Below, in pieces: positions 1 to 64,000 of a DNA stretch of 64,000 nt. Every line of letters begins with the position of its first letter. Position 1 is the stretch's first letter. Location: contig VMSW01000007.1 of assembly GCA_013791955.1 (NCBI GenBank), positions 496,001-560,000 of the forward strand. The letters run 5' to 3'. The notes under the pieces are model-generated. The model worked only from the letters and a program-made list of their open reading frames with translations. It did no database searches and was not told the DNA's origin. The stretch is from Propionicimonas sp. (GTDB lineage: Bacteria; Actinomycetota; Actinomycetes; Propionibacteriales; Propionibacteriaceae). The translations under genes were made by a program, and so were the position numbers.

Positions 1-1138
1 CCATCGTCTCCTGGGGGCGACGCCACTTCTCGCCGATGGAGTTCTTGAACTCATCGCTGAGAAGGAGTGCTCGCATGACTGCGGCCAGCGAGGTGTCGTG
101 GGTCAGGTAGACCTGGGCGAGCCGGTTCACCAGGGCGTCACTCGGAGTGTCGCTGACGTAGCGGACGGCCAGTCGGCGGCAGAGGCGCCGAGCGGTGGCC
201 GGGTGATGCGCCAGGTAGCTCAGGTATTTGCGCAGCGCATCCGGACCGGCTTCGCGGGTGGCGTTCGGGTGGGTGAAGCCCATCACCTTAATCGGGCCGA
301 CGTGGTGACTCCACTTGTAGAACTTGTATTTGTAGGTCTTCCAGTTCAGCCCGTGGCCGGTGAGGAGCAGTGCCGATTGGCGCACATCGGCCTCGGTGTA
401 GTTGCCGACGCCGACGGTGTGCAGCTCAAGGAGTTCGCGGCCGAGGTTTTCGTTGGGGTTGTCGGCGGAGTTCATCTGGTTGTCCAGGTAGATCAGCATC
501 GCGGGGTGGGTGATGGCCTTGTAAAGCATCGTGGAGTACTTGCCCGTGGCATTGCGCCGCAGCACCGACCAGTCAAACCAGGCGACGAATGAGGAGGCCT
601 TGCCGTCGGCGGAGATGTAGAGATGGTCGCCCATGGTGTCGACCATCGACTCGAACAGGTAGCGCTTGGTGTAGATCTGGCGAATCGTCCGCGAGATACT
701 CAGCGCCTTACCGGCCCGCCAGGACTCACCGTGGCTGGCCTTGTGCACCGTCTTGGTGGATTTGGTGACCCAACTCAGATGCTTGGCGATCATCTTGTTG
801 GCGGTTTGATCGTCGATATGACCTGGGTGGAGCTGCTGATCGATCCACTTGGTGTAGCCGGTCTTTTCGATCTTCGCCGCGATCGATGAGGTTGGAGCGG
901 GGCACACCCGTCGGGCCAGATGCCAGGCCAGGGACGAGTTCAGGTCGAGCTTGCCCGACAAGTTAGAGATGCGTGCCGGCAGCACTGGGGCGGCCGGGAA
1001 ACTGCTGGCCGCGACTGCTTGGCCGGGGGTGGCCAGCCCGCTGAGGGCTAAGCCGCCAGCTGCGGCCAGACCGAAGAACTGCCTTCGGTCTGGGGACAAC
1101 TCGATCTGGGTCGCTTCGAACTTGCTGCTGGTTTCCAC
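1..1138 (-). CDS. DUF1800 family Tat-exported protein (3' part missing)
   Basis: The minus strand is open from a GTG at 1138 through the left edge, giving about 379 codons; the C-terminus lies outside the window. The N-terminus carries a twin-arginine signal: DRRQFFGL at about residues 17-24, then a hydrophobic stretch ending near AVAA. Downstream are segments typical of DUF1800 proteins, such as LAWHLARRVCPAP, NENLGRELLELHTVGVGNYTE, LLLTGHGLNW and RRPQETM at the edge. DUF1800 proteins are exported by Tat, usually lie next to a DUF1501 gene and have no proven enzymatic role. A DUF1501 partner would be expected just left of the window. The start is chosen because it leaves a normal n-region before the twin arginine; the upstream ribosome site is weak. 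The family call is firm, the function unknown. Confidence 0.85.
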   Translation of the reverse strand, partial: METSSKFEATQIELSPDRRQFFGLAAAGGLALSGLATPGQAVAASSFPAAPVLPARISNLSGKLDLNSSLAWHLARRVCPAPTSSIAAKIEKTGYTKWIDQQLHPGHIDDQTANKMIAKHLSWVTKSTKTVHKASHGESWRAGKALSISRTIRQIYTKRYLFESMVDTMGDHLYISADGKASSFVAWFDWSVLRRNATGKYSTMLYKAITHPAMLIYLDNQMNSADNPNENLGRELLELHTVGVGNYTEADVRQSALLLTGHGLNWKTYKYKFYKWSHHVGPIKVMGFTHPNATREAGPDALRKYLSYLAHHPATARRLCRRLAVRYVSDTPSDALVNRLAQVYLTHDTSLAAVMRALLLSDEFKNSIGEKWRRPQETM

Positions 1139-1542
1139 GTTCGCCGCCTTGGGGGAGGAGAGCCCTGATTCCCCAAACCCTAACGTTTCCTGAGGAAATC
1201 GTGAAGGCTTTTTGGCCGGTGAAACGTAGCTCCTTGTCAGCGCGCAAGCATCGGCTGGTGTGGCCCGCGGTGGCTGTGCTTGCGGTCGACAGTCCGGCGA
1301 GAGGCGGCCAGCCGCACGCAGCACAGAGACCACGCTTCTAACGGGGCGTCATCCGCGGTTGATCTCAGATCTTGGTCGATTGCTGTGCAGTCTCCCGCTT
1401 TTTCTCCGCCGCCCGTCAGCGGCCATTTGAAGCGTTTCAATGCGGGCTCAATCCGCCCCGGCGAGTTAGGAGGTGTGGAGCACCGGCTTCTCGGCGCCGA
1501 ATGCGTTGCTACGGTTTCCGGATACCCACCCAAGGAGAAAAA
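1139..1542. other. Intergenic region between divergent genes
   Basis: About 400 bases separate the DUF1800 gene from the secreted four-cysteine protein. The stretch must hold both promoters. It contains a ~40 bp sequence that recurs after the next two genes (1198-1240) and a small palindrome GATCTCAGATC near 1362. Short reading frames here have no ribosome sites and no recognisable product. I see no RNA gene. Confidence 0.5.
1198..1240. repeat. Imperfect direct repeat, copy 1
   Basis: The sequence here matches 2606-2647 in the same orientation, with five substitutions and one 1-base gap over about 42 bases; the best conserved core is CCGGTGAAACGT. The two copies bracket the two-gene unit 1543-2551. 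Copy 2 covers the 3' end of the next minus-strand gene, so copy 1 may be a duplicated gene end left by an insertion. Confidence 0.65.
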
Positions 1543-2235
1543 ATGATGCAATCGTGGAGAACCGTGGTCGGCGCGGCAGCCACCCTGGCAATATCAGTTG
1601 GCCTGCTCGCGCCGTCCGTCCCGGCGTCCGCGGTTCAAGCGACTGCGATCCCACCCGCGCCAGCGTCGCTGCGACTTGCTGTTGCCGCAGCGCAACCCGT
1701 TGTCGCGTCGGCAAGTTCGACTCTTTCGCGGAAGACAATGAAACAGGTCATTGCCGCGGCGAAGAAAAAGAACAAGAAGTCATTCAACTGGCGCTACGCC
1801 AAGCTGAAGAAGGCGGCGGCGCTGACGGCCATCATCAAGAAATCTCGCACCAAGCACGGCAAATTGTATCGCCAGTTCTTTGCAGCAATCAGCACTAAGA
1901 AGCAGGTGTCCCACCTCCTAAGGGTGACCAAAGGGAAGGGCTTCGAGGTGAGTGGAACGCCATCTCGGCCGATCGTCCATATCTGGGAGAACATCAAGCG
2001 TTCGTCGACGGTCGCTCCCGCGGACGTGAAGTGCGTGAAGGGTTGGATCGCCTTCTGGGCTTGGTGGGTTGGCACTGAGATGACTTGTGTCGGGTTTGGC
2101 GAGATGGTTGGCGTGGCCATGGTTGAAACCGGCCCGTTTATGCTGGCTGGCGGAGCGATAGCGGGCTCCTCCTGCGCTGGTCTGATGGTCTACCTCGAAG
2201 AGGAATTCATCGATTTCAATGCGGCGTGCGACTGA
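1543..2235 (+). CDS. Secreted basic protein with four-cysteine hydrophobic C-terminus
   Basis: A strong AAGGAG site lies 6 bases before the tandem ATG pair at 1543/1546, so this start is preferred over the longer open frame; the product is 230 residues. A Sec signal peptide is visible (hydrophobic residues 8-25, cleavage likely after PASA at 30). Residues 60-130 are very lysine-rich. The last ~68 residues are hydrophobic and glycine-rich with four cysteines at 164, 182, 211 and 229, enough for two disulfides. I recognise no family. The layout (export signal, basic middle, compact Cys-rich hydrophobic end) recalls precursors of disulfide-stabilised bacteriocins such as halocin C8, but that is analogy only. 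The AAG/AAA-rich composition differs from the GC-rich neighbours, which fits acquisition by transfer. The next gene is 34 bases downstream and probably cotranscribed. Confidence 0.8.
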   Translation: MMQSWRTVVGAAATLAISVGLLAPSVPASAVQATAIPPAPASLRLAVAAAQPVVASASSTLSRKTMKQVIAAAKKKNKKSFNWRYAKLKKAAALTAIIKKSRTKHGKLYRQFFAAISTKKQVSHLLRVTKGKGFEVSGTPSRPIVHIWENIKRSSTVAPADVKCVKGWIAFWAWWVGTEMTCVGFGEMVGVAMVETGPFMLAGGAIAGSSCAGLMVYLEEEFIDFNAACD

Positions 2236-2269
2236 GGGGCTGACGGTGCTTGGTAGGTGGGGGGCTTAG

Positions 2270-2551
2270 ATGAGTGTCCGATTCGCGAAGCTTCTGGTGG
2301 TTGGCCTAGGCGCGGTGTCGCTAGTGCTGATCGGGTTGACAGTGTCGCTGAGGGTCGCGCGCGGTGCGGCTTGGTGGCCACCGGTGGTCCTTGCGCTAGC
2401 CGCTGGGCTTGGGGCGGTGGTCTTGTTGCTCGCACGCCATAAGGCCGGCGAGCCCGACTCGACGGCTTCTTGGGTTTCCTTCACTCAGAGGTACGGAGCG
2501 ATGGTATTTGGTGTCCTGTTGCTGGTTGGCGCGGTCGCGTTGGTCATCTAG
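2270..2551 (+). CDS. Small three-helix membrane protein
   Basis: The product is 93 residues with three predicted membrane helices at roughly 6-26, 34-54 and 72-92 and almost no soluble part. It lies 34 bases after the secreted four-cysteine protein on the same strand and is likely expressed with it. The ribosome site is a G-rich stretch (GGTGGGG) rather than a canonical one. No family is recognised. Position and size would fit an immunity or export-helper protein for the upstream product, but nothing in the sequence proves that. Its start is also the only good ATG after the upstream stop. Confidence 0.65.
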   Translation: MSVRFAKLLVVGLGAVSLVLIGLTVSLRVARGAAWWPPVVLALAAGLGAVVLLLARHKAGEPDSTASWVSFTQRYGAMVFGVLLLVGAVALVI

Positions 2552-2605
2552 ACCGGGCGGGCCACACTTCGGCAGGGGGTTTTGGCGTGGCTCGGCCGAC
2601 GAAGG

Positions 2606-2647
2606 ATCGTGACGGCTTTTGACCGGTGAAACGTGGCCCCTCGTCAG
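2606..2647. repeat. Imperfect direct repeat, copy 2
   Basis: This is the partner of 1198-1240. It overlaps the stop codon (2644-2646) of the minus-strand gene that follows. CCCC and GGGG around TCGTCA form a small stem at the right end. The pair encloses about 1.4 kb with both small genes. Confidence 0.65.
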
Positions 2648-4125
2648 GGGTTGAACTTCACCGCGACGGTGGGTCCGCTGAGGTCAGCCCGGATGGAAGA
2701 GATAAACGGGCGCCTGATTGTGTAGAAGCGACGACCTGCGGTGGTGGTGCCGGATGCGTCGAGGGTGATGTACACGCTGGCGGTGGAAAGGTAGGGATCA
2801 CCCGCCCCCACCCGGAAGGTGGCTTTCTTGATCGCATCAGCGCCGGAGGCGATCTTCCATTTCACTGTCTTCGCCTTGAAGTCACTGTCCGTGAATCCGA
2901 ACCCGCAGCCGGTTGGGGCCAGCTTGTTTTGCTTGAGGCAGGAGTTGAGCAGGCTCTGGGCGGCCGTCCGGGCGTCAGTAATGCCCTTGTCGCTGAGGTC
3001 GACGCTGAAGCTCGGGTTGTTGTAGTCGGTGGGCGATTCGACCACGAACTCCCCGCCCTTGATCTGGAGCCGGTCGTTGGCGCTAGCCAGCACGTAACTG
3101 CCCGGGAAGAGCGTCATGGAGGAGTTGCTGGTGATCTCGATGCCATTGAGGGTGAGCGTCATGCCGTCCATGCTGAACAGGTGCAGATCGCGGGCGGTGT
3201 TGACCAGGCGCCATTCGGTGCCGATCTTTTCGGTGAGGTAGGTGGCAGAGACCGATTCGGTGCCGAGTTGGTAGGACGCGCTGACCGTGGCGGTTTCCGA
3301 GCCGGTGGCGTCCTCGACGACGATGCCGGTGATCGGAGCCCGCAGATTCGAAGCCTGCAGAATCTCATCAGTCAGCAGACTGGTTTCAGAGGGTGCGGTC
3401 GCGCCGAAATCGATGGCGGCTGAGGCGTCCCCGGCGGCAAGGGCCTTCAGATAGCCCTCAACGGCTGCCTTGGCCGTGCCTGCGTGGCCAGGAGGGGCGA
3501 ACGCGCCGCCATTGGGCAACATGAAGGAGCCGACGATCACGGCGATGATCAGCAGGAGCACGCCACCACCAATGAACAGCGGAACCTTGCTGCCCTTCTT
3601 CGGTGGCGCTACTGGCTGGCCGCTGCCTGGGAACTGGTAGGCCGCGCCAGCTGGTGGCGGGCCTGCGTAGGGCTGTCCGGGGGCCGGGTAGGGGATCGGC
3701 CCGCCCATCGGCGGTGGCGGGTAGGCCTGGCCGGGGGCTGGGTAGCTCTGACCGGGCGGCGGGTAGCTCTGGCCAGCGGCGGACGACGGTGCGCCTGGGG
3801 CCGGATAGGCGCCAGGTTGGCCGGGGGCGGGGAAGCCCGGCATGCCAGCGCCTGGTGCCGGGTAGCCCGGCGGCGGACCGGACGGGGTGGCTTGGCCGAC
3901 ACCGCGGGCCAGCGGCGCGGTGGGTTCATTGGTGGCCGGCGGCATTACCACGGTGGGTTCGGCGACCGGCGGCATCGTCACGGTGAGCTCATTGGTGACC
4001 GTCGGAATTGGTGCAGTGGGCTGAAGGTCCGGAGCTGTCGGCTCATTGGCCGGCGGGGTTAGCGGTGCGTCCGGGGTCGGATCCAGCGGCTGGTTGCTGC
4101 CTGGGTACTGCTCGCTGCTGGTCAC
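2644..4125 (-). CDS. Proline-rich membrane-anchored protein with extracytoplasmic domain
   Basis: The chosen start is GTG at 4125 (VTSSEQYPG), preceded by GAGGGAGA; the frame stays open upstream to 4266 but without a comparable ribosome site. The 493-residue product has a proline/glycine/tyrosine-rich cytoplasmic N-terminus (about 1-185, with many YPAPG and YPPPG units), one membrane helix (LFIGGGVLLLIIAVIVG) and an outside domain of about 280 residues. The first part of that domain (AVEGYLKALAAGDASAAI) resembles the DUF4878/NTF2-like fold common in such actinobacterial proteins. Function is unknown. The 3' end overlaps repeat copy 2, and the region just before the start shares a 34-base sequence with the region before the next gene. 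Confidence 0.8.
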   Translation of the reverse strand: MTSSEQYPGSNQPLDPTPDAPLTPPANEPTAPDLQPTAPIPTVTNELTVTMPPVAEPTVVMPPATNEPTAPLARGVGQATPSGPPPGYPAPGAGMPGFPAPGQPGAYPAPGAPSSAAGQSYPPPGQSYPAPGQAYPPPPMGGPIPYPAPGQPYAGPPPAGAAYQFPGSGQPVAPPKKGSKVPLFIGGGVLLLIIAVIVGSFMLPNGGAFAPPGHAGTAKAAVEGYLKALAAGDASAAIDFGATAPSETSLLTDEILQASNLRAPITGIVVEDATGSETATVSASYQLGTESVSATYLTEKIGTEWRLVNTARDLHLFSMDGMTLTLNGIEITSNSSMTLFPGSYVLASANDRLQIKGGEFVVESPTDYNNPSFSVDLSDKGITDARTAAQSLLNSCLKQNKLAPTGCGFGFTDSDFKAKTVKWKIASGADAIKKATFRVGAGDPYLSTASVYITLDASGTTTAGRRFYTIRRPFISSIRADLSGPTVAVKFNP

Positions 4126-4134
4126 GGGGTCTCC

Positions 4135-4168
4135 CTCGGCTTGGCACGGTGAATGTTCGTCGCCTTCG
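4135..4168 (-). repeat. 34-base repeat before a gene start, copy 1
   Basis: The stretch is 30/34 identical to 4869-4902, in the same orientation and reading frame. It lies 10 bases before the GTG of the proline-rich protein. Both copies read as a similar peptide (EGDEHSPCQAEG here, EGNDHSPRQAEF in the other). Confidence 0.6.
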
Positions 4169-4310
4169 ACGAGCCAGCCACTTCGCGTGCGGGGTACACG
4201 ACTGCCCTGCTGCGGTGTGGTCTTTGGCTGGGCCAAGGATAGCCAGTGTGACTGGTTCAACGACACCTCGACGGGCAGCGTGCTCGTGCTTCCGGTCGGC
4301 GGCGCTGTGC

Positions 4311-4907
4311 TCAGTCTTGGCCGGGGGGATCGACGGGCAATTGGCGATTGGCCCGCCGACGCACCTGGTCTTGGAGCAGGCCAAACAAGGCGGCAATGAA
4401 CACCAGATTGAAGGCCAGTTGGATCGTGACCAACAGCCGTGCGGCCTGGCCGGCGGCATGCACATCGCCGTACCCGACGGTGGCCATGGTGGTCATTGAG
4501 AAGTAGAGCGCGTCCAGGCGGGTAGTGAGGCCGATGAACTGGGCCGGGTCGGATTGTGACAGCAGGTAGTAGCCAAGCGAGAACGTGACCAGCACCAGTT
4601 CGAAGGCGATCAGTAGGTGGATCGGCTTCAGACGTTTCTCGTCGCGGCTGAGTTCAGTGAAGATGACCCTAGCTACGAGCAGAATCGAGGCCGCGCCGAC
4701 GATAACGCCGAGCAGTTCGCCCAATGGTGCGTCGTGCTCGCCAGCTGGCACGATGAAGTAGAACACCAAAATGGCCACCGGCAGCAATACCCGGTTCACT
4801 GCTTGAGGCCAGTTTCGCACGAGGTAAGTGTAGAAAGCTGAGCGCTCATCGGGACTGAAGTTGGTGAACTCGGCTTGGCGCGGCGAATGATCGTTGCCTT
4901 CGGCCAC
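4311..4907 (-). CDS. Potassium channel-like membrane protein
   Basis: The frame contains a classic K+ selectivity filter, TMATVGYGDV, between the last two of four predicted membrane helices, followed by a basic C-terminal tail, as in Ion_trans_2 family channels. Four helices are visible: RVLLPVAILVFYFIV, LLGVIVGAASILLVARVIF, LLIAFELVLVTFSLGYYLL and LLVTIQLAFNLVFIAALFG. The start is uncertain: the open frame continues far upstream over the next gene, and GTG at 4907 is the most reasonable start after that gene ends, giving 198 residues. It lies 53 bases after the neighbouring membrane protein on the same strand. No ligand-binding RCK domain is present. The ion channel assignment is well supported; gating is unknown. 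Confidence 0.8.
   Translation of the reverse strand: MAEGNDHSPRQAEFTNFSPDERSAFYTYLVRNWPQAVNRVLLPVAILVFYFIVPAGEHDAPLGELLGVIVGAASILLVARVIFTELSRDEKRLKPIHLLIAFELVLVTFSLGYYLLSQSDPAQFIGLTTRLDALYFSMTTMATVGYGDVHAAGQAARLLVTIQLAFNLVFIAALFGLLQDQVRRRANRQLPVDPPGQD
4869..4902 (-). repeat. 34-base repeat before a gene start, copy 2
   Basis: Partner of 4135-4168 (30/34 identical). Here it falls inside the first codons of the channel gene if GTG 4907 is the start. That raises the alternative that translation begins further in and the repeat is an untranslated regulatory element in both places. Confidence 0.55.
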
Positions 4908-4960
4908 TGATGGCCCGCACCAGTAGGGCTCCGACTTCTCTTGAGTAGGGTCTAGTGGGA

Positions 4961-5785
4961 TCAGAAAAGGAGCATTGCCAGCGGCAAGGCCGCGGTTTGG
5001 ACATAGAACCCGCCCGCGAGCCAGCCCGAGGATGCCCCGCGCCTGGTGGTCAACCAGCCGAGGCCGAGCCAGGCGAGCCAGGCCAGCGTCCACCACAATG
5101 GATCGACCTTGGCGGCAGCGATGATGGCCAGGGTGGCCACGGCGGGGAATCCCGCCAAACCCGCCAACAGGCTGCTGGCCCGGCGCCCTTCCCGCCAGGT
5201 CGACCTGACGCGAGTGGCGGAGACCACCAGGGTGGTCATGGTGGCGAACAGGGCGATCAGCTCCAGCGGGCTGCCTTGGTGCTGGCCGGTAGAGCTGAAG
5301 AACCCGGTGACCCCGATCACCGCGATTGGCACCACGCCGATCACCGGCACCCACCCGCGAGCCCAGGGACTTGCTGCGAGGCGGGGGAAGAGGGCGTGGG
5401 TGAGCGCGATCGGTAGCAGCACCGAGGCCACCGCATGCCAGCTGGTGATAAACGCTGCCCACGCCCAACTCACCCCAAGAGCCGTGGCGTAGCCGTCGTA
5501 ACTCGAGATCGGCAGCGCTTCACGAAAGATGGTCTTGGCCAGCAGGCCCTCATTCAAAATGCCGTAAGCCAGCCCTGAGATGGCCAGGCCCAGTGGCCCG
5601 ATGCCCAGCCGCACACTCAGCTCGCGCAGCGCCCACACCGGCAATCCGTAGGCCAACAGCAGATAGACCAGGATGCCCGGCTGAATCAGGAGCGGCAGGG
5701 GAGTGTTGCCGGTGGTCAGCTCGGGGATGATCGTGGCGATCCCCAGCAAAGTGAGGACGGCTGGCCAGCTGCGGGACCCGCTCAT
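4961..5785 (-). CDS. Multi-pass membrane protein, unknown function
   Basis: Start ATG 5785 has GGGAGAAG nine bases upstream; an ATG at 5794 sits too close to that site. The product is about 274 residues with seven or eight predicted helices. NEGLLAKTIF, FITSWH and LTHALF are placed like the Glu/His motifs of CPBP-type intramembrane proteases, but the first glutamate motif is incomplete (no EExxxR), so I do not assign that family. The gene precedes the channel gene on the same strand and may be cotranscribed with it. Confidence 0.7.
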   Translation of the reverse strand: MSGSRSWPAVLTLLGIATIIPELTTGNTPLPLLIQPGILVYLLLAYGLPVWALRELSVRLGIGPLGLAISGLAYGILNEGLLAKTIFREALPISSYDGYATALGVSWAWAAFITSWHAVASVLLPIALTHALFPRLAASPWARGWVPVIGVVPIAVIGVTGFFSSTGQHQGSPLELIALFATMTTLVVSATRVRSTWREGRRASSLLAGLAGFPAVATLAIIAAAKVDPLWWTLAWLAWLGLGWLTTRRGASSGWLAGGFYVQTAALPLAMLLF

Positions 5786-6059
5786 GGGCTGCATCTTCTC
5801 CCAACTTCGGCTGCGGTGGTAGCAGCCCGGCGGCAAAAGGCCTGTAAGCTTCGTCGCTGGGTCCGTTGAGCTTCCTATCTAGAAGTGACGCGGACCAAGG
5901 CCCGTCCTCGTGTTCCACCACTTGGGCGGGCCGCCTCAATTTCTGGGGGGTGACTGAAGCCGGAGAACCAGCAGCCCGGCGAGCCAGCAGCCCAAACCAA
6001 CAGCCATGAACCACGAAGCCGCCCAGCTGGCGAACCAGTCTGAGCGGCTTATCGAGTTG

Positions 6060-6132
6060 TGGAGCTAACGAGATTCGAACTCGTGACCTCTTCCATGCCA
6101 TGGAAGCGCGCTACCAACTGCGCCATAGCCCC
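6060..6132 (-). tRNA. tRNA-Ala (anticodon GGC)
   Basis: The minus strand folds as a complete cloverleaf of 73 bases. The 5' arm GGGGCTA pairs with TAGCTCC plus discriminator A. There is a 4-bp D stem, an anticodon stem CTTCC/GGAAG around loop ATGGCAT, and a TTCGAAT loop in the T arm (ACGAG/CTCGT). The loop gives anticodon GGC, alanine. The CCA end is not encoded. Confidence 0.95.
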
Positions 6133-6192
6133 AACCGTCGGTGAGGACGAGGCCATACTTTACCTAGCGCACCGGGCAAACGGAAATCGGGC

Positions 6193-6933
6193 TCAGCTGG
6201 GGGTGGCCGCAGCCGGTTCGGGAGCGGACGTGGGCGTCCGGGCTGGCAGTAGCAGCTGGTGAGCGAGCACCAGGAACGTCAGCCAACTCAAGCCCAGCAG
6301 CCAGCCGAAAGCCACGTCCGTCAGCCAGTGATGCCCCAGGTAGAGGCGGCTGATGCCCATCGCGATCGCCCAGGTGCTGGCCGCGATCACCGCCGTCACC
6401 CGGGCCCAGGCACTGCGAGCCAGCCAGACGGTCAGATAGGCCAGCATTCCAGCTACCACCGTGGAGCCGGTGGTGTGCCCGGACGGCAGCGAGAAGTCGG
6501 TCTCGTAGGGCGCCACGGCGTAGCTGAGCGGCGGACGCGGATGGGCGAAGTACAACTTGAGTAGCGAAGCGAGGCTGGTTGAAACCAGCGGTGCGACCAC
6601 CATCAGCACCCAGATACTCAACCGGCGGTAGCGCCAATACAAAGCAATGGTCAGCGGCAGCCCGATGGCGAACATCGGCAGCGTCTGACCCAGGTCGGTG
6701 AAGGCAGTCACGGCGACTTCAGCTGCCGGGGTGCGTACCGAGACCATCCAGGCCAGCAGCGGCTCATCAAACCTCGCTAGCCCAGTGCCAGTTTGGGCCC
6801 ACCCGGCCACTAGGGCGGCCAAACTAACCAGGGCCGCAAGGACGGGGGCGCCAATCAGCACAACGCGTAGCCGCGTCCGCTGCAGCCGGGGGCGCTGCGC
6901 CGGGGTGACGGCGGCTGATCTGGCGGTGCTCAT
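6193..6933 (-). CDS. PAP2-family phosphatase (membrane lipid phosphatase-like)
   Basis: This 246-residue integral membrane protein carries all three motifs of the PAP2 acid phosphatase superfamily in order: KLYFAHPRP (KxxxxxxRP), LPSGHTT (PSGH) and SRLYLGHHWLTD (SRxxxxxHxxxD). The conserved histidines and arginines are intact, so it should be active. About six membrane helices are present. Family members dephosphorylate phosphatidate, undecaprenyl diphosphate or related lipid phosphates on the outer face of the membrane; the exact substrate cannot be read from sequence. The gene is divergent from osmC and just upstream of tRNA-Ala. Confidence 0.9.
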   Translation of the reverse strand: MSTARSAAVTPAQRPRLQRTRLRVVLIGAPVLAALVSLAALVAGWAQTGTGLARFDEPLLAWMVSVRTPAAEVAVTAFTDLGQTLPMFAIGLPLTIALYWRYRRLSIWVLMVVAPLVSTSLASLLKLYFAHPRPPLSYAVAPYETDFSLPSGHTTGSTVVAGMLAYLTVWLARSAWARVTAVIAASTWAIAMGISRLYLGHHWLTDVAFGWLLGLSWLTFLVLAHQLLLPARTPTSAPEPAAATPS

Positions 6934-7040
6934 CTGCTTGAGGCTACCTAATCATGGGTATTGCTGGAATGCGGGGTTGCGGCCTCGGGGTTGGCGTGGA
7001 TGGATTGACCAAAGACATGGCAAACGAAAGGCAGGCCGAT

Positions 7041-7463
7041 ATGACCGTTAGCTCAGCACAAGCCCATTGGGAAGGCTCCCTGATGGAGGGCAAGGGCGAG
7101 ATCGAGTTCCTTAGCTCTGCTCTTGGCAGCGTCGAGGTTGACTGGAAGTCCCGGGCCGGCGAGGGCGGCATCACCACCACCCCTGAAGAACTGATCGCGG
7201 GCGCCCATTCGGCCTGCTACTCGATGGCGCTTTCGCACGCGCTGGCCGGCAACGGCACCCCGCCCACCGCGGTCGACACCAAAGCTGAAGTCACTTTTGT
7301 ACCCGGAAAGGGGATCACCGGGATCCTGCTCACTGTTCGGGCCGCCGTGCCTGGGGTGAGTGCGGAGGAGTTCGCCGCCTTCGCTGAGGCTGCCAAGACC
7401 GGCTGCCCGGTGTCGGCAGCACTGACTGGCACCACCGTCTCCCTGGACGCGGCGCTGGTCTGA
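7041..7463 (+). CDS. osmC: OsmC/Ohr-family peroxiredoxin-like protein
   Basis: The open frame begins at 6954, but ATG 7041 (MTVSSAQAHWEG) with a GAAAGGCAGG site fits the usual ~140-residue length. Two conserved redox cysteines are visible, in SACYSMALS and KTGCPVS, with the family segment GITTTPEELIAGAH before the first. OsmC proteins reduce organic hydroperoxides with a dithiol cycle in the cytoplasm. It is divergent from the PAP2 gene and followed by a long-stem hairpin before the transporter gene. Confidence 0.9.
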   Translation: MTVSSAQAHWEGSLMEGKGEIEFLSSALGSVEVDWKSRAGEGGITTTPEELIAGAHSACYSMALSHALAGNGTPPTAVDTKAEVTFVPGKGITGILLTVRAAVPGVSAEEFAAFAEAAKTGCPVSAALTGTTVSLDAALV

Positions 7464-7480
7464 GGCACTCCCTCCCACGA

Positions 7481-7521
7481 CGCGGGGGATTTCGCACCGA
7501 GTTGGTGTGGAATCCCCCGCG
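7481..7521 (+). terminator. 18-bp stem hairpin between osmC and the transporter
   Basis: CGCGGGGGATT pairs with AATCCCCCGCG, and the stem continues through seven inner pairs (two G-U) to a five-base loop GAGTT. No T-run follows. It ends 51 bases before the transporter ATG and starts 18 bases after the osmC stop. It may be a tail-less terminator for osmC or a leader structure for the transporter. The outer 11 pairs are also perfect as DNA, so an operator is possible. Confidence 0.6.
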
Positions 7522-7572
7522 CAGTGTTTGCCCGCGAAGCAATAAGCTGCGCAGGCCGACGAAGGGAATCTC

Positions 7573-8904
7573 ATGGCTACCCCAGTTGAAGGCGACGTTG
7601 CCGAGCTGACCCGATCGCAGCGCCTTGACCGGCTGCCGTTCACCGCCAAACACGCCAAGTTGCTGACCGGCTCCGGTGTCGGCTGGGCACTGGACGCCAT
7701 GGACGTCGGCCTCATCTCATATGTGATGTTGGCCCTCAAGGTGCAGTGGCACCTCGACCCCACCACGCTGAGCTGGATTGGCTCGATCGGCTTTGTGGGC
7801 ATGGCTCTAGGGGCCACCCTCGGTGGCCTGCTCGCCGACCGGATCGGTCGGCGCCAAGTGTTCGCGATCACCTTGCTGATCTACGGTCTGGCCACCGGAG
7901 CAGCCGCGCTATCGATCAGCGTGGCGATGCTGATCGTTTTGCGCTTCATCGTCGGGCTGGGTTTAGGTGCCGAGCTGCCGGTCGCGTCCACCCTGGTGAG
8001 TGAGTTCGCGCCCAAGCGCATTCGGGGCCGGGTGGTGGTGGCCTTGGAGGCCTTCTGGGCCGTTGGCTGGCTGATCGCAGCGCTGATCGGCTACCTGCTG
8101 ATTCCCAATGTGACCGAAGGGTGGCGCTGGGCGCTGGCCATCGGCGTGGTGCCCACCGTCTATGCCGCTGTGGTGCGCTGGGGGCTGCCCGAGTCGGTGC
8201 GCTTCCTGGAGCACAAGGGTCGCTTTGCTGAGGCCGAGGAGGTGGTGGTCGGGTTCGAGCAGGCTGCCCAAGTGGCGCCAGTGCCCAGCCCAAATGTGGC
8301 GCCGAGCAAGTCCAGTGGTGAAGTGTCGATCTGGTCGGCTGAACTGCGTCGGCGGACGATTGCGTTGTGGGCGGTTTGGTTCTTCATCAACTTGTCCTAC
8401 TACGGCGCGTTCATTTGGCTGCCCAGCCTGCTGAAGGACCGCTTCTCGCTGACGGTCACGCTCACCTACGCCCTGATCATCACGATCGCCCAACTTCCCG
8501 GATACGCCGCCGCGGCCTATCTGGTGGAGAAGTGGGGACGCCGACCAACACTGGCCACCTTCCTGCTCGGCTCGGCGATTTCAGCAGCCCTGTTCGGCTT
8601 CGCTGGCAGTGAGGCTGAAGTGCTGGCGGCGGGCTGCGCGCTGAGCTTCTTCAACCTGGGCGCCTGGGGTGCGCTGTATGCGATCGGTCCGGAGATCTAT
8701 CCCACCGGCATCCGTGGCACGGGGACGGGGGCGGCGGCCGCCTTCGGCCGGATCGCCTCGATCATCGCACCGCTGAGCGTGCCCCTGCTGCTGAGTGGCG
8801 GGGGATTGCCGATGGTATTCACCGTCTTCGGGGTCGCCTTCCTGCTCGCCGCTGGCGCAGCCCTGCTGCTGCCTGAGCGCCGCAATCAGCCCCTGGCCGA
8901 TTGA
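7573..8904 (+). CDS. niaP: MFS transporter, NiaP-like (nicotinate uptake)
   Basis: The 443-residue product has twelve predicted helices and MFS motifs: GLLADRIGRRQVF in the 2-3 loop and LVEKWGRRPT at the matching place in the second half. WALDAMDVGLISYVML at the first helix, GLGAELPVASTLVSEF, FWAVGWLIAALIGY and SFFNLGAWGALYAIGPEIYPT closely match my recollection of the niacin transporter NiaP (Bacillus YceI). It would import nicotinate/nicotinamide for NAD salvage. A GAAGGG site precedes ATG 7573. nadABC and an NrtR-type regulator lie 4-10 kb downstream, which supports the NAD link. Substrate remains inferred; related transporters move aromatic acids. Confidence 0.75.
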   Translation: MATPVEGDVAELTRSQRLDRLPFTAKHAKLLTGSGVGWALDAMDVGLISYVMLALKVQWHLDPTTLSWIGSIGFVGMALGATLGGLLADRIGRRQVFAITLLIYGLATGAAALSISVAMLIVLRFIVGLGLGAELPVASTLVSEFAPKRIRGRVVVALEAFWAVGWLIAALIGYLLIPNVTEGWRWALAIGVVPTVYAAVVRWGLPESVRFLEHKGRFAEAEEVVVGFEQAAQVAPVPSPNVAPSKSSGEVSIWSAELRRRTIALWAVWFFINLSYYGAFIWLPSLLKDRFSLTVTLTYALIITIAQLPGYAAAAYLVEKWGRRPTLATFLLGSAISAALFGFAGSEAEVLAAGCALSFFNLGAWGALYAIGPEIYPTGIRGTGTGAAAAFGRIASIIAPLSVPLLLSGGGLPMVFTVFGVAFLLAAGAALLLPERRNQPLAD

Positions 8905-8905
8905 C

Positions 8906-9655
8906 CTATTGACTCAGCCACGCGTGGAGCTGGGCCACATCAACCACCCCTGAGCCGCATTGATCGAGCCGCCGATAGGGTGCGTCAGGTTCGCCGAGGT
9001 CGCTGAGCACGGCCAGCGCGCCACCAAAATCCTCGCCGCGGGTGTAGTCGTTCACCGTGATCAGCGTGGCGAGCCCAGCGCCGGTGGCTGCCTGCAAGCC
9101 AACCGCGGAGTCTTCGATGGCTAGGCAGGCCGATGCGGGGAGCTGCAACTGCGTCAGCGCCCAAAGATAGATATCTGGGGCGGGCTTCTTCGCTGGCACG
9201 ATGTCGCCGGCCGCGATCACCGAGAACCAATCGAGGGCCTCAGCGCCCAGCGTCTGTTCCAGGAGGGTGGTGACATTGCCTGGACTGGTGGTGGTGACCA
9301 CCCCAAGAAGCAGGCCGGCGGTTCGCGCTTCCCGCAACAGCCGAGCGACCCCCGGCCGCAGCGGGATCTCCCCAGCCAACAGCCGACGCTGGTAGAGCTC
9401 AGTCTTGGTCTGATAGACCGCCCCGATCAGGCCACCGGTTGCCGGGTCCCAGGCCACGCCGGGCTGGAACTGCTCGAGGTAATGGCGCAACCGCTCCTTG
9501 CCACCGGTCACCGCCAACAGCTGACCGTAAAACTCCGCGCTCCACTGCCAATCCAGTCCGTGGGCAACGAAGGCCTCGTTGTAGGCCAGTCGATGGCCTT
9601 CTCGCTCGGTGTCGGCCAGCGTGCCGTCCACGTCGAACAGCAGTGCCTTAAGCAC
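8906..9655 (-). CDS. HAD phosphatase, CbbY/beta-phosphoglucomutase-like
   Basis: The 249-residue protein has the HAD motifs in order: FDVDGTLADTE (nucleophile Asp8), VVTTTSPGN (motif II Thr), KKPAPDIY (motif III Lys) and EDSAVGLQAA (motif IV). The helical cap (GHRLAYNEAFVAHGLDW) resembles CbbY and beta-phosphoglucomutase proteins. It starts with GTG directly after the TAA of the glycogen phosphorylase gene (TAAGTG), so the two are translationally coupled. That suggests a sugar-phosphate substrate connected with glycogen breakdown. CbbY-type enzymes act on xylulose-1,5-bisphosphate or similar phosphates; the actual substrate here is unknown. Its 3' end abuts the transporter gene tail to tail. 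Confidence 0.85.
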   Translation of the reverse strand: MLKALLFDVDGTLADTEREGHRLAYNEAFVAHGLDWQWSAEFYGQLLAVTGGKERLRHYLEQFQPGVAWDPATGGLIGAVYQTKTELYQRRLLAGEIPLRPGVARLLREARTAGLLLGVVTTTSPGNVTTLLEQTLGAEALDWFSVIAAGDIVPAKKPAPDIYLWALTQLQLPASACLAIEDSAVGLQAATGAGLATLITVNDYTRGEDFGGALAVLSDLGEPDAPYRRLDQCGSGVVDVAQLHAWLSQ

Positions 9656-12211
9656 TTAGACCGCGCCAGCCCGCCAGATGCGGCTCAGGTAGTCGCGCAT
9701 CGAGCGGTCAGAGGAGAAGAAGCCGCTACGGGCCACATTGAGGATGGATGACTTCGTCCAGCCTTCGACATCGGCGTAGGCGGCTTCCACCTTGGACTGG
9801 GCGTCCAGGTAGGACTGGAAGTCGGCCAAGGCCATGAAGCGGTCCTCGTAGAGCAGGCTGGAAACGATGGGCTCGAAGGTGCCGCGATTGCCGCCGGAGA
9901 ACGCCCCAGAGGCGATCAGATCGATGGCCCGCTTCAGCAGCGGAACCGACTCGTAGTATTCGGTCGCGCGGTAGCCGGCGGTCTGCAGTTCGGTCACTTC
10001 GGGCTCAGTCATGCCGAAGCCGAAGAAGTGGGCGTCACCAACCAGCTTGCGGATCTCCACGTTCGCGCCATCGTCGGTGCCAATAGTCAGGGCGCCGTTG
10101 AGGGCGAACTTCATGTTGCCCGTACCCGAGGCCTCCATACCGGCCAGCGAGATCTGCTCACTCAGCTCAGCGGCGGGAATCAGTTTCTCAGCCAAGGTCA
10201 CGTTGTAGTTGGCCGGGAAGGCCAAGTTGATCCGACCGGCAACCACCGGATCGGCGTTCACCACTTCGGCGACTGAGTTGATCAGGTAGATGATCTCCTT
10301 GGCGATCCGGTAGCCCGGGGCGGCCTTGGCGCCGAAAATCACCGTGCGGGGCGTGACCGTTTCCGGGTCGACCGCACCAGAGATGATCTGCTCGTACAGG
10401 CTGACAATGTGCAGCACTTTGAGGGTCTGGCGCTTGTACTCGTGCAACCGCTTGACCATCACGTCCAGCAGGTGGTGGTTCTCCAAGTTGATGTCGTCAC
10501 GGGCCCGCAGCAGGTCATAGAGCCGGGTCTTGTTGGCCAGCTTGACCTCACGGAATGCCTTGCGGAAGTCCTCGTCCTCGGCATACTGCTCCAGTTCGGA
10601 GAGCCGATCCAGATCGGTGACCCAGCCTGGGCCGAGGGTGTCGGTGATTAGCGCCGACAGCGACGGATTGGCCAACCGGACGAAGCGGCGCGGCGTGACG
10701 CCGTTGGTGACGTTGGTGAACTTGTCGGGCCAGTACTCGCTGAATGCGGGCAGCAACTTGTCGCGCAGCAACTGCGAATGCAGTTCGGCCACCCCGTTGA
10801 CCTTCGTTGCCGCGACGGTGGCCAGGTGGGCCATCCGGACGTGCCGCTCGGGGAAGTCGGCGACGATCGACATGGCGCGCACTCGCAGCTCGTCGTTGCC
10901 ATAGTGCTGGCGTACCTCGGCCAGGAACTCGTCGTTGATTCGGTAGATGATCTCCAGATGCCGGGGGAGGAGGCGGCCCAGCAGCTCATCCGGCCAGACC
11001 TCCAGAGCCTCGGGCAACAACGTGTGGCAGGTGTAGGCGAAGCACTGATTGGTGATCTGCCAGGCCTCAGCCCACTCGAATTTCTTCTCGTCCACCAGGA
11101 TGCGCATGAGTTCGGGCACCGCGATCACCGGGTGGGTGTCGTTGAGCTGGAAAATGATCCGCTCGGGCAGATTGTGCAGGTCGAAACCGTCTTCGAGGAT
11201 CTGCTCGATGAAATCGCGAATCGAGCAGGCCACAAAGAAGTACTGCTGTTGCAGCCGCAGCTCCTTGCCCTGAGGGGTCGAATCCTCTGGGTAGAGCACC
11301 TTGGTGATGTTCTCGGCGAAAGTCTGAGCGCGAACGGCCTCGGAGTAGTCGCCGGAGTTGAAGATGGCCAGGTCGAAGGCCTTGGTGGCCTGCGCGCTCC
11401 ACAGCCGCAGCGTGTTCACCCGGCCGTTCTGGTAGCCGGGCACCATGTAGTTATAGGGCACGCCGAGCACATTCCAGCTGGGCACCCAGCGGCTGCGCGT
11501 CACCCCGGCGTCGTCGTAGGTCTCGGTGTAGCCACCGAAATCGACCTGGACGGCCGCCTCCGGGTGTGGGAACTCCCACGGACTGCCCAGCGCCAGCCAG
11601 GTGTCGGGCTGCTCCACCTGGCGGCCGTCGACGAAGGTCTGCTTGAAAATGCCGTATTCGTAACGGATGCCGTAGCCGATGCACGGGACGCTCATGGTGG
11701 CCAGCGAATCGATGAAGCAGGCAGCTAGCCGACCCAGACCGCCGTTGCCAAGGCCCGGCTCGACTTCCTGGGCGCGCAGGGTCGGCAGATCCAGGCCGCA
11801 GGAAGTCATCGCGTTGTCGACGATGTCGTTCAAGTCGGTGGCCAGCAGCGCGTTGCCCAACTGGCGGCCCAGCAGGTATTCGGCCGACAGGTAGCCGACC
11901 GTCTTGGCCTTGCTGGCGCGCTGATGCTTCGCCGTCTCCAGCCAGCGGGCCATCAGGTAGTGCCGCACCGTGCGGGCCAGAGCCAGGTATTGGTCGTTCA
12001 CCGTCGAGCGCGCCAGAGCCACGCCCTGGCCGGTGTTGAGTTCGCGCAGGAACTCCCGGACGAAGCCGTCCACCGAATGGGGCGGTGCCGCTACCGGCGC
12101 CAGCGCCAGTGGATGGGTGGCAGCAAACATCGGGCCGGTCTGATGCCGGGCGGTCAGCGGACTCTCGTCCGCGGGCACCCCAGGCGTGGTTGAAACGATG
12201 TCAGCGCTCAT
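9656..12211 (-). CDS. glgP: Glycogen/alpha-glucan phosphorylase
   Basis: The 851-residue protein is a full-length GT35 phosphorylase. It contains the pyridoxal phosphate site EASGTGNMKFALNGALTIG with the Schiff-base lysine, plus GNGGLGRLAACFIDSLAT and NDTHPVIAVPELMRIL. It releases glucose-1-phosphate from glycogen or maltodextrins in the cytoplasm. The N-terminus is extended by about 45 poorly conserved residues, so an internal start is possible. The downstream HAD phosphatase gene begins immediately after its stop. The upstream gap holds tandem palindromic repeats. Confidence 0.97.
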   Translation of the reverse strand: MSADIVSTTPGVPADESPLTARHQTGPMFAATHPLALAPVAAPPHSVDGFVREFLRELNTGQGVALARSTVNDQYLALARTVRHYLMARWLETAKHQRASKAKTVGYLSAEYLLGRQLGNALLATDLNDIVDNAMTSCGLDLPTLRAQEVEPGLGNGGLGRLAACFIDSLATMSVPCIGYGIRYEYGIFKQTFVDGRQVEQPDTWLALGSPWEFPHPEAAVQVDFGGYTETYDDAGVTRSRWVPSWNVLGVPYNYMVPGYQNGRVNTLRLWSAQATKAFDLAIFNSGDYSEAVRAQTFAENITKVLYPEDSTPQGKELRLQQQYFFVACSIRDFIEQILEDGFDLHNLPERIIFQLNDTHPVIAVPELMRILVDEKKFEWAEAWQITNQCFAYTCHTLLPEALEVWPDELLGRLLPRHLEIIYRINDEFLAEVRQHYGNDELRVRAMSIVADFPERHVRMAHLATVAATKVNGVAELHSQLLRDKLLPAFSEYWPDKFTNVTNGVTPRRFVRLANPSLSALITDTLGPGWVTDLDRLSELEQYAEDEDFRKAFREVKLANKTRLYDLLRARDDINLENHHLLDVMVKRLHEYKRQTLKVLHIVSLYEQIISGAVDPETVTPRTVIFGAKAAPGYRIAKEIIYLINSVAEVVNADPVVAGRINLAFPANYNVTLAEKLIPAAELSEQISLAGMEASGTGNMKFALNGALTIGTDDGANVEIRKLVGDAHFFGFGMTEPEVTELQTAGYRATEYYESVPLLKRAIDLIASGAFSGGNRGTFEPIVSSLLYEDRFMALADFQSYLDAQSKVEAAYADVEGWTKSSILNVARSGFFSSDRSMRDYLSRIWRAGAV

Positions 12212-12329
12212 GGGGGGCAGGTTACTTGCCCTGCGTTACGGCCGCGAAACCGTCCCGTGGTCGAAGTGATCGAGATCAAGGGCGCGCCCGGCGGCCTTTA
12301 CCCACGTTATGAACCGACCCCAGCTACCT

Positions 12330-12449
12330 GGGCTTCGACGGGCTCAGTCAACTGGTGTTAGTTCCCTGAGCTTGTCGAAGGGTCCTTGGGCTTCGACGGG
12401 CTTAGCCAACTTGGGCTAGTTCCCTGAGCTTGTCGAAGGGTCGAAGGGG
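12330..12449. repeat. Tandem 58-base repeat with CTTCGAC/GTCGAAG inverted arms
   Basis: Two successive units of about 58 bases start at 12330 and 12388. Each has CTTCGACGGGCT(C/T)AG, a ~20 base spacer, and CCCTGAGCTTGTCGAAGGG in inverted orientation, so each can form a hairpin. The same core is at 15955-15973 and, degenerate, at 46205-46300. It lies between the glgP start and the nadC 3' end, and may also stop nadABC transcription. Confidence 0.75.
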
Positions 12450-12475
12450 GGCTCAGCCAGCTGGTGTCATCAAGC

Positions 12476-13321
12476 TCAGCTGGCGTAGTCCAGGCCGATA
12501 TCGAGCACCCGGGCCGAATGGGTCAACCAGCCCACCGAAATCAGGTCCACCCCGGCCTCGGCGATCGGCACCGCGGTCTCCGGCGTGATTCGGCCCGAGG
12601 CCTCAGTGACCATTCGTCCGGCCACCATCTCCACCGCCTGGCGCAACAGCTCCGGGCCCATGTTGTCGAGCAGGACGGCGTCCGCGCCGGTTTGGAGCAG
12701 TTCGGCGAGCTGGTGGAGGTTGTCCACCTCTACCTCGATCTTCACCAGGTGCCCGACGTGGGCTTTGGCGGCCCGGTAAGCAGCGGTGATGCCGCCGGCC
12801 GCAGCCACGTGGTTGTCCTTGATCAACACCGCATCGTCGAGCCCGAAGCGGTGATTGGTGCCGCCGCCGGCCACCACCGCATGTTTCTGTAGCGCCCGTA
12901 GCCCGGGGAGGGTCTTGCGGGTGTCAGCGACGCGCGCCTTGGTGTGGACGATCGCGCCAGCGATGGTTGCCGTCCCGGTGGCTACCCCGGAGAGGTGGCC
13001 GAGGAAGTTCAGGGCCACTCGCTCACCACTGAGCAGGCCGCGAGCCGGGCCGGAGGCGTATCCGATCACCGTCCCGGGTGCTACTCGGGTGCCGTCGGGA
13101 AGCAGGTCGCTGACCTGAATGGCCGGGTCGATCAGCTCCCAGGCGAGCCGGGCGCATTCGCCCCCGGCGATCACGCCGGGTTCGCGCGAAACCAACGCCA
13201 CCCTGGCCTGCTGCGTCGGCCCGATCACCGAATCGGTGGTGATGTCACCAGCGCGACCCAGGTCTTCGAGCAATGCGGCGCGCACCAGCGGTTCGATGAC
13301 GATTCGAGGCAACGACCTCAT
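12476..13321 (-). CDS. nadC: Nicotinate-nucleotide diphosphorylase (carboxylating)
   Basis: The 281-residue product is a type II phosphoribosyltransferase: TTDSVIGP near the N-terminus, GERVALNFLGHLSGVATGTA, ADTRKTLPGLRALQKHAV, HRFGLDDAVLIKDNH and AVLLDNMGPE. It makes nicotinate mononucleotide from quinolinate and PRPP, the third step of de novo NAD synthesis. Its start overlaps the nadB stop by 4 bases (ATGA), and it is the last gene of the operon nadA-nadB-nadC. Length and motifs are standard. Confidence 0.97.
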   Translation of the reverse strand: MRSLPRIVIEPLVRAALLEDLGRAGDITTDSVIGPTQQARVALVSREPGVIAGGECARLAWELIDPAIQVSDLLPDGTRVAPGTVIGYASGPARGLLSGERVALNFLGHLSGVATGTATIAGAIVHTKARVADTRKTLPGLRALQKHAVVAGGGTNHRFGLDDAVLIKDNHVAAAGGITAAYRAAKAHVGHLVKIEVEVDNLHQLAELLQTGADAVLLDNMGPELLRQAVEMVAGRMVTEASGRITPETAVPIAEAGVDLISVGWLTHSARVLDIGLDYAS

Positions 13322-14862
13322 GCAACGGCTCCGATCGCCTCAGTGGCTGCCCGAGGCCGGCCGGCGCCCGGGATTAGTAGGTGTCTGGCCGGATCAGCCA
13401 GCTTGGGAAAGTCGGTACGGGTGTGGCCACCGCGGGATTCGGTGCGGCGCAGGGCCGCCTCCACCAGCAGATAACCGACCAACCCGGCATCGTGGCTACG
13501 CAGTGGCTTCAACTCGGCCAGTGCCGCAACCAGTCCGTTGCGATCGCGCAGCACGCCAGCAGCCTCGGAGACGATCCCGCGCACTTTGGCCACGGCGGCG
13601 TCGGGGGCTCCCGGGGTCACCGGACGCAGTCCGGACGGGGCCGCAGCTGCACTGCCTTGATCCAGGCCGAGCTGGTGCCAGTGTTGGGCGGTCCAGCGGC
13701 CACAGACCACCGCTTCCAGCAGCGAGTTGGAGGCCAGCCGGTTGGCTCCGTGCAGCCCAGTGGAGGCCACCTCGCCAGCGGCGTACAAGCCGGGGACGTC
13801 AGTGCGTCCGGCGAGATCAACCTGCACTCCACCCATGTGGTAGTGGGCGGCCGGACGTACCGGCAGTGGCTGGGTGACCGGGTCAAACCCGGCTTCGCGG
13901 GCGGTGGCGGCAATCGAAGCAAACAGCTCATCGAAGCGGACACCTGGGTGTTCCCGAGCGTCCAGGAACACCTGATGGCCAGCCTGCAACGCGGCCCATT
14001 CGGCGCGCGCGACCACGTCGCGAGCCGAGAGCGGGTTGTCGATTACCCGCTCGCCGAGCTCATCGACCAGGATCGCGCCCTCACCGCGCACCGCCTCGCT
14101 GACCAACGGCATCGGGTCGATGCCGACGTCCAGGGCGGTCGGGTGAAACTGCACCATCTCGATATCACGCAAGGTGGCCCCGGCACGGTGGGCCAATGCC
14201 AGGCCCTGGCCGCGCGAGGTAAGCGGGTTCGTGGTGTGGCTGAACAGCCCGCCGATGCCCCCGGTGGCCAGCAGCACAGTGTCGGTGCGCAGCTCGATCT
14301 CGCCGCCAGCGGTGCGCACCAGCACCCCGCTGACGCCAGCCTTGGTGGTGAGAATCTCGGTGGCGAGGCTGTATTCCCACAGTGAGATTGATGGGGTGCG
14401 CCGAGCCGCCACCACCATCGTCCGCAGCAGTTCCGCGCCAGTGGAATCACCCATCGCGTGGACGATTCGGCGGCGGCTGTGTGCGCCTTCCAGGCCCAAC
14501 TTCAAGCTGCCGTCGGCCGTCCGATCGAATTGGGCGCCCTGGGCGGTGAGCCACTCGATGGCTTGCGGTGCTGCGCTGGTGATGGCCGCGACCACGTCCG
14601 CATCGCATAGACCGGCGCCAGCGGCGATGGTGTCGGCAGTGTGCAACCCGGCGTTGTCGTCTGGTCCCACCGCGGCCGAGACCCCACCTTGGGCCCAGCC
14701 AGTCGAGGTGCCAGTGCTGATCTGGCCAGCGCTGAGCACCACGCACGGCAGGGGAGCCAGTTCAACGGCTGCACTGAGCCCGGCCAGGCCAGCGCCGATG
14801 ATGACTGGGCCACCAGCCTGAATGACCCTGCGGGGCGTGCCCGAGGCGGCGCGGGGAGTCAT
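13318..14862 (-). CDS. nadB: L-aspartate oxidase
   Basis: The 514-residue flavoprotein has the N-terminal FAD motif GAGLAGLSAAVEL, GGVSAAVGPDDN, HRAGATLRDIEMVQFHPTAL and the C-terminal FAD contact LYAAGEVASTGLHGANRLASN. It oxidises L-aspartate to iminoaspartate, which NadA condenses with dihydroxyacetone phosphate. It overlaps nadA upstream by 4 bases and nadC downstream by 4 bases, so the three genes are translationally coupled. Succinate dehydrogenase/fumarate reductase flavoproteins are homologous, but the operon settles the call. Confidence 0.97.
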   Translation of the reverse strand: MTPRAASGTPRRVIQAGGPVIIGAGLAGLSAAVELAPLPCVVLSAGQISTGTSTGWAQGGVSAAVGPDDNAGLHTADTIAAGAGLCDADVVAAITSAAPQAIEWLTAQGAQFDRTADGSLKLGLEGAHSRRRIVHAMGDSTGAELLRTMVVAARRTPSISLWEYSLATEILTTKAGVSGVLVRTAGGEIELRTDTVLLATGGIGGLFSHTTNPLTSRGQGLALAHRAGATLRDIEMVQFHPTALDVGIDPMPLVSEAVRGEGAILVDELGERVIDNPLSARDVVARAEWAALQAGHQVFLDAREHPGVRFDELFASIAATAREAGFDPVTQPLPVRPAAHYHMGGVQVDLAGRTDVPGLYAAGEVASTGLHGANRLASNSLLEAVVCGRWTAQHWHQLGLDQGSAAAAPSGLRPVTPGAPDAAVAKVRGIVSEAAGVLRDRNGLVAALAELKPLRSHDAGLVGYLLVEAALRRTESRGGHTRTDFPKLADPARHLLIPGAGRPRAATEAIGAVA

Positions 14863-15842
14863 TTACCCACCTTCACGGCCAGCATCCGCTCCACCGAGGT
14901 GCGGGCGCGATCTGCGACGTCGGCGGGCACGGTGACCTCGTTGGTCATCGTTTCCAGGGCGTGGCGAATGCTGGCCAGGGTGTTGCGCTTCATGTGCGGG
15001 CACAGGTTGCAGGGCCGGACGAATTCGGTGCTGGGGAACTGCTGGGCCACGTTGTCGCTCATTGAGCATTCGGTGATCAGCGCCACCCGTTTGGGGTGTT
15101 GGTTGGCCACGTAGCTCACCATTTGCGCCGTGGAACCGGCGTAGTCGGCAGCGTCCACCACATTTGGCGGGCATTCGGGGTGAGCCAGGACGGTGACGCC
15201 AGCCCACTTCTCGCGGATGTCGGCGATATCGGCCGGGGTGAAACGTTCGTGCACCTCGCAGGCGCCCGGGTGGGTAATCACCTCGACGCCGGTCTTGCGG
15301 GCGATATTGGCAGCCAGGAACCGGTCGGGGATCATGATCACCTTCGGCACGCCCAGGCTTTCGATGATTTCGACGGCATTGCCCGAGGTGCAGCAGATGT
15401 CGGATTCGGCCTTCACCGCAGCCGAGGTGTTCACATAAGTGACCACCGGCACGCCGGGGTTGGCAGCGCGCAAGGCGCGGACGTCCGCGGCGGTGATCGA
15501 CTCAGCCAGCGAGCAGCCGGAAGCCAGATCGGGGATCAGCACGGTCTTGTCGGGGTTCAGCAGCTTGGCGGTCTCGGCCATGAAATGCACTCCGGCCAGC
15601 ACGATCACCTCAGCCTCCACGTCAATGGCTTCCCGGGCCAGTGCCAGGGAGTCGCCAGTGATGTCGGCTACCGCGTGGAAGATCTCTGGGGTCATGTAAT
15701 TGTGCGCCAGGATCACCGCGTTGCGCTCTACCTTGAGGCGCATGATCGCCTCGACGTCTTCAACCATGGTGGCCCACTCGATGGCGGGCACCACGTGGCT
15801 GACACGCTGGTAGAGATCGGCCGCGTTGACGGTCATGGTCAT
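14859..15842 (-). CDS. nadA: Quinolinate synthase
   Basis: The 327-residue product carries AHNYMTPEIFHAVADITGDS near the N-terminus, NTSAAVKAESDICCTSGNAV in the middle and EFVRPCNLCPHMKRNTL at the end, which together supply the conserved cysteines of the [4Fe-4S] cluster. It forms quinolinate from iminoaspartate and dihydroxyacetone phosphate. The start ATG 15842 has AGGGAGG six bases upstream. It is the first gene of the nadABC operon, and its promoter region contains two inverted repeats that could bind a repressor. Confidence 0.97.
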   Translation of the reverse strand: MTMTVNAADLYQRVSHVVPAIEWATMVEDVEAIMRLKVERNAVILAHNYMTPEIFHAVADITGDSLALAREAIDVEAEVIVLAGVHFMAETAKLLNPDKTVLIPDLASGCSLAESITAADVRALRAANPGVPVVTYVNTSAAVKAESDICCTSGNAVEIIESLGVPKVIMIPDRFLAANIARKTGVEVITHPGACEVHERFTPADIADIREKWAGVTVLAHPECPPNVVDAADYAGSTAQMVSYVANQHPKRVALITECSMSDNVAQQFPSTEFVRPCNLCPHMKRNTLASIRHALETMTNEVTVPADVADRARTSVERMLAVKVGK

Positions 15843-15866
15843 CTCGAACCTCCCTAGTTCGCCCTT

Positions 15867-15897
15867 ATGCTACATATGAGCAAAAGGGGTAGGTCAA
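15867..15897 (-). promoter_or_regulatory. Likely nadABC promoter with overlapping inverted repeat
   Basis: On the minus strand TTGACC (15892-15897) and TAGCAT (15867-15872) are separated by 19 bases. They would start transcription about 18 bases before nadA. An inverted repeat TGCT-N7-AGCA (15868-15882) overlaps the -10 element, where a repressor would block initiation. The promoter call is by consensus only. Confidence 0.4.
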
Positions 15898-15916
15898 GTC
15901 CGCTGCCCACTGGGTG

Positions 15917-15932
15917 GACTAAATACCTAGTC
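15917..15932. promoter_or_regulatory. Inverted repeat GACTA-N6-TAGTC upstream of nadA
   Basis: A perfect 5-bp dyad with an AATACC spacer lies 20 bases upstream of the proposed -35 element. It is a second candidate operator for the NAD regulator encoded at 17375-18274. I do not know the exact NrtR box for this lineage, so the link is inference. Confidence 0.35.
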
Positions 15933-15954
15933 ATCGCGAAGCCCCCGTCCAGAT

Positions 15955-15973
15955 CCCTGAGCTTGTCGAAGGG
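15955..15973. repeat. Dispersed repeat CCCTGAGCTTGTCGAAGGG
   Basis: A single copy of the 19-base core that also occurs twice in the tandem array at 12330-12449. Confidence 0.7.
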
Positions 15974-15983
15974 CCCGCCCACT

Positions 15984-16096
15984 GCTCACGGGGACGGTTC
16001 CCGTGAGCAGCTCATGGGGACGCACCTGGACGGGGTCCGTCCCCGTGAGCTGCGCGGAGGAACCGTCCCCGTGAGCTGCGCGGAGGAACCGTCCCC
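15984..16096. repeat. GGGGACGGTTCC-family palindromic repeat cluster
   Basis: A perfect inverted repeat GCTCACGGG-N7-CCCGTGAGC (15984-16008) is followed by GAGCAGCTCATGGGGACG and then by two perfect tandem copies of a 26-base unit (16045-16070, 16071-16096) containing GGAACCGTCCCC. The element at 61423-61477 shares the same core and loop. The cluster fills the gap between nadA and the acyltransferase gene. Confidence 0.75.
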
Positions 16097-16112
16097 GGGA
16101 GGAGGGGACGCC

Positions 16113-17366
16113 TTAGGTGGGGCGGGCGGCGATGGCGTCAAGGCCGATCTGCAGGGCGCTGCTCAATGCCGCTGCTGAGATGGCTGAGGCGTCGGTGTGC
16201 ACCGCACAACCCAGCCGTCCGGCATAGGACATGGCGGACACTCCCAGGCGGATATTGCCCTGAATAGGGGTGACCGGCCACAGCAGCGCAAGCTCGGCAC
16301 CGCCGATCGAAAGCGCCTCAGCTGGCCCGCGCACATTGGTGACGAACAGGGCGGCAAATCGTTGATGGCGAGCCAGTCGGGCGAACAGCCAGGTGCCCCA
16401 GCGGCTGCGGGTCAGCTCGTAAGTGCCCTGGGCGCGGGCAGCGTGCTTGGCCTGGCTGGTCTGGGCGGCGATTCGGGATACCAACTCGTCCAGATCGGTG
16501 ATCCCGGTGGGCAGGTCGGCGATCATCACCCCGGTGGCGTTTCCGGAATCGCCACGATCGGGCAGGGCCACCGGCACGCTCACCCGGAGCTCGGCTGGAA
16601 CCCGCGCACCGGCCGCAACGAGCGCAGCGGTCACCCCCAAAGCGACGGCGGCCAACAGGGCGTCGTTCACCGTGCCGCCACGGGCGCGGGCACCCGCGGC
16701 GATGGCGTCCAGTTCGATCTCGGCGAAGGCCACGCCCCGCTGCTGGCTGATCTTGCCGAGCAGGGGCGTTGGCCCGATACGCGCGCCCAGGAGCGCGGCC
16801 ATGCGCACCAGACTTAAGCCGGTCCGTCTCCGATTCGGCGTAGCCGGCGGACGGGCTGACGGCCGCGGCTGTGGTGAACGCACGCCCAATAGCCGCTCGA
16901 CCAGGCGGACGCCACCGGCGCCGTCGGCCACACAGTGATGCAACCGCAGAATGACTCCCGGCGCCTGCTGGCTGACTCCGGGCACCACCAACAGCTCCCA
17001 CAAGGGACGATCCAACGGCAGCGGGGTCGTCATCAGCTCTGCGCAAAGACCGGCCAGCCCAGCTCGTCCTGGCTGCGCCTCGACCTCGCGGACATGCCAG
17101 GTCAGATCTGGAGGGCAATGGCGCCACTGCGGATTGCGGGCTTCGCCGCCGATTCGTTGGCTGAACCGGCGCAGTTCGCCCCCAACTGAGTTCAGCCGTT
17201 CGGCGAGCGAGCGGCGCAACGCGGCCAGATCGGCACTGCCGTCGGCGCGGACGAACCCGCCGGGGCGCAATTCGCCAGCGATCAGCACCACATTCACCTG
17301 ATCAGCCGAATCCAGCTGGACGTTGGCGGCATCAGCCCGGCTGAGTGGCTCGTCTGGCCAGTTCAT
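16113..17366 (-). CDS. WS/DGAT-family acyltransferase
   Basis: The 417-residue protein has the HHxxxDG acyltransferase motif as LHHCVADGAG, the N-terminal segment of wax ester synthase/diacylglycerol acyltransferases (DSADQVNVVLIAGEL), GTVNDALLAAVALGV and the C-terminal FVTNVRGP motif. Such enzymes esterify diacylglycerol or alcohols with acyl-CoA at the membrane. It is shorter than many family members (about 450-480). It lies 8 bases after the NrtR-type regulator gene on the same strand, so the two are probably cotranscribed. Substrate is unknown. Confidence 0.88.
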   Translation of the reverse strand: MNWPDEPLSRADAANVQLDSADQVNVVLIAGELRPGGFVRADGSADLAALRRSLAERLNSVGGELRRFSQRIGGEARNPQWRHCPPDLTWHVREVEAQPGRAGLAGLCAELMTTPLPLDRPLWELLVVPGVSQQAPGVILRLHHCVADGAGGVRLVERLLGVRSPQPRPSARPPATPNRRRTGLSLVRMAALLGARIGPTPLLGKISQQRGVAFAEIELDAIAAGARARGGTVNDALLAAVALGVTAALVAAGARVPAELRVSVPVALPDRGDSGNATGVMIADLPTGITDLDELVSRIAAQTSQAKHAARAQGTYELTRSRWGTWLFARLARHQRFAALFVTNVRGPAEALSIGGAELALLWPVTPIQGNIRLGVSAMSYAGRLGCAVHTDASAISAAALSSALQIGLDAIAARPT

Positions 17367-17374
17367 CGGCCCCC

Positions 17375-18274
17375 CTAGCGGGCGCGGGTGGTGGGCAGCT
17401 TGGTGCCAGCGACGCTGCGCTCGGCGAGCACCTGGCGGCGGAAGCGATAGAGCCGGGCGGGACGGCCGCCGGTCTCGCTGAGCTGGCCGCCGGTCTCCTC
17501 AACCAACTCCTGCTGCTCGATCACTCGCCGGAAGTTTTGGGTGTGCACCTGCTGCCCGGCCAGGGCCTCCACGCAGGCTTGGAGTTGTCGCAGGGTGAAC
17601 TCTGGCGGCATCAGTTCGAAGACCACCGGGCGGTAGCCGATCTTGGCTCGCAGCCGCGCCAGACCAGTGGCCAGCACCCGGCGGTGGTCGCCGAGCATCC
17701 GAGCCCCGGGAGCGCCAGCCGCGCCCGATTGCCCTCGATCAGGCGGTGATTCGGGCACCAGGCCAGCTTCAAAGAGCAGCTCGTAGCGCTGCAGCACCAA
17801 CTCCGGACGCCACGGGCGTCCGTCCAGGCCGAAGGTGATGGCCACCCGCTGCTGCCGCTCGGCGCTGCGTGGTTGGCTCGAATCGGCCCACTGGTGCAGT
17901 GCGGGGGCCAACTGGTCGACGGCTTCGGTGCCGCCTCGGCGGTCCTCCCAGCCGAACAGGTCATACCAGTCGGTCCAGCCGCCGATACCCGGCTCCCCGG
18001 CGGTGGTCAGGCCAAGATAGGAGACCGAGATTTCTCGGCCGGTGGCGGTGCGGTCGACATCGGCGAAGGTGTAGAGCTGCTCCAGGTAGCCCAGGTGTCG
18101 GCCGGTTTGTTCCTCCACCCAGGCGCGGGTGGCCTGTTGCAGCGATCGGTGGCTTGGCAGCAGTGGGCCAGAGGGGAGCCGCGGCGGTTCGCCAAAGGTG
18201 AGTACGCAGGGCCGTCCGTCCACCAGTGCGACCACTACGGCCAACACTTCGGCAGTGACCGGTACGCCCGCCAT
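17375..18274 (-). CDS. nrtR: NrtR-type NUDIX-related transcriptional regulator
   Basis: The 299-residue protein has an N-terminal NUDIX-like domain (VTAEVLAVVVALVDG to about 110). The NUDIX box is degenerate: TRAWVEEQTG replaces the catalytic RExxEExG. A C-terminal winged-helix segment follows with DHRRVLATGLARLRAKIGY, FELMPPEFTLRQLQACVEAL, NFRR and GRPARLYRF. This is the layout of NrtR, a repressor that senses ADP-ribose or related NAD metabolites and controls NAD biosynthesis genes. It sits two genes upstream of nadABC. An insertion between the two domains makes it longer than typical NrtR (about 220-240). Direct control of nadABC and niaP is inferred from family and position. Confidence 0.82.
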   Translation of the reverse strand: MAGVPVTAEVLAVVVALVDGRPCVLTFGEPPRLPSGPLLPSHRSLQQATRAWVEEQTGRHLGYLEQLYTFADVDRTATGREISVSYLGLTTAGEPGIGGWTDWYDLFGWEDRRGGTEAVDQLAPALHQWADSSQPRSAERQQRVAITFGLDGRPWRPELVLQRYELLFEAGLVPESPPDRGQSGAAGAPGARMLGDHRRVLATGLARLRAKIGYRPVVFELMPPEFTLRQLQACVEALAGQQVHTQNFRRVIEQQELVEETGGQLSETGGRPARLYRFRRQVLAERSVAGTKLPTTRAR

Positions 18275-18355
18275 GTCGCTCCCTTCGCCTTTTGGAGAGG
18301 ATATAGGCGTGGGGTGGCGCCCACGTGTCTTAGGTCAGGTTGTTAGGCTCAACCC

Positions 18356-20152
18356 ATGCGTCGCATAGTGAGTGTGCTGGCAGCAATGCTGCTGGCGGTT
18401 GGGTGGTTGGTTGCGTTTCCGACGGTCAGCCGAGCCGAAGGCGACGACTGGGCGATTCGCAACTACCAGGTGGTGGCTTCGGCGGACGCTCAGGGCACCA
18501 CTTCGGTTCAGGTGACGATCGACTTCGACTTCGGGACCGAAGCCGGGCACGGGCCCTACCTGGTTTTCCCGCTGCGCCAAGCCATCGAAGGTGATGACGA
18601 TCACTGGCGGATGTATGACTACACCGTCGGTGAAGTGAGCAGCCCGAGCGGTGCCAACGCTGAAGTGCTCGCCGAGGAGAACAGCGAGACCCTGACCATT
18701 CGGGTCGGTAACGAGAACCGCACCTACACCGGGGTGCAGACCTACCAAATCAACTACACCGTGCGTGGGCTGATCGCGCCCAACCAGCAGATCTCCGGCC
18801 TGGATGAGTTCAACTGGGACGTCGTCGGTACCGGCTGGGAAGTGCCGATCGACAAGGTCTCGGTGCAGTACAGCGGCCCGGGGGCCATCACCAAAGCGGC
18901 CTGTTTCTTTTGGGGCAACGAGGTCTGCCAAGCCAGCGTCGACGGGGCCAAGGCGACCTTCACGGCCACCGATGTCGGCAACGGGCGCAACGTCCAGGTC
19001 GTGGCTGGCTACCCGGTTGGCACCTTCGTTGGTGCCGAACCTCGCTACACCAAGCGGTTGACCGTTCAGAACATGTTCCCGGTGAACGCCTTCACCGGCG
19101 GTCTGACGGCGGTGCTGGCAGGTGCTGGGCTGTTCGTGCTGATCCGCCGCACTCGGCGGTCGGCGCGGGACCTGGTCTACCTCGGGCTCACTCCCGGCAT
19201 CGCGCCAGCTCCGGGCCAGGAGGCGGCCGTCGGCTTTGACAACGCCAACGCGCCGGTGGCAGTGGCCTTCAGCCCGCCGCGCGGCGCGCGTCCCGGTGAG
19301 ATTGGCACCCTGATGGACGCCACTGCCGACGATCGCGATATCACCGCGACCCTGGTCGACCTAGCGGTGCGCAACCACCTGACGATCGCCCAGACCGGCA
19401 AGAAGGACTTCACCTTCACCCTCAAGCAAGGCACCGACGAACTGGCTGCCTACGAGACCAGACTGATTTCTAATCTGTTCTCCGGCGGTGGCGAGGTGAC
19501 CACCGACGAACTGCGCGACAGCTCCTACGCCAGCCTGCTCACTGACGCCCGTTCCGACCTGTACACCCGAGTCACGAAGGAGCTGGGTTGGTATCAGGCG
19601 AACCCGGCCCTGGCGCGAGGACTGGCCATCGGCGGGGGAGTGCTGCTGATCGGCGCCGGCGGTGGCGTGGGCTTCCTACTTGGCCTGGTCGGCTGGGGCC
19701 TGGTTGGCCTAGCGCCGATCCTGGTTGGCATCGCGGTGCTCATTTTGAACAACAAGTTCGGTCGGCGTACCGCCGACGGCTCGGCGATGCTGGCCCAGGC
19801 CAAGGGCTTCGAGCTTTATCTCACCACGGCCGAGGCCGAACAGATCAAGTTCGAAGAGGGCATCGACGTGTTCTCCCGTTATCTGCCCTACGCGATGGTC
19901 TTCGGGGTCGCTGAGCGGTGGACGAAGGTGTTTCAGCAGTTGGCAGCCCAGGGTCGCTACGACTTCAACCCGTACTGGTACTACGGCTACGGCTGGGGCA
20001 CTGGTTTCGGCTTGAACGATCTGTCCAGCTCGCTGAACTCGCTGTCTTCGAGCATGGCTTCCTCGTTGCAGGCGGCCACTGCGGCCACCAGTGGTGGCTC
20101 CGGGTTCTCTGGCGGCGGCGGCTTTGGTGGCGGTGGTGGCGGCGGCTGGTGA
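18356..20152 (+). CDS. DUF2207 family membrane protein
   Basis: The 598-residue protein starts with a signal peptide (MRRIVSVLAAMLLAVGW, cleavage near SRAEG). An extracytoplasmic DUF2207 domain of about 200 residues follows (NYQVVASADAQGTTSVQVTI, TYQINYTVRGLI, DEFNWDVVGTGWEVPI). Next are a membrane helix near 245-260, a cytoplasmic part, two more helices around 425-460 (GVLLIGAGGGVGFLLGLVGW), and a C-terminal glycine-rich tail ending GGGFGGGGGGGW. All are typical of the family. Its function is unknown; it is common in actinobacterial envelopes. It is divergent from the regulator gene. Confidence 0.9.
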   Translation: MRRIVSVLAAMLLAVGWLVAFPTVSRAEGDDWAIRNYQVVASADAQGTTSVQVTIDFDFGTEAGHGPYLVFPLRQAIEGDDDHWRMYDYTVGEVSSPSGANAEVLAEENSETLTIRVGNENRTYTGVQTYQINYTVRGLIAPNQQISGLDEFNWDVVGTGWEVPIDKVSVQYSGPGAITKAACFFWGNEVCQASVDGAKATFTATDVGNGRNVQVVAGYPVGTFVGAEPRYTKRLTVQNMFPVNAFTGGLTAVLAGAGLFVLIRRTRRSARDLVYLGLTPGIAPAPGQEAAVGFDNANAPVAVAFSPPRGARPGEIGTLMDATADDRDITATLVDLAVRNHLTIAQTGKKDFTFTLKQGTDELAAYETRLISNLFSGGGEVTTDELRDSSYASLLTDARSDLYTRVTKELGWYQANPALARGLAIGGGVLLIGAGGGVGFLLGLVGWGLVGLAPILVGIAVLILNNKFGRRTADGSAMLAQAKGFELYLTTAEAEQIKFEEGIDVFSRYLPYAMVFGVAERWTKVFQQLAAQGRYDFNPYWYYGYGWGTGFGLNDLSSSLNSLSSSMASSLQAATAATSGGSGFSGGGGFGGGGGGGW

Positions 20153-20226
20153 CCACCAACTGCTAGGCATCGCCGGGTGAACACCGAACCGGCCCAGGGC
20201 GGGCAGAATGACACTGTGGAGAGCGC

Positions 20227-21102
20227 ATGAACGAGTTACTGTCGACCCTGCCGCCAGCCTGGGAGATCTCCCTGGCCTTGGTGTTGGCACTAATAGTCGC
20301 CTGGGTGGTTAGCTCGATGGCCCGCTGGCTGCTACGCGGACGGGCCAAGCTCGGCACTGCCACCAGCATCGTGATCACGATCGTGGCCACCGCCCTTGGG
20401 CTGCTGGTCGCTGGGGCGTTGGATCACAATTTGCGGCTGCTAAGCCTGCCTGCAGTGATGTTCACCCTGGGCTTCTCGGTTGGTGGCATCGCGCTGTATG
20501 CAGCGGTCGCCGCGCATTTCCAGCCGCAGCGCGCCCCGGAGATCTCGGTAATGCTGGCCTCGGGCGAATCCGATCGGGTCGAGTTCAAGTCGACGGCCCG
20601 GGTGAATCTGCACACCGGACAGCGTGACGAGAAGATGGAACAGGTGATCGCCAAGACGGTCTGCGCCTTTCTCAACGCTGATGGTGGCACTTTGGTGATC
20701 GGCGTCGATGACGCTGGCACCCCGCTCGGGCTGGACGCCGACTTGGCCACCATGAAGGCCCCCGATTTGGATCGCTACGAGCTTTGGCTGCGAGATTTGC
20801 TAACCGCGACCTTGGGCCAGAACGCCGCGGCCCTCGCCCAGATCGAGTTTCCCGAGGTGGCCGGCCCCGATGAGGTGGCCAGGCCGGTGTGCGCGATCAC
20901 CTGCCGCCCCTCGCCACGTCCGGTGTACCTGGAGCCGAGCAAGGCAGCCGTGCCGGAGTTCTGGCTGCGGTCGGGCAACTCCACCCGCCACCTCAAAGTG
21001 AATGAGGCCACCGAGTATGTGATGCACCGTTGGCCGCTGAACCTGGGCTCCTCGCTGGCCGCCCAGATGCGCGCCGCCGTCCGGTTCTCCGAAGCTCGTT
21101 GA
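20227..21102 (+). CDS. Membrane protein with AlbA_2 (Schlafen-like) domain
   Basis: The 291-residue product has three hydrophobic segments in its first ~100 residues. A cytoplasmic AlbA_2 domain follows, recognised by ESDRVEFKSTARVN, KTVCAFLNADGGTLVIGVDD and FWLRSGNSTRHL. AlbA_2 is a putative nucleotide- or nucleic acid-binding fold found in Schlafen proteins and bacterial regulators; the role of this membrane-linked form is unknown. It lies 74 bases after the DUF2207 gene and could be cotranscribed. Confidence 0.8.
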   Translation: MNELLSTLPPAWEISLALVLALIVAWVVSSMARWLLRGRAKLGTATSIVITIVATALGLLVAGALDHNLRLLSLPAVMFTLGFSVGGIALYAAVAAHFQPQRAPEISVMLASGESDRVEFKSTARVNLHTGQRDEKMEQVIAKTVCAFLNADGGTLVIGVDDAGTPLGLDADLATMKAPDLDRYELWLRDLLTATLGQNAAALAQIEFPEVAGPDEVARPVCAITCRPSPRPVYLEPSKAAVPEFWLRSGNSTRHLKVNEATEYVMHRWPLNLGSSLAAQMRAAVRFSEAR

Positions 21103-21167
21103 GTTCGGCGAGCTTTGGCGCACCGGCTAGGCTGGCCCAGCCCTTCGCCCTTCACTGACTGGACGAC

Positions 21168-22160
21168 ATGACGCTCATTCCTTTGGCTGGACTGTTCCAA
21201 CTGGAGCAGAACATTCCGCTGGCCCTGGCCATCGTGGTGTTCTCCTCCTTTGGGTTCGCCGCCGGCGCCACCATCCAGCATCTGGCCGTCTCCAAGAACA
21301 CTTACGGCACCGCCGAGAGCCCGTCGATGAGCATGCGGGAGTTTTTCGGCCTGCTGAAGAACCGCACGTGGCTGATTGGCACGGGCACCATCATTGTCGG
21401 CGCGACCTTGCACGCGGTCGGTCTGGCGTTGGCGCCGGTCACCGTGGTGCAGCCGGTGGGCATTTTGGCCGTCCCGTGGGCGGTGCTGCTGGCCGCCAAG
21501 CTGCACGGCTACCGACCGACCAAACTGATCTGGTTCGCGGTGGCGTTGACCATCATCGGCATCGTGAGCTTCACCTACTTCTCGGCCACCACCGCGGCCA
21601 AAGAGACCGAACTGAACTTCTGGAAGATCGTCATCGGGGTGCTGGTGGTGTTCTCGATCGGGGCGCTGTTGGCCTACCTGGGGATGACGGGTAAGGGGTT
21701 CCGGCGCTGCTTGTTGTTGGCCTCGGCTGGTTCCTTCTACTACGGCATGAGCCCGACGATGCTCAAAACGCTGTTCGAAGTGCTGGGCAAAGACCACTAC
21801 TGGACCGACCCGCTGCTCTACGTGGGGCTGTTTTTCCTGCTCACCTGCTACGGAGTCGGCGGCTGGATGCTGCAACAGGCCTATGCCAATGGGCCAGCCG
21901 AAATTGTGGTCGGCTCGATGACCACCACCGACCCGATCGTGGCGGTTGGCTTCGGTATCGCCGTCCTGGGTGAGGGAGCATTGCTCGGAGTCTCCGACGC
22001 CTTCGGCATGCTGGTCACCGGCGCTATCGCCATCGGCGGGGTGGTGATTCTGAGCAAGTACCATCCCGACGCCCAGGCTCGCCGCGATGCAGCCCAGGCG
22101 GCCAGCCTCGCCGCCAAGGGGAGCGAGCCAGCCGAGCCGGTCGTCGAGCCTACGGCCTGA
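21168..22160 (+). CDS. DMT-superfamily permease (EamA/NIPA-like)
   Basis: The 330-residue protein has nine or ten predicted helices and the spacing of DMT-superfamily permeases. Examples are LAIVVFSSFGFAAGATIQHL, VTVVQPVGILAVPWAVLLAAKL (an EamA-like inner repeat end) and EIVVGSMTTTDPIVAVGFGIAVLGE (the second repeat). The mainly hydrophobic C-terminus ends in an alanine/glutamate-rich tail. Actinobacterial proteins of this type are annotated as EamA or magnesium-transporter NIPA-like proteins; substrate is not determinable. It is convergent with the glycosyltransferase gene, with a single base between stops. Confidence 0.75.
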   Translation: MTLIPLAGLFQLEQNIPLALAIVVFSSFGFAAGATIQHLAVSKNTYGTAESPSMSMREFFGLLKNRTWLIGTGTIIVGATLHAVGLALAPVTVVQPVGILAVPWAVLLAAKLHGYRPTKLIWFAVALTIIGIVSFTYFSATTAAKETELNFWKIVIGVLVVFSIGALLAYLGMTGKGFRRCLLLASAGSFYYGMSPTMLKTLFEVLGKDHYWTDPLLYVGLFFLLTCYGVGGWMLQQAYANGPAEIVVGSMTTTDPIVAVGFGIAVLGEGALLGVSDAFGMLVTGAIAIGGVVILSKYHPDAQARRDAAQAASLAAKGSEPAEPVVEPTA

Positions 22161-22161
22161 C

Positions 22162-23433
22162 TTACGCCGTCCGGGCGGCCTTGTCGGCGATCGCCTGGCG
22201 ATAGACCTCCAGGTAGTTGTCGCGCATCGTGGCCGCGCCAAGGGTGCGCCCGAGTTCGGCCGAGGCAGCTGACATGGCCATCAACCGCGGCACATCGTCG
22301 GTCAACGCCCGCATCCCGGCAGTTAGTTCGGCCGGGCTTGGCCCAGTGAGCAGGGCATTGGTGGGGCTGGTGCCCACAGTGAGCCGCTGATCGCAATAGA
22401 GGATCGGGGTGCCGGTGGCAGCGGCCTCGCCCAACACCATGGCTTGAGTGTCGAAGCGATGCGAGGCCAAGACGAACACGTCGGCGTCGGCCAACTCCTG
22501 GGCGAGCAGTTCGGCCTCGGTGAAGTGGCCGAGGAACACCACTCGCCCGTGCCGGATCCGTAGGGCCTGTTGCCGTAGGGCGCGTTCGCTGCCACCGGTG
22601 CCGATGATGCGCAGTTCGGCGTCGTCGCGTCCCAGGGAGTCGAAGGCCGATAGCAGCACGGCCGTGCGCTTCTCTGGGCCAAGCCGCCCGACCGAGAGGA
22701 AGCGGGTAACCGGACCGCGGGCGCGGCTGCGGCGCGCGCGGCCGAAAACCTCGCTCACTCCGCTGGGCACGGTGCTGGCCCGGGTGGCGAGGCTGCCACC
22801 GGAGGCGGCAATCAGGTTGTCGATGACGAATTGGGCTGGCGAGGTGAAGCGATCTACCGCGCTGGCCAGCCGAGCCATGCTTCGCCAGTCGCGCGCCGTC
22901 AGTCGGGTCTCACCGGCTGGGGCGACGACTTGGGAGCGGTCCAGCCCGGCGGGGGGCCCGGCGACCAGGCGGCGCAGCCAGCGTCCCGACCAATCCAGGT
23001 AGGTGAGACTGTTCAGCGCGGCGACCGCGGGCGAGCTCAGGTGGGTGCCGGCGTAGTTGGAGTGGAAGGTGTGGACGTGCGCCACGTTGAGCAGCTTGGC
23101 TACCTTGGCGGCCAGAAAGATCGCACCGCGTTCGTTCTGGGAGTGCACCACTTGCAGCCCGGGATGCTCCGCAGCGATTCGGTGGGCCAGCCCGTCCCCG
23201 GCTTTGAGCGAGCAGAGGAAGCTGGGGGTGCCGGGCAGCCGCCAGTAGGGCAAGCCTTGCCAGCCGCATTCCGCCGGTGGCGCCAACCGGGACGTGGGGG
23301 CGAAGAGGGTGACCTGGTGGCCGGCCGCGGACAACTCCTGCAGCTGGAGTTGAACCGAACGTCCCACCCCGCCGGATTCGGGGTAGAAGTCGTCGGTGAA
23401 GAGGCCGACGCGAAGCGCGTCAGCTGCGCTCAT
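22162..23433 (-). CDS. GT4-family glycosyltransferase
   Basis: The 423-residue GT-B protein begins FTDDFYPESGGVGRSVQLQ, the glycine-rich N-terminal acceptor-side loop of family 4. A middle VVHSQNERGAIFLAAK follows, then in the second half TRFLSVGRLGPEKR and the FVLASHRFDTQAMVLGEAAATGTPIL donor-sugar region in the place of the usual EGxxxxxxE. This resembles phosphatidylinositol mannosyltransferase-like or cell-wall glycosyltransferases. Donor and acceptor are unknown. It follows the gene at 23458-24123 by 24 bases, so an operon is likely. Confidence 0.85.
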   Translation of the reverse strand: MSAADALRVGLFTDDFYPESGGVGRSVQLQLQELSAAGHQVTLFAPTSRLAPPAECGWQGLPYWRLPGTPSFLCSLKAGDGLAHRIAAEHPGLQVVHSQNERGAIFLAAKVAKLLNVAHVHTFHSNYAGTHLSSPAVAALNSLTYLDWSGRWLRRLVAGPPAGLDRSQVVAPAGETRLTARDWRSMARLASAVDRFTSPAQFVIDNLIAASGGSLATRASTVPSGVSEVFGRARRSRARGPVTRFLSVGRLGPEKRTAVLLSAFDSLGRDDAELRIIGTGGSERALRQQALRIRHGRVVFLGHFTEAELLAQELADADVFVLASHRFDTQAMVLGEAAATGTPILYCDQRLTVGTSPTNALLTGPSPAELTAGMRALTDDVPRLMAMSAASAELGRTLGAATMRDNYLEVYRQAIADKAARTA

Positions 23434-23457
23434 CAGGCTGTTTCGACCCCTTAATAG

Positions 23458-24123
23458 TCATCCGGCGACCTCGATGCCCGAGATCTGGGCCTGGTTGGCG
23501 GTGCGGAGGAACACCAAAGTGTTACTGCGCTCGATTGGGAAGTACACCCAGCCGCTGACCGTGGAGCCGGTCTGAATCGGCCCGGTTGGGAAGGCTGGAT
23601 TGAGCCCGGACGTTTCGCCGCGCACCACCTCCTGGCCGTTGTTGGGTAGTGCGTTGAAGTAGCAGGTGAGCTCGCCGTCATCCAAGGTGACCCGGACCAA
23701 TATCGCCAGGCCCTGGTCGTCCCAACGCTGATCGGCGATCTGCCAGACCCCGGAGGCGCCGGTGGCTCGGACGGTGAACGGGGTGCCGACGCGCGGGGTG
23801 GCCGAGGGGGTCGGCGTCCGGGTGGGCGTTGGCGACTGGCTCGGGTTGGGCGTCGGCGGGCGCAGTGCGCTGTAGGCCACCAGGACGGCCACGATGATGC
23901 CAATCAGGGCGATCAGGAGTGGGCCCAGCGTGCGTTTGGGGGCATAGCGGGCGATCTCGGTGCCGCCGGCGGCGCGCGGCTGCTCCGGCTGGCCAGTGCT
24001 GGTCATGCCGGCATAGTTGGCACTTCCCGAAGCTGACAGCGGAGCTGGTGCCCAGCCAGCGCCGGGTGGGCCGTCCGGGCCGCTGGTCGGCGGCGGAGCA
24101 TCGGTTGGGGGCTGCACACTCAT
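23458..24123 (-). CDS. Proline-rich single-pass membrane protein
   Basis: The 221-residue protein has a proline/glycine-rich N-terminus (about 1-65), one membrane helix (LGPLLIALIGIIVAVLVAY), a threonine/proline linker and an outside domain of about 110 residues with a single cysteine (GELTCYFNALP). The layout matches other anchored proteins in this window, for example 2644-4125. The outside domain resembles DUF4352-type beta domains only weakly. Function is unknown. It starts 63 bases from the divergent DUF4192 gene. Confidence 0.72.
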   Translation of the reverse strand: MSVQPPTDAPPPTSGPDGPPGAGWAPAPLSASGSANYAGMTSTGQPEQPRAAGGTEIARYAPKRTLGPLLIALIGIIVAVLVAYSALRPPTPNPSQSPTPTRTPTPSATPRVGTPFTVRATGASGVWQIADQRWDDQGLAILVRVTLDDGELTCYFNALPNNGQEVVRGETSGLNPAFPTGPIQTGSTVSGWVYFPIERSNTLVFLRTANQAQISGIEVAG

Positions 24124-24186
24124 CGGTTCCAGGCTACTCGCGGGGGCCGGGTTCGGGTGCCTGTGGGTAACGAAAGCGGGCTGTGG

Positions 24187-25209
24187 ATGGTGACACTTCT
24201 GCCCGGCGGCCGCCCAAAATCGAAGGACGTGAGTGTCTCTGATCCGTTGGCCCGGCTGGCCGTGCGCAATCTCGATGATCTGATCGGCTTAGTGCCCTTC
24301 CTGATCGGTTTCCATCCGGAGGAGTCGTTGGTGGTGTTGGTGATTGAGGACGGACTGGTGATGGTCACCGCCCGCGTCGATCTGGCGGCCATCGGTGATC
24401 CAGCCGGAATCGGCGGCCTGGTGAGCCGGCTCTTTGAGCGCTACCCAGCCGCCGAAGCTTGGTTCCTGGCCTACTCGGCTCAGGAGGGACCGTCCTGGGA
24501 GGTTCTTGGGTGGTGTGCGGAGTTGTGCGGCGCCGTCCGGCTTGGTCGCCTGGTTCACGTAGACGGCTCCAGTTGGCGCGCCGACTCACCGCAGGGTTGT
24601 GGTGGCGTGGTGGCGGCGAGCCCAGCGGCGGCGGAGGCCGCGGTGCTGGGCCTGCCGGTGCGGGCTTCGCGGCAGGAGTTGGTCGCGCAGATTGCTGGCC
24701 CGGCCGATGACCAGACCGATGCGTTGCTGGCTGAAGTCGAGACTGCCAGCAACGAACTGGCGAAACTATCGCCAGCGGGCCGCCGCCGACGGCTGCGCTG
24801 GCTGTGCGCCACTGCTGACAGCCGTGCCGAGTTCGTTCAGTTGGCCGTGCTGGCCACCGATCGGGCGGCGCAGGTGGAGGTGCTTTCCCGGCTCGATCAG
24901 CGCACGGCCCCAGCCGCTGTGGAGCTCTGGACGGCGGTGATTCAACACAGCCTGGTGCCCTATCTGATCGGCCCGTTGGGGTTGCTGGGGGTGGCGGCCT
25001 GGCTCACCGGGGACGGGGCCATGCAGACGGTCTGTCTGGAACGGCTCGACCGAATCGATCCGACCGATCCGTTGGCGGCCATGCTCGATTGGATCAACGC
25101 CACCGTGCTGCCCCCATCGGATTGGCTGGGCTACCGCCGGGCCCTCCTGGGGGCTTTGACCGATCAGGTACGCCTACTGGCTTCGCCGGTCGAACCCGCC
25201 GATAGCTGA
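24187..25209 (+). CDS. DUF4192 family protein
   Basis: RNLDDLIGLVPFLIGFHPEESLVVLVIEDG near the N-terminus is the hallmark of DUF4192, a family almost confined to Actinobacteria. Three starts are possible: GTG 24157, ATG 24187 and GTG 24229. ATG 24187 is used as a compromise; family alignments would favour the last, but its ribosome site is too close. The soluble protein of about 340 residues has no known function. The leuS leader follows after about 60 bases. Confidence 0.85.
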   Translation: MVTLLPGGRPKSKDVSVSDPLARLAVRNLDDLIGLVPFLIGFHPEESLVVLVIEDGLVMVTARVDLAAIGDPAGIGGLVSRLFERYPAAEAWFLAYSAQEGPSWEVLGWCAELCGAVRLGRLVHVDGSSWRADSPQGCGGVVAASPAAAEAAVLGLPVRASRQELVAQIAGPADDQTDALLAEVETASNELAKLSPAGRRRRLRWLCATADSRAEFVQLAVLATDRAAQVEVLSRLDQRTAPAAVELWTAVIQHSLVPYLIGPLGLLGVAAWLTGDGAMQTVCLERLDRIDPTDPLAAMLDWINATVLPPSDWLGYRRALLGALTDQVRLLASPVEPADS

Positions 25210-25267
25210 GGCGGTGACTTGGCTAGCCGGAGGCGTGGAGACGATGAGGGCCAGGCGGCGAATCGGA

Positions 25268-25273
25268 TAGGAT
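25268..25273 (+). promoter_or_regulatory. -10 element TAGGAT of the leuS leader
   Basis: TAGGAT fits the actinobacterial -10 consensus (TAnnnT). Initiation 7-8 bases downstream would fall on the A of ATG 25281, which makes the next short ORF leaderless. No good -35 is seen. Confidence 0.45.
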
Positions 25274-25280
25274 GACGACC

Positions 25281-25310
25281 ATGCACGGCGTTTCTTTGGA
25301 GCTTGCGTAG
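25281..25310 (+). CDS. Putative 9-residue leaderless leader peptide upstream of leuS
   Basis: ATG 25281 reads MHGVSLELA and ends at TAG 25308-25310; an in-frame ATG at 25272 is also present. The ATG coincides with the transcription start expected from TAGGAT at 25268. Two leucine codons (TTG, CTT) lie close together before the stop. The stop codon touches the first base of a stable hairpin, and an intrinsic terminator follows before leuS. That arrangement is typical of ribosome-mediated attenuation. Translation is not proven. Confidence 0.45.
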   Translation: MHGVSLELA

Positions 25311-25371
25311 CCGCGGCTGCCCAGCAGTCGCGGCGGCCCCTGGCGAGCCTGATGGCCCGCGGGGGCTTTTT
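25310..25371 (+). terminator. Leader hairpin and intrinsic terminator before leuS
   Basis: Hairpin 1 (25310-25334) pairs GCCGCGGCTG with CAGTCGCGGC around a five-base loop. Hairpin 2 (25336-25366) pairs GCCCCTG with CGGGGGC and is followed by TTTTT, so it is a canonical terminator. CCGCGG occurs in the left arm of hairpin 1 (25311-25316) and in the right part of hairpin 2 (25357-25362); pairing of these two would break both hairpins and allow read-through. leuS begins 45 bases further on. Confidence 0.65.
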
Positions 25372-25415
25372 CATGTCACCGCAGGAACGCCGGACCAGAA
25401 GGAGTGATCACAGAC

Positions 25416-27887
25416 ATGACCAGCGAGGCAGTTCGCGTCGGCTATGACGCCGCCGCCGCCCAGGAGAAGTGGCAGCGGTTCTGGGAGGCCGACGGCACCT
25501 TCAGCCCCGTCGATGACGACAGCTTAGAACGCCGCTACATGCTCGACATGTTCCCCTACCCCTCCGGCGACCTGCACATGGGGCATGCCGAAGCGTTCGT
25601 GATGGGTGATGTGGTGTCGCGTTACTGGCGCCTGCGCGGCTATGACGTGATGCACCCGATCGGCTGGGACTCCTTCGGCCTGCCTGCCGAGAACGCCGCG
25701 ATCGCCCGCAACGCCCACCCCGCGGAGTGGACGTATGCAAATATCGATACCCAGGCCCGCTCCTTCAAGCGCTACGGCCTGAGCTTCGACTGGTCACGGC
25801 GGCTGCATACCTCCGATCCGGAGTACTACCGCTGGACGCAGTGGCTCTTCCTGCGCTTCTATGAGCGCGGCCTGGCTTATCGCAAAGACTCCTTCGTCAA
25901 CTGGTGCCCCAACGACCAGACCGTGCTGGCAAACGAGCAGGTGGTGCAGGGCCTGTGTGAGCGCTGCAGCGCGGTAGTCACCAAGCGCAAGCTGAACCAG
26001 TGGTACTTCAAGATCACCGACTATGCCCAGCGCCTGCTGGACGACATGGAACTGATCGAAGGCAAGTGGCCCGATCGAGTGCTGTCGATGCAGCGCAACT
26101 GGATCGGCCGCTCTGAGGGTGCCTACGTCGACTTCGCAATCGAAGGCCGCGCCGAGCCGGTGCGGGTGTTCACCACTCGTCCGGACACTCTTTATGGAGC
26201 CACCTTCTTCGTGGTAGCACCGGAGGCCGAACTGGCCGCTGAGATCGTCACCGACGCCCAGCGTCCGGCTTTCGAGGAGTACCTGGAGGCCACCAAGCGA
26301 GCCACCGAGATCGAGCGGCAGTCTTCCGAGCGCCCCAAGACCGGAGTGTTCTTGGGCGTCCATGCGGTCAACCCAGTCAACGATGAGCTGCTGCCGGTCT
26401 ATGCAGCTGACTACGTGCTGGCCGACTACGGCACCGGTGCGGTGATGGCTGTGCCGGCCCACGACCAGCGCGACCTGGATTTCGCGAAGGCCTTCGACCT
26501 GCCGGTGCGAGTGGTGGTCGAGACCGGCCTGCCCGACCCGGCGCAGACCTTCGTGGCGACCCCCGGGGACGGCACCTACGTCAACTCCCCGTCGCTGGCG
26601 GGGCTGGCAGACAAGAAAGCCGGCATCGCAGCGATCACTGCCAAGTTGGCCGAAGACGGACGCGGTGAGTCGGCAATCACCTTCCGGCTGCGCGACTGGC
26701 TGCTGAGCCGCCAGCGGTTCTGGGGTTGCCCGATCCCCATCGTGCATTGCCCGGCCTGCGGTGAGGTGCCAGTTCCCGATGATCAGCTGCCGGTGCAGCT
26801 GCCCGATCTGCGCGGCGCGGAGCTCGCCCCGAAGGGCACCAGCCCGCTGGCCTCGGCCACTGACTGGGTGAACACCACCTGCCCGAAGTGTGGCGGGGCC
26901 GCCCAACGCGACACCGACACCATGGATACCTTCGTGGATTCGTCGTGGTACTACTTCCGCTACTGCTCGCCGAACTACACCGAAGGCCCTTTCGATCCGG
27001 CCGAGGTGGCCAAGTGGATGCCAGTGGCCCAGTACGTCGGTGGGGTTGAGCACGCGATCCTGCACCTGCTGTACTCCCGGTTCTTCACCAAGGTGCTGCA
27101 AGACATCGGCCTGATCGACTTCCCCGAGCCGTTCACTCAGCTGATGAACCAGGGCCAGGTGATCAACCAGGGCAAAGCGATGAGCAAGTCGCTGGGAAAT
27201 GGGGTCGATCTGGGCAAGCAGATCGACGTCTATGGTGTGGACGCGATTCGCACCACGGTGGTCTTCGCTGGTCCGCCAGAAGACGACATCGACTGGGCCG
27301 ACATGTCGCCAGGCTCTTCCCTGAAGTTCCTGCAGCGCGCCTACCGGCTGGCCACTGATGTCGCCAGCCCGGTCGGCACCGACTTCGCTACCGGCGACTT
27401 GGGTCTTCGTCGGGCCACTCACAAGGCGATCGCGGAGGTCACTGAGACCATCGAGGGCCAGCGGTTCAATGTCTCGGTTGCTCGGCTCATGGAGCTGGTC
27501 AACGCCACCCGCAAGGTGATTGACAGCGGCGCTGGGGCAGCTGACCCGGCCGTCCGCGAGGCTACCGAGGCGTTGGCGGTGATGCTGAGCACCATCGCTC
27601 CCTATGTGGCTGAGGAGATGTGGGAGTTGCTCGGGCACGCGCCGGCGGTTGCCAATGCCTCCTGGCCAGTGGCCGAGGCGGCGCTGCTGGTTGCCGACCA
27701 CGTCACCTGCGTGGTGCAGGTTCAAGGCAAGGTGCGGGCCAAGTTGGAGGTCTCACCGAGCACCAGTGACGCCGAACTGGAGGCGAGGGCGCTAGCTGAC
27801 CCCGGTGTCATTCGGGCCCTGGACGGCCGCGGGGTGCGCCAGGTGATCGTGCGGGCCCCGAAGCTGGTCAGCATCGTCCCGGCCTGA
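25416..27887 (+). CDS. leuS: Leucyl-tRNA synthetase
   Basis: Start ATG 25416 ([11 protein letters not shown]) follows AAGGAG at 25398; the frame is open from a GTG at 25404 that overlaps this site. The ~823-residue class I synthetase has the HIGH-type motif [13 protein letters not shown], the connective/editing region ([13 protein letters not shown]), a cysteine pair (CPKCG) near 490-495, [16 protein letters not shown] and the KMSKS-type motif [10 protein letters not shown]. The anticodon-binding and C-terminal domains are complete. It charges tRNA-Leu in the cytoplasm. The upstream leader suggests expression is tuned by translation or leucine supply. Confidence 0.97.
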
Positions 27888-27904
27888 GCCGAGGTGGCCT
27901 CGGC
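27888..27904. terminator. Hairpin between leuS and the convergent gene
   Basis: GCCGAGG-TGG-CCTCGGC is a perfect 7-bp stem with a three-base loop directly after the leuS stop. It can serve both convergent genes. There is no T-run. A 14-base palindrome TTGAGCTAGCTCAA follows at 27915, inside the 3' end of the next gene. Confidence 0.5.
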
Positions 27905-27908
27905 TGGC

Positions 27909-28898
27909 TCAGGATTGAGCTAGCTCAACCACGCTGCCCAGATGGTCGGTGTTGGCGATGGCGAAGCGGCGCACATTGATGGTGCGGAACTGGTCACTGG
28001 CCAGCACGTGGTCGATGGTGATCAGTGGTACCAGGCGATCGGCCGGGAAGCTGGGCTGCCAGCCTTGCACCGACTCGTGGAGGCCGGTGCGGCTCATCAG
28101 GTTGCGCACCGTGAGGTGTTCGGGAACAGCATTGAGATCGCCAGCCAGCACCAGCGGCTGGGCGGCAAAGCCCGCAGCGAAATCGGCGAGGATTTCGCCT
28201 TCGGCCAGCCAGCCGTCCAGGTTGCCCCGGACTGCGTTCAGCGGGTGCGCCGCGATCAGCACGAGCTGGTGTCCATTGGCCTCGACCTGAACTGCGATAT
28301 TGGTGTCGAGCGTGCCGGTGGTCTGGCCCAACACGGTGATTGGGGTGCGGGAGAGTACTTGGGTGCCGGACGGGTCGCCGAAGTTGCGCTGATTGCTGGC
28401 CCGTCCGGTGCTGCCCTGGTGATAGGGCAGCTGTTTGGTCCAACGAGGATTGTCAAAGATGGCTGCAGACTGGGTGGTGAACTCGGTGAGCACCACCACG
28501 TCGGGGTGGTTGCGTTCTACCTCGGCCAGCAGTTCGGCGGTGTCGCCCTGGCCATAGTGCAGGTTGAGGGTCATTACTCGCAGCGTTGAGGTGGTGCCAG
28601 CCGCGGCGACGTAGTCGGTATTGAAGTAGGGCAGCAGCACCATCGCTTGAGCTAACAACCCGGCCAGGGGCAGCAAAGTGACCAGCCGCCCGATGCCGCG
28701 CGCCGAAGCCAACAGAATCAGGGTGGCCAAGGCCCAGGGGATCAGCCCATAGGGGATGAAGGACGAATACAGGGCCACCGAACGGCTGGTGGTCTGCAGC
28801 TGGGGATCCAGGTAAAGCGCGCCGAGGGACGCTCCCACCAGGGCAAAGCCGCTCGCGACCACGGTTGCGAATGGGCGGGGAAGTCGGCGTGCGGTCAC
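27909..28898 (-). CDS. Membrane-anchored endonuclease/exonuclease/phosphatase-family protein
   Basis: The 329-residue protein has three N-terminal membrane helices (to about residue 95) and a C-terminal EEP domain: MTLNLHYGQGD, PDVVVLTEF, LAGDLNAVPEH and LITIDHVLAS give the metal and catalytic residues (Asn, Glu, Asp-x-Asn, Asp-His). Actinobacterial proteins of this layout are often annotated as DNase/sphingomyelinase-like. The domain probably faces outside, and the substrate may be a lipid head group or nucleic acid. It is convergent with leuS. Confidence 0.87.
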   Translation of the reverse strand: MTARRLPRPFATVVASGFALVGASLGALYLDPQLQTTSRSVALYSSFIPYGLIPWALATLILLASARGIGRLVTLLPLAGLLAQAMVLLPYFNTDYVAAAGTTSTLRVMTLNLHYGQGDTAELLAEVERNHPDVVVLTEFTTQSAAIFDNPRWTKQLPYHQGSTGRASNQRNFGDPSGTQVLSRTPITVLGQTTGTLDTNIAVQVEANGHQLVLIAAHPLNAVRGNLDGWLAEGEILADFAAGFAAQPLVLAGDLNAVPEHLTVRNLMSRTGLHESVQGWQPSFPADRLVPLITIDHVLASDQFRTINVRRFAIANTDHLGSVVELAQS

Positions 28899-29027
28899 CT
28901 GGCCAGTCTGGCAGCACCAGACAAGCCATTTGCGGCCGCCCCGCTCAGTGGATGTGGATGAGTGCGTAGATTTCCACAGTTCGCAGCCAGGCTGAACGGT
29001 TTTCGGCCGGGTGCCAATACTGCGGCC

Positions 29028-29930
29028 ATGAGGGATGTTGCCGGTCCGGTCACCAGCGAAGTGGTGCGGCGGCGGTTGGCCGAGCTGTTCGCGCAGCTTC
29101 AGGAGGCGCCGTCGGTTGCTGATGCCCAGCCGTTGGCGCCGCCTCCGGTAGAGACCCTTGGGTCGGATTTGGCCGGAGCTGATGCCGAGGAGGATTGGCT
29201 CCTCAAGCTGCGCTCAGCGCCACCCTCGGTTGCTGAGCCGGTTCGGGCCGAGGCGGTTGCACCGGGGGCGGCGAGAGAGTTGGTGGGCCGGGTGCGGGCC
29301 TTCACCACTGAGCATCTGGCCACCGTGGTGGTGGTCCTGCTGGTCGGCATCGGGTGGACGACCTACAGCCTGTTGCAGGTGCGGGCCACGCCAGTGGCGG
29401 ACGCGGCCCCTCGGGTGGAGTCCGCCCCTGGTGGGGGTGGGGCGGTGACTCCGGCACCGACCGGTAAGCAGGTGGTGGTGCACGTCATCGGGGCGGTGGC
29501 CAAACCGGGCGTGGTGCAGCTGCCCGACGGCTCGCGGGTGGCCGATGCGATCGCAGCAGCCGGCGGGTTGGCGAGATCTGGAGCGGTGGGGGAGCTGAAC
29601 CTGGCCCAACCGCTAATCGATGGCACCCAGCTGAAGATCGGCACCCGAAGACGGCCAGGGGGCTGGATCCGCGACGGCACCGGGTCGGTGGTGTCTGGTT
29701 CGAGTGGTGGTGGTTCGAATGGTGCTGGCAGCCAGTCGACCAAGATCTCGCTGAACACTGCCACCATCCAGCAGCTCGACACCCTGCCCGGCATTGGGCC
29801 GGTGACCGCGGCGAAGATCATCGACTGGCGGAAAGCCCATGGAAAGTTCACTGCAATCACCGAGCTTCAGGAGGTGGACGGTATTGGTCCCAAGACCTAC
29901 GCCGACCTTGCCGACCGCGTCCGCCTCTGA
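29028..29930 (+). CDS. comEA: Competence protein ComEA (helix-hairpin-helix DNA receptor)
   Basis: The protein has a charged N-terminal stretch and one membrane helix (LATVVVVLLVGIGWTTYSLL). A SLBB domain follows (VVVHVIGAVAKPGVVQLPDG), then a Ser/Gly linker, and two C-terminal helix-hairpin-helix motifs (LNTATIQQLDTLPGIGPVTA and ELQEVDGIGPKTYADL). It binds incoming DNA outside the membrane and hands it to ComEC. ATG 29028 is chosen over GTG 28962 because it fits the usual length (300 residues), but neither has a strong ribosome site. The comEC frame begins before its stop. Confidence 0.92.
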   Translation: MRDVAGPVTSEVVRRRLAELFAQLQEAPSVADAQPLAPPPVETLGSDLAGADAEEDWLLKLRSAPPSVAEPVRAEAVAPGAARELVGRVRAFTTEHLATVVVVLLVGIGWTTYSLLQVRATPVADAAPRVESAPGGGGAVTPAPTGKQVVVHVIGAVAKPGVVQLPDGSRVADAIAAAGGLARSGAVGELNLAQPLIDGTQLKIGTRRRPGGWIRDGTGSVVSGSSGGGSNGAGSQSTKISLNTATIQQLDTLPGIGPVTAAKIIDWRKAHGKFTAITELQEVDGIGPKTYADLADRVRL

Positions 29931-32256
29931 ACCTCTGGACGCGCGCCCGGTGGTGTTGGCGGTAGCGGTCTGGCTGGGCGGTTGGCTCGGCACCGGCGGC
30001 CAGAGCTCTTGGAGCGGGTTGGGCCTGCCCGGGCCGGCCGGTTGGCCGTGGCTGGGTGCTGCGGCGGTCGCCGCAGCGGTGGCGCTGTCCTGGCGGCTGC
30101 GCTCCCGCCTGCTGCTCGCCGTGGCACTGGCCTTGGGGCTCAGCCTGGGTCTGGCCGGGGCGCGGGTTTGGGCCGCCGACCATGGCGCGCTGGCCGAGCT
30201 GGCCGCCGATGGTGCCGTGGTCCGCATCGAAGCTCGCCTAGCTGAGGGGCACCTGGCGGTGGGTGGCCCGGGAGGGCCAGTTTGGCTGGTCGCGTTGCGG
30301 CTGACCAGCGTGGACGGTCGAGGCCAGGCCTGGCTGGTGGGCGACACCGTCCAGCTCAGCGCCAGTGGTGGGCAGATCGGGTCTTGGCAAGGGCTACCGC
30401 CGGGGACCGCAGTCTCAGGGCTAGTGAAGCTAAGCCCGGCCGAGGATGCCTCTTTCAGCGCCTGGGCCTCGGCCAGGGCGGCGCCAGCGGTGACCGCATC
30501 GCCCGGCCCGCTGGATGCTGGGGTGAACGCGGTGCGGGCGGGGTTGCGGCAGTCAGTGGCTGGGCTACCCGCCGAGCCAGCAGCGCTGGTGCCAGCCTTG
30601 GTGGTGGGCGATACCGAGGGCTTCCCAGTGGAGCTCAGCGAGCAGTTCCGCACCACCGGGCTGACCCACCTGACGGCAGTTTCCGGGGCGAATCTGACCT
30701 TGTTGTTGGCGGCAGTGTTGTTGTTGGCGGCCCGGGTGGGGGTGCTGGGGTGGTGGCGGCGGGGTCTGGCGGTGCTGGTGGTGGCTGGGTTTGTGGTGTT
30801 GTGCCGGGCCGAGCCGAGCGTGTTGCGGGCCGCAGCGATGGGCCTGGTCGGGTTGGCCGCTCTGGGGTGGTCGGGGCCGCGGCAGGGGCTGCGCTATCTG
30901 TCGTGGGCGATCATCGCCTTGGTGCTGATTGATCCGTGGTTGGCGCGCTCGGTTGGGTTTGCACTCTCGGTGCTGGCCAGCGCGGGGATCGTGTTTTGGG
31001 CCCGACGATGGACGCAGGTGCTGGCCGGTTGGATGCCGGGCTGGCTGGCCGAGGCGATCACGGTGCCAGTAGCGGCTCAACTGGCTACCCAGCCGCTGGT
31101 GACCGCGATCTCGGGTCAGGTGAGTGTGGTCGGGTTGGTGGCGAATCTGGTGGCGGCACCCTTGGTGGGGCCGGGCACAGTGCTGGGGTTCGCGGCCGCT
31201 TGGGCCTCGGTGGTGGTCGCACCGGTGGCGGTGGGGTTGGGGTGGGCTGCCGGCGGCTTCGCGCAGGGATTGTGTTGGATCGCCGCGGCGGGGAGTGCGT
31301 TGCCGGGGGCCTCGGCGTCCTGGCCGGTGAGCGCGGTCGGGATCGTGGTGTTACTGACGGCCTGTGTGGTGATCGCGATCGGGCTGCCGATGCTCTTCGC
31401 CCGGCCATGGCTGGTGGGCGTGGTGGGGTTGGCTTTGGTGGTGACGGCGCTGCGGCCGCTGAGTCCGCCGGGCTGGCCGCCCGCAGGTTGGCTGGTGGTC
31501 TCCTGCGATGTGGGTCAGGGCGATGCGACGGTGATTCGCGCCGGGCCGACCGCGGCGATCGTGGTGGACGCCGGGCCGCAACCCAAACTGGTGGATCGTT
31601 GCCTGGATCAGTTGGGCATCACCGAGGTGCCCTGGCTGGTGTTCACCCATCCGCACGCTGATCACTTCGGTGGGGTGGCCGGGGTGTTCACCGGACGGCA
31701 GGTGGCTCGGGTGTTGCTGCCAGCGGTGAACACTGCGGCGGCAGGTTGGCAACAGGTGCGGGCCGCCGCTGGTGGCGTCCCGGTGGTTTGGGCGGCGCCC
31801 GGGTTGGTGGTCTCGGCTGGCACCGCCCGGCTCAGCGTGTTGGCGTTGCAGCAGTTCGTGGCACCGAGCGTGCTGGCAGCAGAATCGGCTGAGGAGAACG
31901 ACTCGTCAGTGGTGTTGCGGGCTGAGATTGGGGGAGTGCGGCTGCTGCTGGCCGGTGATTTACAGGAATCGGGCCAGAGCGCTGCGGTCGCCGCAGCACC
32001 CGATCTGAAAGCTGAGGTGTTGCTCGTCCCTCATCACGGCTCTGCGCATCAGAGCCCGGCCTTTCTTGCCGCAGTAGGGGCAAAGCTGGCGCTGATCAGC
32101 GTCGGCGCCGACAACAGCTATGGCCACCCGGCCGCTCGCACGCTCACTGCCGTCCAGGGCACCGGAGCCCAGCTCTACCGCACCGACCAGAGCGGCGCCA
32201 TCGGGCTGACCCAAGGCAGGGCTGGGCTGATCGTCACTACCCAACGATCCGGCTGA
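29839..32256 (+). CDS. comEC: Competence protein ComEC/Rec2 (DNA uptake channel)
   Basis: The frame is open from ATG 29839 and overlaps comEA by 92 bases. Real translation may begin later, for example TTG 29884 or GTG 29950, just before the first helix (VVLAVAVWLGGWLG). The ~805-residue product has N-terminal helices, the Competence domain (EQFRTTGLTHLTAVSGANLT) and a C-terminal metallo-beta-lactamase domain with CDVGQGDATVI, FTHPHADHFGG and LVPHHGSAHQ. It transports single-stranded DNA across the membrane. In actinobacteria holA normally follows directly; here a 13.4 kb gene lies between. Confidence 0.93.
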   Translation: MESSLQSPSFRRWTVLVPRPTPTLPTASASEPLDARPVVLAVAVWLGGWLGTGGQSSWSGLGLPGPAGWPWLGAAAVAAAVALSWRLRSRLLLAVALALGLSLGLAGARVWAADHGALAELAADGAVVRIEARLAEGHLAVGGPGGPVWLVALRLTSVDGRGQAWLVGDTVQLSASGGQIGSWQGLPPGTAVSGLVKLSPAEDASFSAWASARAAPAVTASPGPLDAGVNAVRAGLRQSVAGLPAEPAALVPALVVGDTEGFPVELSEQFRTTGLTHLTAVSGANLTLLLAAVLLLAARVGVLGWWRRGLAVLVVAGFVVLCRAEPSVLRAAAMGLVGLAALGWSGPRQGLRYLSWAIIALVLIDPWLARSVGFALSVLASAGIVFWARRWTQVLAGWMPGWLAEAITVPVAAQLATQPLVTAISGQVSVVGLVANLVAAPLVGPGTVLGFAAAWASVVVAPVAVGLGWAAGGFAQGLCWIAAAGSALPGASASWPVSAVGIVVLLTACVVIAIGLPMLFARPWLVGVVGLALVVTALRPLSPPGWPPAGWLVVSCDVGQGDATVIRAGPTAAIVVDAGPQPKLVDRCLDQLGITEVPWLVFTHPHADHFGGVAGVFTGRQVARVLLPAVNTAAAGWQQVRAAAGGVPVVWAAPGLVVSAGTARLSVLALQQFVAPSVLAAESAEENDSSVVLRAEIGGVRLLLAGDLQESGQSAAVAAAPDLKAEVLLVPHHGSAHQSPAFLAAVGAKLALISVGADNSYGHPAARTLTAVQGTGAQLYRTDQSGAIGLTQGRAGLIVTTQRSG

Positions 32257-32268
32257 GCACGGCCAGCC

Positions 32269-35200
32269 TCAGCCGGAATCGTCGCGGCGACGGTTGCGGC
32301 GGGTCAGCCAGGCGCCTAGGCCGATGCTGAGCAGACCCAACCCAGGCAAGCCCCAACCGAGCGCGTAGCCGGTGTAGGCCAGATCGTCGGCAGCAGTCCC
32401 GAAATCATTGGTGACGGTGATAGTGAGTGCTTGCAGGGTGCCGGGAAGGTCCGGATCGACATGGACGGCCGTGGCGAACGAATGGTGATCGACGCTCACC
32501 TTTCTGGCGCCATCGGTGGTGGTTTCAGTCGCCCAACAATGCGAGTGCGCGGGTGCGAGCACCGGCTTGCCGGTGGCATCACTCAGAGTGGCCGAGCCAG
32601 CCCCAACGATCGTCACCGTGCCGGAGACCACCGCGGCCCCGCCCTCGGTCTGCTGGCAGGTGATCGCCATCTTGAAAGTGGCCTCAGCGTGCTGAGCGGC
32701 CCCGGAACCGGTGATCTTCTTGGTCACAGTGATGGTGCCAGCCGAGTAGGTGGCGGCGAGGTCGGCCACCACAGTCGTGCTCTGTTCGCCAGTCACCTGC
32801 ACCACGCTGGGGATCGCGTCAGCGCCGTCTGCGGACAGCGCGGTGACCGTACACACCGCGCCGACCGGGATCGGGCCGAGCGGGCCAGCAGTGGTGACGT
32901 CCTGGCCCGGAGTCGGCGCGACCTCCAAGACCGTGTGCAGCACGCTGCCTGAGGCCCCAGCGAGAGTGCAATCGACCTCAACGCTGATCGGCTTGGCGAA
33001 GTCTTCGCGTCCGACGCCGGTGAAGCTCACCTGCACCAGCAGATCGCTGGAGTGGAAGTCATTGGTCACGGTGACCTCGGCCGGATCAGCACCGATGGTG
33101 AAGGTCGGGTTGTCGATACTCACCTGGTCGGACGGCAGCGCCAACGAAGTGGCCGATTCGGTCAGTTCACAGGCGGCCCCGGTGGGCAGCGCGGCGAACT
33201 CGGCGGTGCCCGAGCCGGTAATGGTTCGGGTATCGCCACCCGGAATAGTCACCGGCAGGGTCGCGCCGTCCACCTGCTGGGTGCAGGCGAGTTGCACCGT
33301 GTAGGTGCCGCTGGCATACGGCTCGGCCGTGCTCGCCGTACCGTCGACCAGCACCTGCTTGGTGACCAGCACTCGGCCGGCGTCGAAGGTGTTGGTCAGG
33401 GTGGCGCGGTTGTCGGCTCCCGCCAAGATCTGCACCAGTTGAGCAGCTGAGGCCGCGGTGGCACCGCCGTCAGCAGTCTCGGTGACGCTGCATTCGGCAC
33501 CCACCGGGATCGGTCCCAGCCCGGCACTAATCAAACCGTCGGTCTTTGAGAGGGTCAGCTCGTTGTTGGTGTAGACCACATGCGGCTCGGCCACGCCGTC
33601 CTCGGCGAGCGTGCAGGAGATGGCGAACTTGAACGGATGGACGGCGAAGTCGTCCGCGCCGGCTCCGGCCAGCGCCTTCTCCACGATCAGAGACTCGGTC
33701 TCGAAGTCGTCAATCGCGGTCAGGGTCACCGGCTGGGAGGCGATGATCGCGGCAGCTGACGTCGCAGCACCCGTGACCCCGGTGGAGGTTCGGTAGCTGA
33801 TGCCCTGCGGGGTCAGCGTTGCGGCTCGCTGTGCTAGCGAACAGCTTGCGCCCACCGGGATACCGGTGAACGTGTGGCTACCACGTCCGTTGATCACTGT
33901 CTGGGCGCCGCCGGGAATCGCGACGTCGACCCACGTGCCGTTGATCAGGCGCTCACAGCTCAGTTCGAGGCGGATCTTGCTGCCGGTGTAGGGAGCCTCA
34001 GTGGTGGGAATGCCGTTGAGGGTGAACTCGGTGGTGGCAATCACTGAGCCGAGTAGGTACTCGTTGGTCATCGTGACCGAGTTGTCGGCGGTGTCGGCGA
34101 TGGTGATTTGGGCCGGTTCGGCCGGTATCGAGGCGCCGCCGGTGCCGGTCTCGGTAACGGTGCACTCGGCCCCGACCGGAATCGGGCCCAGCTGGGCACT
34201 GGTCAGCGAGGTGGCCGCCGACAGGCTGACGTCGCTGGCGCTGAACACCTGATGGCTGACTTCGTCGGTGTCGGTTAGGGTGCATTCGACGTCGAAGATC
34301 GCCGCCGAGTCAGCCCAGTCAGCGGCCCCAGCGCCAGTCAGCGCCTTGGTGATGGTCAACAGGCCGGTGTGGAAGTCGTTGGTGATGGTGGCAGTCGACG
34401 TGGCGCCCTGAACAACCGGGTCCGGCTGTTGCACGCTCACCTGGGACGCAGGCAGCGCCAAACTGGTGCCCACCTCGCTCACCAGGCATGAGGCCCCGGT
34501 GGGCAGATCGTCATAGCGCACCGAGCCGGCACCAACTATCGTGCGCACGCCGTCGGCCGGGTCGGTGATCGGTAGCGCATCGCCGGGAATGTCGATCGCC
34601 TGGCTGGTGCCGTTGTAGGACCGGGTGCAAGCCAGCTTCACCTGGTAGGTGCCCGACACCCACGGCTCCGCGGCGGTGCTCACGCCGTCGAGCAACAGTG
34701 CCTTGGTGACCTCAACCGAGCCAACGGTGAAGGTGTTGCGGACGTCCACGCTCTTGGTTGAGGTCGTCACCGTGAAGGTGGCTGCGGGGGAGTAGGTGGT
34801 GCTGGTGGCGCCGGCCGCCTGGGTCTCGCTCACGGTACAGCTGGCGTCGGTGGCCAGGTCGGGCACCGTCCAGGTCTCACCGGGGTTGAGCACGTGGGTG
34901 GCGGTGTAGACCACCGGAGTCACCGCGCTCGCCAAGGTGCAGTTCAGGCTGACCGTGAACGGGCCAGCACCCCAGAGCGCCGCGCCGCTACCCAGGGTGG
35001 TCTTGGAGATCTCCGCCGAACCAACGGTGTAGTTGTTGGTGAAGGTGGCCCGGGTCGCCGTGGCGTCGCCGCTCACCAGAGTGAAGTTTGCCGAAGTCGC
35101 GCCGGTGTTCGTCGCATCAGTGCTGTCGGTTTCGATCCGTACGTCGGTGGTGGCCGCACCCATCGGGTTGGTCTCGGTCACGCTGCAGTCCGCCCCGGTT

Positions 35201-38200
35201 GGCAGGTCGGTGAAGGTCTTGGACGCGCCGGCGGCGAGGGTGAACGTGCGGTCGGCCGCGTTCGTGATTGCCTCAGCGCCCTTGAACTGGCAGCTCGCCG
35301 CAAACGTTGCCGCCTGGTAGCTGATCAGGGTGTCGGTGGCATCCTTCGCCGCTGAGGTCACGGCCTTGGTCACAGTGAACCCGGCTTTGGTGAACTCGTT
35401 GGTGAAACTCGCGGTGGCCGTGTTGGCGGTAGCCCCGTCTTCGGTGATGGTCACCGGCGACGGGCTGGTGACGTTGGTGGCCCCAGCGGAATCAGTCTCG
35501 GTGACCGTGCAGACCGAGGAGAACGGGATCGGGCCGAGGGCGGTCGAATCCAGGCTGGTCTGACCGGTGGTCGGGGTCAGGGTGATGCCGGTACGGCTGA
35601 ACACCTCGCCGAACCCGGACTGGGTGCAGGAAACGTCGAACTCGAACGGACCGGTGCCCCAGGTGGTATCGGCGTTGCCGGTGATGTCCTTGTGGATCAC
35701 CAGTTTGCCGGCCGCGAACTCATTGGTCAGGGTCAGCGGTGCAATGGTGCCATTGCCCACGGTCGTCGAACCGACGCTGGCGGTGGGTTGTGGCTGATCA
35801 GCCGCCGCGCTGGTGCCTTCGGCGACGGTGCAGGTAGCGCCTTGAGGTAGGCCGTCCCATTGAGCGGTGCCAGCCCCGGTGATGGTCTTGGTCGCGTAGC
35901 CGGAGCCCAGGACGGAGTCGAGGTCGAGCGCCTCAGCAGTGCCGTCGCTGTTGAAGTCCTTGATGCACTGCAGCGTCACGGGGTACGAGCCGCTCTGCCA
36001 GGGCTCACCGCTGTTGGCGTTGGTGCCGTTGGCGGTGATGGCCTTGGTCACCTTCACCGAACCGGTGCGGAAGGTGTTGGTGATGTTCACCACCTGGGTG
36101 CTGGTGTCGATTACCGGATTCGGCGCGTCGATCGAGCTGACGTTGGCCCCAGCAGCGTTGGTCTCGGTCACCGTGCAGCTCGCGTCGGTGGGTAGATCGG
36201 TGATCTCCCAGAAGTTGTTGGGACTGTCTTTGGTGAGTTGGTGGGTGTTGGCGTAAACCAGGGCGTTGCCGCTGTGATCGGTGGCATTGGCCAAGCTGCA
36301 AACGGCCGCCACCGTGAAGGTTCCGGTGCCCCAATCGTCGGCTCCGGGTCCGCTGACGAGCTTGGTGATCTGCAGCGAGCCGGTGGCGTAGGTGTTAGTG
36401 AATTCCAGCACGCTGGCTGAGACCCCACCAGCCACCAGAGTGAATTGCTTTGACGTGCCGGAGGTGACGGTCTGGCTGTGGCCGGACTGATCGGTGGTGA
36501 TTGCGGTGCTGGCCGCGGACAGGGCGTCGGTCTCGGTCACGTCACAGATCGCGCCAGCTGGCAGTTCATCGAAAGTCTTGGATTGGCCGTCGGTCAGCGT
36601 GAAGCTTTGCTGCTCAGTGCTGAGGAACTCATCGGCCCCGATCTTGCAGGACGCGGTGAATGGGTAGGCGCCGGTGTATTTGATCAGTTCGCCGGACGCG
36701 TCCCGCGCGGTCGTGGAAACCGTCTTTTGGACGGTGAAGCCAGCGAAGTCGAAGGTATTGGTGAAGGCGGCCTCCGCCACACCGCCGGAGGTCGCTGCTG
36801 CCAGGGTGACCGTCGCCGAGGCCGGGGTGATGCTGGTTGCCCAAGCGGAGTTGGTCTCGGTCACGGTGCAGACCGACCCCACCGGCACCGGACCGATGCC
36901 GGTCGCGGTCAGCGAGATGTCCTTGTTCAGCGTGGTGTCAGCCTCAAACACCGGGTCGGCGAAACCTTCCAGCGTGCAGCTGGTGTGGAAGTCGAAGTCG
37001 CCACTTGACCAAGCGGCGGCAGCCGGGCCGTCCAAGGTTTTGACGATCCTGATGCTGCCGTAGCCGAAGTCGTTGGTGACGGTGATCGCCGCCGGGCTGA
37101 GGTAGGTCGAGTCGTTGGGCACGTTCACCGCGGCGGTCACGGTCACCGTTGGCAGCGGCTGGGTCGGGGTGCCCGCCGGGTAGGTGATGGCGCCGGTGTC
37201 TTCGGTAGCCGCACAGTTGGCCCCCTGCGGGAGCCCCGTCCAGGTGGCGGTGCCGTTGCCGGTGATGGTCTTGGTGGCATTAGCCCCAAGGTTCACCGCG
37301 TCGGCCGAGCCGTCGCCGTCCAGATCCTTGGTGCAGGTGAGGGTCACCGGGTAGCCGCCGCTGAGCCAGGGTTCGGCGGTGGTCGTCAGGACGCCGTTGA
37401 CCTTGAGCTGCTTGGTCACCCGCACCGCACCGGTGTTGTAGGTGTTGGTGGCTCTGGCGGCTCGGATGGTCGCGCCGGTGTTGACCGTCACATTGGTGGC
37501 AGCGAATGCGTCCGCGCCGTGATGGTTGGGCTCGGTGACGGTACAGCTGGCGCCAGTGGGCAGATTGGTGATGGTGCGCGGGCCCAGATCAGCGGCAGAG
37601 GTGAAGGTGAAGTCCTTGTTGTAGACCGTTGTCGGTGAGAACGCGTTGCTGGTGCAGGTGAGGTGGACGGTGAACGGATAGGTGGCCCAGCTGGTGCCGG
37701 TGCCGGCCAGCACCTTGGTGAGGGTGATGGTCCCGATCATGTAGGTGTTGGTGAACGCGACGACGTTGACTCCAGTGGCCAAGGCGAGGGTCTTGGTCAC
37801 CCCGGAGACGGCCGAGCCGGTGCTGCCGTTTTGGGTCACCTTGTAGGTGATGGCGTTGGCGCCCCAGGCGGCGGTCTCGGTGACCGTACAACTCGCCTTG
37901 GCCGGCAGATTGTTGAAGGTGACATCCGGGCCCCAAACGCCACCGCCCTGATCGCTGAAGTTCAGTGTCTGGGTGGTCAGGGTGGTGACGCCGTTGAAGC
38001 TCGCACACGTCGCGGTGATGGTGTAGGTCCTGTTGAAGACCAGTGGGTTGTTGTCCTGGTCGCGGACATCGGCGGTCACCACAGCTTTGGAGACCGTCAG
38101 ACTGGCGTAGTCGAACTGATTGGTGGCCGTAATGGTCAAGGCCTGCGGCACACTCGGGTCGGCTTGGGCAGTGACCACGACGCCAGTGGCGAAGGTGCTG

Positions 38201-41200
38201 TGATCCACGCTGGCCACCGTCGCATTGCCAGTGCCGGTCTCGGTGGCCCAGCAGTGCGTACCGACTGGGAAGAGCTGGTCGCTGCCGCTGGATTGCAGGA
38301 CGATGCTCTGGCCGCCCTGCAGCGACACGTTGCCGTCGTAGCTGTAGGGTCCGGCCGCTGCCAAGCCGCACTTCACCGCCAGGGTGAAGGTGGCGCCGGT
38401 GGCCCAAGCGGCCGCGGCGGCATCGCCGGAGAGCACCTTGGCGATCGTCACCTTGCCTGCCGAGAAGGCATTGGTGAAGTCGATCGGCGTGACGTTGTTG
38501 GTGGCGCCATTTTCGGTAACGATCACTGGCAGGGCGGTCGGGGTGGCGTCCGCGCCGCCGGTAGCGGTCTCGGTGGCGGTGCACTCAGCACCGAAGGGGA
38601 TCGGGCCGATTTCGGCGGACTTCATCGACGGGGTGGTCACCGTGATGCCAGTTCGGCTGAAGACCGTTGACCCACCAAGGGTGCAGCTCACCGAGAAGGT
38701 GGCGGTGGTGAAGAAGTTGGTGCCAGCACCGGTGAGGGCCTTGTTGATGACCAGCTTGCCGGCGGTGTAGTTGTTGGTAACCGTGAGGGTGCCGGTGCCG
38801 CCAGCGGGGACGGTGACCGGGTCGGTGACGGTAGCTCCAGCCAGCGGTTGGGCGGCCCCGACGCCGGTGATAGCCGCGGTGTCCTCGGTGGCTGAACAAG
38901 TAGCCCCGGTCGGCAGGCCCGTCCAGGTGTGGCTCCAGGCGCCCGACTTAAGGGTTTGGGTGGCGCCAGCAACGGTGAGGGTCTTGGTGGTTCCGTCCAC
39001 CACCCGGGTGCAGGCCAGCGTCACCGGGTAGTTGCCGTCACCCCACGGCGCGGCCGTGGTGTCGGTGCCATTGGCTTGCACCTTCTTGGTCACGGTCACC
39101 GAACCAGTGGTGAAGGTGTTGGTGATCCCGACCAGCGCCGGGCTGCCCGGGTTGCTGCCAACTGTGAAGGTGGCACCGCTGATCGAGTGCGAGTTGGCCC
39201 CGCCGGTTTTGGTCTCAGTCACGGTGCAGGACGCGCCGGTGGGCAAAGACCCAACAGTCACGGTCGGGGCCGCTTTGGAGAGCGGCAGCAGCCCGTCGTA
39301 GACGGTCGCATTGGTGGTGTCGGGATGGGTGCAGACCAGGTGTGCCTCGAAGCTCTCATCGCCCCATAGCCCGGTGGCGTCCACGATGGTCTTGGAGATC
39401 TCGGTCGCGCCGACCGTGAACCGGTTGGTGTAGGTGAGCTCAGTGGCGCTGGCGTCCCCGGCAACCAGCGTGAAAGCTGCGGTATCGCTGGACACGTTAT
39501 TGATGATCGTGGTTGCACCCTGGACGGCGGTGATGGTGGTCTCGGCCGCCGAGGCGGCATAGGTTTCCGCAACCGTGCAGTCAGCGCCAGCGGGCAGGCC
39601 GGTGAACTGCTGGCTCTCGCCGTCGCGCAGGGTGAACGTCCGTTCCCCTTCCGGCACGACCTCGGTGCCGTTGAGCTGGCACGAGGCGGTGTAGGTGAAG
39701 TCCTTGAAGGCCACGTCCGCGCCGCTGGCGTCCTTGGCCACGGGGCCGGTGACGTCCTTGATCACGGTGAAGCCAGCGTTGTCGTAGGTGTTGGTGACGC
39801 CCAGAAGCTGGGTCGATGCCCCCGCCCAGGGGTGAGCGATGTTGGCGACCCCGGTGTAGCTGGTGTTGGCGGTCACGGTGCTCGGGCTGGTCGCCGCAGT
39901 GGCTCCTTGGGCGGAGTCTTCGGTGAAGGAGCAGGACGCGAACAGCGGCAATGTGCTTGAGCCGTCGGCGTTGTAGTTCGCGGTGGCGCCGGTGCCAGAA
40001 CCTTGCGGCCCGGCCAGGCTCACCATGCTGGTGTCGGTGGTGGTTGCCGCGCCGTTGAGGGTGACGTCCCTGCCCAGCGAGGTGCACGACAGGGTGCCGG
40101 TGTAGCTGGTGGGTAAGGCCGCGGTCCAAGCAGCACCCACGGGCACCGCGACGGTCTTGGCCAGATTGATCCGTCCGCTAGCGATCGCCACGCCCACCTT
40201 GCGAGGCTCGGTGATCAGCGAAGCGCGAGCCGGGAACTCCGCAGTGTCCACGGTCTGGGCAACGTAGGCGGTGCGGGAACCGATCGCTGCGGAGTTCCAG
40301 GCCACCGGCTCCACCGTGGTGGCGTCGGCAACGTCGGACTGAGCTGGAGTGATGGTGTCGAAAGTCAGCTGGAACTGGCCGCCGGGCACGATGCCTTCGG
40401 TGGCGTCAGGGAAGCTCACCGTGACTTTGATAGCCCTAGCGGTCGCCAGGGTGGCGGCCGAGGTGGCATCGGTGAACTCAGTCCAGTTCAGGTTGCAGTC
40501 CGAGGCCCCACCTGGGGTGGTGTCGTTGAGGATGTCGCTCTTGTTGCAGGCTGCGGTGGCAGCTGAGGTGAGGAAGTAGGTGTGCACTTCGTTGGCGGCC
40601 GCGCCGTCGGGCAGGGTCACTTGCACGTTGCCGGCGAAGATCGGCGTGAAGCGGGACTTGCGTGCGGTGCCAACAGTCACACCGGTGTCGCCCACTGCGG
40701 GCAGGACGTCGATGGCGCTGATGGTGTTCGCCGCGACGTTGCCGCCGTTGGCCAAGGTGAGCCGCCAGCGCTCGGTGCCGCCGGGCCGGGTGATCGGGGT
40801 GCATGGCGGGGCGTAGTAGCCGTCCGTGCCCGGAGCGGCACACAGGTCGGCGGTGGTGTTACCGACCGAGATCACGCCCAGGTCGTTGTAGTTGGCATCG
40901 CCAACCGAGGCGGACGGGTCGCCGGCTGCGATGCCCTTGACCGACTTGGCCACCGTGATGGGGGTTGAGGCTGCGGCGACGATGCGGGTGGTTGCGGTGC
41001 AGGTGGACACATCGGTCAAGGCGGTGCCGGCGATCGCATCGGTGGTGAAGTCGCACTTCTCGAAGTCGCGGTCAGCGGTGACTGAGACCGAGTTGGAAAC
41101 CGAAGTGCCAGCCTCCAGATGATCGCGGAACCGCAGGTTGGCGGTGATCAGTAGCACCGATCCCGAGGTGAGCACGAAACCGTTGGGCACAGTGATGCTC

Positions 41201-44200
41201 AAATTGCCGGTGGTGGTGTCCAGTGAGGCCCCGAAGCCGGGCACAGCGGTGCCGTTGACGGTGTAGGTGAACACGCTGGACACGTCAGCTGGGATCAGCC
41301 CGGACTGGTCGAAGCCGCCGATGTTCACCGTCCCCACCTGATCGGTCAGTGCCAATCCGGTGATGTTCCAAGCGCCGGTGTTGGTGACCTTGAGCCGGAA
41401 CGGAATGGTCTCGTTCAGGTCGTAGCGCGGCAGTTCGGAGCTGGCACTGGCTTTGCCCGGTGTCTTCTCCACCTTGATCTGGTTCACCCGATGGAGTAGC
41501 TGGGTGGTCGAAGTGGTGGTGGCGGTGGCGGTGTAGGGGGCGGCATTGAACAGCCAGCCAGCCGTTCCGTCCACCGAAACCTGGTTGGTGATGGTGCCCT
41601 GGGTGGTCTCGCCGGGAGCCGCAGCCATGCCCGGACGGGTGCTCGGCACGGGGGTAGTGGCATTGCCGTTGGTGCCATAGACGAGGTAGGTACGCCGGTT
41701 CATCGCCAGGTTGACGCTGAGCGCGGGGGTTGACGGACGCTCCCACTGCACGACGGCGCCGCCGATATAACTGCGAGCTTCAACCCGGAGGCCGCGAACC
41801 TGATCGGCAGTGATGCCTGCTGGCAGCGTGAGGGTGACTACGCCGTTGACGGCATCGGTCCAGCTGCCTTGGTGCCAGCACGGATCCAGGTCGGTGGTGC
41901 CGTTGCAGGTGTAGCTCAAGGTGGTGCCGTCGTAGGCGAAAGCTACGCCGGTGAGCACCGACAGCTTCAGCTGGTTGATCGGCTCTGGAACGTTCACCGT
42001 CGGGATGCTGGCCAGATCGAAAGCGTTCCAGAAAGTGGGGGTCTGGTCGGTCAGGGCCAGCAACTTGGTCCGGGCCGTGCCGGAGGGCTGGCCAGCGAGG
42101 GTGACGGTGTAGTTGCTGGTCTGGTCTTCATAGCGCGAGCTCGGGGAGATCGCTTTGCCAGCAGTGACGTCGTAGGTGGGCTGGACGATGCCGAAAGAGT
42201 CGGTGTCGTCAGCCGTCGGCTGGTCGCAATCTTCGCCGCCGGTGCACCCCATCCCGCCGGGGCTGACGATCGTGGCCCTAGCGGAGTTGGTGATCTGCTC
42301 AGTCGGGACGGTGGGGGCCCCGTCGGAGCGCAGATTGGCTCGCAGTTGATAGGTCAAGTTCAAGGTGGCGGTCGAGCCGCTGGCGATCAGGGCCTTGGTC
42401 GAATCGCCGAGGTTGGCCACCGCGCCGTAGTGGACGCTGACCCCGATCACGTCGCCCAACTGCGCCGGGCTGCGGCCTTGGGCCTCAGCCAGGGTGATGC
42501 CGGCTTCGGTGGTGGTCGTGGTGCCGTCGAAGTGGACCAAATCGACGGTTACCTCGCTGGTGCTCAGATCGGCGGGGATTTCCACCGCCTCGATCTGGTA
42601 CAGGTTCAGGTAGTCATACGCGCCCAGGCCGGAGACCGCCGGCGATGGGTCGGCGATCAGGATCTCCGGCACGAAGGTGGCGGTGTTATTGCGAGCGGTC
42701 AAGGTGGAGGTAATCAGCGGGTAGTCGCTCTGGCTGTTGGTCGCGGCCTGGGGCAGGCCCAGCCGATCCTGATCGAAGGTCTTCGACAGCGAGATGTTGA
42801 GCGGACGGTCATAGATGATCAGGCTCGCCGAGGCGGAGTCGGCGAAGCTGGTGGTGCCGGCTTCGGTCGGTGTGGTCAGGGTGCCGACGACGTCAGCGCG
42901 GTTGCTGATCACGCCTTTGGAACCGGTGTTGTAGGCGTAGTCGTGGCTGGTGCCCAGGACGTATTCGGTCGGAGCACTGCGCAGGGTGTTGCGCAGGCGC
43001 ATGGTGAGCAGGATTCCCCGACTTGGCGTGGCCGAGCCGCTGACGGCGATCGCCCCGGTGTCGCTGGCGCTACCGGCTTCGATGGTGAGCCGGACGGCCA
43101 AGGTGGCAGCGCGCTCGCCGGCGGTGAGGGTGTAGCCGGGGAACTCGCCGTCGCAGGCGGCAGCACTTGGGCAGGCTTGGCTGGTGACATCGGTCCAGCC
43201 TGAACCGGTGTAGAGCTCGACTTTGGCGATTTTGTCGTTCGCGATCAGCGGGTCGATGGCCGGGGTGATCGGCTCGATGGCCACCAGGTCAAAAGCGTCA
43301 TAGACCGAAGTGGCGATCGAGCCGCCGTCGGTACCACGCGGATCATCGGTGACCTGGAGCTGCGACATACTCAAGCCGTCGGTGTCCCAGTCGATCCGGG
43401 CGGTGCGGGTATCGCCGGAAAGCGCGTAGACCTGGTATTCGTTTGCCAGTCCGCTGCCGGTGACCCAGTTCTTGGCGATCAGATCGGGAGCGCCACCGCC
43501 GGTGCCATCTGTCGTCTTGAGCTCAACCGAATCGCTGGCTGTCTTGGTGACTAGTGGCTGGATCGCCACCGGGTTGCTGACCTCAGTGGTGACCTGATTG
43601 GCAATGGTGGTCGGGGCGGTGCTGCTGGTCGGGATCAGAGCGTCGCTGCGGAGGTAGCGGCGCAGGGCCACTTCGAACCGCGGTGCGACATTGAAGCCGA
43701 CGGGCAGCACTTCGCCGGCGTTCAGCGGGGTGAACTTGAACCTGATTCCAGCGATTTGGTCAGGGTTGCTGGGGGTATAGGACCAGTCCTGACTCGGCCC
43801 GGTTTTGGTGGTGAGGGTCTGCCAGGTCGACCCGTCGTAGTACTCGAGGTTGAGTTGGGCGTCGGCCGGAATGTCAGTGGCGATGATCCGCCGTAGATCA
43901 AAGGAGTCCCAGAAAGGGTAGGTGTTGTCGGTGAGCGTCAGGTATTCCGAGCCGATGGTGGACTCCTGGGAGACGCTGCCGGTGAGCGACACCGTCATCG
44001 CTGAACCGGGGGCGGCCCAGAGGCTCTCGCGGGACAGCGTCTTGGAGGCCCCGGTGCGCACCCGCTGCGGCAGCAGGGTCACGGTGTCGGCGGCTGTGCT
44101 GGAGCCGACGGTCGTGCTGGCATCGGTGACCGTGGTCTTGACCGTGTTAGTGGCCGAAACCCCGGCTTCCTGGCTGACTGCGCCGGCGGTCACCGTGAAC

Positions 44201-45657
44201 GCCAGTTTGGCCGAGGCGCCGGAGATGATCGCGTCGTTGGCTCCGGTGAAGACCACGCTGAACGACTTGACGGTCTTGCCATCGGCCGGTGCTGGCATGG
44301 TGTCGATGGTGCTGGTCGAGAGCACCTCGGCGGTGTCATCGCTGTAAAAGTAGGTGATCTGCGCCGTGGTGGCGTTGTGCGGCCAGGTCACCCGCTGGTC
44401 GGTGGCGCCGCTGGTAACGAAGCCGGTGAACTCCAGACCCTGATCGACCAGGTTCGCCTCCCCGGCGGCCGGCTCGTCGATCTGCATGGTCGAGACCGGC
44501 ATGATCCCGTTGGTCGCATCAATCGTGACCACCGTGGTGGCGCCGGCTACCAAGGAGCTGCCGGTAATCGTCTTGGCGGTGGTCACCTCGACCGGGCTCA
44601 TCTTGAAAGTGACTGAGCCGGTGGCTTGATCGTCACTGGATTCGCCGCCGTAGCTGACGATGGTGCTGGCCTGGTTGGCAATCGTCCTGGTATCGCCGGA
44701 GCTGAGATCGGCAAAGGCGTCGCTGCGGGTTTCGGTAGTGATGACAATGTGGGCGGCGTCACCGGCCGGTACCAGTCCGCCGTCCTTGGTGAAGGTGAAC
44801 CGCATCCCCCGAATCAGGCTCGGGTCGGCTGGCAGCAGGGTGTCGGGATCAGCCGGGACGGCCACCGTCCCGCTGTCTTGCCAGTCGCTGCCGTCGAACC
44901 ATTCGAAGCGGACGCGGTCGGCACCTTCGGGAGCGGTGAGCGTGTCGATCCCGGTGACGGCCAGGTAGGTGAACGGGGTTGAACTGGTCGGGTTGGTCGG
45001 TTCGGCGATCTGCACCGAGTCAACGCTGACGTTGGCGGAGTTGGCGCCGGTGAGGTTGTAGGTGACGACCCGTCCGGATAGGGCTGGCTGGGTGCCGGTG
45101 GGACTGACTGCCTTGGTGGTCACGGCCACGAGTACTGGCGGAATGCTGAGCTTCATCGCGATTGAATCGGTCACCGTGTCGGCGTTGTCGGCGGTGATCA
45201 CCACGCCTGCCGAAACGGTGTCGCCGTCGAGGTTGCCGGAGGCATCGCTGGGGACGATCACCTTGGCGGTAAGCACCACCAACTGGCCAGCGGTCAGGCC
45301 CTGGCCGTCGAAGGTGACCCGCAGCTTTCCGCCAGTGACCACGCCGGTGGCCACCGCAGGACTGACGGTTAGCGGGTCGCTGAGAAACTCAATCGGCTCG
45401 GGTAGATCCAGGTCGAGGACGGTATTGGTGCAGATGCCGGTATCAGGGCTGCTGCATTGCAGGTTGATTGTCAGGCTGAAGAAATCCCCGGCGGGGATCG
45501 TGGTCACTTCGCCTTGGTGGTTGGTGACGTAGCTCTCGACGGTGATCTCACCATCGTTGTCAGCAGCAGCGGCGAGGCTCGGGAGGCCAAGCACTACCAG
45601 GAGGAAGCTGACCAGTACAGCTAACAGGGCCCTGGGTGTGCGGGTGGTGTAGTGCAC
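32269..45657 (-). CDS. Giant multi-domain surface adhesin-like protein with LAYTG sorting signal
   Basis: A single uninterrupted frame encodes 4462 residues. Start GTG 45657 has GAAGGCGAG eight bases upstream. Residues 1-31 are a signal peptide (LLAVLVSFLLVVLGLPSLAA). Residues ~35-1900 contain about six ~200-residue modules marked by FW(D/N)(S/A)FDL-type segments and YYDGSTW-like strands, then DUF11-like segments. Residues ~1960-4415 are 22 domains of ~110 residues (DUF5979-like). Each begins GxxxVTKxVxG, has a cysteine in the first half and LPTGASCTVTE or GPIPVGAEC in the second, and ends xxxTNxF. The C-terminus is LAYTG (4426-4430), a hydrophobic helix and RRNRRRDD, a cell-wall sorting signal of the LAxTG type used by class E sortases. 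The paired cysteines suggest one disulfide per domain. It probably forms a long wall-attached stalk for adhesion; that role is inferred. No sortase gene lies in the window. Confidence 0.93.
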   Translation of the reverse strand: MHYTTRTPRALLAVLVSFLLVVLGLPSLAAAADNDGEITVESYVTNHQGEVTTIPAGDFFSLTINLQCSSPDTGICTNTVLDLDLPEPIEFLSDPLTVSPAVATGVVTGGKLRVTFDGQGLTAGQLVVLTAKVIVPSDASGNLDGDTVSAGVVITADNADTVTDSIAMKLSIPPVLVAVTTKAVSPTGTQPALSGRVVTYNLTGANSANVSVDSVQIAEPTNPTSSTPFTYLAVTGIDTLTAPEGADRVRFEWFDGSDWQDSGTVAVPADPDTLLPADPSLIRGMRFTFTKDGGLVPAGDAAHIVITTETRSDAFADLSSGDTRTIANQASTIVSYGGESSDDQATGSVTFKMSPVEVTTAKTITGSSLVAGATTVVTIDATNGIMPVSTMQIDEPAAGEANLVDQGLEFTGFVTSGATDQRVTWPHNATTAQITYFYSDDTAEVLSTSTIDTMPAPADGKTVKSFSVVFTGANDAIISGASAKLAFTVTAGAVSQEAGVSATNTVKTTVTDASTTVGSSTAADTVTLLPQRVRTGASKTLSRESLWAAPGSAMTVSLTGSVSQESTIGSEYLTLTDNTYPFWDSFDLRRIIATDIPADAQLNLEYYDGSTWQTLTTKTGPSQDWSYTPSNPDQIAGIRFKFTPLNAGEVLPVGFNVAPRFEVALRRYLRSDALIPTSSTAPTTIANQVTTEVSNPVAIQPLVTKTASDSVELKTTDGTGGGAPDLIAKNWVTGSGLANEYQVYALSGDTRTARIDWDTDGLSMSQLQVTDDPRGTDGGSIATSVYDAFDLVAIEPITPAIDPLIANDKIAKVELYTGSGWTDVTSQACPSAAACDGEFPGYTLTAGERAATLAVRLTIEAGSASDTGAIAVSGSATPSRGILLTMRLRNTLRSAPTEYVLGTSHDYAYNTGSKGVISNRADVVGTLTTPTEAGTTSFADSASASLIIYDRPLNISLSKTFDQDRLGLPQAATNSQSDYPLITSTLTARNNTATFVPEILIADPSPAVSGLGAYDYLNLYQIEAVEIPADLSTSEVTVDLVHFDGTTTTTEAGITLAEAQGRSPAQLGDVIGVSVHYGAVANLGDSTKALIASGSTATLNLTYQLRANLRSDGAPTVPTEQITNSARATIVSPGGMGCTGGEDCDQPTADDTDSFGIVQPTYDVTAGKAISPSSRYEDQTSNYTVTLAGQPSGTARTKLLALTDQTPTFWNAFDLASIPTVNVPEPINQLKLSVLTGVAFAYDGTTLSYTCNGTTDLDPCWHQGSWTDAVNGVVTLTLPAGITADQVRGLRVEARSYIGGAVVQWERPSTPALSVNLAMNRRTYLVYGTNGNATTPVPSTRPGMAAAPGETTQGTITNQVSVDGTAGWLFNAAPYTATATTTSTTQLLHRVNQIKVEKTPGKASASSELPRYDLNETIPFRLKVTNTGAWNITGLALTDQVGTVNIGGFDQSGLIPADVSSVFTYTVNGTAVPGFGASLDTTTGNLSITVPNGFVLTSGSVLLITANLRFRDHLEAGTSVSNSVSVTADRDFEKCDFTTDAIAGTALTDVSTCTATTRIVAAASTPITVAKSVKGIAAGDPSASVGDANYNDLGVISVGNTTADLCAAPGTDGYYAPPCTPITRPGGTERWRLTLANGGNVAANTISAIDVLPAVGDTGVTVGTARKSRFTPIFAGNVQVTLPDGAAANEVHTYFLTSAATAACNKSDILNDTTPGGASDCNLNWTEFTDATSAATLATARAIKVTVSFPDATEGIVPGGQFQLTFDTITPAQSDVADATTVEPVAWNSAAIGSRTAYVAQTVDTAEFPARASLITEPRKVGVAIASGRINLAKTVAVPVGAAWTAALPTSYTGTLSCTSLGRDVTLNGAATTTDTSMVSLAGPQGSGTGATANYNADGSSTLPLFASCSFTEDSAQGATAATSPSTVTANTSYTGVANIAHPWAGASTQLLGVTNTYDNAGFTVIKDVTGPVAKDASGADVAFKDFTYTASCQLNGTEVVPEGERTFTLRDGESQQFTGLPAGADCTVAETYAASAAETTITAVQGATTIINNVSSDTAAFTLVAGDASATELTYTNRFTVGATEISKTIVDATGLWGDESFEAHLVCTHPDTTNATVYDGLLPLSKAAPTVTVGSLPTGASCTVTETKTGGANSHSISGATFTVGSNPGSPALVGITNTFTTGSVTVTKKVQANGTDTTAAPWGDGNYPVTLACTRVVDGTTKTLTVAGATQTLKSGAWSHTWTGLPTGATCSATEDTAAITGVGAAQPLAGATVTDPVTVPAGGTGTLTVTNNYTAGKLVINKALTGAGTNFFTTATFSVSCTLGGSTVFSRTGITVTTPSMKSAEIGPIPFGAECTATETATGGADATPTALPVIVTENGATNNVTPIDFTNAFSAGKVTIAKVLSGDAAAAAWATGATFTLAVKCGLAAAGPYSYDGNVSLQGGQSIVLQSSGSDQLFPVGTHCWATETGTGNATVASVDHSTFATGVVVTAQADPSVPQALTITATNQFDYASLTVSKAVVTADVRDQDNNPLVFNRTYTITATCASFNGVTTLTTQTLNFSDQGGGVWGPDVTFNNLPAKASCTVTETAAWGANAITYKVTQNGSTGSAVSGVTKTLALATGVNVVAFTNTYMIGTITLTKVLAGTGTSWATYPFTVHLTCTSNAFSPTTVYNKDFTFTSAADLGPRTITNLPTGASCTVTEPNHHGADAFAATNVTVNTGATIRAARATNTYNTGAVRVTKQLKVNGVLTTTAEPWLSGGYPVTLTCTKDLDGDGSADAVNLGANATKTITGNGTATWTGLPQGANCAATEDTGAITYPAGTPTQPLPTVTVTAAVNVPNDSTYLSPAAITVTNDFGYGSIRIVKTLDGPAAAAWSSGDFDFHTSCTLEGFADPVFEADTTLNKDISLTATGIGPVPVGSVCTVTETNSAWATSITPASATVTLAAATSGGVAEAAFTNTFDFAGFTVQKTVSTTARDASGELIKYTGAYPFTASCKIGADEFLSTEQQSFTLTDGQSKTFDELPAGAICDVTETDALSAASTAITTDQSGHSQTVTSGTSKQFTLVAGGVSASVLEFTNTYATGSLQITKLVSGPGADDWGTGTFTVAAVCSLANATDHSGNALVYANTHQLTKDSPNNFWEITDLPTDASCTVTETNAAGANVSSIDAPNPVIDTSTQVVNITNTFRTGSVKVTKAITANGTNANSGEPWQSGSYPVTLQCIKDFNSDGTAEALDLDSVLGSGYATKTITGAGTAQWDGLPQGATCTVAEGTSAAADQPQPTASVGSTTVGNGTIAPLTLTNEFAAGKLVIHKDITGNADTTWGTGPFEFDVSCTQSGFGEVFSRTGITLTPTTGQTSLDSTALGPIPFSSVCTVTETDSAGATNVTSPSPVTITEDGATANTATASFTNEFTKAGFTVTKAVTSAAKDATDTLISYQAATFAASCQFKGAEAITNAADRTFTLAAGASKTFTDLPTGADCSVTETNPMGAATTDVRIETDSTDATNTGATSANFTLVSGDATATRATFTNNYTVGSAEISKTTLGSGAALWGAGPFTVSLNCTLASAVTPVVYTATHVLNPGETWTVPDLATDASCTVSETQAAGATSTTYSPAATFTVTTSTKSVDVRNTFTVGSVEVTKALLLDGVSTAAEPWVSGTYQVKLACTRSYNGTSQAIDIPGDALPITDPADGVRTIVGAGSVRYDDLPTGASCLVSEVGTSLALPASQVSVQQPDPVVQGATSTATITNDFHTGLLTITKALTGAGAADWADSAAIFDVECTLTDTDEVSHQVFSASDVSLSAATSLTSAQLGPIPVGAECTVTETGTGGASIPAEPAQITIADTADNSVTMTNEYLLGSVIATTEFTLNGIPTTEAPYTGSKIRLELSCERLINGTWVDVAIPGGAQTVINGRGSHTFTGIPVGASCSLAQRAATLTPQGISYRTSTGVTGAATSAAAIIASQPVTLTAIDDFETESLIVEKALAGAGADDFAVHPFKFAISCTLAEDGVAEPHVVYTNNELTLSKTDGLISAGLGPIPVGAECSVTETADGGATAASAAQLVQILAGADNRATLTNTFDAGRVLVTKQVLVDGTASTAEPYASGTYTVQLACTQQVDGATLPVTIPGGDTRTITGSGTAEFAALPTGAACELTESATSLALPSDQVSIDNPTFTIGADPAEVTVTNDFHSSDLLVQVSFTGVGREDFAKPISVEVDCTLAGASGSVLHTVLEVAPTPGQDVTTAGPLGPIPVGAVCTVTALSADGADAIPSVVQVTGEQSTTVVADLAATYSAGTITVTKKITGSGAAQHAEATFKMAITCQQTEGGAAVVSGTVTIVGAGSATLSDATGKPVLAPAHSHCWATETTTDGARKVSVDHHSFATAVHVDPDLPGTLQALTITVTNDFGTAADDLAYTGYALGWGLPGLGLLSIGLGAWLTRRNRRRDDSG
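32400..34050 (-). repeat. Domain blocks 5-7 of the giant protein: C-D, C-D, E
   Basis: Domains start near 34050 (C, VIATTEFTLNG), 33693 (D, LIVEKALAGAG), 33384 (C, VLVTKQVLVDG), 33052 (D, LLVQVSFTGVG) and 32744 (E, ITVTKKITGSG). The last shares HCWATETTTDG and VDHHSFATAV with the E domain of block 1. So the array closes with the same domain type that ended its first block, just before the LAYTG signal. Confidence 0.7.
34051..35386 (-). repeat. Domain block 4 of the giant protein: A-B-C-D
   Basis: Domains start near 35386 (A, AGFTVTKAV), 35024 (B, AEISKTTLG), 34725 (C, VEVTKALLLDG) and 34369 (D, LTITKALTGAG). The A and B domains here resemble those of block 1 (AEISK versus TEISK; ASCQ with ADCSVTE). 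Confidence 0.7.
35387..36748 (-). repeat. Domain block 3 of the giant protein: A-B-C-D
   Basis: Domains start near 36748 (A, AGFTVQKTV), 36383 (B, LQITKLVSG), 36064 (C, VKVTKAITANG) and 35715 (D, LVIHKDITG). The block length, about 1.36 kb, equals that of blocks 2 and 4, as expected from whole-block duplication. Confidence 0.7.
36749..38108 (-). repeat. Domain block 2 of the giant protein: A-B-C-D
   Basis: Domains start near 38108 (A, ASLTVSKAV), 37738 (B, ITLTKVLAG), 37432 (C, VRVTKQLKVNG) and 37061 (D, IRIVKTLDGP). This is the most diverged ABCD block; the A and B assignments rest on length and inner motifs (VFNRTYTITATC; SWATYPFTVHLTC). Confidence 0.6.
38109..39782 (-). repeat. Domain block 1 of the giant protein: A-B-C-D-E
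   Basis: Five ~110-residue domains start near 39780 (A, AGFTVIKDV), 39415 (B, ATEISKTIV), 39108 (C, VTVTKKVQANG), 38763 (D, LVINKALTGAG) and 38463 (E, VTIAKVLSGD). Subtypes are my own: A has a long first half with D.....F..YTASC; C has an NG...AxPW insert; D has GPIPFGAEC; E has HCWATETGTG and VDHSTFATGV. Boundaries are approximate. Confidence 0.7.
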
Positions 45658-45700
45658 AGGTCTCGCCTTCGAATCGGTAGGTCGTCGTTGATCCGCATTA

Positions 45701-45728
45701 ACTGTAGGGATTCAGCGGCTGTTGTCTA
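45701..45728 (-). promoter_or_regulatory. Candidate promoter of the giant surface protein gene
   Basis: On the minus strand TAGACA (45723-45728) and TACAGT (45701-45706) are 16 bases apart, about 45 bases before the GTG. The call rests on consensus match and position. Confidence 0.4.
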
Positions 45729-45787
45729 CCCCATCTGTAGAAAAGGCTGCGCGCAATCTCGCTAGGCGGGCAAAGTGGGGGGCAGAA

Positions 45788-45807
45788 TGTCACCCGGATG
45801 AGTGACA
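45788..45807. promoter_or_regulatory. Inverted repeat TGTCAC-N8-GTGACA
   Basis: A perfect 6-bp dyad 60 bases upstream of the proposed -35 of the giant gene. It looks like a binding site for a dimeric regulator, but I cannot name one. Confidence 0.35.
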
Positions 45808-46120
45808 GAATGCGGTGTTAGCGCTTTCGTGGGACGCCTAGGCCGGGCGGTCCTGATGGTGGCTGTGGGGTTGCTGTGCGGCAAATGTGGGCGCGGCTAG
45901 GCTCACTGCGGGGTGTAGCTGCCGGATGTGGCCCGGCTCGGGCCGGGGGCAGGTCCTCGAAGGGCAAAATAGTGGCTTCAATGAACTAGTTGGTTGTCAT
46001 TGAATTTATCGCCCAACTCAAATTGCTTTATGGATCGTTGATGGACGGCTCGAATGAGGCGACTGAATGGGTTATTCTCGCTGCCTTCTGTTGGTGCACG
46101 ATTGACGTATACCACTAAGG

Positions 46121-46300
46121 TGGCTGAGCGCTGCCAGGGTGGCTGAGCGCCCCCCCCCAAGATGGCTGAGCGCCCCCCTCCCCAAGATGGCTGAGCGCCC
46201 CCAAGATGGCTGAGCCTGTCGAAGCCCAGTAGACCCTTCGACGGGCTCAGGGAACCGGGGCTGACGGGCTCAGGGAACCGGGGCTGACGGGCTCAGAGAA
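46121..46300. repeat. Degenerate tandem array of TGGCTGAGC units and GGGCTCAGGGAACCGGGG units
   Basis: TGGCTGAGC occurs at 46121, 46140, 46163, 46188 and 46207, mostly preceded by AAGA or AGGG and followed by C-runs, one of nine C (46150-46158). CTTCGACGGGCTCAGGGAACC and two shorter copies of GACGGGCTCAG follow. The second half belongs to the CTTCGAC/GTCGAAG repeat family seen at 12330. Confidence 0.7.
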
Positions 46301-46317
46301 CTGAAGTGGCGGGAGTG

Positions 46318-47331
46318 ATGTCGGCCCGGACTGGCATGCTTAGCAGCGTGCAAAACCAGAGCCGCTTCGGCGCCGTCCTGTTAGTTACCGGGCCGGAGTC
46401 GCTGCTGGCCGAGCGAGCCGTGGGTGACTTCCTGCAACAGGCTTTGGCTGAGCGCCCCGAGGCCGCGGTTGTGCGCGTGGAGGCCATCGATTTGGACGCA
46501 GGCGGCCTGGCCGAGGCGGCCGGAGCATCGCTGTTTTCGACGGCCACCATCGCGATCGTGAACGGGCTGGCCGACCTGCCCGCCGATCTCAACTCGCAGC
46601 TGCTCAGCTTGGCTGCCGACCCGGGTGAGGATCTCGCGTTGGCGCTGGTCCACGGTGGGGGAGTGAAGGGCAAAGCTTTGTTGGACGGGCTGAAGAAGCT
46701 GCGTCCCGAAGTCATTGACTGCCCCTCGATCAAGCCCTGGGAGCTGGGTCAGTTCGTGGTGGCCGAAACCAGGCGGATGGGCGGCAAAGCCACTCCAGCG
46801 GTGGCCGAGGCATTGGTGCAGGCGGTGGGCACCAATACCCGCGCGTTAGCGGGGGCCGTTCGCCAATTGCTGGATGATTCACCCGATCAGGTGCTGACTG
46901 AGGCGACCATCCACCGCTACTTCGCTGGCCGGGCCGAGGTGACCAGTTTCGCGGTCGCCGACGATGCGCTCAACGGTCGGGCCGAGCAGGCCCTAGGCAA
47001 GTTGCGCTGGGCCATCGTGACCGGGGTGGCTCCGGTGTTGGTCACCAGTGCCTTGTCGTCCAATCTGCGCAGCCTGGGCAAGTATCTGGACGGCCGCGAT
47101 TCCCGAATGCGTGACGCTGATCTGGCCCGCAATATTGGCGTCCCACCGTGGAAACTAAAAGACCTGGCCAGGCTCTCGCGCGACTGGACCACGCCAGCGG
47201 TGGCCAAGGCCATTCAGGCGGTGGCGGTAGCTGACGCGCAGATCAAGGGCGCTGGCAGCGACCCGGGGTTCGCCCTGGAGCAAGTGGTGCTGGCCGTGAT
47301 CCAGCAACGCCGGAACGCGTCGCGCCGCTAG
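46318..47331 (+). CDS. holA: DNA polymerase III subunit delta
   Basis: The ~337-residue protein matches the delta clamp-loader subunit: VLLVTGPESLLAERAVGDFL at the N-terminus, KPWELGQFVVAETRRMGGKA in the middle and IGVPPWKLKDLARLSRDWT near the end. It opens the sliding clamp with gamma/tau and delta-prime. The frame is open from GTG 46306; ATG 46318 or 46336 are likelier starts. It is normally the gene after comEC, and here it is separated from it by the giant gene. Confidence 0.92.
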   Translation: MSARTGMLSSVQNQSRFGAVLLVTGPESLLAERAVGDFLQQALAERPEAAVVRVEAIDLDAGGLAEAAGASLFSTATIAIVNGLADLPADLNSQLLSLAADPGEDLALALVHGGGVKGKALLDGLKKLRPEVIDCPSIKPWELGQFVVAETRRMGGKATPAVAEALVQAVGTNTRALAGAVRQLLDDSPDQVLTEATIHRYFAGRAEVTSFAVADDALNGRAEQALGKLRWAIVTGVAPVLVTSALSSNLRSLGKYLDGRDSRMRDADLARNIGVPPWKLKDLARLSRDWTTPAVAKAIQAVAVADAQIKGAGSDPGFALEQVVLAVIQQRRNASRR

Positions 47332-47371
47332 CCAACCCGCACGTGGCGAGCTGGCTAGCAGCGGACGGGCG

Positions 47372-49849
47372 CTATGCCGGTTCGACAGTCAGCGTGAAAG
47401 AAACCGAATCAGAACCACCATGGTCGTCAAACACGATCACCTGAAGCTCGATCGTCCCCGGTTCAGTGGGCGAACCGGTGATTTCGCCGGTGAGGGTGTT
47501 GAGCATCAAACCTTCCGGGAAGCCGTCGGCGGCCCAGGTGTAAGGCTCAGTCCCGCCAGCGGCGGTGATGGCGGCGTAGTAGTCCGCACCGACCTGCCCA
47601 GTTGGAATGGTCGTGGTGATGATGGTGACTTCCTGGCGAACGGAGAGCTGAATGGTTTTGGTGGCTGTTCTTGAGTCAGCATCGGTGACCGTTAGTTCCA
47701 CATCACTCACCCCTGGCACCAAGGGGGTGCCGCTGAGCTCGCCAGTTTCACTGTTCAGGCTGATCCCGGCAGGCAGGACTCCGCTCGACCAGGTGTACGG
47801 CGCGATCCCGCCAACCGCCACCACCGTTGCGCTGTAGCCCTCGGCTTGAATGGCGTCGGGAAGGCTGTCAGTTTCGATCCCGAGCACCTCGTGGATGGTG
47901 ATGGTGAGACTCGCTGAGGCAGTGCCCCCGTGTGCGTCTGTTACTTCGACGTCAACGCCACTCTCTGCGGCAGTTGTTGGGGTGCCGCTGATTTCGCCGG
48001 TGGTCGCATTCAGGCTGAGGCCCTCAGGTAGGCCAGTAACTGCCCAGGTATACGGCGCGGTGCCGTCGCTGGCGCTCAGGCTGGCCGTATAGAGCTCGTC
48101 GATCACACCGTCGGGGAGCGACCGGGTGGTTAACTCCACCCCCGGCTTGACTGCCAGTTCGAGGCTGACGGTGTCGGTCTTGGCGTGGTCATCGGTGACG
48201 GTGATCGAGACCGATGCCGTGGTGGCCCCTTCAGGGGTGCCAGTGATGGCTCCGGTGGTCGCGTTCACCGCTAGGCCAGCCGGCAACCCGGTGGCCGCCC
48301 AGGTGTAGGGGCTAGTACCGCCTTCGGCGGCCAACGTGGTCGAGTAGTCCTCACCGGCGATGGCCTCGGGCAGACTCAAAGTGGAGATTGCCACTGCGGC
48401 GACCACGGTGAGCGGGACGACCTCGGTCGCCGTCTTGGCGTGATCATCGGTGATGGTGAGGGTCACTTCGTGGGTGCCGATCTCGGTGGTGGTCCCCGCG
48501 AGGTGTCCGTCGGGGGACAGGGTCAGCCCACCGGGCAGGCCAGTGCTGCTCCACGTGTAGGGCTCGGTGCCGCCGTCGCCGATCAGCGAGGTGTCGTATT
48601 CCTCCGCGGCGACCGCCCTGGGTAGCTGCTCGAATCCGATTCGAACCGCTGGCCTTATCTCCAGCTCGATTGATTTGATGGCAGTGGCCTCGTCGCTGTC
48701 CGACAAGGACAGCTGCACCGTGAAGGTGCCCGAACTGGCCGGAGTCCCGGAGAGCTCGCCGGTATCGGGGTCCACAGTGACGCCCTCGGGCAGGCCGGTG
48801 GCCGACCAGGAGTACGGGGCCGTGCCGCCAGCGGCGGTCAAAGTGGTCGAGTAGGGCTCAGCGGAGACGCCGGTGGGCAGGCTGGTCGAGACGATGGACG
48901 GGGCTGGGATGCCGCTGACGACCGTCACTGACTTAGTGGCGGTGAGGGAGGCTGCCGCACCCTTGAACGCGGCGGCTAGGCCGCGGAAGGTGAGGCTACC
49001 GGCCGCCTCCGCAGTGACGGCGAGGGTCGCTGACCCGTTCGCGGCTTCGGTGCCACTGGCAACCCGCTGCCAGTTGCCGGCGACGAGTTGTTGAAGCTCG
49101 ACCACCCGGCCGGCCCGGGCCGGAGCGAACTTAAGGGTCGCGGTGAGGGCCTGTCCGGTTTCGCCATTCCTGGCCATCGTGATGGTGCCAGCTTGCGGCG
49201 CGACGGCTACCCGGAATGCGGGCGAGGTGAACTTGGCGTACTTCTTTGACTTGATCTTGATCTTCGGCGCGACAAAGCGCAGATCGGCGGTGCCGGTAAG
49301 CGAAGTAGTGAAGCGGAAGGCTCCGGTCTTGCTGGTGTTGGTGGTCGCTATCCGCAGCCATTTGCTGCCAGCTTTGCGCTCCAGGGCGATCGGCCGAATC
49401 CCCTTCTTCGCCAACGTCTCGGCCACCGTAAAGGTTTCGCCAATCATCGGGGCCATAGGGGTGACCGACACGGTGCGGAGGGTGGTGACCTTGGAGGTGA
49501 CCTTGGGGTAGGTCTTCTTGCCAATCTTGACCTTGGCGGCAACCACGCGGAGCTTCACTGCGGCGACCGTAATCGTCGCTCGGAGGGTGTAGATGCCCTT
49601 CGAGCTCGTCCGGCCAGTGGCTAGTCGCTTCCACTTGCTGCCCACTTTTTGCTGCAGTTCAACCGGTCGGGCGACCTTCGTCGCAATCTTCCCGGTCACT
49701 GAAGTTTGCTGGCCGCGCAGGGGGTAGGCCGGCGTGATCTTGGGCTTGGCTGGCGCAGCAGCCTGCGCAGTCTGCTCGGCTACTGGTGAAAACGACCACA
49801 AGCCAACTAACAGAACGAATGAAACTAGAAATGCAAGGCGCCGTCGCGT
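47372..49849 (-). CDS. Secreted protein with three N-terminal beta domains and six Ig-like (He_PIG) repeats
   Basis: The frame is open from 49975. A near-perfect AAGGAGG (49856-49862) stands six bases before an ACG codon at 49849, directly followed by a good signal peptide (RRRLAFLVSFVLLVGLWSF, cleavage near AQAAA). An ACG start or GTG 49900 are the options; the former gives 825 residues. Three ~90-residue beta domains follow (PVELQQKVGSKWKRLATG, PIALERKAGSKWLRIATT, VVELQQLVAGNWQRVASG). Six putative-Ig repeats of ~85 residues come next, each with GGTxPYTWxATGLPxGLxxxxxTGExxGTP. No sorting signal or C-terminal helix is present, so it is secreted or wall-bound noncovalently. It separates holA from rpsT and is probably an adhesion or matrix protein. 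Confidence 0.85.
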   Translation of the reverse strand, partial: TRRRLAFLVSFVLLVGLWSFSPVAEQTAQAAAPAKPKITPAYPLRGQQTSVTGKIATKVARPVELQQKVGSKWKRLATGRTSSKGIYTLRATITVAAVKLRVVAAKVKIGKKTYPKVTSKVTTLRTVSVTPMAPMIGETFTVAETLAKKGIRPIALERKAGSKWLRIATTNTSKTGAFRFTTSLTGTADLRFVAPKIKIKSKKYAKFTSPAFRVAVAPQAGTITMARNGETGQALTATLKFAPARAGRVVELQQLVAGNWQRVASGTEAANGSATLAVTAEAAGSLTFRGLAAAFKGAAASLTATKSVTVVSGIPAPSIVSTSLPTGVSAEPYSTTLTAAGGTAPYSWSATGLPEGVTVDPDTGELSGTPASSGTFTVQLSLSDSDEATAIKSIELEIRPAVRIGFEQLPRAVAAEEYDTSLIGDGGTEPYTWSSTGLPGGLTLSPDGHLAGTTTEIGTHEVTLTITDDHAKTATEVVPLTVVAAVAISTLSLPEAIAGEDYSTTLAAEGGTSPYTWAATGLPAGLAVNATTGAITGTPEGATTASVSITVTDDHAKTDTVSLELAVKPGVELTTRSLPDGVIDELYTASLSASDGTAPYTWAVTGLPEGLSLNATTGEISGTPTTAAESGVDVEVTDAHGGTASASLTITIHEVLGIETDSLPDAIQAEGYSATVVAVGGIAPYTWSSGVLPAGISLNSETGELSGTPLVPGVSDVELTVTDADSRTATKTIQLSVRQEVTIITTTIPTGQVGADYYAAITAAGGTEPYTWAADGFPEGLMLNTLTGEITGSPTEPGTIELQVIVFDDHGGSDSVSFTLTVEPA

Positions 49850-50106
49850 GGCAGTCCTCCTTGAGAGGCATGCGCTAGAGGGGAATCGAGGGGTGCGCAC
49901 GCCGCGACCGGGCCAGTCAATCAGCTTGGGTAAAATTGCCCCAGTCCCCACCAGAGTGACAAATGTGGCGACCATCCCGGGGCTTATTCCACACGTGATG
50001 GGATTACTTGAAATCGCTGTATCCCCGGCTTGGTGCAGCCACCGGGATCAGGGACTGTGTCGCACGTCCTTGGCGGCGAGGCTGCACAATATGGTTGCGG
50101 CAACGC

Positions 50107-50134
50107 AAAACGCCGCCCGGAAGCCGGGCGGCGT
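50107..50134 (-). terminator. Intrinsic terminator of rpsT
   Basis: On the minus strand ACGCCGCCCGG, a three-base loop and CCGGGCGGCGT form an 11-bp stem followed by TTTT, 15 bases after the rpsT stop. Confidence 0.85.
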
Positions 50135-50148
50135 CAGGCTTGGAAACC

Positions 50149-50409
50149 TCAGAGAGCGGCAGCCTTGGAGGCGATCGCCGACTTGCGGTTTGCGGCCTGG
50201 TTGGCGTGGATGACGCCCTTGGTAACGGCCTTGTCCAGGGAGCGGGTAGCGACCCTGGCCGCCTCCTGCGCCTTGGCGGTGTCGCCCTCGGCGACAGCCT
50301 CGTTGAACCTGCGGACGTTGGTGCGCAGGCCCGATTTCACGGCCTTGTTGCGCAGCCTGGCCTTCTCGTTGGTCAGGATCCGCTTCTTCTGAGACTTGAT
50401 GTTCGCCAC
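50149..50409 (-). CDS. rpsT: 30S ribosomal protein S20
   Basis: The 86-residue basic protein starts [20 protein letters not shown] and has the conserved [11 protein letters not shown] and [20 protein letters not shown] segments. It binds 16S rRNA in the small subunit. It is transcribed divergently from lepA and ends in a strong terminator. Monocistronic arrangement next to holA and lepA is usual in actinobacteria, apart from the inserted Ig-repeat gene. Confidence 0.98.
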
Positions 50410-50629
50410 TGGGCTTGCCCTTTTCGGTGGTTAGTTTGTGGTTGGCGCCGATTAGGCGCGACGTCGAACACTACCAAACCTCGCCGCTCACCCTCAAATC
50501 CGCCCTCGGCTAGGCCGGTCGTGGCCGCCTCTTGCCCTCAGTGTGGGGCTGTCCGGGGGTACGGATGGCAGGGGTCAAGGTGTGGTCACGGTATTCTGTC
50601 TCGGCTATCCCGAGCACCTAAGAAAGCGC

Positions 50630-52465
50630 ATGCCTACTCCCGTACCCGGCAAGACTCCTCCGGCGATGATCCGCAACTTCTGCATCATCGCGCATATCGA
50701 CCACGGCAAGTCCACCCTGGCCGATCGGATGCTGCAACTCACCGGGGTGGTGGACGCCCGCTCGATGCGGGCCCAATACCTCGACCGGATGGACATCGAA
50801 CGCGAGCGCGGCATCACCATCAAATCCCAGGCCGTCCGGATGCCCTGGAAAGTGGACGGCGCCGACTTCGTCCTGAACATGATCGACACCCCAGGTCACG
50901 TTGACTTCACCTATGAGGTGTCGCGCTCCTTGGCGGCCTGTGAGGGCGCCATCCTGCTGGTTGACGCGGCCCAGGGGATCGAAGCGCAAACGCTGGCCAA
51001 CCTTTATCTGGCGATCGGTGCCGATCTGCGCATCATTCCAGTGCTGAACAAGATCGACCTGCCCAGCGCCCAGCCGGAGAAGTACGCCGCCGAAATCGCC
51101 CATCTGATCGGCTGCGAGCCCGACGACGTCTTCCGGGTCTCGGCCAAGACCGGTGATGGCGTGCGGGAGTTGCTCGACCACGTGGTGGCCGACATTCCGG
51201 CCCCGATCGGTGATCCGGACGCGCCAGCGCGCGCGCTGATTTTCGATTCGGTGTATGACACCTATCGCGGTGTGGTCACCTACGTCCGGGTGGTTGACGG
51301 CGAGCTGAACCACCGCGAAAAGGTGTTGATGATGTCCACGAAGGCCACCCACGAGACTCTTGAAGTGGGGGTGATTTCGCCGGATCCGGTCAAATCGCCA
51401 GCACTCGGTGTCGGCGAGGTGGGCTACCTGATCACCGGCGTGAAAGAGGTCCGCCAGTCCAGGGTCGGCGACACCGTGACCATCGCCTCGCGTCCGGCCA
51501 CCAAAGATTTGGGCGGCTACCGGCCGCCGAACCCGATGGTTTATGCCGGGCTCTACCCGATCGACGGCGCCGACTTCCCGGTGTTGCGGGAGGCGCTGGA
51601 CAAGTTACAGCTCAACGACGCCGCGCTCACCTACGAGCCGGAGACCTCCGGTGCCCTCGGGTTCGGCTTCCGGATCGGCTTCCTTGGGCTGCTGCATATG
51701 GAGATCGTCCGGGAGCGCCTGGAGCGAGAGTTCAACCTCGATCTCATCTCCACCGCGCCGAACGTGGTCTACCGGGTGCTGATGGAGGACGGCAGCGAGC
51801 ACATCGTCACTAATCCCAGTGAATACCCAGAGGGCAAAATCGCCGACGTCTATGAGCCGGTAGTGCGGGCCACAATCCTGGCCCCGGCGGAGTTCATCGG
51901 CACCATCTTGGAGCTGTGTCAGACCCGTCGCGGTGAGCAACAGGGCCTGGATTATCTGAGTGAAGACCGGGTGGAGATCCGCTATCTGCTGCCATTGGCC
52001 GAGATCGTCTTCGATTTCTTCGATGCGCTGAAGTCGCGCACCAAGGGCTACGCCTCCCTCGACTACGACCAGGCCGGCGAGCAGGCAGCCAAGCTGGTGA
52101 AGGTCGACATCCTCCTGCATGGTGAGCCGGTGGACGCTTTCAGCTCGATCGTGCACACCGATGCGGCCTACGCCTACGGCGTGGCGATGGCCAAGAAGCT
52201 GAAGGACCTGATTCCGCGCCAGCAGTTCGAGGTGCCGATTCAGGCTGCGATCGGTTCGCGGGTGATTGCTCGCGAGAGCGTCCGCGCGATGCGCAAGGAC
52301 GTTTTGGCCAAGTGCTACGGCGGTGACATCACCCGCAAGCGCAAGCTGCTGGAGAAGCAGAAGGTTGGCAAGAAGCGGATGAAGATGGTCGGCCGCGTCG
52401 AGGTACCCCAGGAGGCCTTCGTGGCCGCGCTTTCCACCGGCGCCGAGGGCGAGAAAAAGAAGTAG
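50630..52465 (+). CDS. lepA: Elongation factor 4 (LepA)
   Basis: Start ATG 50630 ([11 protein letters not shown]) is preferred to the longer frame from 50543 because it is the usual N-terminus. The 611-residue GTPase has G1 AHIDHGKST, the switch region [11 protein letters not shown]3 DTPGHVDF, G4 NKIDLPSA and the LepA-specific C-terminal domain ([20 protein letters not shown]). It acts on the ribosome, promoting back-translocation or initiation under stress. hemW follows after 27 bases. Confidence 0.98.
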
Positions 52466-52492
52466 TACGGCCGCGCCACTAGGGTGGCCTCT

Positions 52493-53707
52493 ATGCCGTC
52501 TGCACCTCCCGAGGGTCTGCCCGCACCCGCGGACGGACGCCTACCCACTGCTGCGTTAGCCGGGCTGGGGGAGCGCGGATTCAGCCTCTACGTGCACGTG
52601 CCGTTTTGTGCCAGCCGCTGCGGCTACTGCGACTTCAACACCTACACCGCCGCCGAGTTGGGTGCGGCTCCGGGCGCGAGCCAGGACGCCTACCTGGCAG
52701 CGGTGCTGGCTGAGCTTGACCTGGCTGGTCGAGTGCTGGGGTCCGTGCCACCGGTGCAGAGCGTCTTCTTCGGTGGTGGCACCCCAACCATGTTGCCCGC
52801 ACCAGCACTTGGCGGGCTGTTGTCGGCGATCAAAGAGCGCTTCGAGTTGGCCCCGGAGGCGGAGATCAGCACCGAGGCGAATCCAGAATCGGTGGACGCT
52901 GCCTACTTGGAGCAGTTGGTGGCAGCTGGCTTCAACCGGCTCAGCTTGGGTATGCAGTCGGCCCGTCCAGCGGTGCTGGCGGTCTTGGAGCGACGGCACA
53001 CCCCCGGCCGGGTGGCCGAAGTCGTGCGGCAGGCCAGAGCGGCCGGATTCGGTTCGATCAGCCTCGATTTGATCTACGGCGCTCCCACCGAAAGTGCGGC
53101 TGACTGGCAGACGAGCCTGGAAACCGCGCTCAGTCTGAGTCCGGAGCACCTGAGCGCCTATTCGCTCACCATCGAGGACGGCACCCGCCTGGCCGCCCGG
53201 GTGGCCCGAGGGGAGGTCGCCGGTATCGACGAGGATCAGCAGGCCGATCGCTATCAGGTGGCAGAAGATGTACTAAGCGCTGCCGGCTATGCCAACTACG
53301 AGATCAGCAACTGGGCCCTTCCCGGCCAGGAGTGCCGACACAACCTGGCCTACTGGCGCGGCGATGATTGGTGGGGGCTAGGCCCGGGGGCGCATTCCCA
53401 TGTCGGCGGCGTGCGCTGGTGGAACGTGCGCCACCCGCGTGACTACACCGCCCGGATGGCTGGCGGATTGAGCCCGGCCCAGGGCCGGGAGGTATTGAGC
53501 ACCGAAGAACGCCACGTTGAGCGAGTTCTGCTGGGCTTGCGGCTGGCCGAAGGGTTGGATCTGGCCGAGCTGAGTCCGGTCGAGTCGGCACGGCTGGCCG
53601 GCCCGGTCACCGACGGCCTGGTAGCGCTGCGGGCCGGACGGGTTCAGCTGACCCAAGCCGGACGGTTGCTGGCGGATGGAGTAATTCGTCGCGTTTTGGA
53701 CATGTGA
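52493..53707 (+). CDS. hemW: HemW-like radical SAM protein (heme chaperone)
   Basis: The ~404-residue protein begins with a short Pro/Ala-rich stretch. The radical SAM cluster motif CASRCGYCDF (CxxxCxxC plus the extra HemW-type residues) follows in YVHVPFCASRCGYCDFNTY. FGGGTPTMLP, LSLGMQSARPAVLAVLERRH, LIYGAPTES and HNLAYWRGDDWWGLGPGAHS are HemN/HemW-family signatures. HemW carries heme to target proteins rather than acting as coproporphyrinogen dehydrogenase. ATG 52493 or GTG 52484 may be the start. It probably shares an operon with lepA. Confidence 0.93.
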   Translation: MPSAPPEGLPAPADGRLPTAALAGLGERGFSLYVHVPFCASRCGYCDFNTYTAAELGAAPGASQDAYLAAVLAELDLAGRVLGSVPPVQSVFFGGGTPTMLPAPALGGLLSAIKERFELAPEAEISTEANPESVDAAYLEQLVAAGFNRLSLGMQSARPAVLAVLERRHTPGRVAEVVRQARAAGFGSISLDLIYGAPTESAADWQTSLETALSLSPEHLSAYSLTIEDGTRLAARVARGEVAGIDEDQQADRYQVAEDVLSAAGYANYEISNWALPGQECRHNLAYWRGDDWWGLGPGAHSHVGGVRWWNVRHPRDYTARMAGGLSPAQGREVLSTEERHVERVLLGLRLAEGLDLAELSPVESARLAGPVTDGLVALRAGRVQLTQAGRLLADGVIRRVLDM

Positions 53708-53776
53708 GAGCGGTATCAGCACTCACCTGTCACAATGACAACGATTCGGTAACGCCCGGCCATAGTTGGTGACACC

Positions 53777-53792
53777 GTAACCGATCTGAGAC
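53777..53792 (+). promoter_or_regulatory. GlnR-like site GTAAC-N6-GAGAC upstream of the liv operon
   Basis: GTAAC-CGATCT-GAGAC differs at one position from the actinobacterial GlnR half-site pair GTnAC-N6-GAAAC. It lies 80 bases before livJ; a possible -10 (CAATAT) is at 53805. Nitrogen control of an amino-acid importer would make sense, but a single site in GC-rich DNA is weak evidence. Confidence 0.3.
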
Positions 53793-53871
53793 AAAGGGGT
53801 GCTCCAATATCCCCACGCCTTTCCATGCCCAACCTGGCGGGCTGGTAGGCGAAACGCTCACAGGAGGAAAA

Positions 53872-55077
53872 GTGAACAAGCGTACATTCAAGCTGGCTGG
53901 GGTTGCCATCCTGGCATCCACGCTGGCTCTCGCCGGCTGCGGCGCGCGTACCGATGCCGGTACCGGCGGCGCTACCGGCACCAAGGTGGCCAAGATCGGC
54001 GTTATCGTCCCGCTCTCGGGCGGCCTTTCGGCCATGGGTCTGGGCATCAAGAACTCGGTGGACCTGGCCATCAAGCAGGCCAACGCCAGCAACGCTATTC
54101 CCGGCTGGAAGCTGGAACTGGCAGCTGAAGATGATGCCGCTACTCCGGATGTCGGCAAGAACGCCGCCACCAAGCTGGCCTCAGATGATGCCGTCATCGG
54201 TGTCGTGGGCACCTTGAACTCTTCGGTTGCTCAGGTGGTGACCCCGGTGTTGTCTTCGGCCAACATCGTTCAGGTCTCCCCGGCCAACACCAACCCGAGC
54301 CTGACCAAGGGTGCGGATCTGACCAACCCGAAGCGGCCTTACGCCAACTACTTCCGGGTCTGCACCACTGACGCAGTCCAGGGCCCGTTCGCGGCTCAGT
54401 ACTTGCTCGGCGCTGGCATCAAGAAGGTCGCCACGATCCACGACAAGAAGTCTTACGGTCAGGGTCTGGTGGAGAACTTCGCCGCTGCGTTCAAGGCTGG
54501 CGGTGGCGAGGTCGTGGCTGCCGAGACCATCAACCCTGATGACAGCGACTTCTCCGCAGTCATCTCCAAGGTGAAGGCTGCTGGCCCCGACGCCGTTTAC
54601 TACGGTGGCGAGTACCCGCAGGCCGGTCCGTTGTCCAAGCAGATGAAGGCTGCCGGCCTGAAGGTTGCCCTGATGGGCGGCGACGGCATCTTCGATGCCA
54701 ACTTCATCAAGTTGGGCGGCACCGCCGGTGACCTGGCCACCTCGGTCGGCGCTCCGGTTGAGACCCTCGATTCGGCCAAGGCGTTTGTTGAGGCTTACAA
54801 GGCCGCAGGCTTTGCTGAGGGCTACTCCGCCTATGGCGCCTACGGTTACGACGCTGCCAACTCGATCATCGCGGCGCTGAAGACCAGTCTGGCTTCGGCG
54901 GCCGACGCCAAGTCGGCTCGTTCGGCCACCGTAACCGCGATCTCTGCGGTCAGCTTCGAAGGCGCTACCGGCAAGGTCGGCTTCGATGAGTTCGGTGATG
55001 CGGTTTCCCGCGTGCTGACGGTCTACAAGGTCACCGATGGTGAGTGGAAAGCCGAAAAGACCGGCGAACTGAAGTGA
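53872..55077 (+). CDS. livJ: Branched-chain amino acid ABC transporter, substrate-binding lipoprotein
   Basis: GTG 53872 follows AGGAGG. The 401-residue protein has a lipoprotein signal (LALAGC, lipid on Cys23), then a type I periplasmic-binding fold: KIGVIVPLSGGLSAMGLGIK, LVENFAAAFKAGGGEVVAAE, GPDAVYYGGEYPQAGPL and YGYDAANSII. It captures leucine/isoleucine/valine or a related amide-type ligand outside the cell and delivers it to LivHM. The ligand cannot be read from sequence. A strong hairpin after its stop probably lowers expression of the rest of the operon relative to this gene. Confidence 0.93.
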   Translation: MNKRTFKLAGVAILASTLALAGCGARTDAGTGGATGTKVAKIGVIVPLSGGLSAMGLGIKNSVDLAIKQANASNAIPGWKLELAAEDDAATPDVGKNAATKLASDDAVIGVVGTLNSSVAQVVTPVLSSANIVQVSPANTNPSLTKGADLTNPKRPYANYFRVCTTDAVQGPFAAQYLLGAGIKKVATIHDKKSYGQGLVENFAAAFKAGGGEVVAAETINPDDSDFSAVISKVKAAGPDAVYYGGEYPQAGPLSKQMKAAGLKVALMGGDGIFDANFIKLGGTAGDLATSVGAPVETLDSAKAFVEAYKAAGFAEGYSAYGAYGYDAANSIIAALKTSLASAADAKSARSATVTAISAVSFEGATGKVGFDEFGDAVSRVLTVYKVTDGEWKAEKTGELK

Positions 55078-55083
55078 TCTAGT

Positions 55084-55125
55084 GACCCGTTGGCGCCCAT
55101 CCACTTGGGTGGGCGCCAACGGGTC
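55084..55125 (+). terminator. 16-bp stem hairpin between livJ and livH
   Basis: GACCCGTTGGCGCCCA pairs perfectly with TGGGCGCCAACGGGTC across a 10-base loop, 7 bases after the livJ stop and 23 bases before livH. No T-run follows. Such structures often stabilise the binding-protein mRNA and limit read-through to the permease genes. Confidence 0.7.
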
Positions 55126-55148
55126 ATTGACGCAGGAGGGGCTGCGAG

Positions 55149-56144
55149 GTGGAACTTTTCTTCCAACAGCTAATTAACGGGCTGTCGTTGGGCGCGCTGT
55201 ACGCGTTGATCGCGGTGGGCTACACCGTGGTCTACGGCATCGTGCAACTCATCAACTTCGCCCATGGCGAGATCTTCATGATCGGCGCCTTTGGCGCCTT
55301 CGCCACCTGGACGGTGATGGGGCGACCGGCCGACTGGCCGGCGACTACGGCGCTGCTGGTGCTGCTGCCGCTGATGATGATTGGCGGCATGGTGGCCGCG
55401 ATCGCAGTCGCGGTGGCCACGGAGCGGTTCGCCTACCGTCCATTGCGTGGCGCGCCGAGACTCGCGCCGCTGATTTCGGCCATCGGGGTCTCGGTCTTTC
55501 TGCAGGAGTTGATCAGGCTCTTCTTCGGCACCAACCCCTTCATTCCGTCGAGTTCGTGGCCGGTCAGGATTCCCGGTTGGCCTGATGCCAAGAGCGCGGT
55601 GCCCTTTCCGTCGGTGACCGGCATTAGCGGCGAAATCATCTCCATTGGGGGAGTGACCATCCAGATGCCCGCCGTCTTCACCCTCGGCGCACTGGCGATC
55701 TGCACCGTCTTCCTCTGGTACTTCGTCAATAGGACCAAAACCGGGCGGGCGATGGTCGCCACCTCCCAGGATCCGGATACGGCTCGGCTGATGGGCATCA
55801 ACGTTGATCGGGTGATCGTGTCGGCCTTCGCAGTCGGTGCAGCCCTAGCCGCGATCGCTGGCGTTGCCCACGGATTGCGTTACGGCAACATTGACTTCCG
55901 GATGGGCTTCCTTGCCGGGTTGAAAGCATTCACTGCGGCAGTGCTGGGCGGTATTGGCAATATCAACGGCGCTGTCGTTGGTGGCCTGGTGCTGGGCGTT
56001 GCTGAGGCCATGGCGACCACGTTCATCCCCGGCCAGTTCGGCAGCTCAGCCTGGAAGGATGTCTGGGCCTTCGTGCTGCTGATCATGGTGTTGGTGTTCC
56101 GACCGCAAGGCCTGCTGGGCGCCAAGGTGGTGGATCGAGCATGA
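55149..56144 (+). CDS. livH: Branched-chain amino acid ABC transporter permease LivH
   Basis: GTG 55149 is preceded by CAGGAGGGG. The 331-residue membrane protein has LivH features: LFFQQLINGLSLGALYALIAVGYTVVYGI, INFAHGEIFMIGAFGA, AYRPLRGAPRLAPLISAIGVS and LKAFTAAVLGGIGNINGAVVGG (the coupling region). It forms the membrane channel with LivM. Its stop overlaps the livM start by 4 bases. Confidence 0.95.
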   Translation: MELFFQQLINGLSLGALYALIAVGYTVVYGIVQLINFAHGEIFMIGAFGAFATWTVMGRPADWPATTALLVLLPLMMIGGMVAAIAVAVATERFAYRPLRGAPRLAPLISAIGVSVFLQELIRLFFGTNPFIPSSSWPVRIPGWPDAKSAVPFPSVTGISGEIISIGGVTIQMPAVFTLGALAICTVFLWYFVNRTKTGRAMVATSQDPDTARLMGINVDRVIVSAFAVGAALAAIAGVAHGLRYGNIDFRMGFLAGLKAFTAAVLGGIGNINGAVVGGLVLGVAEAMATTFIPGQFGSSAWKDVWAFVLLIMVLVFRPQGLLGAKVVDRA

Positions 56145-57871
56145 GAGCGATCATTCCTGACGCGCTGAAGCTCCAACTCCGCTACCCGGCTCGCGCTGTT
56201 GGCATCCTCGGCGCCCTCGCGATGGCCGCCGCAGTCTTCATGCCGTGGGCCTACGGTCCTGGGGCGCTCGACAACATGACCCTTTGGGCCTCGCCGTCGC
56301 CGCTTCAGTTGTTCTTCGGCGTGTTGGCGCTGCTGGTGTTGGCGCTGCTGGCTATTCCGCTTGTTGGTAAGCCGAAGCTCGGCCGTTGGGCGCACATCTT
56401 GGCTTGGAACACCAGCGCGAAGACGTCCGCCATTTCGGCGCTGGCGATGGCCGGGGTCGCCGCGATCGCTATCGCGATCGAGCTTGGGGGCGTGGTAAAC
56501 CTGGATCCCGGCGCCTGGGTAGCACTGGTCGGCGGTGTGCTCGCGGTGACGGCCACATTGTTCCTACCCGATTCGCCGCCGCCGAGTCTGGAGCGGGTCA
56601 AGAGCGCCAAGTGGCTGCAGATCACGGGCATCGCCCTTGGGATGGCCGCAGTGCTGTTTGGGGCTGCCTACGGGTTGGGCCTTTCCGATGCCGGCGCATT
56701 CCTGACCTTTGCTGCCTTCCTGGTGGGCCTCGTGTTGATTCTGCGTCAGTTCGGCGTCTTTGATTGGTTGAGCATCGCCGCGGCCAATAACCGCCAGGTG
56801 TTGGTGTTGTCCGCGTTCACGGTCGCCTTCGCCTTCCCCTTCACCCAAGATGGCTCTGACGCAACGATGTCGGTGGCCGCACAGGTGCTGATCTTCGCCG
56901 CCACCGCACTGGGGCTGAACATTGTGGTTGGCCTTGTTGGGCTGCTGGACCTTGGCTATATCGCCTTCCTGGGGGCGGGGGCCTTCACCGCGGCGGTGCT
57001 GTCGGAGTCAGCCTTCGCCACGATCGATTTCCACCCACCGTTCGTCATCACCGTGCTGATTTCGGGCGCTGTTGCGTCGCTGCTCGGTTTGGTGATCGGC
57101 GCACCGACCCTGCGGGTCTCGGGTGACTACCTGGCCATCGTGACCCTGGCCTTCGGTGAGATCTTCCGGATCACCATGAACAACCTCGACGGCAACGATG
57201 GGCCCAACCTGACCCACGGTTCCAACGGCATTCCGGGCATCCCAGATCTAAGCCTGCTCGGTTTCGACTTTGGTCAACCGCACGTGATCCTGGGCATCGA
57301 CATCGGTCGTTTTGCGAACTACTACTGGCTGATGCTGCTGGTGATGGGCCTGATCATCGTGGTGTTCACCAATCTGAATCACTCCCGAATCGGCCGCGGC
57401 TGGGTGGCGATCCGCGAAGACGAGCTGGCCGCTGAAGCGATGGGCGTCAATACCTTCGCCCTCAAGCTGCTGGCTTTCTCCGGTGGCGCCTTCCTGGCTG
57501 GAGTGGCCGGCGCCGTCAAAGCTCACTACGACGTCTCAGTCACCCCTGATCAGTACGTCTTCCTGGAGTCGGCCTTCTTGCTGGCCGCCGTCGTGCTCGG
57601 CGGTATGGGCACGGTGGCCGGTGTGCTGATCGGCGCCACGATCTTGAAGCTGCTGCCGGAGAAACTGCGCTTCTTCTCCGATTACCGGCTGTTGCTGTTC
57701 GGCTTGTTGATGGTTGTGATGATGCGCTTCCGCCCGGAGGGCATCGTGGCCGACGAGCGTCGCCAGTTGGAGTTCCACGACGACAGCGAGGAGCTTGCTG
57801 ATGAGGTCGAAGAAGAGCTGATCGCCCACCACGCCCATCTGAACCCGGATCGGGAGGTGTTTGAGCTATGA
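56141..57871 (+). CDS. livM: Branched-chain amino acid ABC transporter permease LivM, long form
   Basis: The 576-residue product carries the LivM core from about residue 210 (ALGLNIVVGLVGLLDLGYIAFLGAGAF, GDYLAIVTLAFGEIFRITMNN, GRGWVAIREDELAAEAMGVN, SAFLLAAVVLGGMGT). About 210 extra N-terminal residues form six or so additional helices with a short proline-rich loop. Canonical LivM is about 320-420 residues, so this is an extended form. It overlaps livH and livG by 4 bases each. The acidic C-terminal tail (DDSEELADEVEEEL) is also longer than usual. Confidence 0.93.
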   Translation: MRAIIPDALKLQLRYPARAVGILGALAMAAAVFMPWAYGPGALDNMTLWASPSPLQLFFGVLALLVLALLAIPLVGKPKLGRWAHILAWNTSAKTSAISALAMAGVAAIAIAIELGGVVNLDPGAWVALVGGVLAVTATLFLPDSPPPSLERVKSAKWLQITGIALGMAAVLFGAAYGLGLSDAGAFLTFAAFLVGLVLILRQFGVFDWLSIAAANNRQVLVLSAFTVAFAFPFTQDGSDATMSVAAQVLIFAATALGLNIVVGLVGLLDLGYIAFLGAGAFTAAVLSESAFATIDFHPPFVITVLISGAVASLLGLVIGAPTLRVSGDYLAIVTLAFGEIFRITMNNLDGNDGPNLTHGSNGIPGIPDLSLLGFDFGQPHVILGIDIGRFANYYWLMLLVMGLIIVVFTNLNHSRIGRGWVAIREDELAAEAMGVNTFALKLLAFSGGAFLAGVAGAVKAHYDVSVTPDQYVFLESAFLLAAVVLGGMGTVAGVLIGATILKLLPEKLRFFSDYRLLLFGLLMVVMMRFRPEGIVADERRQLEFHDDSEELADEVEEELIAHHAHLNPDREVFEL

Positions 57872-58728
57872 GCAGCAATCCGGACGAGAGCGGCGTTGGC
57901 GTGAATGCTGGCGAAGTGTTGTTGGACGCCCACAACGTGACCATGCAGTTCGGCGGCTTGCGCGCGGTCAACGATGTCAGCCTGCGAGTGCATACCGGTG
58001 AGATCGTCGGTCTGATCGGGCCCAACGGGGCTGGCAAGACCACCTTCTTCAACTGCCTGACTGGTTTGTACAAGCCCACTGCTGGCTCGGTGGAGTTTCT
58101 CGGAGAACCGCTACCTCCCAAGCCCCGGCTGGTCGTGCGGGCGGGCATGGCCCGTACCTTCCAGAACATCCGGCTGTTCCACAACATGACCGCCATTGAG
58201 AACGTGATGGTCGGCATGTATTCCCGCACGCAGACCAACGCGATCGATGCGATCTTCCGGCTGCCCAGGCATCGCCGCGAGGAGCTCGCCTCAACCAAGC
58301 GGGCCAAAGAGTTGCTCGATTTCGTGGGCCTGACTGGCTCGGGTGATTCACTGTCGCGCAACCTGCCCTACGGCGACCAGCGGCGCCTAGAGATCGCTCG
58401 CGCCCTGGCCACTGACCCAAAGCTGTTGTTGTTGGACGAGCCGACGGCCGGCATGAACCCCCAGGAGACCCGGCAGGCCGAGGAGTTGATCTTCAAGATT
58501 CGTGACCTCGGCTTGGCCATCTTGGTGATCGAGCACGATATGCGGTTCATCTTCAACCTCTGCGACCGGGTGGCCTGCCTGGTGCGCGGTGAGGTGTTGG
58601 TCGAGGGCACCGGCAAAGTCGTACAGAACGATCCGCGAGTGATCGAGGCCTACATCGGTGCGCCGGCCACTGAGCCAGATTGGCAGCAGCCGGGGGACCG
58701 CCCCGGGGAGGGGGTTGCAGATGCTTGA
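57868..58728 (+). CDS. livG: Branched-chain amino acid ABC transporter ATPase LivG
   Basis: The 286-residue ATPase has Walker A GPNGAGKTTFFN, a Q-loop in FQNIRLF, the signature LPYGDQRRLEIARAL (YGDQRR in place of LSGGQ, as in LivG proteins), Walker B LLLLDEPTAGMNP and the H-loop VIEHDMRF. It powers the LivHM channel. Its start overlaps the livM stop and its stop overlaps the livF start by 8 bases. Confidence 0.95.
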   Translation: MSSNPDESGVGVNAGEVLLDAHNVTMQFGGLRAVNDVSLRVHTGEIVGLIGPNGAGKTTFFNCLTGLYKPTAGSVEFLGEPLPPKPRLVVRAGMARTFQNIRLFHNMTAIENVMVGMYSRTQTNAIDAIFRLPRHRREELASTKRAKELLDFVGLTGSGDSLSRNLPYGDQRRLEIARALATDPKLLLLDEPTAGMNPQETRQAEELIFKIRDLGLAILVIEHDMRFIFNLCDRVACLVRGEVLVEGTGKVVQNDPRVIEAYIGAPATEPDWQQPGDRPGEGVADA

Positions 58729-59428
58729 GATCAAGCAGATGGTGGTCGCCTACGGCCGCGTCAATGCTGTCAAGGGCATCGACTTCACCGTCGAGAAGGG
58801 CCAGGTGGTCAGTCTGCTTGGCACCAATGGTGCTGGCAAGTCGACCACCCTGCGCGCGATTTCGGGCCTGCTGAAGCTGGTCTCCGGCGAGATTTGGTTC
58901 GAGGGTGAGCGCATCGATGGGTTGCCCGCACACAAGATCGTGGAGCGCGGCATCGCGCAGTCGCCAGAGGGTCGACGGCTGTTCCGGCAGATGTCGGTGG
59001 AGGACAACCTGAAACTGGGCGCCTACTCGCGCAAAGACAGTTCCGGTATCCGCTCCGATATGGACCGGATCTACGATCTGTTCCCGGTGCTGGGGGAGCG
59101 TCGCACGGAAGCGGCTGGCCTGTTCTCCGGTGGCGAACAGCAGATGCTGGCCATCGGTCGGGCGATGATGAGCCAGCCGAAGTTGCTGATGCTTGATGAG
59201 CCGTCGATGGGGTTGAGCCCGATCATGACCCAAACCATCATGAAGACCATTCGTGACCTTCAGTCTGATGGGGTGACCATCTTGCTGGTGGAGCAGAACG
59301 CCCAAGCCGCGCTTAGCCTGGCCGACCGCGGCTACGTGCTTGAAGTGGGTCACATCATGTTCTCCGACACTGGCGCTGCGCTGCTGGGCGATGACCGGGT
59401 GAAGCGCGCCTACCTCGGCGCCGACTAG
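58721..59428 (+). CDS. livF: Branched-chain amino acid ABC transporter ATPase LivF
   Basis: The open frame begins at 58658, but ATG 58721 (MLEIKQMVVAYG), after a GGGGAGGGG stretch, is the normal LivF start. The 235-residue ATPase has Walker A GTNGAGKSTT, the signature FSGGEQQMLAIGRAMM, Walker B LLMLDEPSMGLSP and the H-loop LVEQNA. It completes the transporter. The ATG lies inside the last codons of livG, so translation is coupled. Confidence 0.95.
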   Translation: MLEIKQMVVAYGRVNAVKGIDFTVEKGQVVSLLGTNGAGKSTTLRAISGLLKLVSGEIWFEGERIDGLPAHKIVERGIAQSPEGRRLFRQMSVEDNLKLGAYSRKDSSGIRSDMDRIYDLFPVLGERRTEAAGLFSGGEQQMLAIGRAMMSQPKLLMLDEPSMGLSPIMTQTIMKTIRDLQSDGVTILLVEQNAQAALSLADRGYVLEVGHIMFSDTGAALLGDDRVKRAYLGAD

Positions 59429-59503
59429 GTCCTTCCGGCTCGGCTGACTGCGGTTCGGGCGCGTCCGCTCGGCCCAGGGCGTCACCGCTCCTAGGCTGGC
59501 CCA

Positions 59504-60322
59504 ATGCGTTACTCCGACGACGTCCTGGCCAAAGGCTGGCAGAGCGCTGGCAAACCGACCACGGTGCCGGTGGAAGTTGCCAAAGGCATGGTGGTCGAAG
59601 ACCCGAGTTCCGGCTTCTGTGGCGCCGTGGTGGGCTGGGAGAACGGCCTGGTGGTGTTGGAAGACCGGGGCGGTAAGCGGCGCAGTTTCAGCTTCGGCCC
59701 AGGTTTCTGGCTGGACGGTAAGCCGGTCGAGTTACGTCCGCCAGCCCGCAAAGCAGCCGTCCGGCCCACCCACACCGCCTCCGGCTCTCGAGTGGGGCAG
59801 CCGGAAGCGGCCAAGGTGGCCATGGCCTCCCGCATCTATGTGGAGGGGCGCCACGACGCCGAGTTGGTCGAGAAGATCTGGGGCGATGACCTGCGCCACG
59901 TCGGGGTGGTGGTCGAGCTGCTGGGCGGGGTGGACGAGTTGCCCCGCATCGTGGCCGAGTTCGCGCCCGAGCCATCGCGGCGCCTCGGCGTGCTGGTCGA
60001 CCATCTGGTCACGGGCAGCAAAGAGACCCGGATCGTGACTGAGATCCGCAATCCACACGTGCTGGTCACCGGGCATCCGTTCGTCGATATCTGGCAGGCG
60101 GTGCGTCCGGAGCGCCTTGGGCTCGAAGCCTGGCCGCAGGTGCCACGCAGTGTCGAGTGGAAGGTTGGGGCCAGCCGGGCGCTGCGTCGTCCGGCTGAAG
60201 ACCAAATCGATATTGCGGCCACCTGGAGCTGGATTTTGAGCCGGGTGCGGGATTGGCGCGATCTTGATCCGGCGCTGCCGCGCGAGGTAGAGCGGCTGAT
60301 CGACTTCGTCACCTCCGGTTGA
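59504..60322 (+). CDS. DUF3097 family protein
   Basis: The 272-residue soluble protein starts MRYSDDVLAKGWQ and contains VEVAKGMVVEDPSSGFCGAVVG, ASRIYVEGRHDAELVEKIWGDDLR (a Toprim-like beginning) and RLGVLVDHLVTGSKETRI, features of DUF3097. The family is almost confined to Actinobacteria and usually lies next to hemW, which in this window is separated from it by the liv operon. Its biochemical role is unknown. Confidence 0.9.
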   Translation: MRYSDDVLAKGWQSAGKPTTVPVEVAKGMVVEDPSSGFCGAVVGWENGLVVLEDRGGKRRSFSFGPGFWLDGKPVELRPPARKAAVRPTHTASGSRVGQPEAAKVAMASRIYVEGRHDAELVEKIWGDDLRHVGVVVELLGGVDELPRIVAEFAPEPSRRLGVLVDHLVTGSKETRIVTEIRNPHVLVTGHPFVDIWQAVRPERLGLEAWPQVPRSVEWKVGASRALRRPAEDQIDIAATWSWILSRVRDWRDLDPALPREVERLIDFVTSG

Positions 60323-60417
60323 GCTGAGCCGCGGGGGTTGAGGGACGGACGCTGGCAGGTGCGGCCCGCTGGCGTGGGTAGCCTGGGCCCACGCCTCACC
60401 CCAAGGGAGTCACGCAC

Positions 60418-61185
60418 GTGCAGATCGATCAGGTCTCCGACCTCCTCAAGGAGGTGGCCGAGCGGTTGATCTTGCCGCGCTTCGGCGCTTTGACCACCGG
60501 CGAGGTGATCGAAAAGGCCCCAGGCGATTTGGTGACGGTGGCCGATCGAGAGGCCGAGGCTGAACTGACCCGCATGCTTCACCAAGCCGATCCTGGCGCG
60601 GTCGTGGTGGGGGAGGAAGGCGTCTTCTGTGACCCCCGCATGCTGGACGTGCTGCCGACTGCCGCCCACGCTTGGGTCATCGATCCGGTCGACGGCACCC
60701 GCAATTTCACCAAGGGCCGTCGCGATTTCGCGGTGATGCTGGCCGAACTCCGCTTTGGCGAGACCGTTCGCGGCTGGATCTGGCAGCCGCTGCACGATCA
60801 GCTGTTTGTGGCTGAATCCGGTGCTGGCGTCACTCGCAACGGGGTGCAGTTGGCCGCCCCACCGCAACCGCGCACCGTCCCGCTGGGGGCGACGTACCTG
60901 CCGGTTCCCGGTGAAGAACGCGCGGCGGTGAAGGTGATTCGCTCCTGGGGTTCCTGTGGAATCGACTACCCCAAACTGATCACCGGCGAGGTCGACTTCC
61001 TCAGCTACCGCTCGATGTTCCCTTGGGATCATCTGCCAGGTGGGCTGATGGTCACCGAACTCGGCGGCCGGATCGCCACCGACTCCGGCGAGGACTACCA
61101 CGCTGGGGTGATCGGCCGACGATTGGTGGCGGCCAACACCGCGCTGTTGTGGGAGGAAGCCCGCGACGCACTGTTCGGTGGCTGA
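60418..61185 (+). CDS. Inositol monophosphatase-family phosphatase, HisN-like
   Basis: GTG 60418 starts a 255-residue protein with the metal-dependent phosphatase motifs GEEGVF, WVIDPVDGTRNF (DPxDGT) and PWDHLPGGLMVTELGG (WDxxxG). These residues bind Mg2+ and the substrate phosphate. Actinobacterial proteins of this subfamily often serve as histidinol-phosphatase (HisN), which fits length and motifs, but inositol-phosphate or CysQ-like activity cannot be excluded. Confidence 0.88.
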   Translation: MQIDQVSDLLKEVAERLILPRFGALTTGEVIEKAPGDLVTVADREAEAELTRMLHQADPGAVVVGEEGVFCDPRMLDVLPTAAHAWVIDPVDGTRNFTKGRRDFAVMLAELRFGETVRGWIWQPLHDQLFVAESGAGVTRNGVQLAAPPQPRTVPLGATYLPVPGEERAAVKVIRSWGSCGIDYPKLITGEVDFLSYRSMFPWDHLPGGLMVTELGGRIATDSGEDYHAGVIGRRLVAANTALLWEEARDALFGG

Positions 61186-61237
61186 TTAGCCCCTAAGCAA
61201 TGCGATACTGGCGGGGTACCGCTCGAAAGGACCCCTG

Positions 61238-61411
61238 ATGGCCGAGAACTCAAACGACGATCTCAAAGCTCAGATGAAGGCCGCTCTTGAGCGCAAGAAC
61301 CAAGGCCGCGACGCGGTCGGCGAGGGCCATCACCAGAAGGAAAATGGCCCGGCCGAACGCGGCCGCCAAGGCGGCGGCAGCATGTTCCGTCGCCGCTCTG
61401 GCAGCGCCTAA
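61238..61411 (+). CDS. DUF5302 family small protein
   Basis: This 57-residue gene begins MAENSNDDLKAQMKAALERK, continues with a polar, glycine/histidine-rich middle and ends MFRRRSGSA, the characteristic C-terminus of DUF5302 proteins. AAAGG lies 7 bases before the ATG. Proteins of this family are small, highly charged and actinobacterial; function is unknown. Confidence 0.85.
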   Translation: MAENSNDDLKAQMKAALERKNQGRDAVGEGHHQKENGPAERGRQGGGSMFRRRSGSA

Positions 61412-61422
61412 ACCCGGACTAG

Positions 61423-61477
61423 GTGTGCATGGGGACGGTTCCGGTGAGCAGCTCATGGGAACCGTCCCCATGCACAC
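61423..61477. repeat. Perfect 20-bp inverted repeat, GGGGACGGTTCC family
   Basis: Arms 61423-61442 and 61458-61477 are perfect complements around a 15-base loop that itself contains GAGCAGCTC. Core and loop match the cluster at 15984-16020. It sits between the DUF5302 gene and the convergent MBL gene and can act as a bidirectional terminator. Confidence 0.8.
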
Positions 61478-61517
61478 AAGCTCAGGGAACTGCCTAGGCC
61501 GGCACCCCACGGCGGCG

Positions 61518-62366
61518 CTAGTTGGTGCCGAGCAGGGGGAGTTGGCGCTTCGGCGTGACTCCGGCGGCGGCCAGTTGGGCGTAGGCGACCGGAAGTGCGG
61601 CGCGGACAGTGGCTTCATCGAAGGGCCACTCGGCGGCCGCGTAGGCATCTTCGACCTTCTTGCCCAGGCCGATCACGTACTCCACCTGGCCATAGAGCGC
61701 CGAAATCCGGGAGCGCTGATCGAAGGCGTCCATGCGATCCATCACTGGCCCATGCCCGGGGACGATCTTTGTTTCTTCCCTAGTAAGACCGAGAATTCCG
61801 TCCAGGGCGATCGGCCAGTCACGTAGTCGGCAATCAGGTCCGAATGACGGTGGCCCGGCGCTTTCCAACAGGTCGCCAGCGAAGACGAGTTGGGCGTCGG
61901 GCACGTAAACCACCACATCGCCATCAGTGTGAGCCGGTCCGAAGTGCAATGCCTCCACTCGGCGTCCGCCTGCGTTAAGCACCTTTGCCAGGGAGAACGT
62001 CACGGTAGGGCTGGCGAGTTCGTTCAGTTCTACCCCAAGTTCGAGCGCGGCCTGGGCGGCCTCGGGACGGCCAAGCCAAGCCAGCAGGTTTTCGTGGCCG
62101 AAGCTGGGCAAGCCCGCGAACCCGGCCAAGCCGAAGAAGTGGTCGTAGTGCCAATGGGTCACCAACACGCTGGTAACCGGGACGCCGGCGAACGCCTCGG
62201 CAGCCGCCCGAATGGCGGCTCCCTGGGCCGGGGAGGAGCCGGTATCGATCACCAGGGCGCCCTCGGGCCCAACGATCAGGCCGATGTTCACGCCAGCCGG
62301 TTGGGCGACCGCCACGAAGATCTGGTCGGCGACCGGAGCGAAACTACTCAAGCTGAACTGCGACAT
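61518..62366 (-). CDS. MBL-fold metallo-hydrolase
   Basis: The open frame extends to 62492, across the CIRCE site, but ATG 62366 (MSQFSLSSFAPV) gives the normal ~282-residue length. The metal site HWHYDHFFG (HxHxDH) follows GALVIDTGSS, with later GPAHTDGDVVVY, LVFAGDLLE and IVPGHGPV supplying the remaining histidine and aspartate ligands. It resembles the glyoxalase II/quinoprotein-relay type of small hydrolases. Substrate is unknown. It is divergent from hrcA. Confidence 0.88.
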   Translation of the reverse strand: MSQFSLSSFAPVADQIFVAVAQPAGVNIGLIVGPEGALVIDTGSSPAQGAAIRAAAEAFAGVPVTSVLVTHWHYDHFFGLAGFAGLPSFGHENLLAWLGRPEAAQAALELGVELNELASPTVTFSLAKVLNAGGRRVEALHFGPAHTDGDVVVYVPDAQLVFAGDLLESAGPPSFGPDCRLRDWPIALDGILGLTREETKIVPGHGPVMDRMDAFDQRSRISALYGQVEYVIGLGKKVEDAYAAAEWPFDEATVRAALPVAYAQLAAAGVTPKRQLPLLGTN

Positions 62367-62400
62367 GCCGCTCAGCCTAACCTGGTCAGCCTGGGTTAGA

Positions 62401-62427
62401 CTGGCACTCAGCCAGTGAGAGTGCCAG
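62401..62427. promoter_or_regulatory. CIRCE operator (HrcA binding site)
   Basis: CTGGCACTC-N9-GAGTGCCAG is a perfect 9-bp inverted repeat with the nine-base spacer of CIRCE (consensus TTAGCACTC-N9-GAGTGCTAA; two bases per arm differ). It lies 22 bases before hrcA, so hrcA-dnaJ is autoregulated by heat shock. Confidence 0.93.
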
Positions 62428-62448
62428 CAAATCGGGAGGGGAACAGCA

Positions 62449-63465
62449 GTGCTCGACGACCGCAAGCTGACCATCCTGCGCGCTATCGTCACCGACTACG
62501 TTTCCATGCAGGAGCCGGTGGGATCGCGCGCCTTGGTGGAGCGTTACGCCCTGGACGTGTCCCCGGCGACCGTCCGCAACGACATGGCGGTGCTGGAGGA
62601 GGAGGGCTACATCACCCAGCCCCACACCAGCGCCGGGCGGATCCCCACTGACAAGGGCTATCGACTCTTCGTCGACCGCTTGGGCGCGGTAAAGCCACTG
62701 TCGGTGGCCGAACGACGAGCCATTCAGAGCTTCATGGACGGTGCTATCGACGTCGACGACCTAGTGGCTCGGACGGTGCGCACCCTGGCCCGGATCACCC
62801 ACCAGGTGGCGATCGTGCAGTACCCGGTGCTGTCGAACGCCACGCTTCGCCATGTCGAGTTGGTGCAGCTCAGCCCCGGAAGGGCGCTGCTGATCCTGGT
62901 CAGCTCCTCTGGTCAGGTTGATCAACACCCGGTCGACATTGGCACCGCTGAAGAATCCCAGGTCGCTGATCTGCGCGGACGGTTGAACGCCGCCCTGGTT
63001 GGGCTGGGCCCGATTGCAGCCTGCGAGCGGCTGGACCTGCTCCTGACCGAACTGCCGGCCACCCTGAAGCCGCTGGCTGATGCGGTTTGCCCAATTCTGA
63101 AGCAACTCCAGACCGAGAGCCATTCCACCCGGGTGGTCGTCGGTGGCGTCCCCAATCTGACCCGCTTCGCCGACCAGTACGAGACGGCGGTGCGTCCGGT
63201 GCTGGAGGCATTGGAAGAGCAGGTCGTGTTGTTGAAACTGTTGGGCGAAGTGGCTGGCGCCGGGGAGGTGCGGGTGCGGATCGGGCAGGAGAACAGCTAT
63301 GAGCCGCTGCGCACCACCTCAGTGGTAGCCAGTGGCTATGGCGGGCTGCCCGGCCTGCAGGCGAATCTCGGGGTGGTCGGTCCGACTCGAATGGACTACC
63401 CATCGAACATGGCTGCGGTGCGGGCGGTGGCCCGCTACATCAGCCGCTATCTAGCTGAAGGATGA
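62449..63465 (+). CDS. hrcA: Heat-inducible transcription repressor HrcA
   Basis: GTG 62449 follows GGGAGGGG. The 338-residue repressor has the N-terminal winged helix (DRKLTILRAIVTDYVSMQEP, YALDVSPATVRNDMAVLEEE), the GYITQPHTSAGRIPTDKGYR segment and the C-terminal GPTRMDYPSNMAAVRAVARYIS. It binds the CIRCE site just upstream and represses chaperone genes until released by heat stress through GroEL. dnaJ begins 3 bases after its stop. Confidence 0.97.
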   Translation: MLDDRKLTILRAIVTDYVSMQEPVGSRALVERYALDVSPATVRNDMAVLEEEGYITQPHTSAGRIPTDKGYRLFVDRLGAVKPLSVAERRAIQSFMDGAIDVDDLVARTVRTLARITHQVAIVQYPVLSNATLRHVELVQLSPGRALLILVSSSGQVDQHPVDIGTAEESQVADLRGRLNAALVGLGPIAACERLDLLLTELPATLKPLADAVCPILKQLQTESHSTRVVVGGVPNLTRFADQYETAVRPVLEALEEQVVLLKLLGEVAGAGEVRVRIGQENSYEPLRTTSVVASGYGGLPGLQANLGVVGPTRMDYPSNMAAVRAVARYISRYLAEG

Positions 63466-63468
63466 TGC

Positions 63469-64000
63469 GTGAGCGCTGACTACTACCAGGTGCTCGGAGT
63501 GCCAAGGGACGCCACCGCGGAGCAGGTCAAGAAGGCCTACCGCAAGCTGGCCATGCAGTACCACCCCGATGTGGCTGAGACTCCCGATGCCGCGGAGAAG
63601 TTCAAGGAGATCGGGGAGGCCTATGAGGTGCTCCACGATCCGAATAAGCGCGCGATGTATGACCGCGGCGGCAACCCGATGGGCGGGGCCGGCGGCTTCG
63701 GTCAGGGTGGCTTCAGCTCCGGTGGCTTCGACTTCACCAATCTGGTGGACGCGATGTTCGGTGCCCAATCGCCCCGCGGGCCGCGCTCGCGGGTGCGTCG
63801 TGGCCAGGACTCGCTGGCCAGGCTCAACCTGACTTTGGCCGAGGCGGCCTTCGGTATCACTAAGGAACTGAAGGTGGACACCGCGGTGATTTGCCCGAAG
63901 TGCACTGGCAGTGGGGCGAACCAGGGCAGCGAACCGGTGGAGTGTGGCACCTGCCACGGCGCCGGTGAGGTGATCGCGGTGCAACGTTCCTTCCTCGGAG
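63469..64000 (+). CDS. dnaJ: Chaperone DnaJ (3' part missing)
   Basis: GTG 63469 starts [20 protein letters not shown]; the frame runs off the right edge after 177 codons. The J domain is intact with the HPD motif ([10 protein letters not shown]). It is followed by the Gly/Phe-rich linker ([16 protein letters not shown]) and the first two zinc-binding motifs ([16 protein letters not shown]), so this is a type I DnaJ. It works with DnaK and GrpE in protein folding. It follows hrcA by 3 bases under CIRCE control, as in the actinobacterial dnaJ2 arrangement. Confidence 0.96.

Follow-up and report, generated by a model that had tools for sequence, protein, structure and literature searches.

The window (the whole stretch of 64,000 nucleotides from Propionicimonas sp. 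that was analysed; GC 65%, in a genome of 3.1 Mb on 11 contigs) contained a gene for a giant surface protein on its minus strand (32269..45657), a single open frame of 4462 aa (454 kDa, pI 4.35). As judged from the translation alone, the N-terminus resembled a signal peptide (residues 1-32, 45562..45657, minus strand, GTG start). A Pfam profile search matched the frame to DUF5979 (PF19407) with 712.5 bits against a cut-off of 25, and to DUF7601 with 136.4 bits. Six-frame searching of the genome recovered 23 DUF5979 matches, 22 of them above the cut-off and all within the giant frame. The gene was flanked by comEC (29839-32256, Pfam Competence) and by a holA-like gene (46306-47331, DNA_pol3_delta_C), which was adjoined on the minus strand (47372-49975) by the gene of an 867-aa protein with six He_PIG Ig-like stretches; an 82% identical piece of the latter was present in the genome G007.

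In 14 of the 30 genomes of the genus, matches to comEC and holA were at most 100 bp apart. The giant gene sat at the junction between them in the window and in G004 and G014, and G025 had other material there, about 9.6 kb long and including a frame of 2254 aa. The giant gene of G002 was located on a different contig from the junction. In a near relative (L066, at the end of contig C41 of G007) the giant gene was interrupted by the contig end, its first 68 residues and holA each being 97% identical.

The N-terminal half of the protein (residues 1-1831, minus strand 40165..45657) appeared to consist of Ig-like domains. Residues 30-1190 looked Ig-like in a structural model, with matching rows mostly over the first 326 residues of the model. 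Nine lysines of this half (182, 362, 539, 729, 959, 1168, 1398, 1571 and 1820) were invariant in seven aligned relatives. At the opposite end, a LAYTG sorting motif (residues 4426-4430, minus strand 32368..32382) preceded a hydrophobic stretch and a tail of arginines. LAXTG is the motif used by class E sortases (PMC5148588), and the features of their substrates, LAXTG, a hydrophobic stretch and a basic tail, could be read from the sequence. The genome had two PF04203 sortases, one of which was of class E (239.9 bits against a cut-off of 160), and both were below the class C cut-off of 160 (71.7 and 27.9 bits). A sortase-built pilus was rejected, as no sortase in the genome passed the class C cut-off, and a single wall-anchored chain would be likelier than a polymerised pilus. 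The protein combined a repeat stalk with a wall-anchor motif, as a fibrillar adhesin would. A known defence system was also rejected (PADLOC, 0 families).

The stalk was formed by 23 DUF5979 domains (d01-d23), a divergent type x followed by ABCDE-ABCD-ABCD-ABCD-CD-CD-E. The original prediction listed 22 domains of five subtypes in the latter order, and all of them were recovered, as d02-d23, with d01 as an extra type in front. On the minus strand, domain 1 (type x, the head-proximal neck, residues 1832-1962, 39772..40164) was succeeded by block 1 (domains 2-6, A-B-C-D-E, 38101..39771), three A-B-C-D blocks, namely block 2 (domains 7-10, 36739..38100), block 3 (domains 11-14, 35380..36738) and block 4 (domains 15-18, 34048..35379), two C-D pairs (domains 19-20, 33373..34047, and 21-22, 32734..33372) and the wall-proximal domain 23 of type E (32392..32733). 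As predicted, blocks 2, 3 and 4 were of similar length (1362, 1359 and 1332 bp) and type E stood both at the end of the first block and at the end of the stalk. The structure of one block was predicted for block 1, A to E, and this five-domain AlphaFold2 model was CnaB-like (pLDDT 93.2, pTM 0.70). A profile made from 15 of the 23 stalk domains matched 5u5o best in the PDB (E 4.8e-6), and also 4bug (E 0.0054). DUF5979 has been classed among the CnaB-like isopeptide families (PMC12617251).

A tree of d02-d23 grouped the domains by type and across blocks, as the original prediction had anticipated, and clustering by position was rejected. Support was 95/92 for A, 99/97 for C, 86/86 for D and 98/95 for E; type B fell on one side of a branch in this window-only tree but was unsupported (33/0). 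Each of four position-based blocks was rejected as a clade (AU p 1.5e-7 to 1e-151). Both this tree and the joint ortholog tree described below were built from the domains that follow domain 1 (x). Mean identity was 40% within types (43 pairs, range 28-51%) and 32% between types (188 pairs). The types also differed in mean length (A 124, B 106, C 115, D 106 and E 116 residues) and in local features: an insert after the Lys strand in C, a GPIP turn in D and an HCWATET strand in E. The 22-letter string contained only 7 kinds of neighbour pairs, against a shuffle mean of 14.9, and none of 200,000 shuffles reached 7. Type HMMs read the stalk as xABCDEABCDABCDABCDCDCDE, which is a consistency check only, since they were built from the window's own labelled domains. 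No exact repeat of at least 18 bp was found in the window stalk, so the copies are old.

DUF5979 matches were found in 18 of 60 genomes searched (own included), and three same-genus genomes, G002, G014 and G004, had long orthologous frames of 5966, 6058 and 5536 aa, whose N-terminal halves were, in that order, 53%, 55% and 78% identical to that of the window. The window type HMMs read the stalks of G002 and G014, of 36 domains each, as xABCDEABCDABCDABCDABCDEABCDABCDCDCDE, and the 32-domain stalk of G004, with one weak extra match in its N-terminal half dropped, as xABCDEABCDABCDABCDABCDEABCDABCDE. In a joint tree of 123 domains each of the five types remained one group, with support of 100 for A and E, 99 for C, 86 for B and 76 for D. 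Numbering the stalk positions of the orthologs as slots, the window domains paired in this tree with slots 1-8, an uncertain C-D pair, slots 15-20 and slots 30-36; for domains 4, 11, 12, 15 and 16 the placement was clear in only two of the three orthologs. Block 2 thus corresponded to slots 7-8 followed by a C (slot 9 or 13) and a D (slot 10, 14 or 18) of uncertain slot, and block 3 to slots 15-18, by nearest rows in two or three of three orthologs. Block 4 probably held a deletion junction, running from slots 19-20 through a C to slot 31, with domains 15-16 placed less clearly by G002. The type HMMs and the joint tree assigned domains 19-20 to slots 32-33 and domains 21-22 to slots 34-35, and the trees assigned domain 23 to slot 36.

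By this comparison the window lacked about 13 slots, four within 9-14 and nine more (21-29). All three orthologs have slots 21-29, including G004, the closest relative of the window, so that loss in the window is the simpler reading; the window copy seems to be mainly a shortened one, having lost its slots in phase. G004 itself lacked slots 30-33, which the window has, and its C at that point fitted slot 34 better than slot 30. In domain 17, the C of block 4, the first two segments matched slots 21 and 30 alike (85/141 and 78/141, Fisher p 0.47) and the third was closer to slot 30 (36/74) than to slot 21 (15/70; Fisher p 0.0009); the p value is a guide only, since domain 17 was chosen for its ambiguity and seven domains in all underwent such slot comparisons. 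A crossover within a C domain could leave this pattern, and the B|C border is a possible junction as well. One deletion junction thus probably lay in or beside a C domain. In both resolved losses, B and then C stood at the junction. The proposal that the stalk grew by duplication of a four-domain block and then of a CD pair was therefore upheld in one respect only: block duplication stands as the source of the array, but the change in the window was mainly shrinkage, given orthologs with 36, 36 and 32 domains. The CD pair as the last growth step was abandoned, because the type HMMs and the joint tree recovered the same CD-CD run in both G002 and G014. Being common to the window and the two 36-domain orthologs, the run is not a last local step and predates the species split.

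Each of the 23 window stalk domains had exactly two cysteines (46 in all), and the pair occupied the same aligned places in all 127 domains of the four orthologs, window included. A Lys-Glu-Asn triad was kept in 21 of the 23 window domains. The exceptions were domain 19 (slot 32, type C, minus strand 33694..34047), with T/Q/D at the triad positions, and domain 22 (slot 35, type D, minus strand 32734..33045), with V/A/A, and both kept their cysteine pair. Across the four orthologs the triad was complete in 116 of 127 domains as aligned, or in 118 when the Lys just upstream of two late domain starts (slot 9 of G014 and G004) was counted. Seven of the nine remaining exceptions were at slots 32 and 35, and two were slots 24 and 28 of G014. 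Slot 32 read T/Q/D, L/Q/D and V/Q/D in the orthologs having it (3/3), and slot 35 read V/A/A, W/Q/N, A/P/A and V/T/A (4/4); Lys and Glu were gone in all seven domains and Asn was kept in one, while both cysteines remained. Slot 35 is not simply decaying, as its identity between the window and G004 (74%) was inside the range of the 17 slot pairs compared (40-80%). Isopeptide and disulfide bonds in the stalk are predicted from these residues.

Beyond the genus, a match to the N-terminal half was present in 24 of the 198 family genomes, own genome included. Ten of the matches were nearly full-length in one piece, and the partial ones were split frames, contig ends or weak matches to the last 200-250 residues of the half. 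Named genomes contributed 75 loci with the same N-terminal half, all Actinomycetota by title except L114, a short Verrucomicrobiales MAG contig that is perhaps misbinned. In two loci (L064 in G153 and L067 in G067) the N-terminal half was split over two or three frames, by decay or sequencing error. Stalk domains were obtained from 62 of the 75 loci; in five of the other 13 the frame ran off the sequence end, and the remaining eight included three weak relatives (24-26% identity). Counting low-margin labels, the best-scoring type at position 2 was A in 62 of 62 stalks, and positions 2-3 were AB in all 60 stalks of at least three domains. Two of these stalks, L071 and L074, belong to the genomes named here G004 and G002, which had supplied part of the domains behind the HMMs; excluding both left 60 of 60 and 58 of 58, the latter all outside the genus. 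When the domains at positions 1, 2 and 3 were combined with 21 window domains (all except 19 and 22) in a FastTree, each position formed a single group, with window x (94), A (99) and B (95), respectively. By this grouping x-A-B is an old neck, and the order is older than the CD-CD run.

The statement that a periodic order of distinct subtypes is unusual for a surface stalk proved incomplete, since such orders also occurred in relatives from Agromyces, Leucobacter, Mumia and Nocardioides and in other DUF5979 arrays of the same-genus genome G008. With lower case for low-margin labels, the stalk of Agromyces agglutinans read xABDEEABDEeABDEb, that of A. italicus xABDEEABDEc, Leucobacter xABDEeABDEc, A. 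fucosus xABDEe, Mumia xABCdABC and Nocardioides xABCBABC. The Nakamurella stalk read BABbDE by best match, its first domain lying near x in the tree. A tree of eight of the 62 stalks and two of the four orthologs kept A, C, D and the x-labelled rows single (95-98, with 96 for the x group) and required 4 changes for B and 3 for E. The A copies of the window's genus formed a group (94) apart from a group of Agromyces, Leucobacter, Mumia and Nocardioides copies (92), so the multiplication of blocks took place independently. In A. agglutinans, the first two blocks shared 81% DNA identity, so this amplification is younger than that of the window. The short stalks of A. fucosus and Nakamurella ended with an E-like domain, which might explain the place of E at block ends if a block is a copy of an entire old stalk, although this fits part of the family only.

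Nearest window types of the last domains of 55 stalks were C (33), E (11), B (10) and A (1); judged by these matches, the distal types are not universal among relatives. In a FastTree of 448 rows, which took in untruncated stalks of at least five domains and the window domains other than 19 and 22, positions 1, 2 and 3 needed 5, 9 and 18 changes and window B needed 3, because A and B copies also sit deeper in stalks and resolution was low. Alignment A3 took in 40 of the 58 usable relatives. Two DUF5979 arrays of six domains in G008 (L043 on C75 and L045 on C24) had a period of two: domains two places apart (lag 2) had an identity of 0.63, and adjacent ones (lag 1) 0.35-0.37. Two loci with the same N-terminal half (L059 in G146 and L060 in G155) had more uniform terminal repeats, of eight domains, with lag-1 identities of 0.45 and 0.48.

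Among 442 domains of 60 other stalks, the cysteine pair was aligned in 439 and the triad in 394. Most of the triad misses were gaps from cut domain ends or inserts, and position 5 of the Cellulosimicrobium and Isoptericola stalks was unreadable owing to an insert at its start. Of 26 exceptions re-read one by one, some look real. In the fifth stalk domains of Mumia and Nocardioides (L073 and L097) Glu was replaced (S, Q). Nine stalks had an ABAB.ABC-like 11-domain pattern, and in four of them (L081, L091, L112 and L121) the final domain, next to the wall, had Asn instead of Lys. Putative lock residues have thus disappeared from fixed positions repeatedly, in two cases near the wall; only in the window's genus did two slots show a consistent loss of both Lys and Glu.

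We consider it fairly probable that the locus encodes a wall-fixed, fibrillar adhesin-like chain with a locked CnaB-like stalk, positional domain types and in-phase copying, and this is our best explanation. The protein would be a single-chain fibrillar surface protein, probably an adhesin, that is exported and fixed to the wall by the class E sortase through LAYTG. Its N-terminal half would be a row of CnaA/CLIPPER-like Ig domains and its C-terminal half a CnaB-like DUF5979 stalk, in which most domains are predicted to be locked by a Glu-catalysed Lys-Asn isopeptide bond and one disulfide. The types may represent positional identities of an old short stalk, x-A-B and then distal types. Longer stalks would have arisen by copying of domain runs, and later changes would have swapped like for like, an exchange that keeps phase and with it the order. 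Slots 32 and 35, devoid of isopeptide residues and kept in place, are probably less rigid points. The rod of locked domains would hold the N-terminal half off the wall and, at titin's figure of about 4 nm per domain (PMC7427331), would be some 90 to 145 nm long, with 23 domains here and up to 36 in the orthologs.

One rival reading, plausible if short of probable, is that the order is history only. Exchange of like for like would preserve phase by itself, the code would need no function of its own, and only the length of the stalk may matter. Phase-keeping does follow from like-with-like exchange, relatives manage with other blocks (ABDEE', ABC) or with the near-uniform repeats of L059 and L060, and neighbouring domains of the window showed no significant drop in similarity compared with shuffled order (p 0.23). 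However, the types keep their identity over several families, and no long DNA repeats are left in the window stalk that could drive exchange now. The triad losses of slots 32 and 35 are also kept in every ortholog having these slots, and together with the identity of slot 35 they mean that position matters at least there.

A second possibility, which we regard as doubtful, is that alternating types keep neighbours dissimilar and so avoid strand swaps while the chain folds after export. No two neighbours were of the same type in the four order strings, identity peaked at lag 4 (0.37-0.45) against 0.31-0.33 for neighbours, and in G002 and G014 adjacent domains resembled each other less than expected by chance (p 0.0035 and p 0.003, respectively). 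For titin, sequence divergence of adjacent domains has been proposed to suppress misfolded states that persist (PMC4660218). The effect was not significant in the window or in G004 (p 0.09), however, and near-uniform repeats do occur in relatives. Alternating roles of the types as spacer, bend or binding face, as suggested in the original prediction, seem rather unlikely; the types do differ in length and sequence, but a pTM of 0.70 leaves the orientation of the domains uncertain. Repeat arrays often collapse in assembly, and the slots missing from the window might be collapsed repeats, but this is highly improbable given that the stalk has no exact repeat of at least 18 bp and that the frame is open and in phase.

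The natural series of stalks, from few to 36 domains on one kind of N-terminal half, makes the origin and upkeep of ordered repeats readable, and the question why some giant stalks are non-uniform becomes testable. Slots 32 and 35 are candidate natural controls for isopeptide mechanics, because Cys is kept and Lys and Glu are missing in every ortholog having them. A more speculative proposal, to which we give little weight, is that the stalk is a counterpart of the titin super-repeat. The order would be selected through specific type-type interfaces and set the geometry of a period of four, the unlocked wall-near domains would act as extensible fuses in an inextensible rod, and length would be tuned in whole phase units by exchange of like domains. 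In the D-zone and C-zone of titin, distinct domains likewise follow a fixed order, in units of 7 and 11 domains (PMC7427331). Titin is nevertheless a eukaryotic muscle protein of Ig and Fn domains, and the likeness is one of working, with no kinship claimed.

Among bacterial proteins, Periscope proteins share with the window protein a wall-anchored, rod-like stalk of varying length (PMC9704523). Their key feature is highly identical tandem repeats (PMC9704523), whereas same-type domains of the window averaged only 40% identity. Membership of this class was rejected, given the same-type range of 28-51% and the lack of any exact 18-bp repeat. The Pfam DUF5979 family has the domain, the Lys-Glu-Asn triad and the CnaB-like fold in common with the window stalk (PMC12617251). 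The subtypes and their order are features of the window stalk that the accessible text of that source does not mention for DUF5979. A literature search, thin on subscription journals, returned no account of isopeptide subtypes that follow a fixed order with conserved phase.

Giant isopeptide-stalk adhesins are a known kind, and the closest in print is the 7651-aa adhesin of Mobiluncus mulieris (PMC10619420; PDB 5u5o and 5u6f). It shares with the window protein the single-chain, giant, wall-anchored form and an actinobacterial host, and the two cysteines of 5u5o align with those of the window stalk domains. Its isopeptide domain 47I has a Lys-Asn isopeptide bond and also a disulfide, the latter detected by mass spectrometry, its growth by domain duplication is presumed, and an insertion of 21 isopeptide domains is reported (PMC10619420). 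The Mobiluncus adhesin mixes ester-bond and isopeptide domains, whereas the HxDxxDxxQ ester motif was absent from all 4462 residues of the window protein, and a mixed adhesin of that type was rejected. The two differ further in that the former has a putative thioester tip and the latter no known tip domain, and in their anchors, LPxTG in the former and LAYTG in the latter. Ordered isopeptide subtypes with conserved phase, for which the accessible text on the Mobiluncus adhesin describes no equivalent (PMC10619420), distinguish the window protein.
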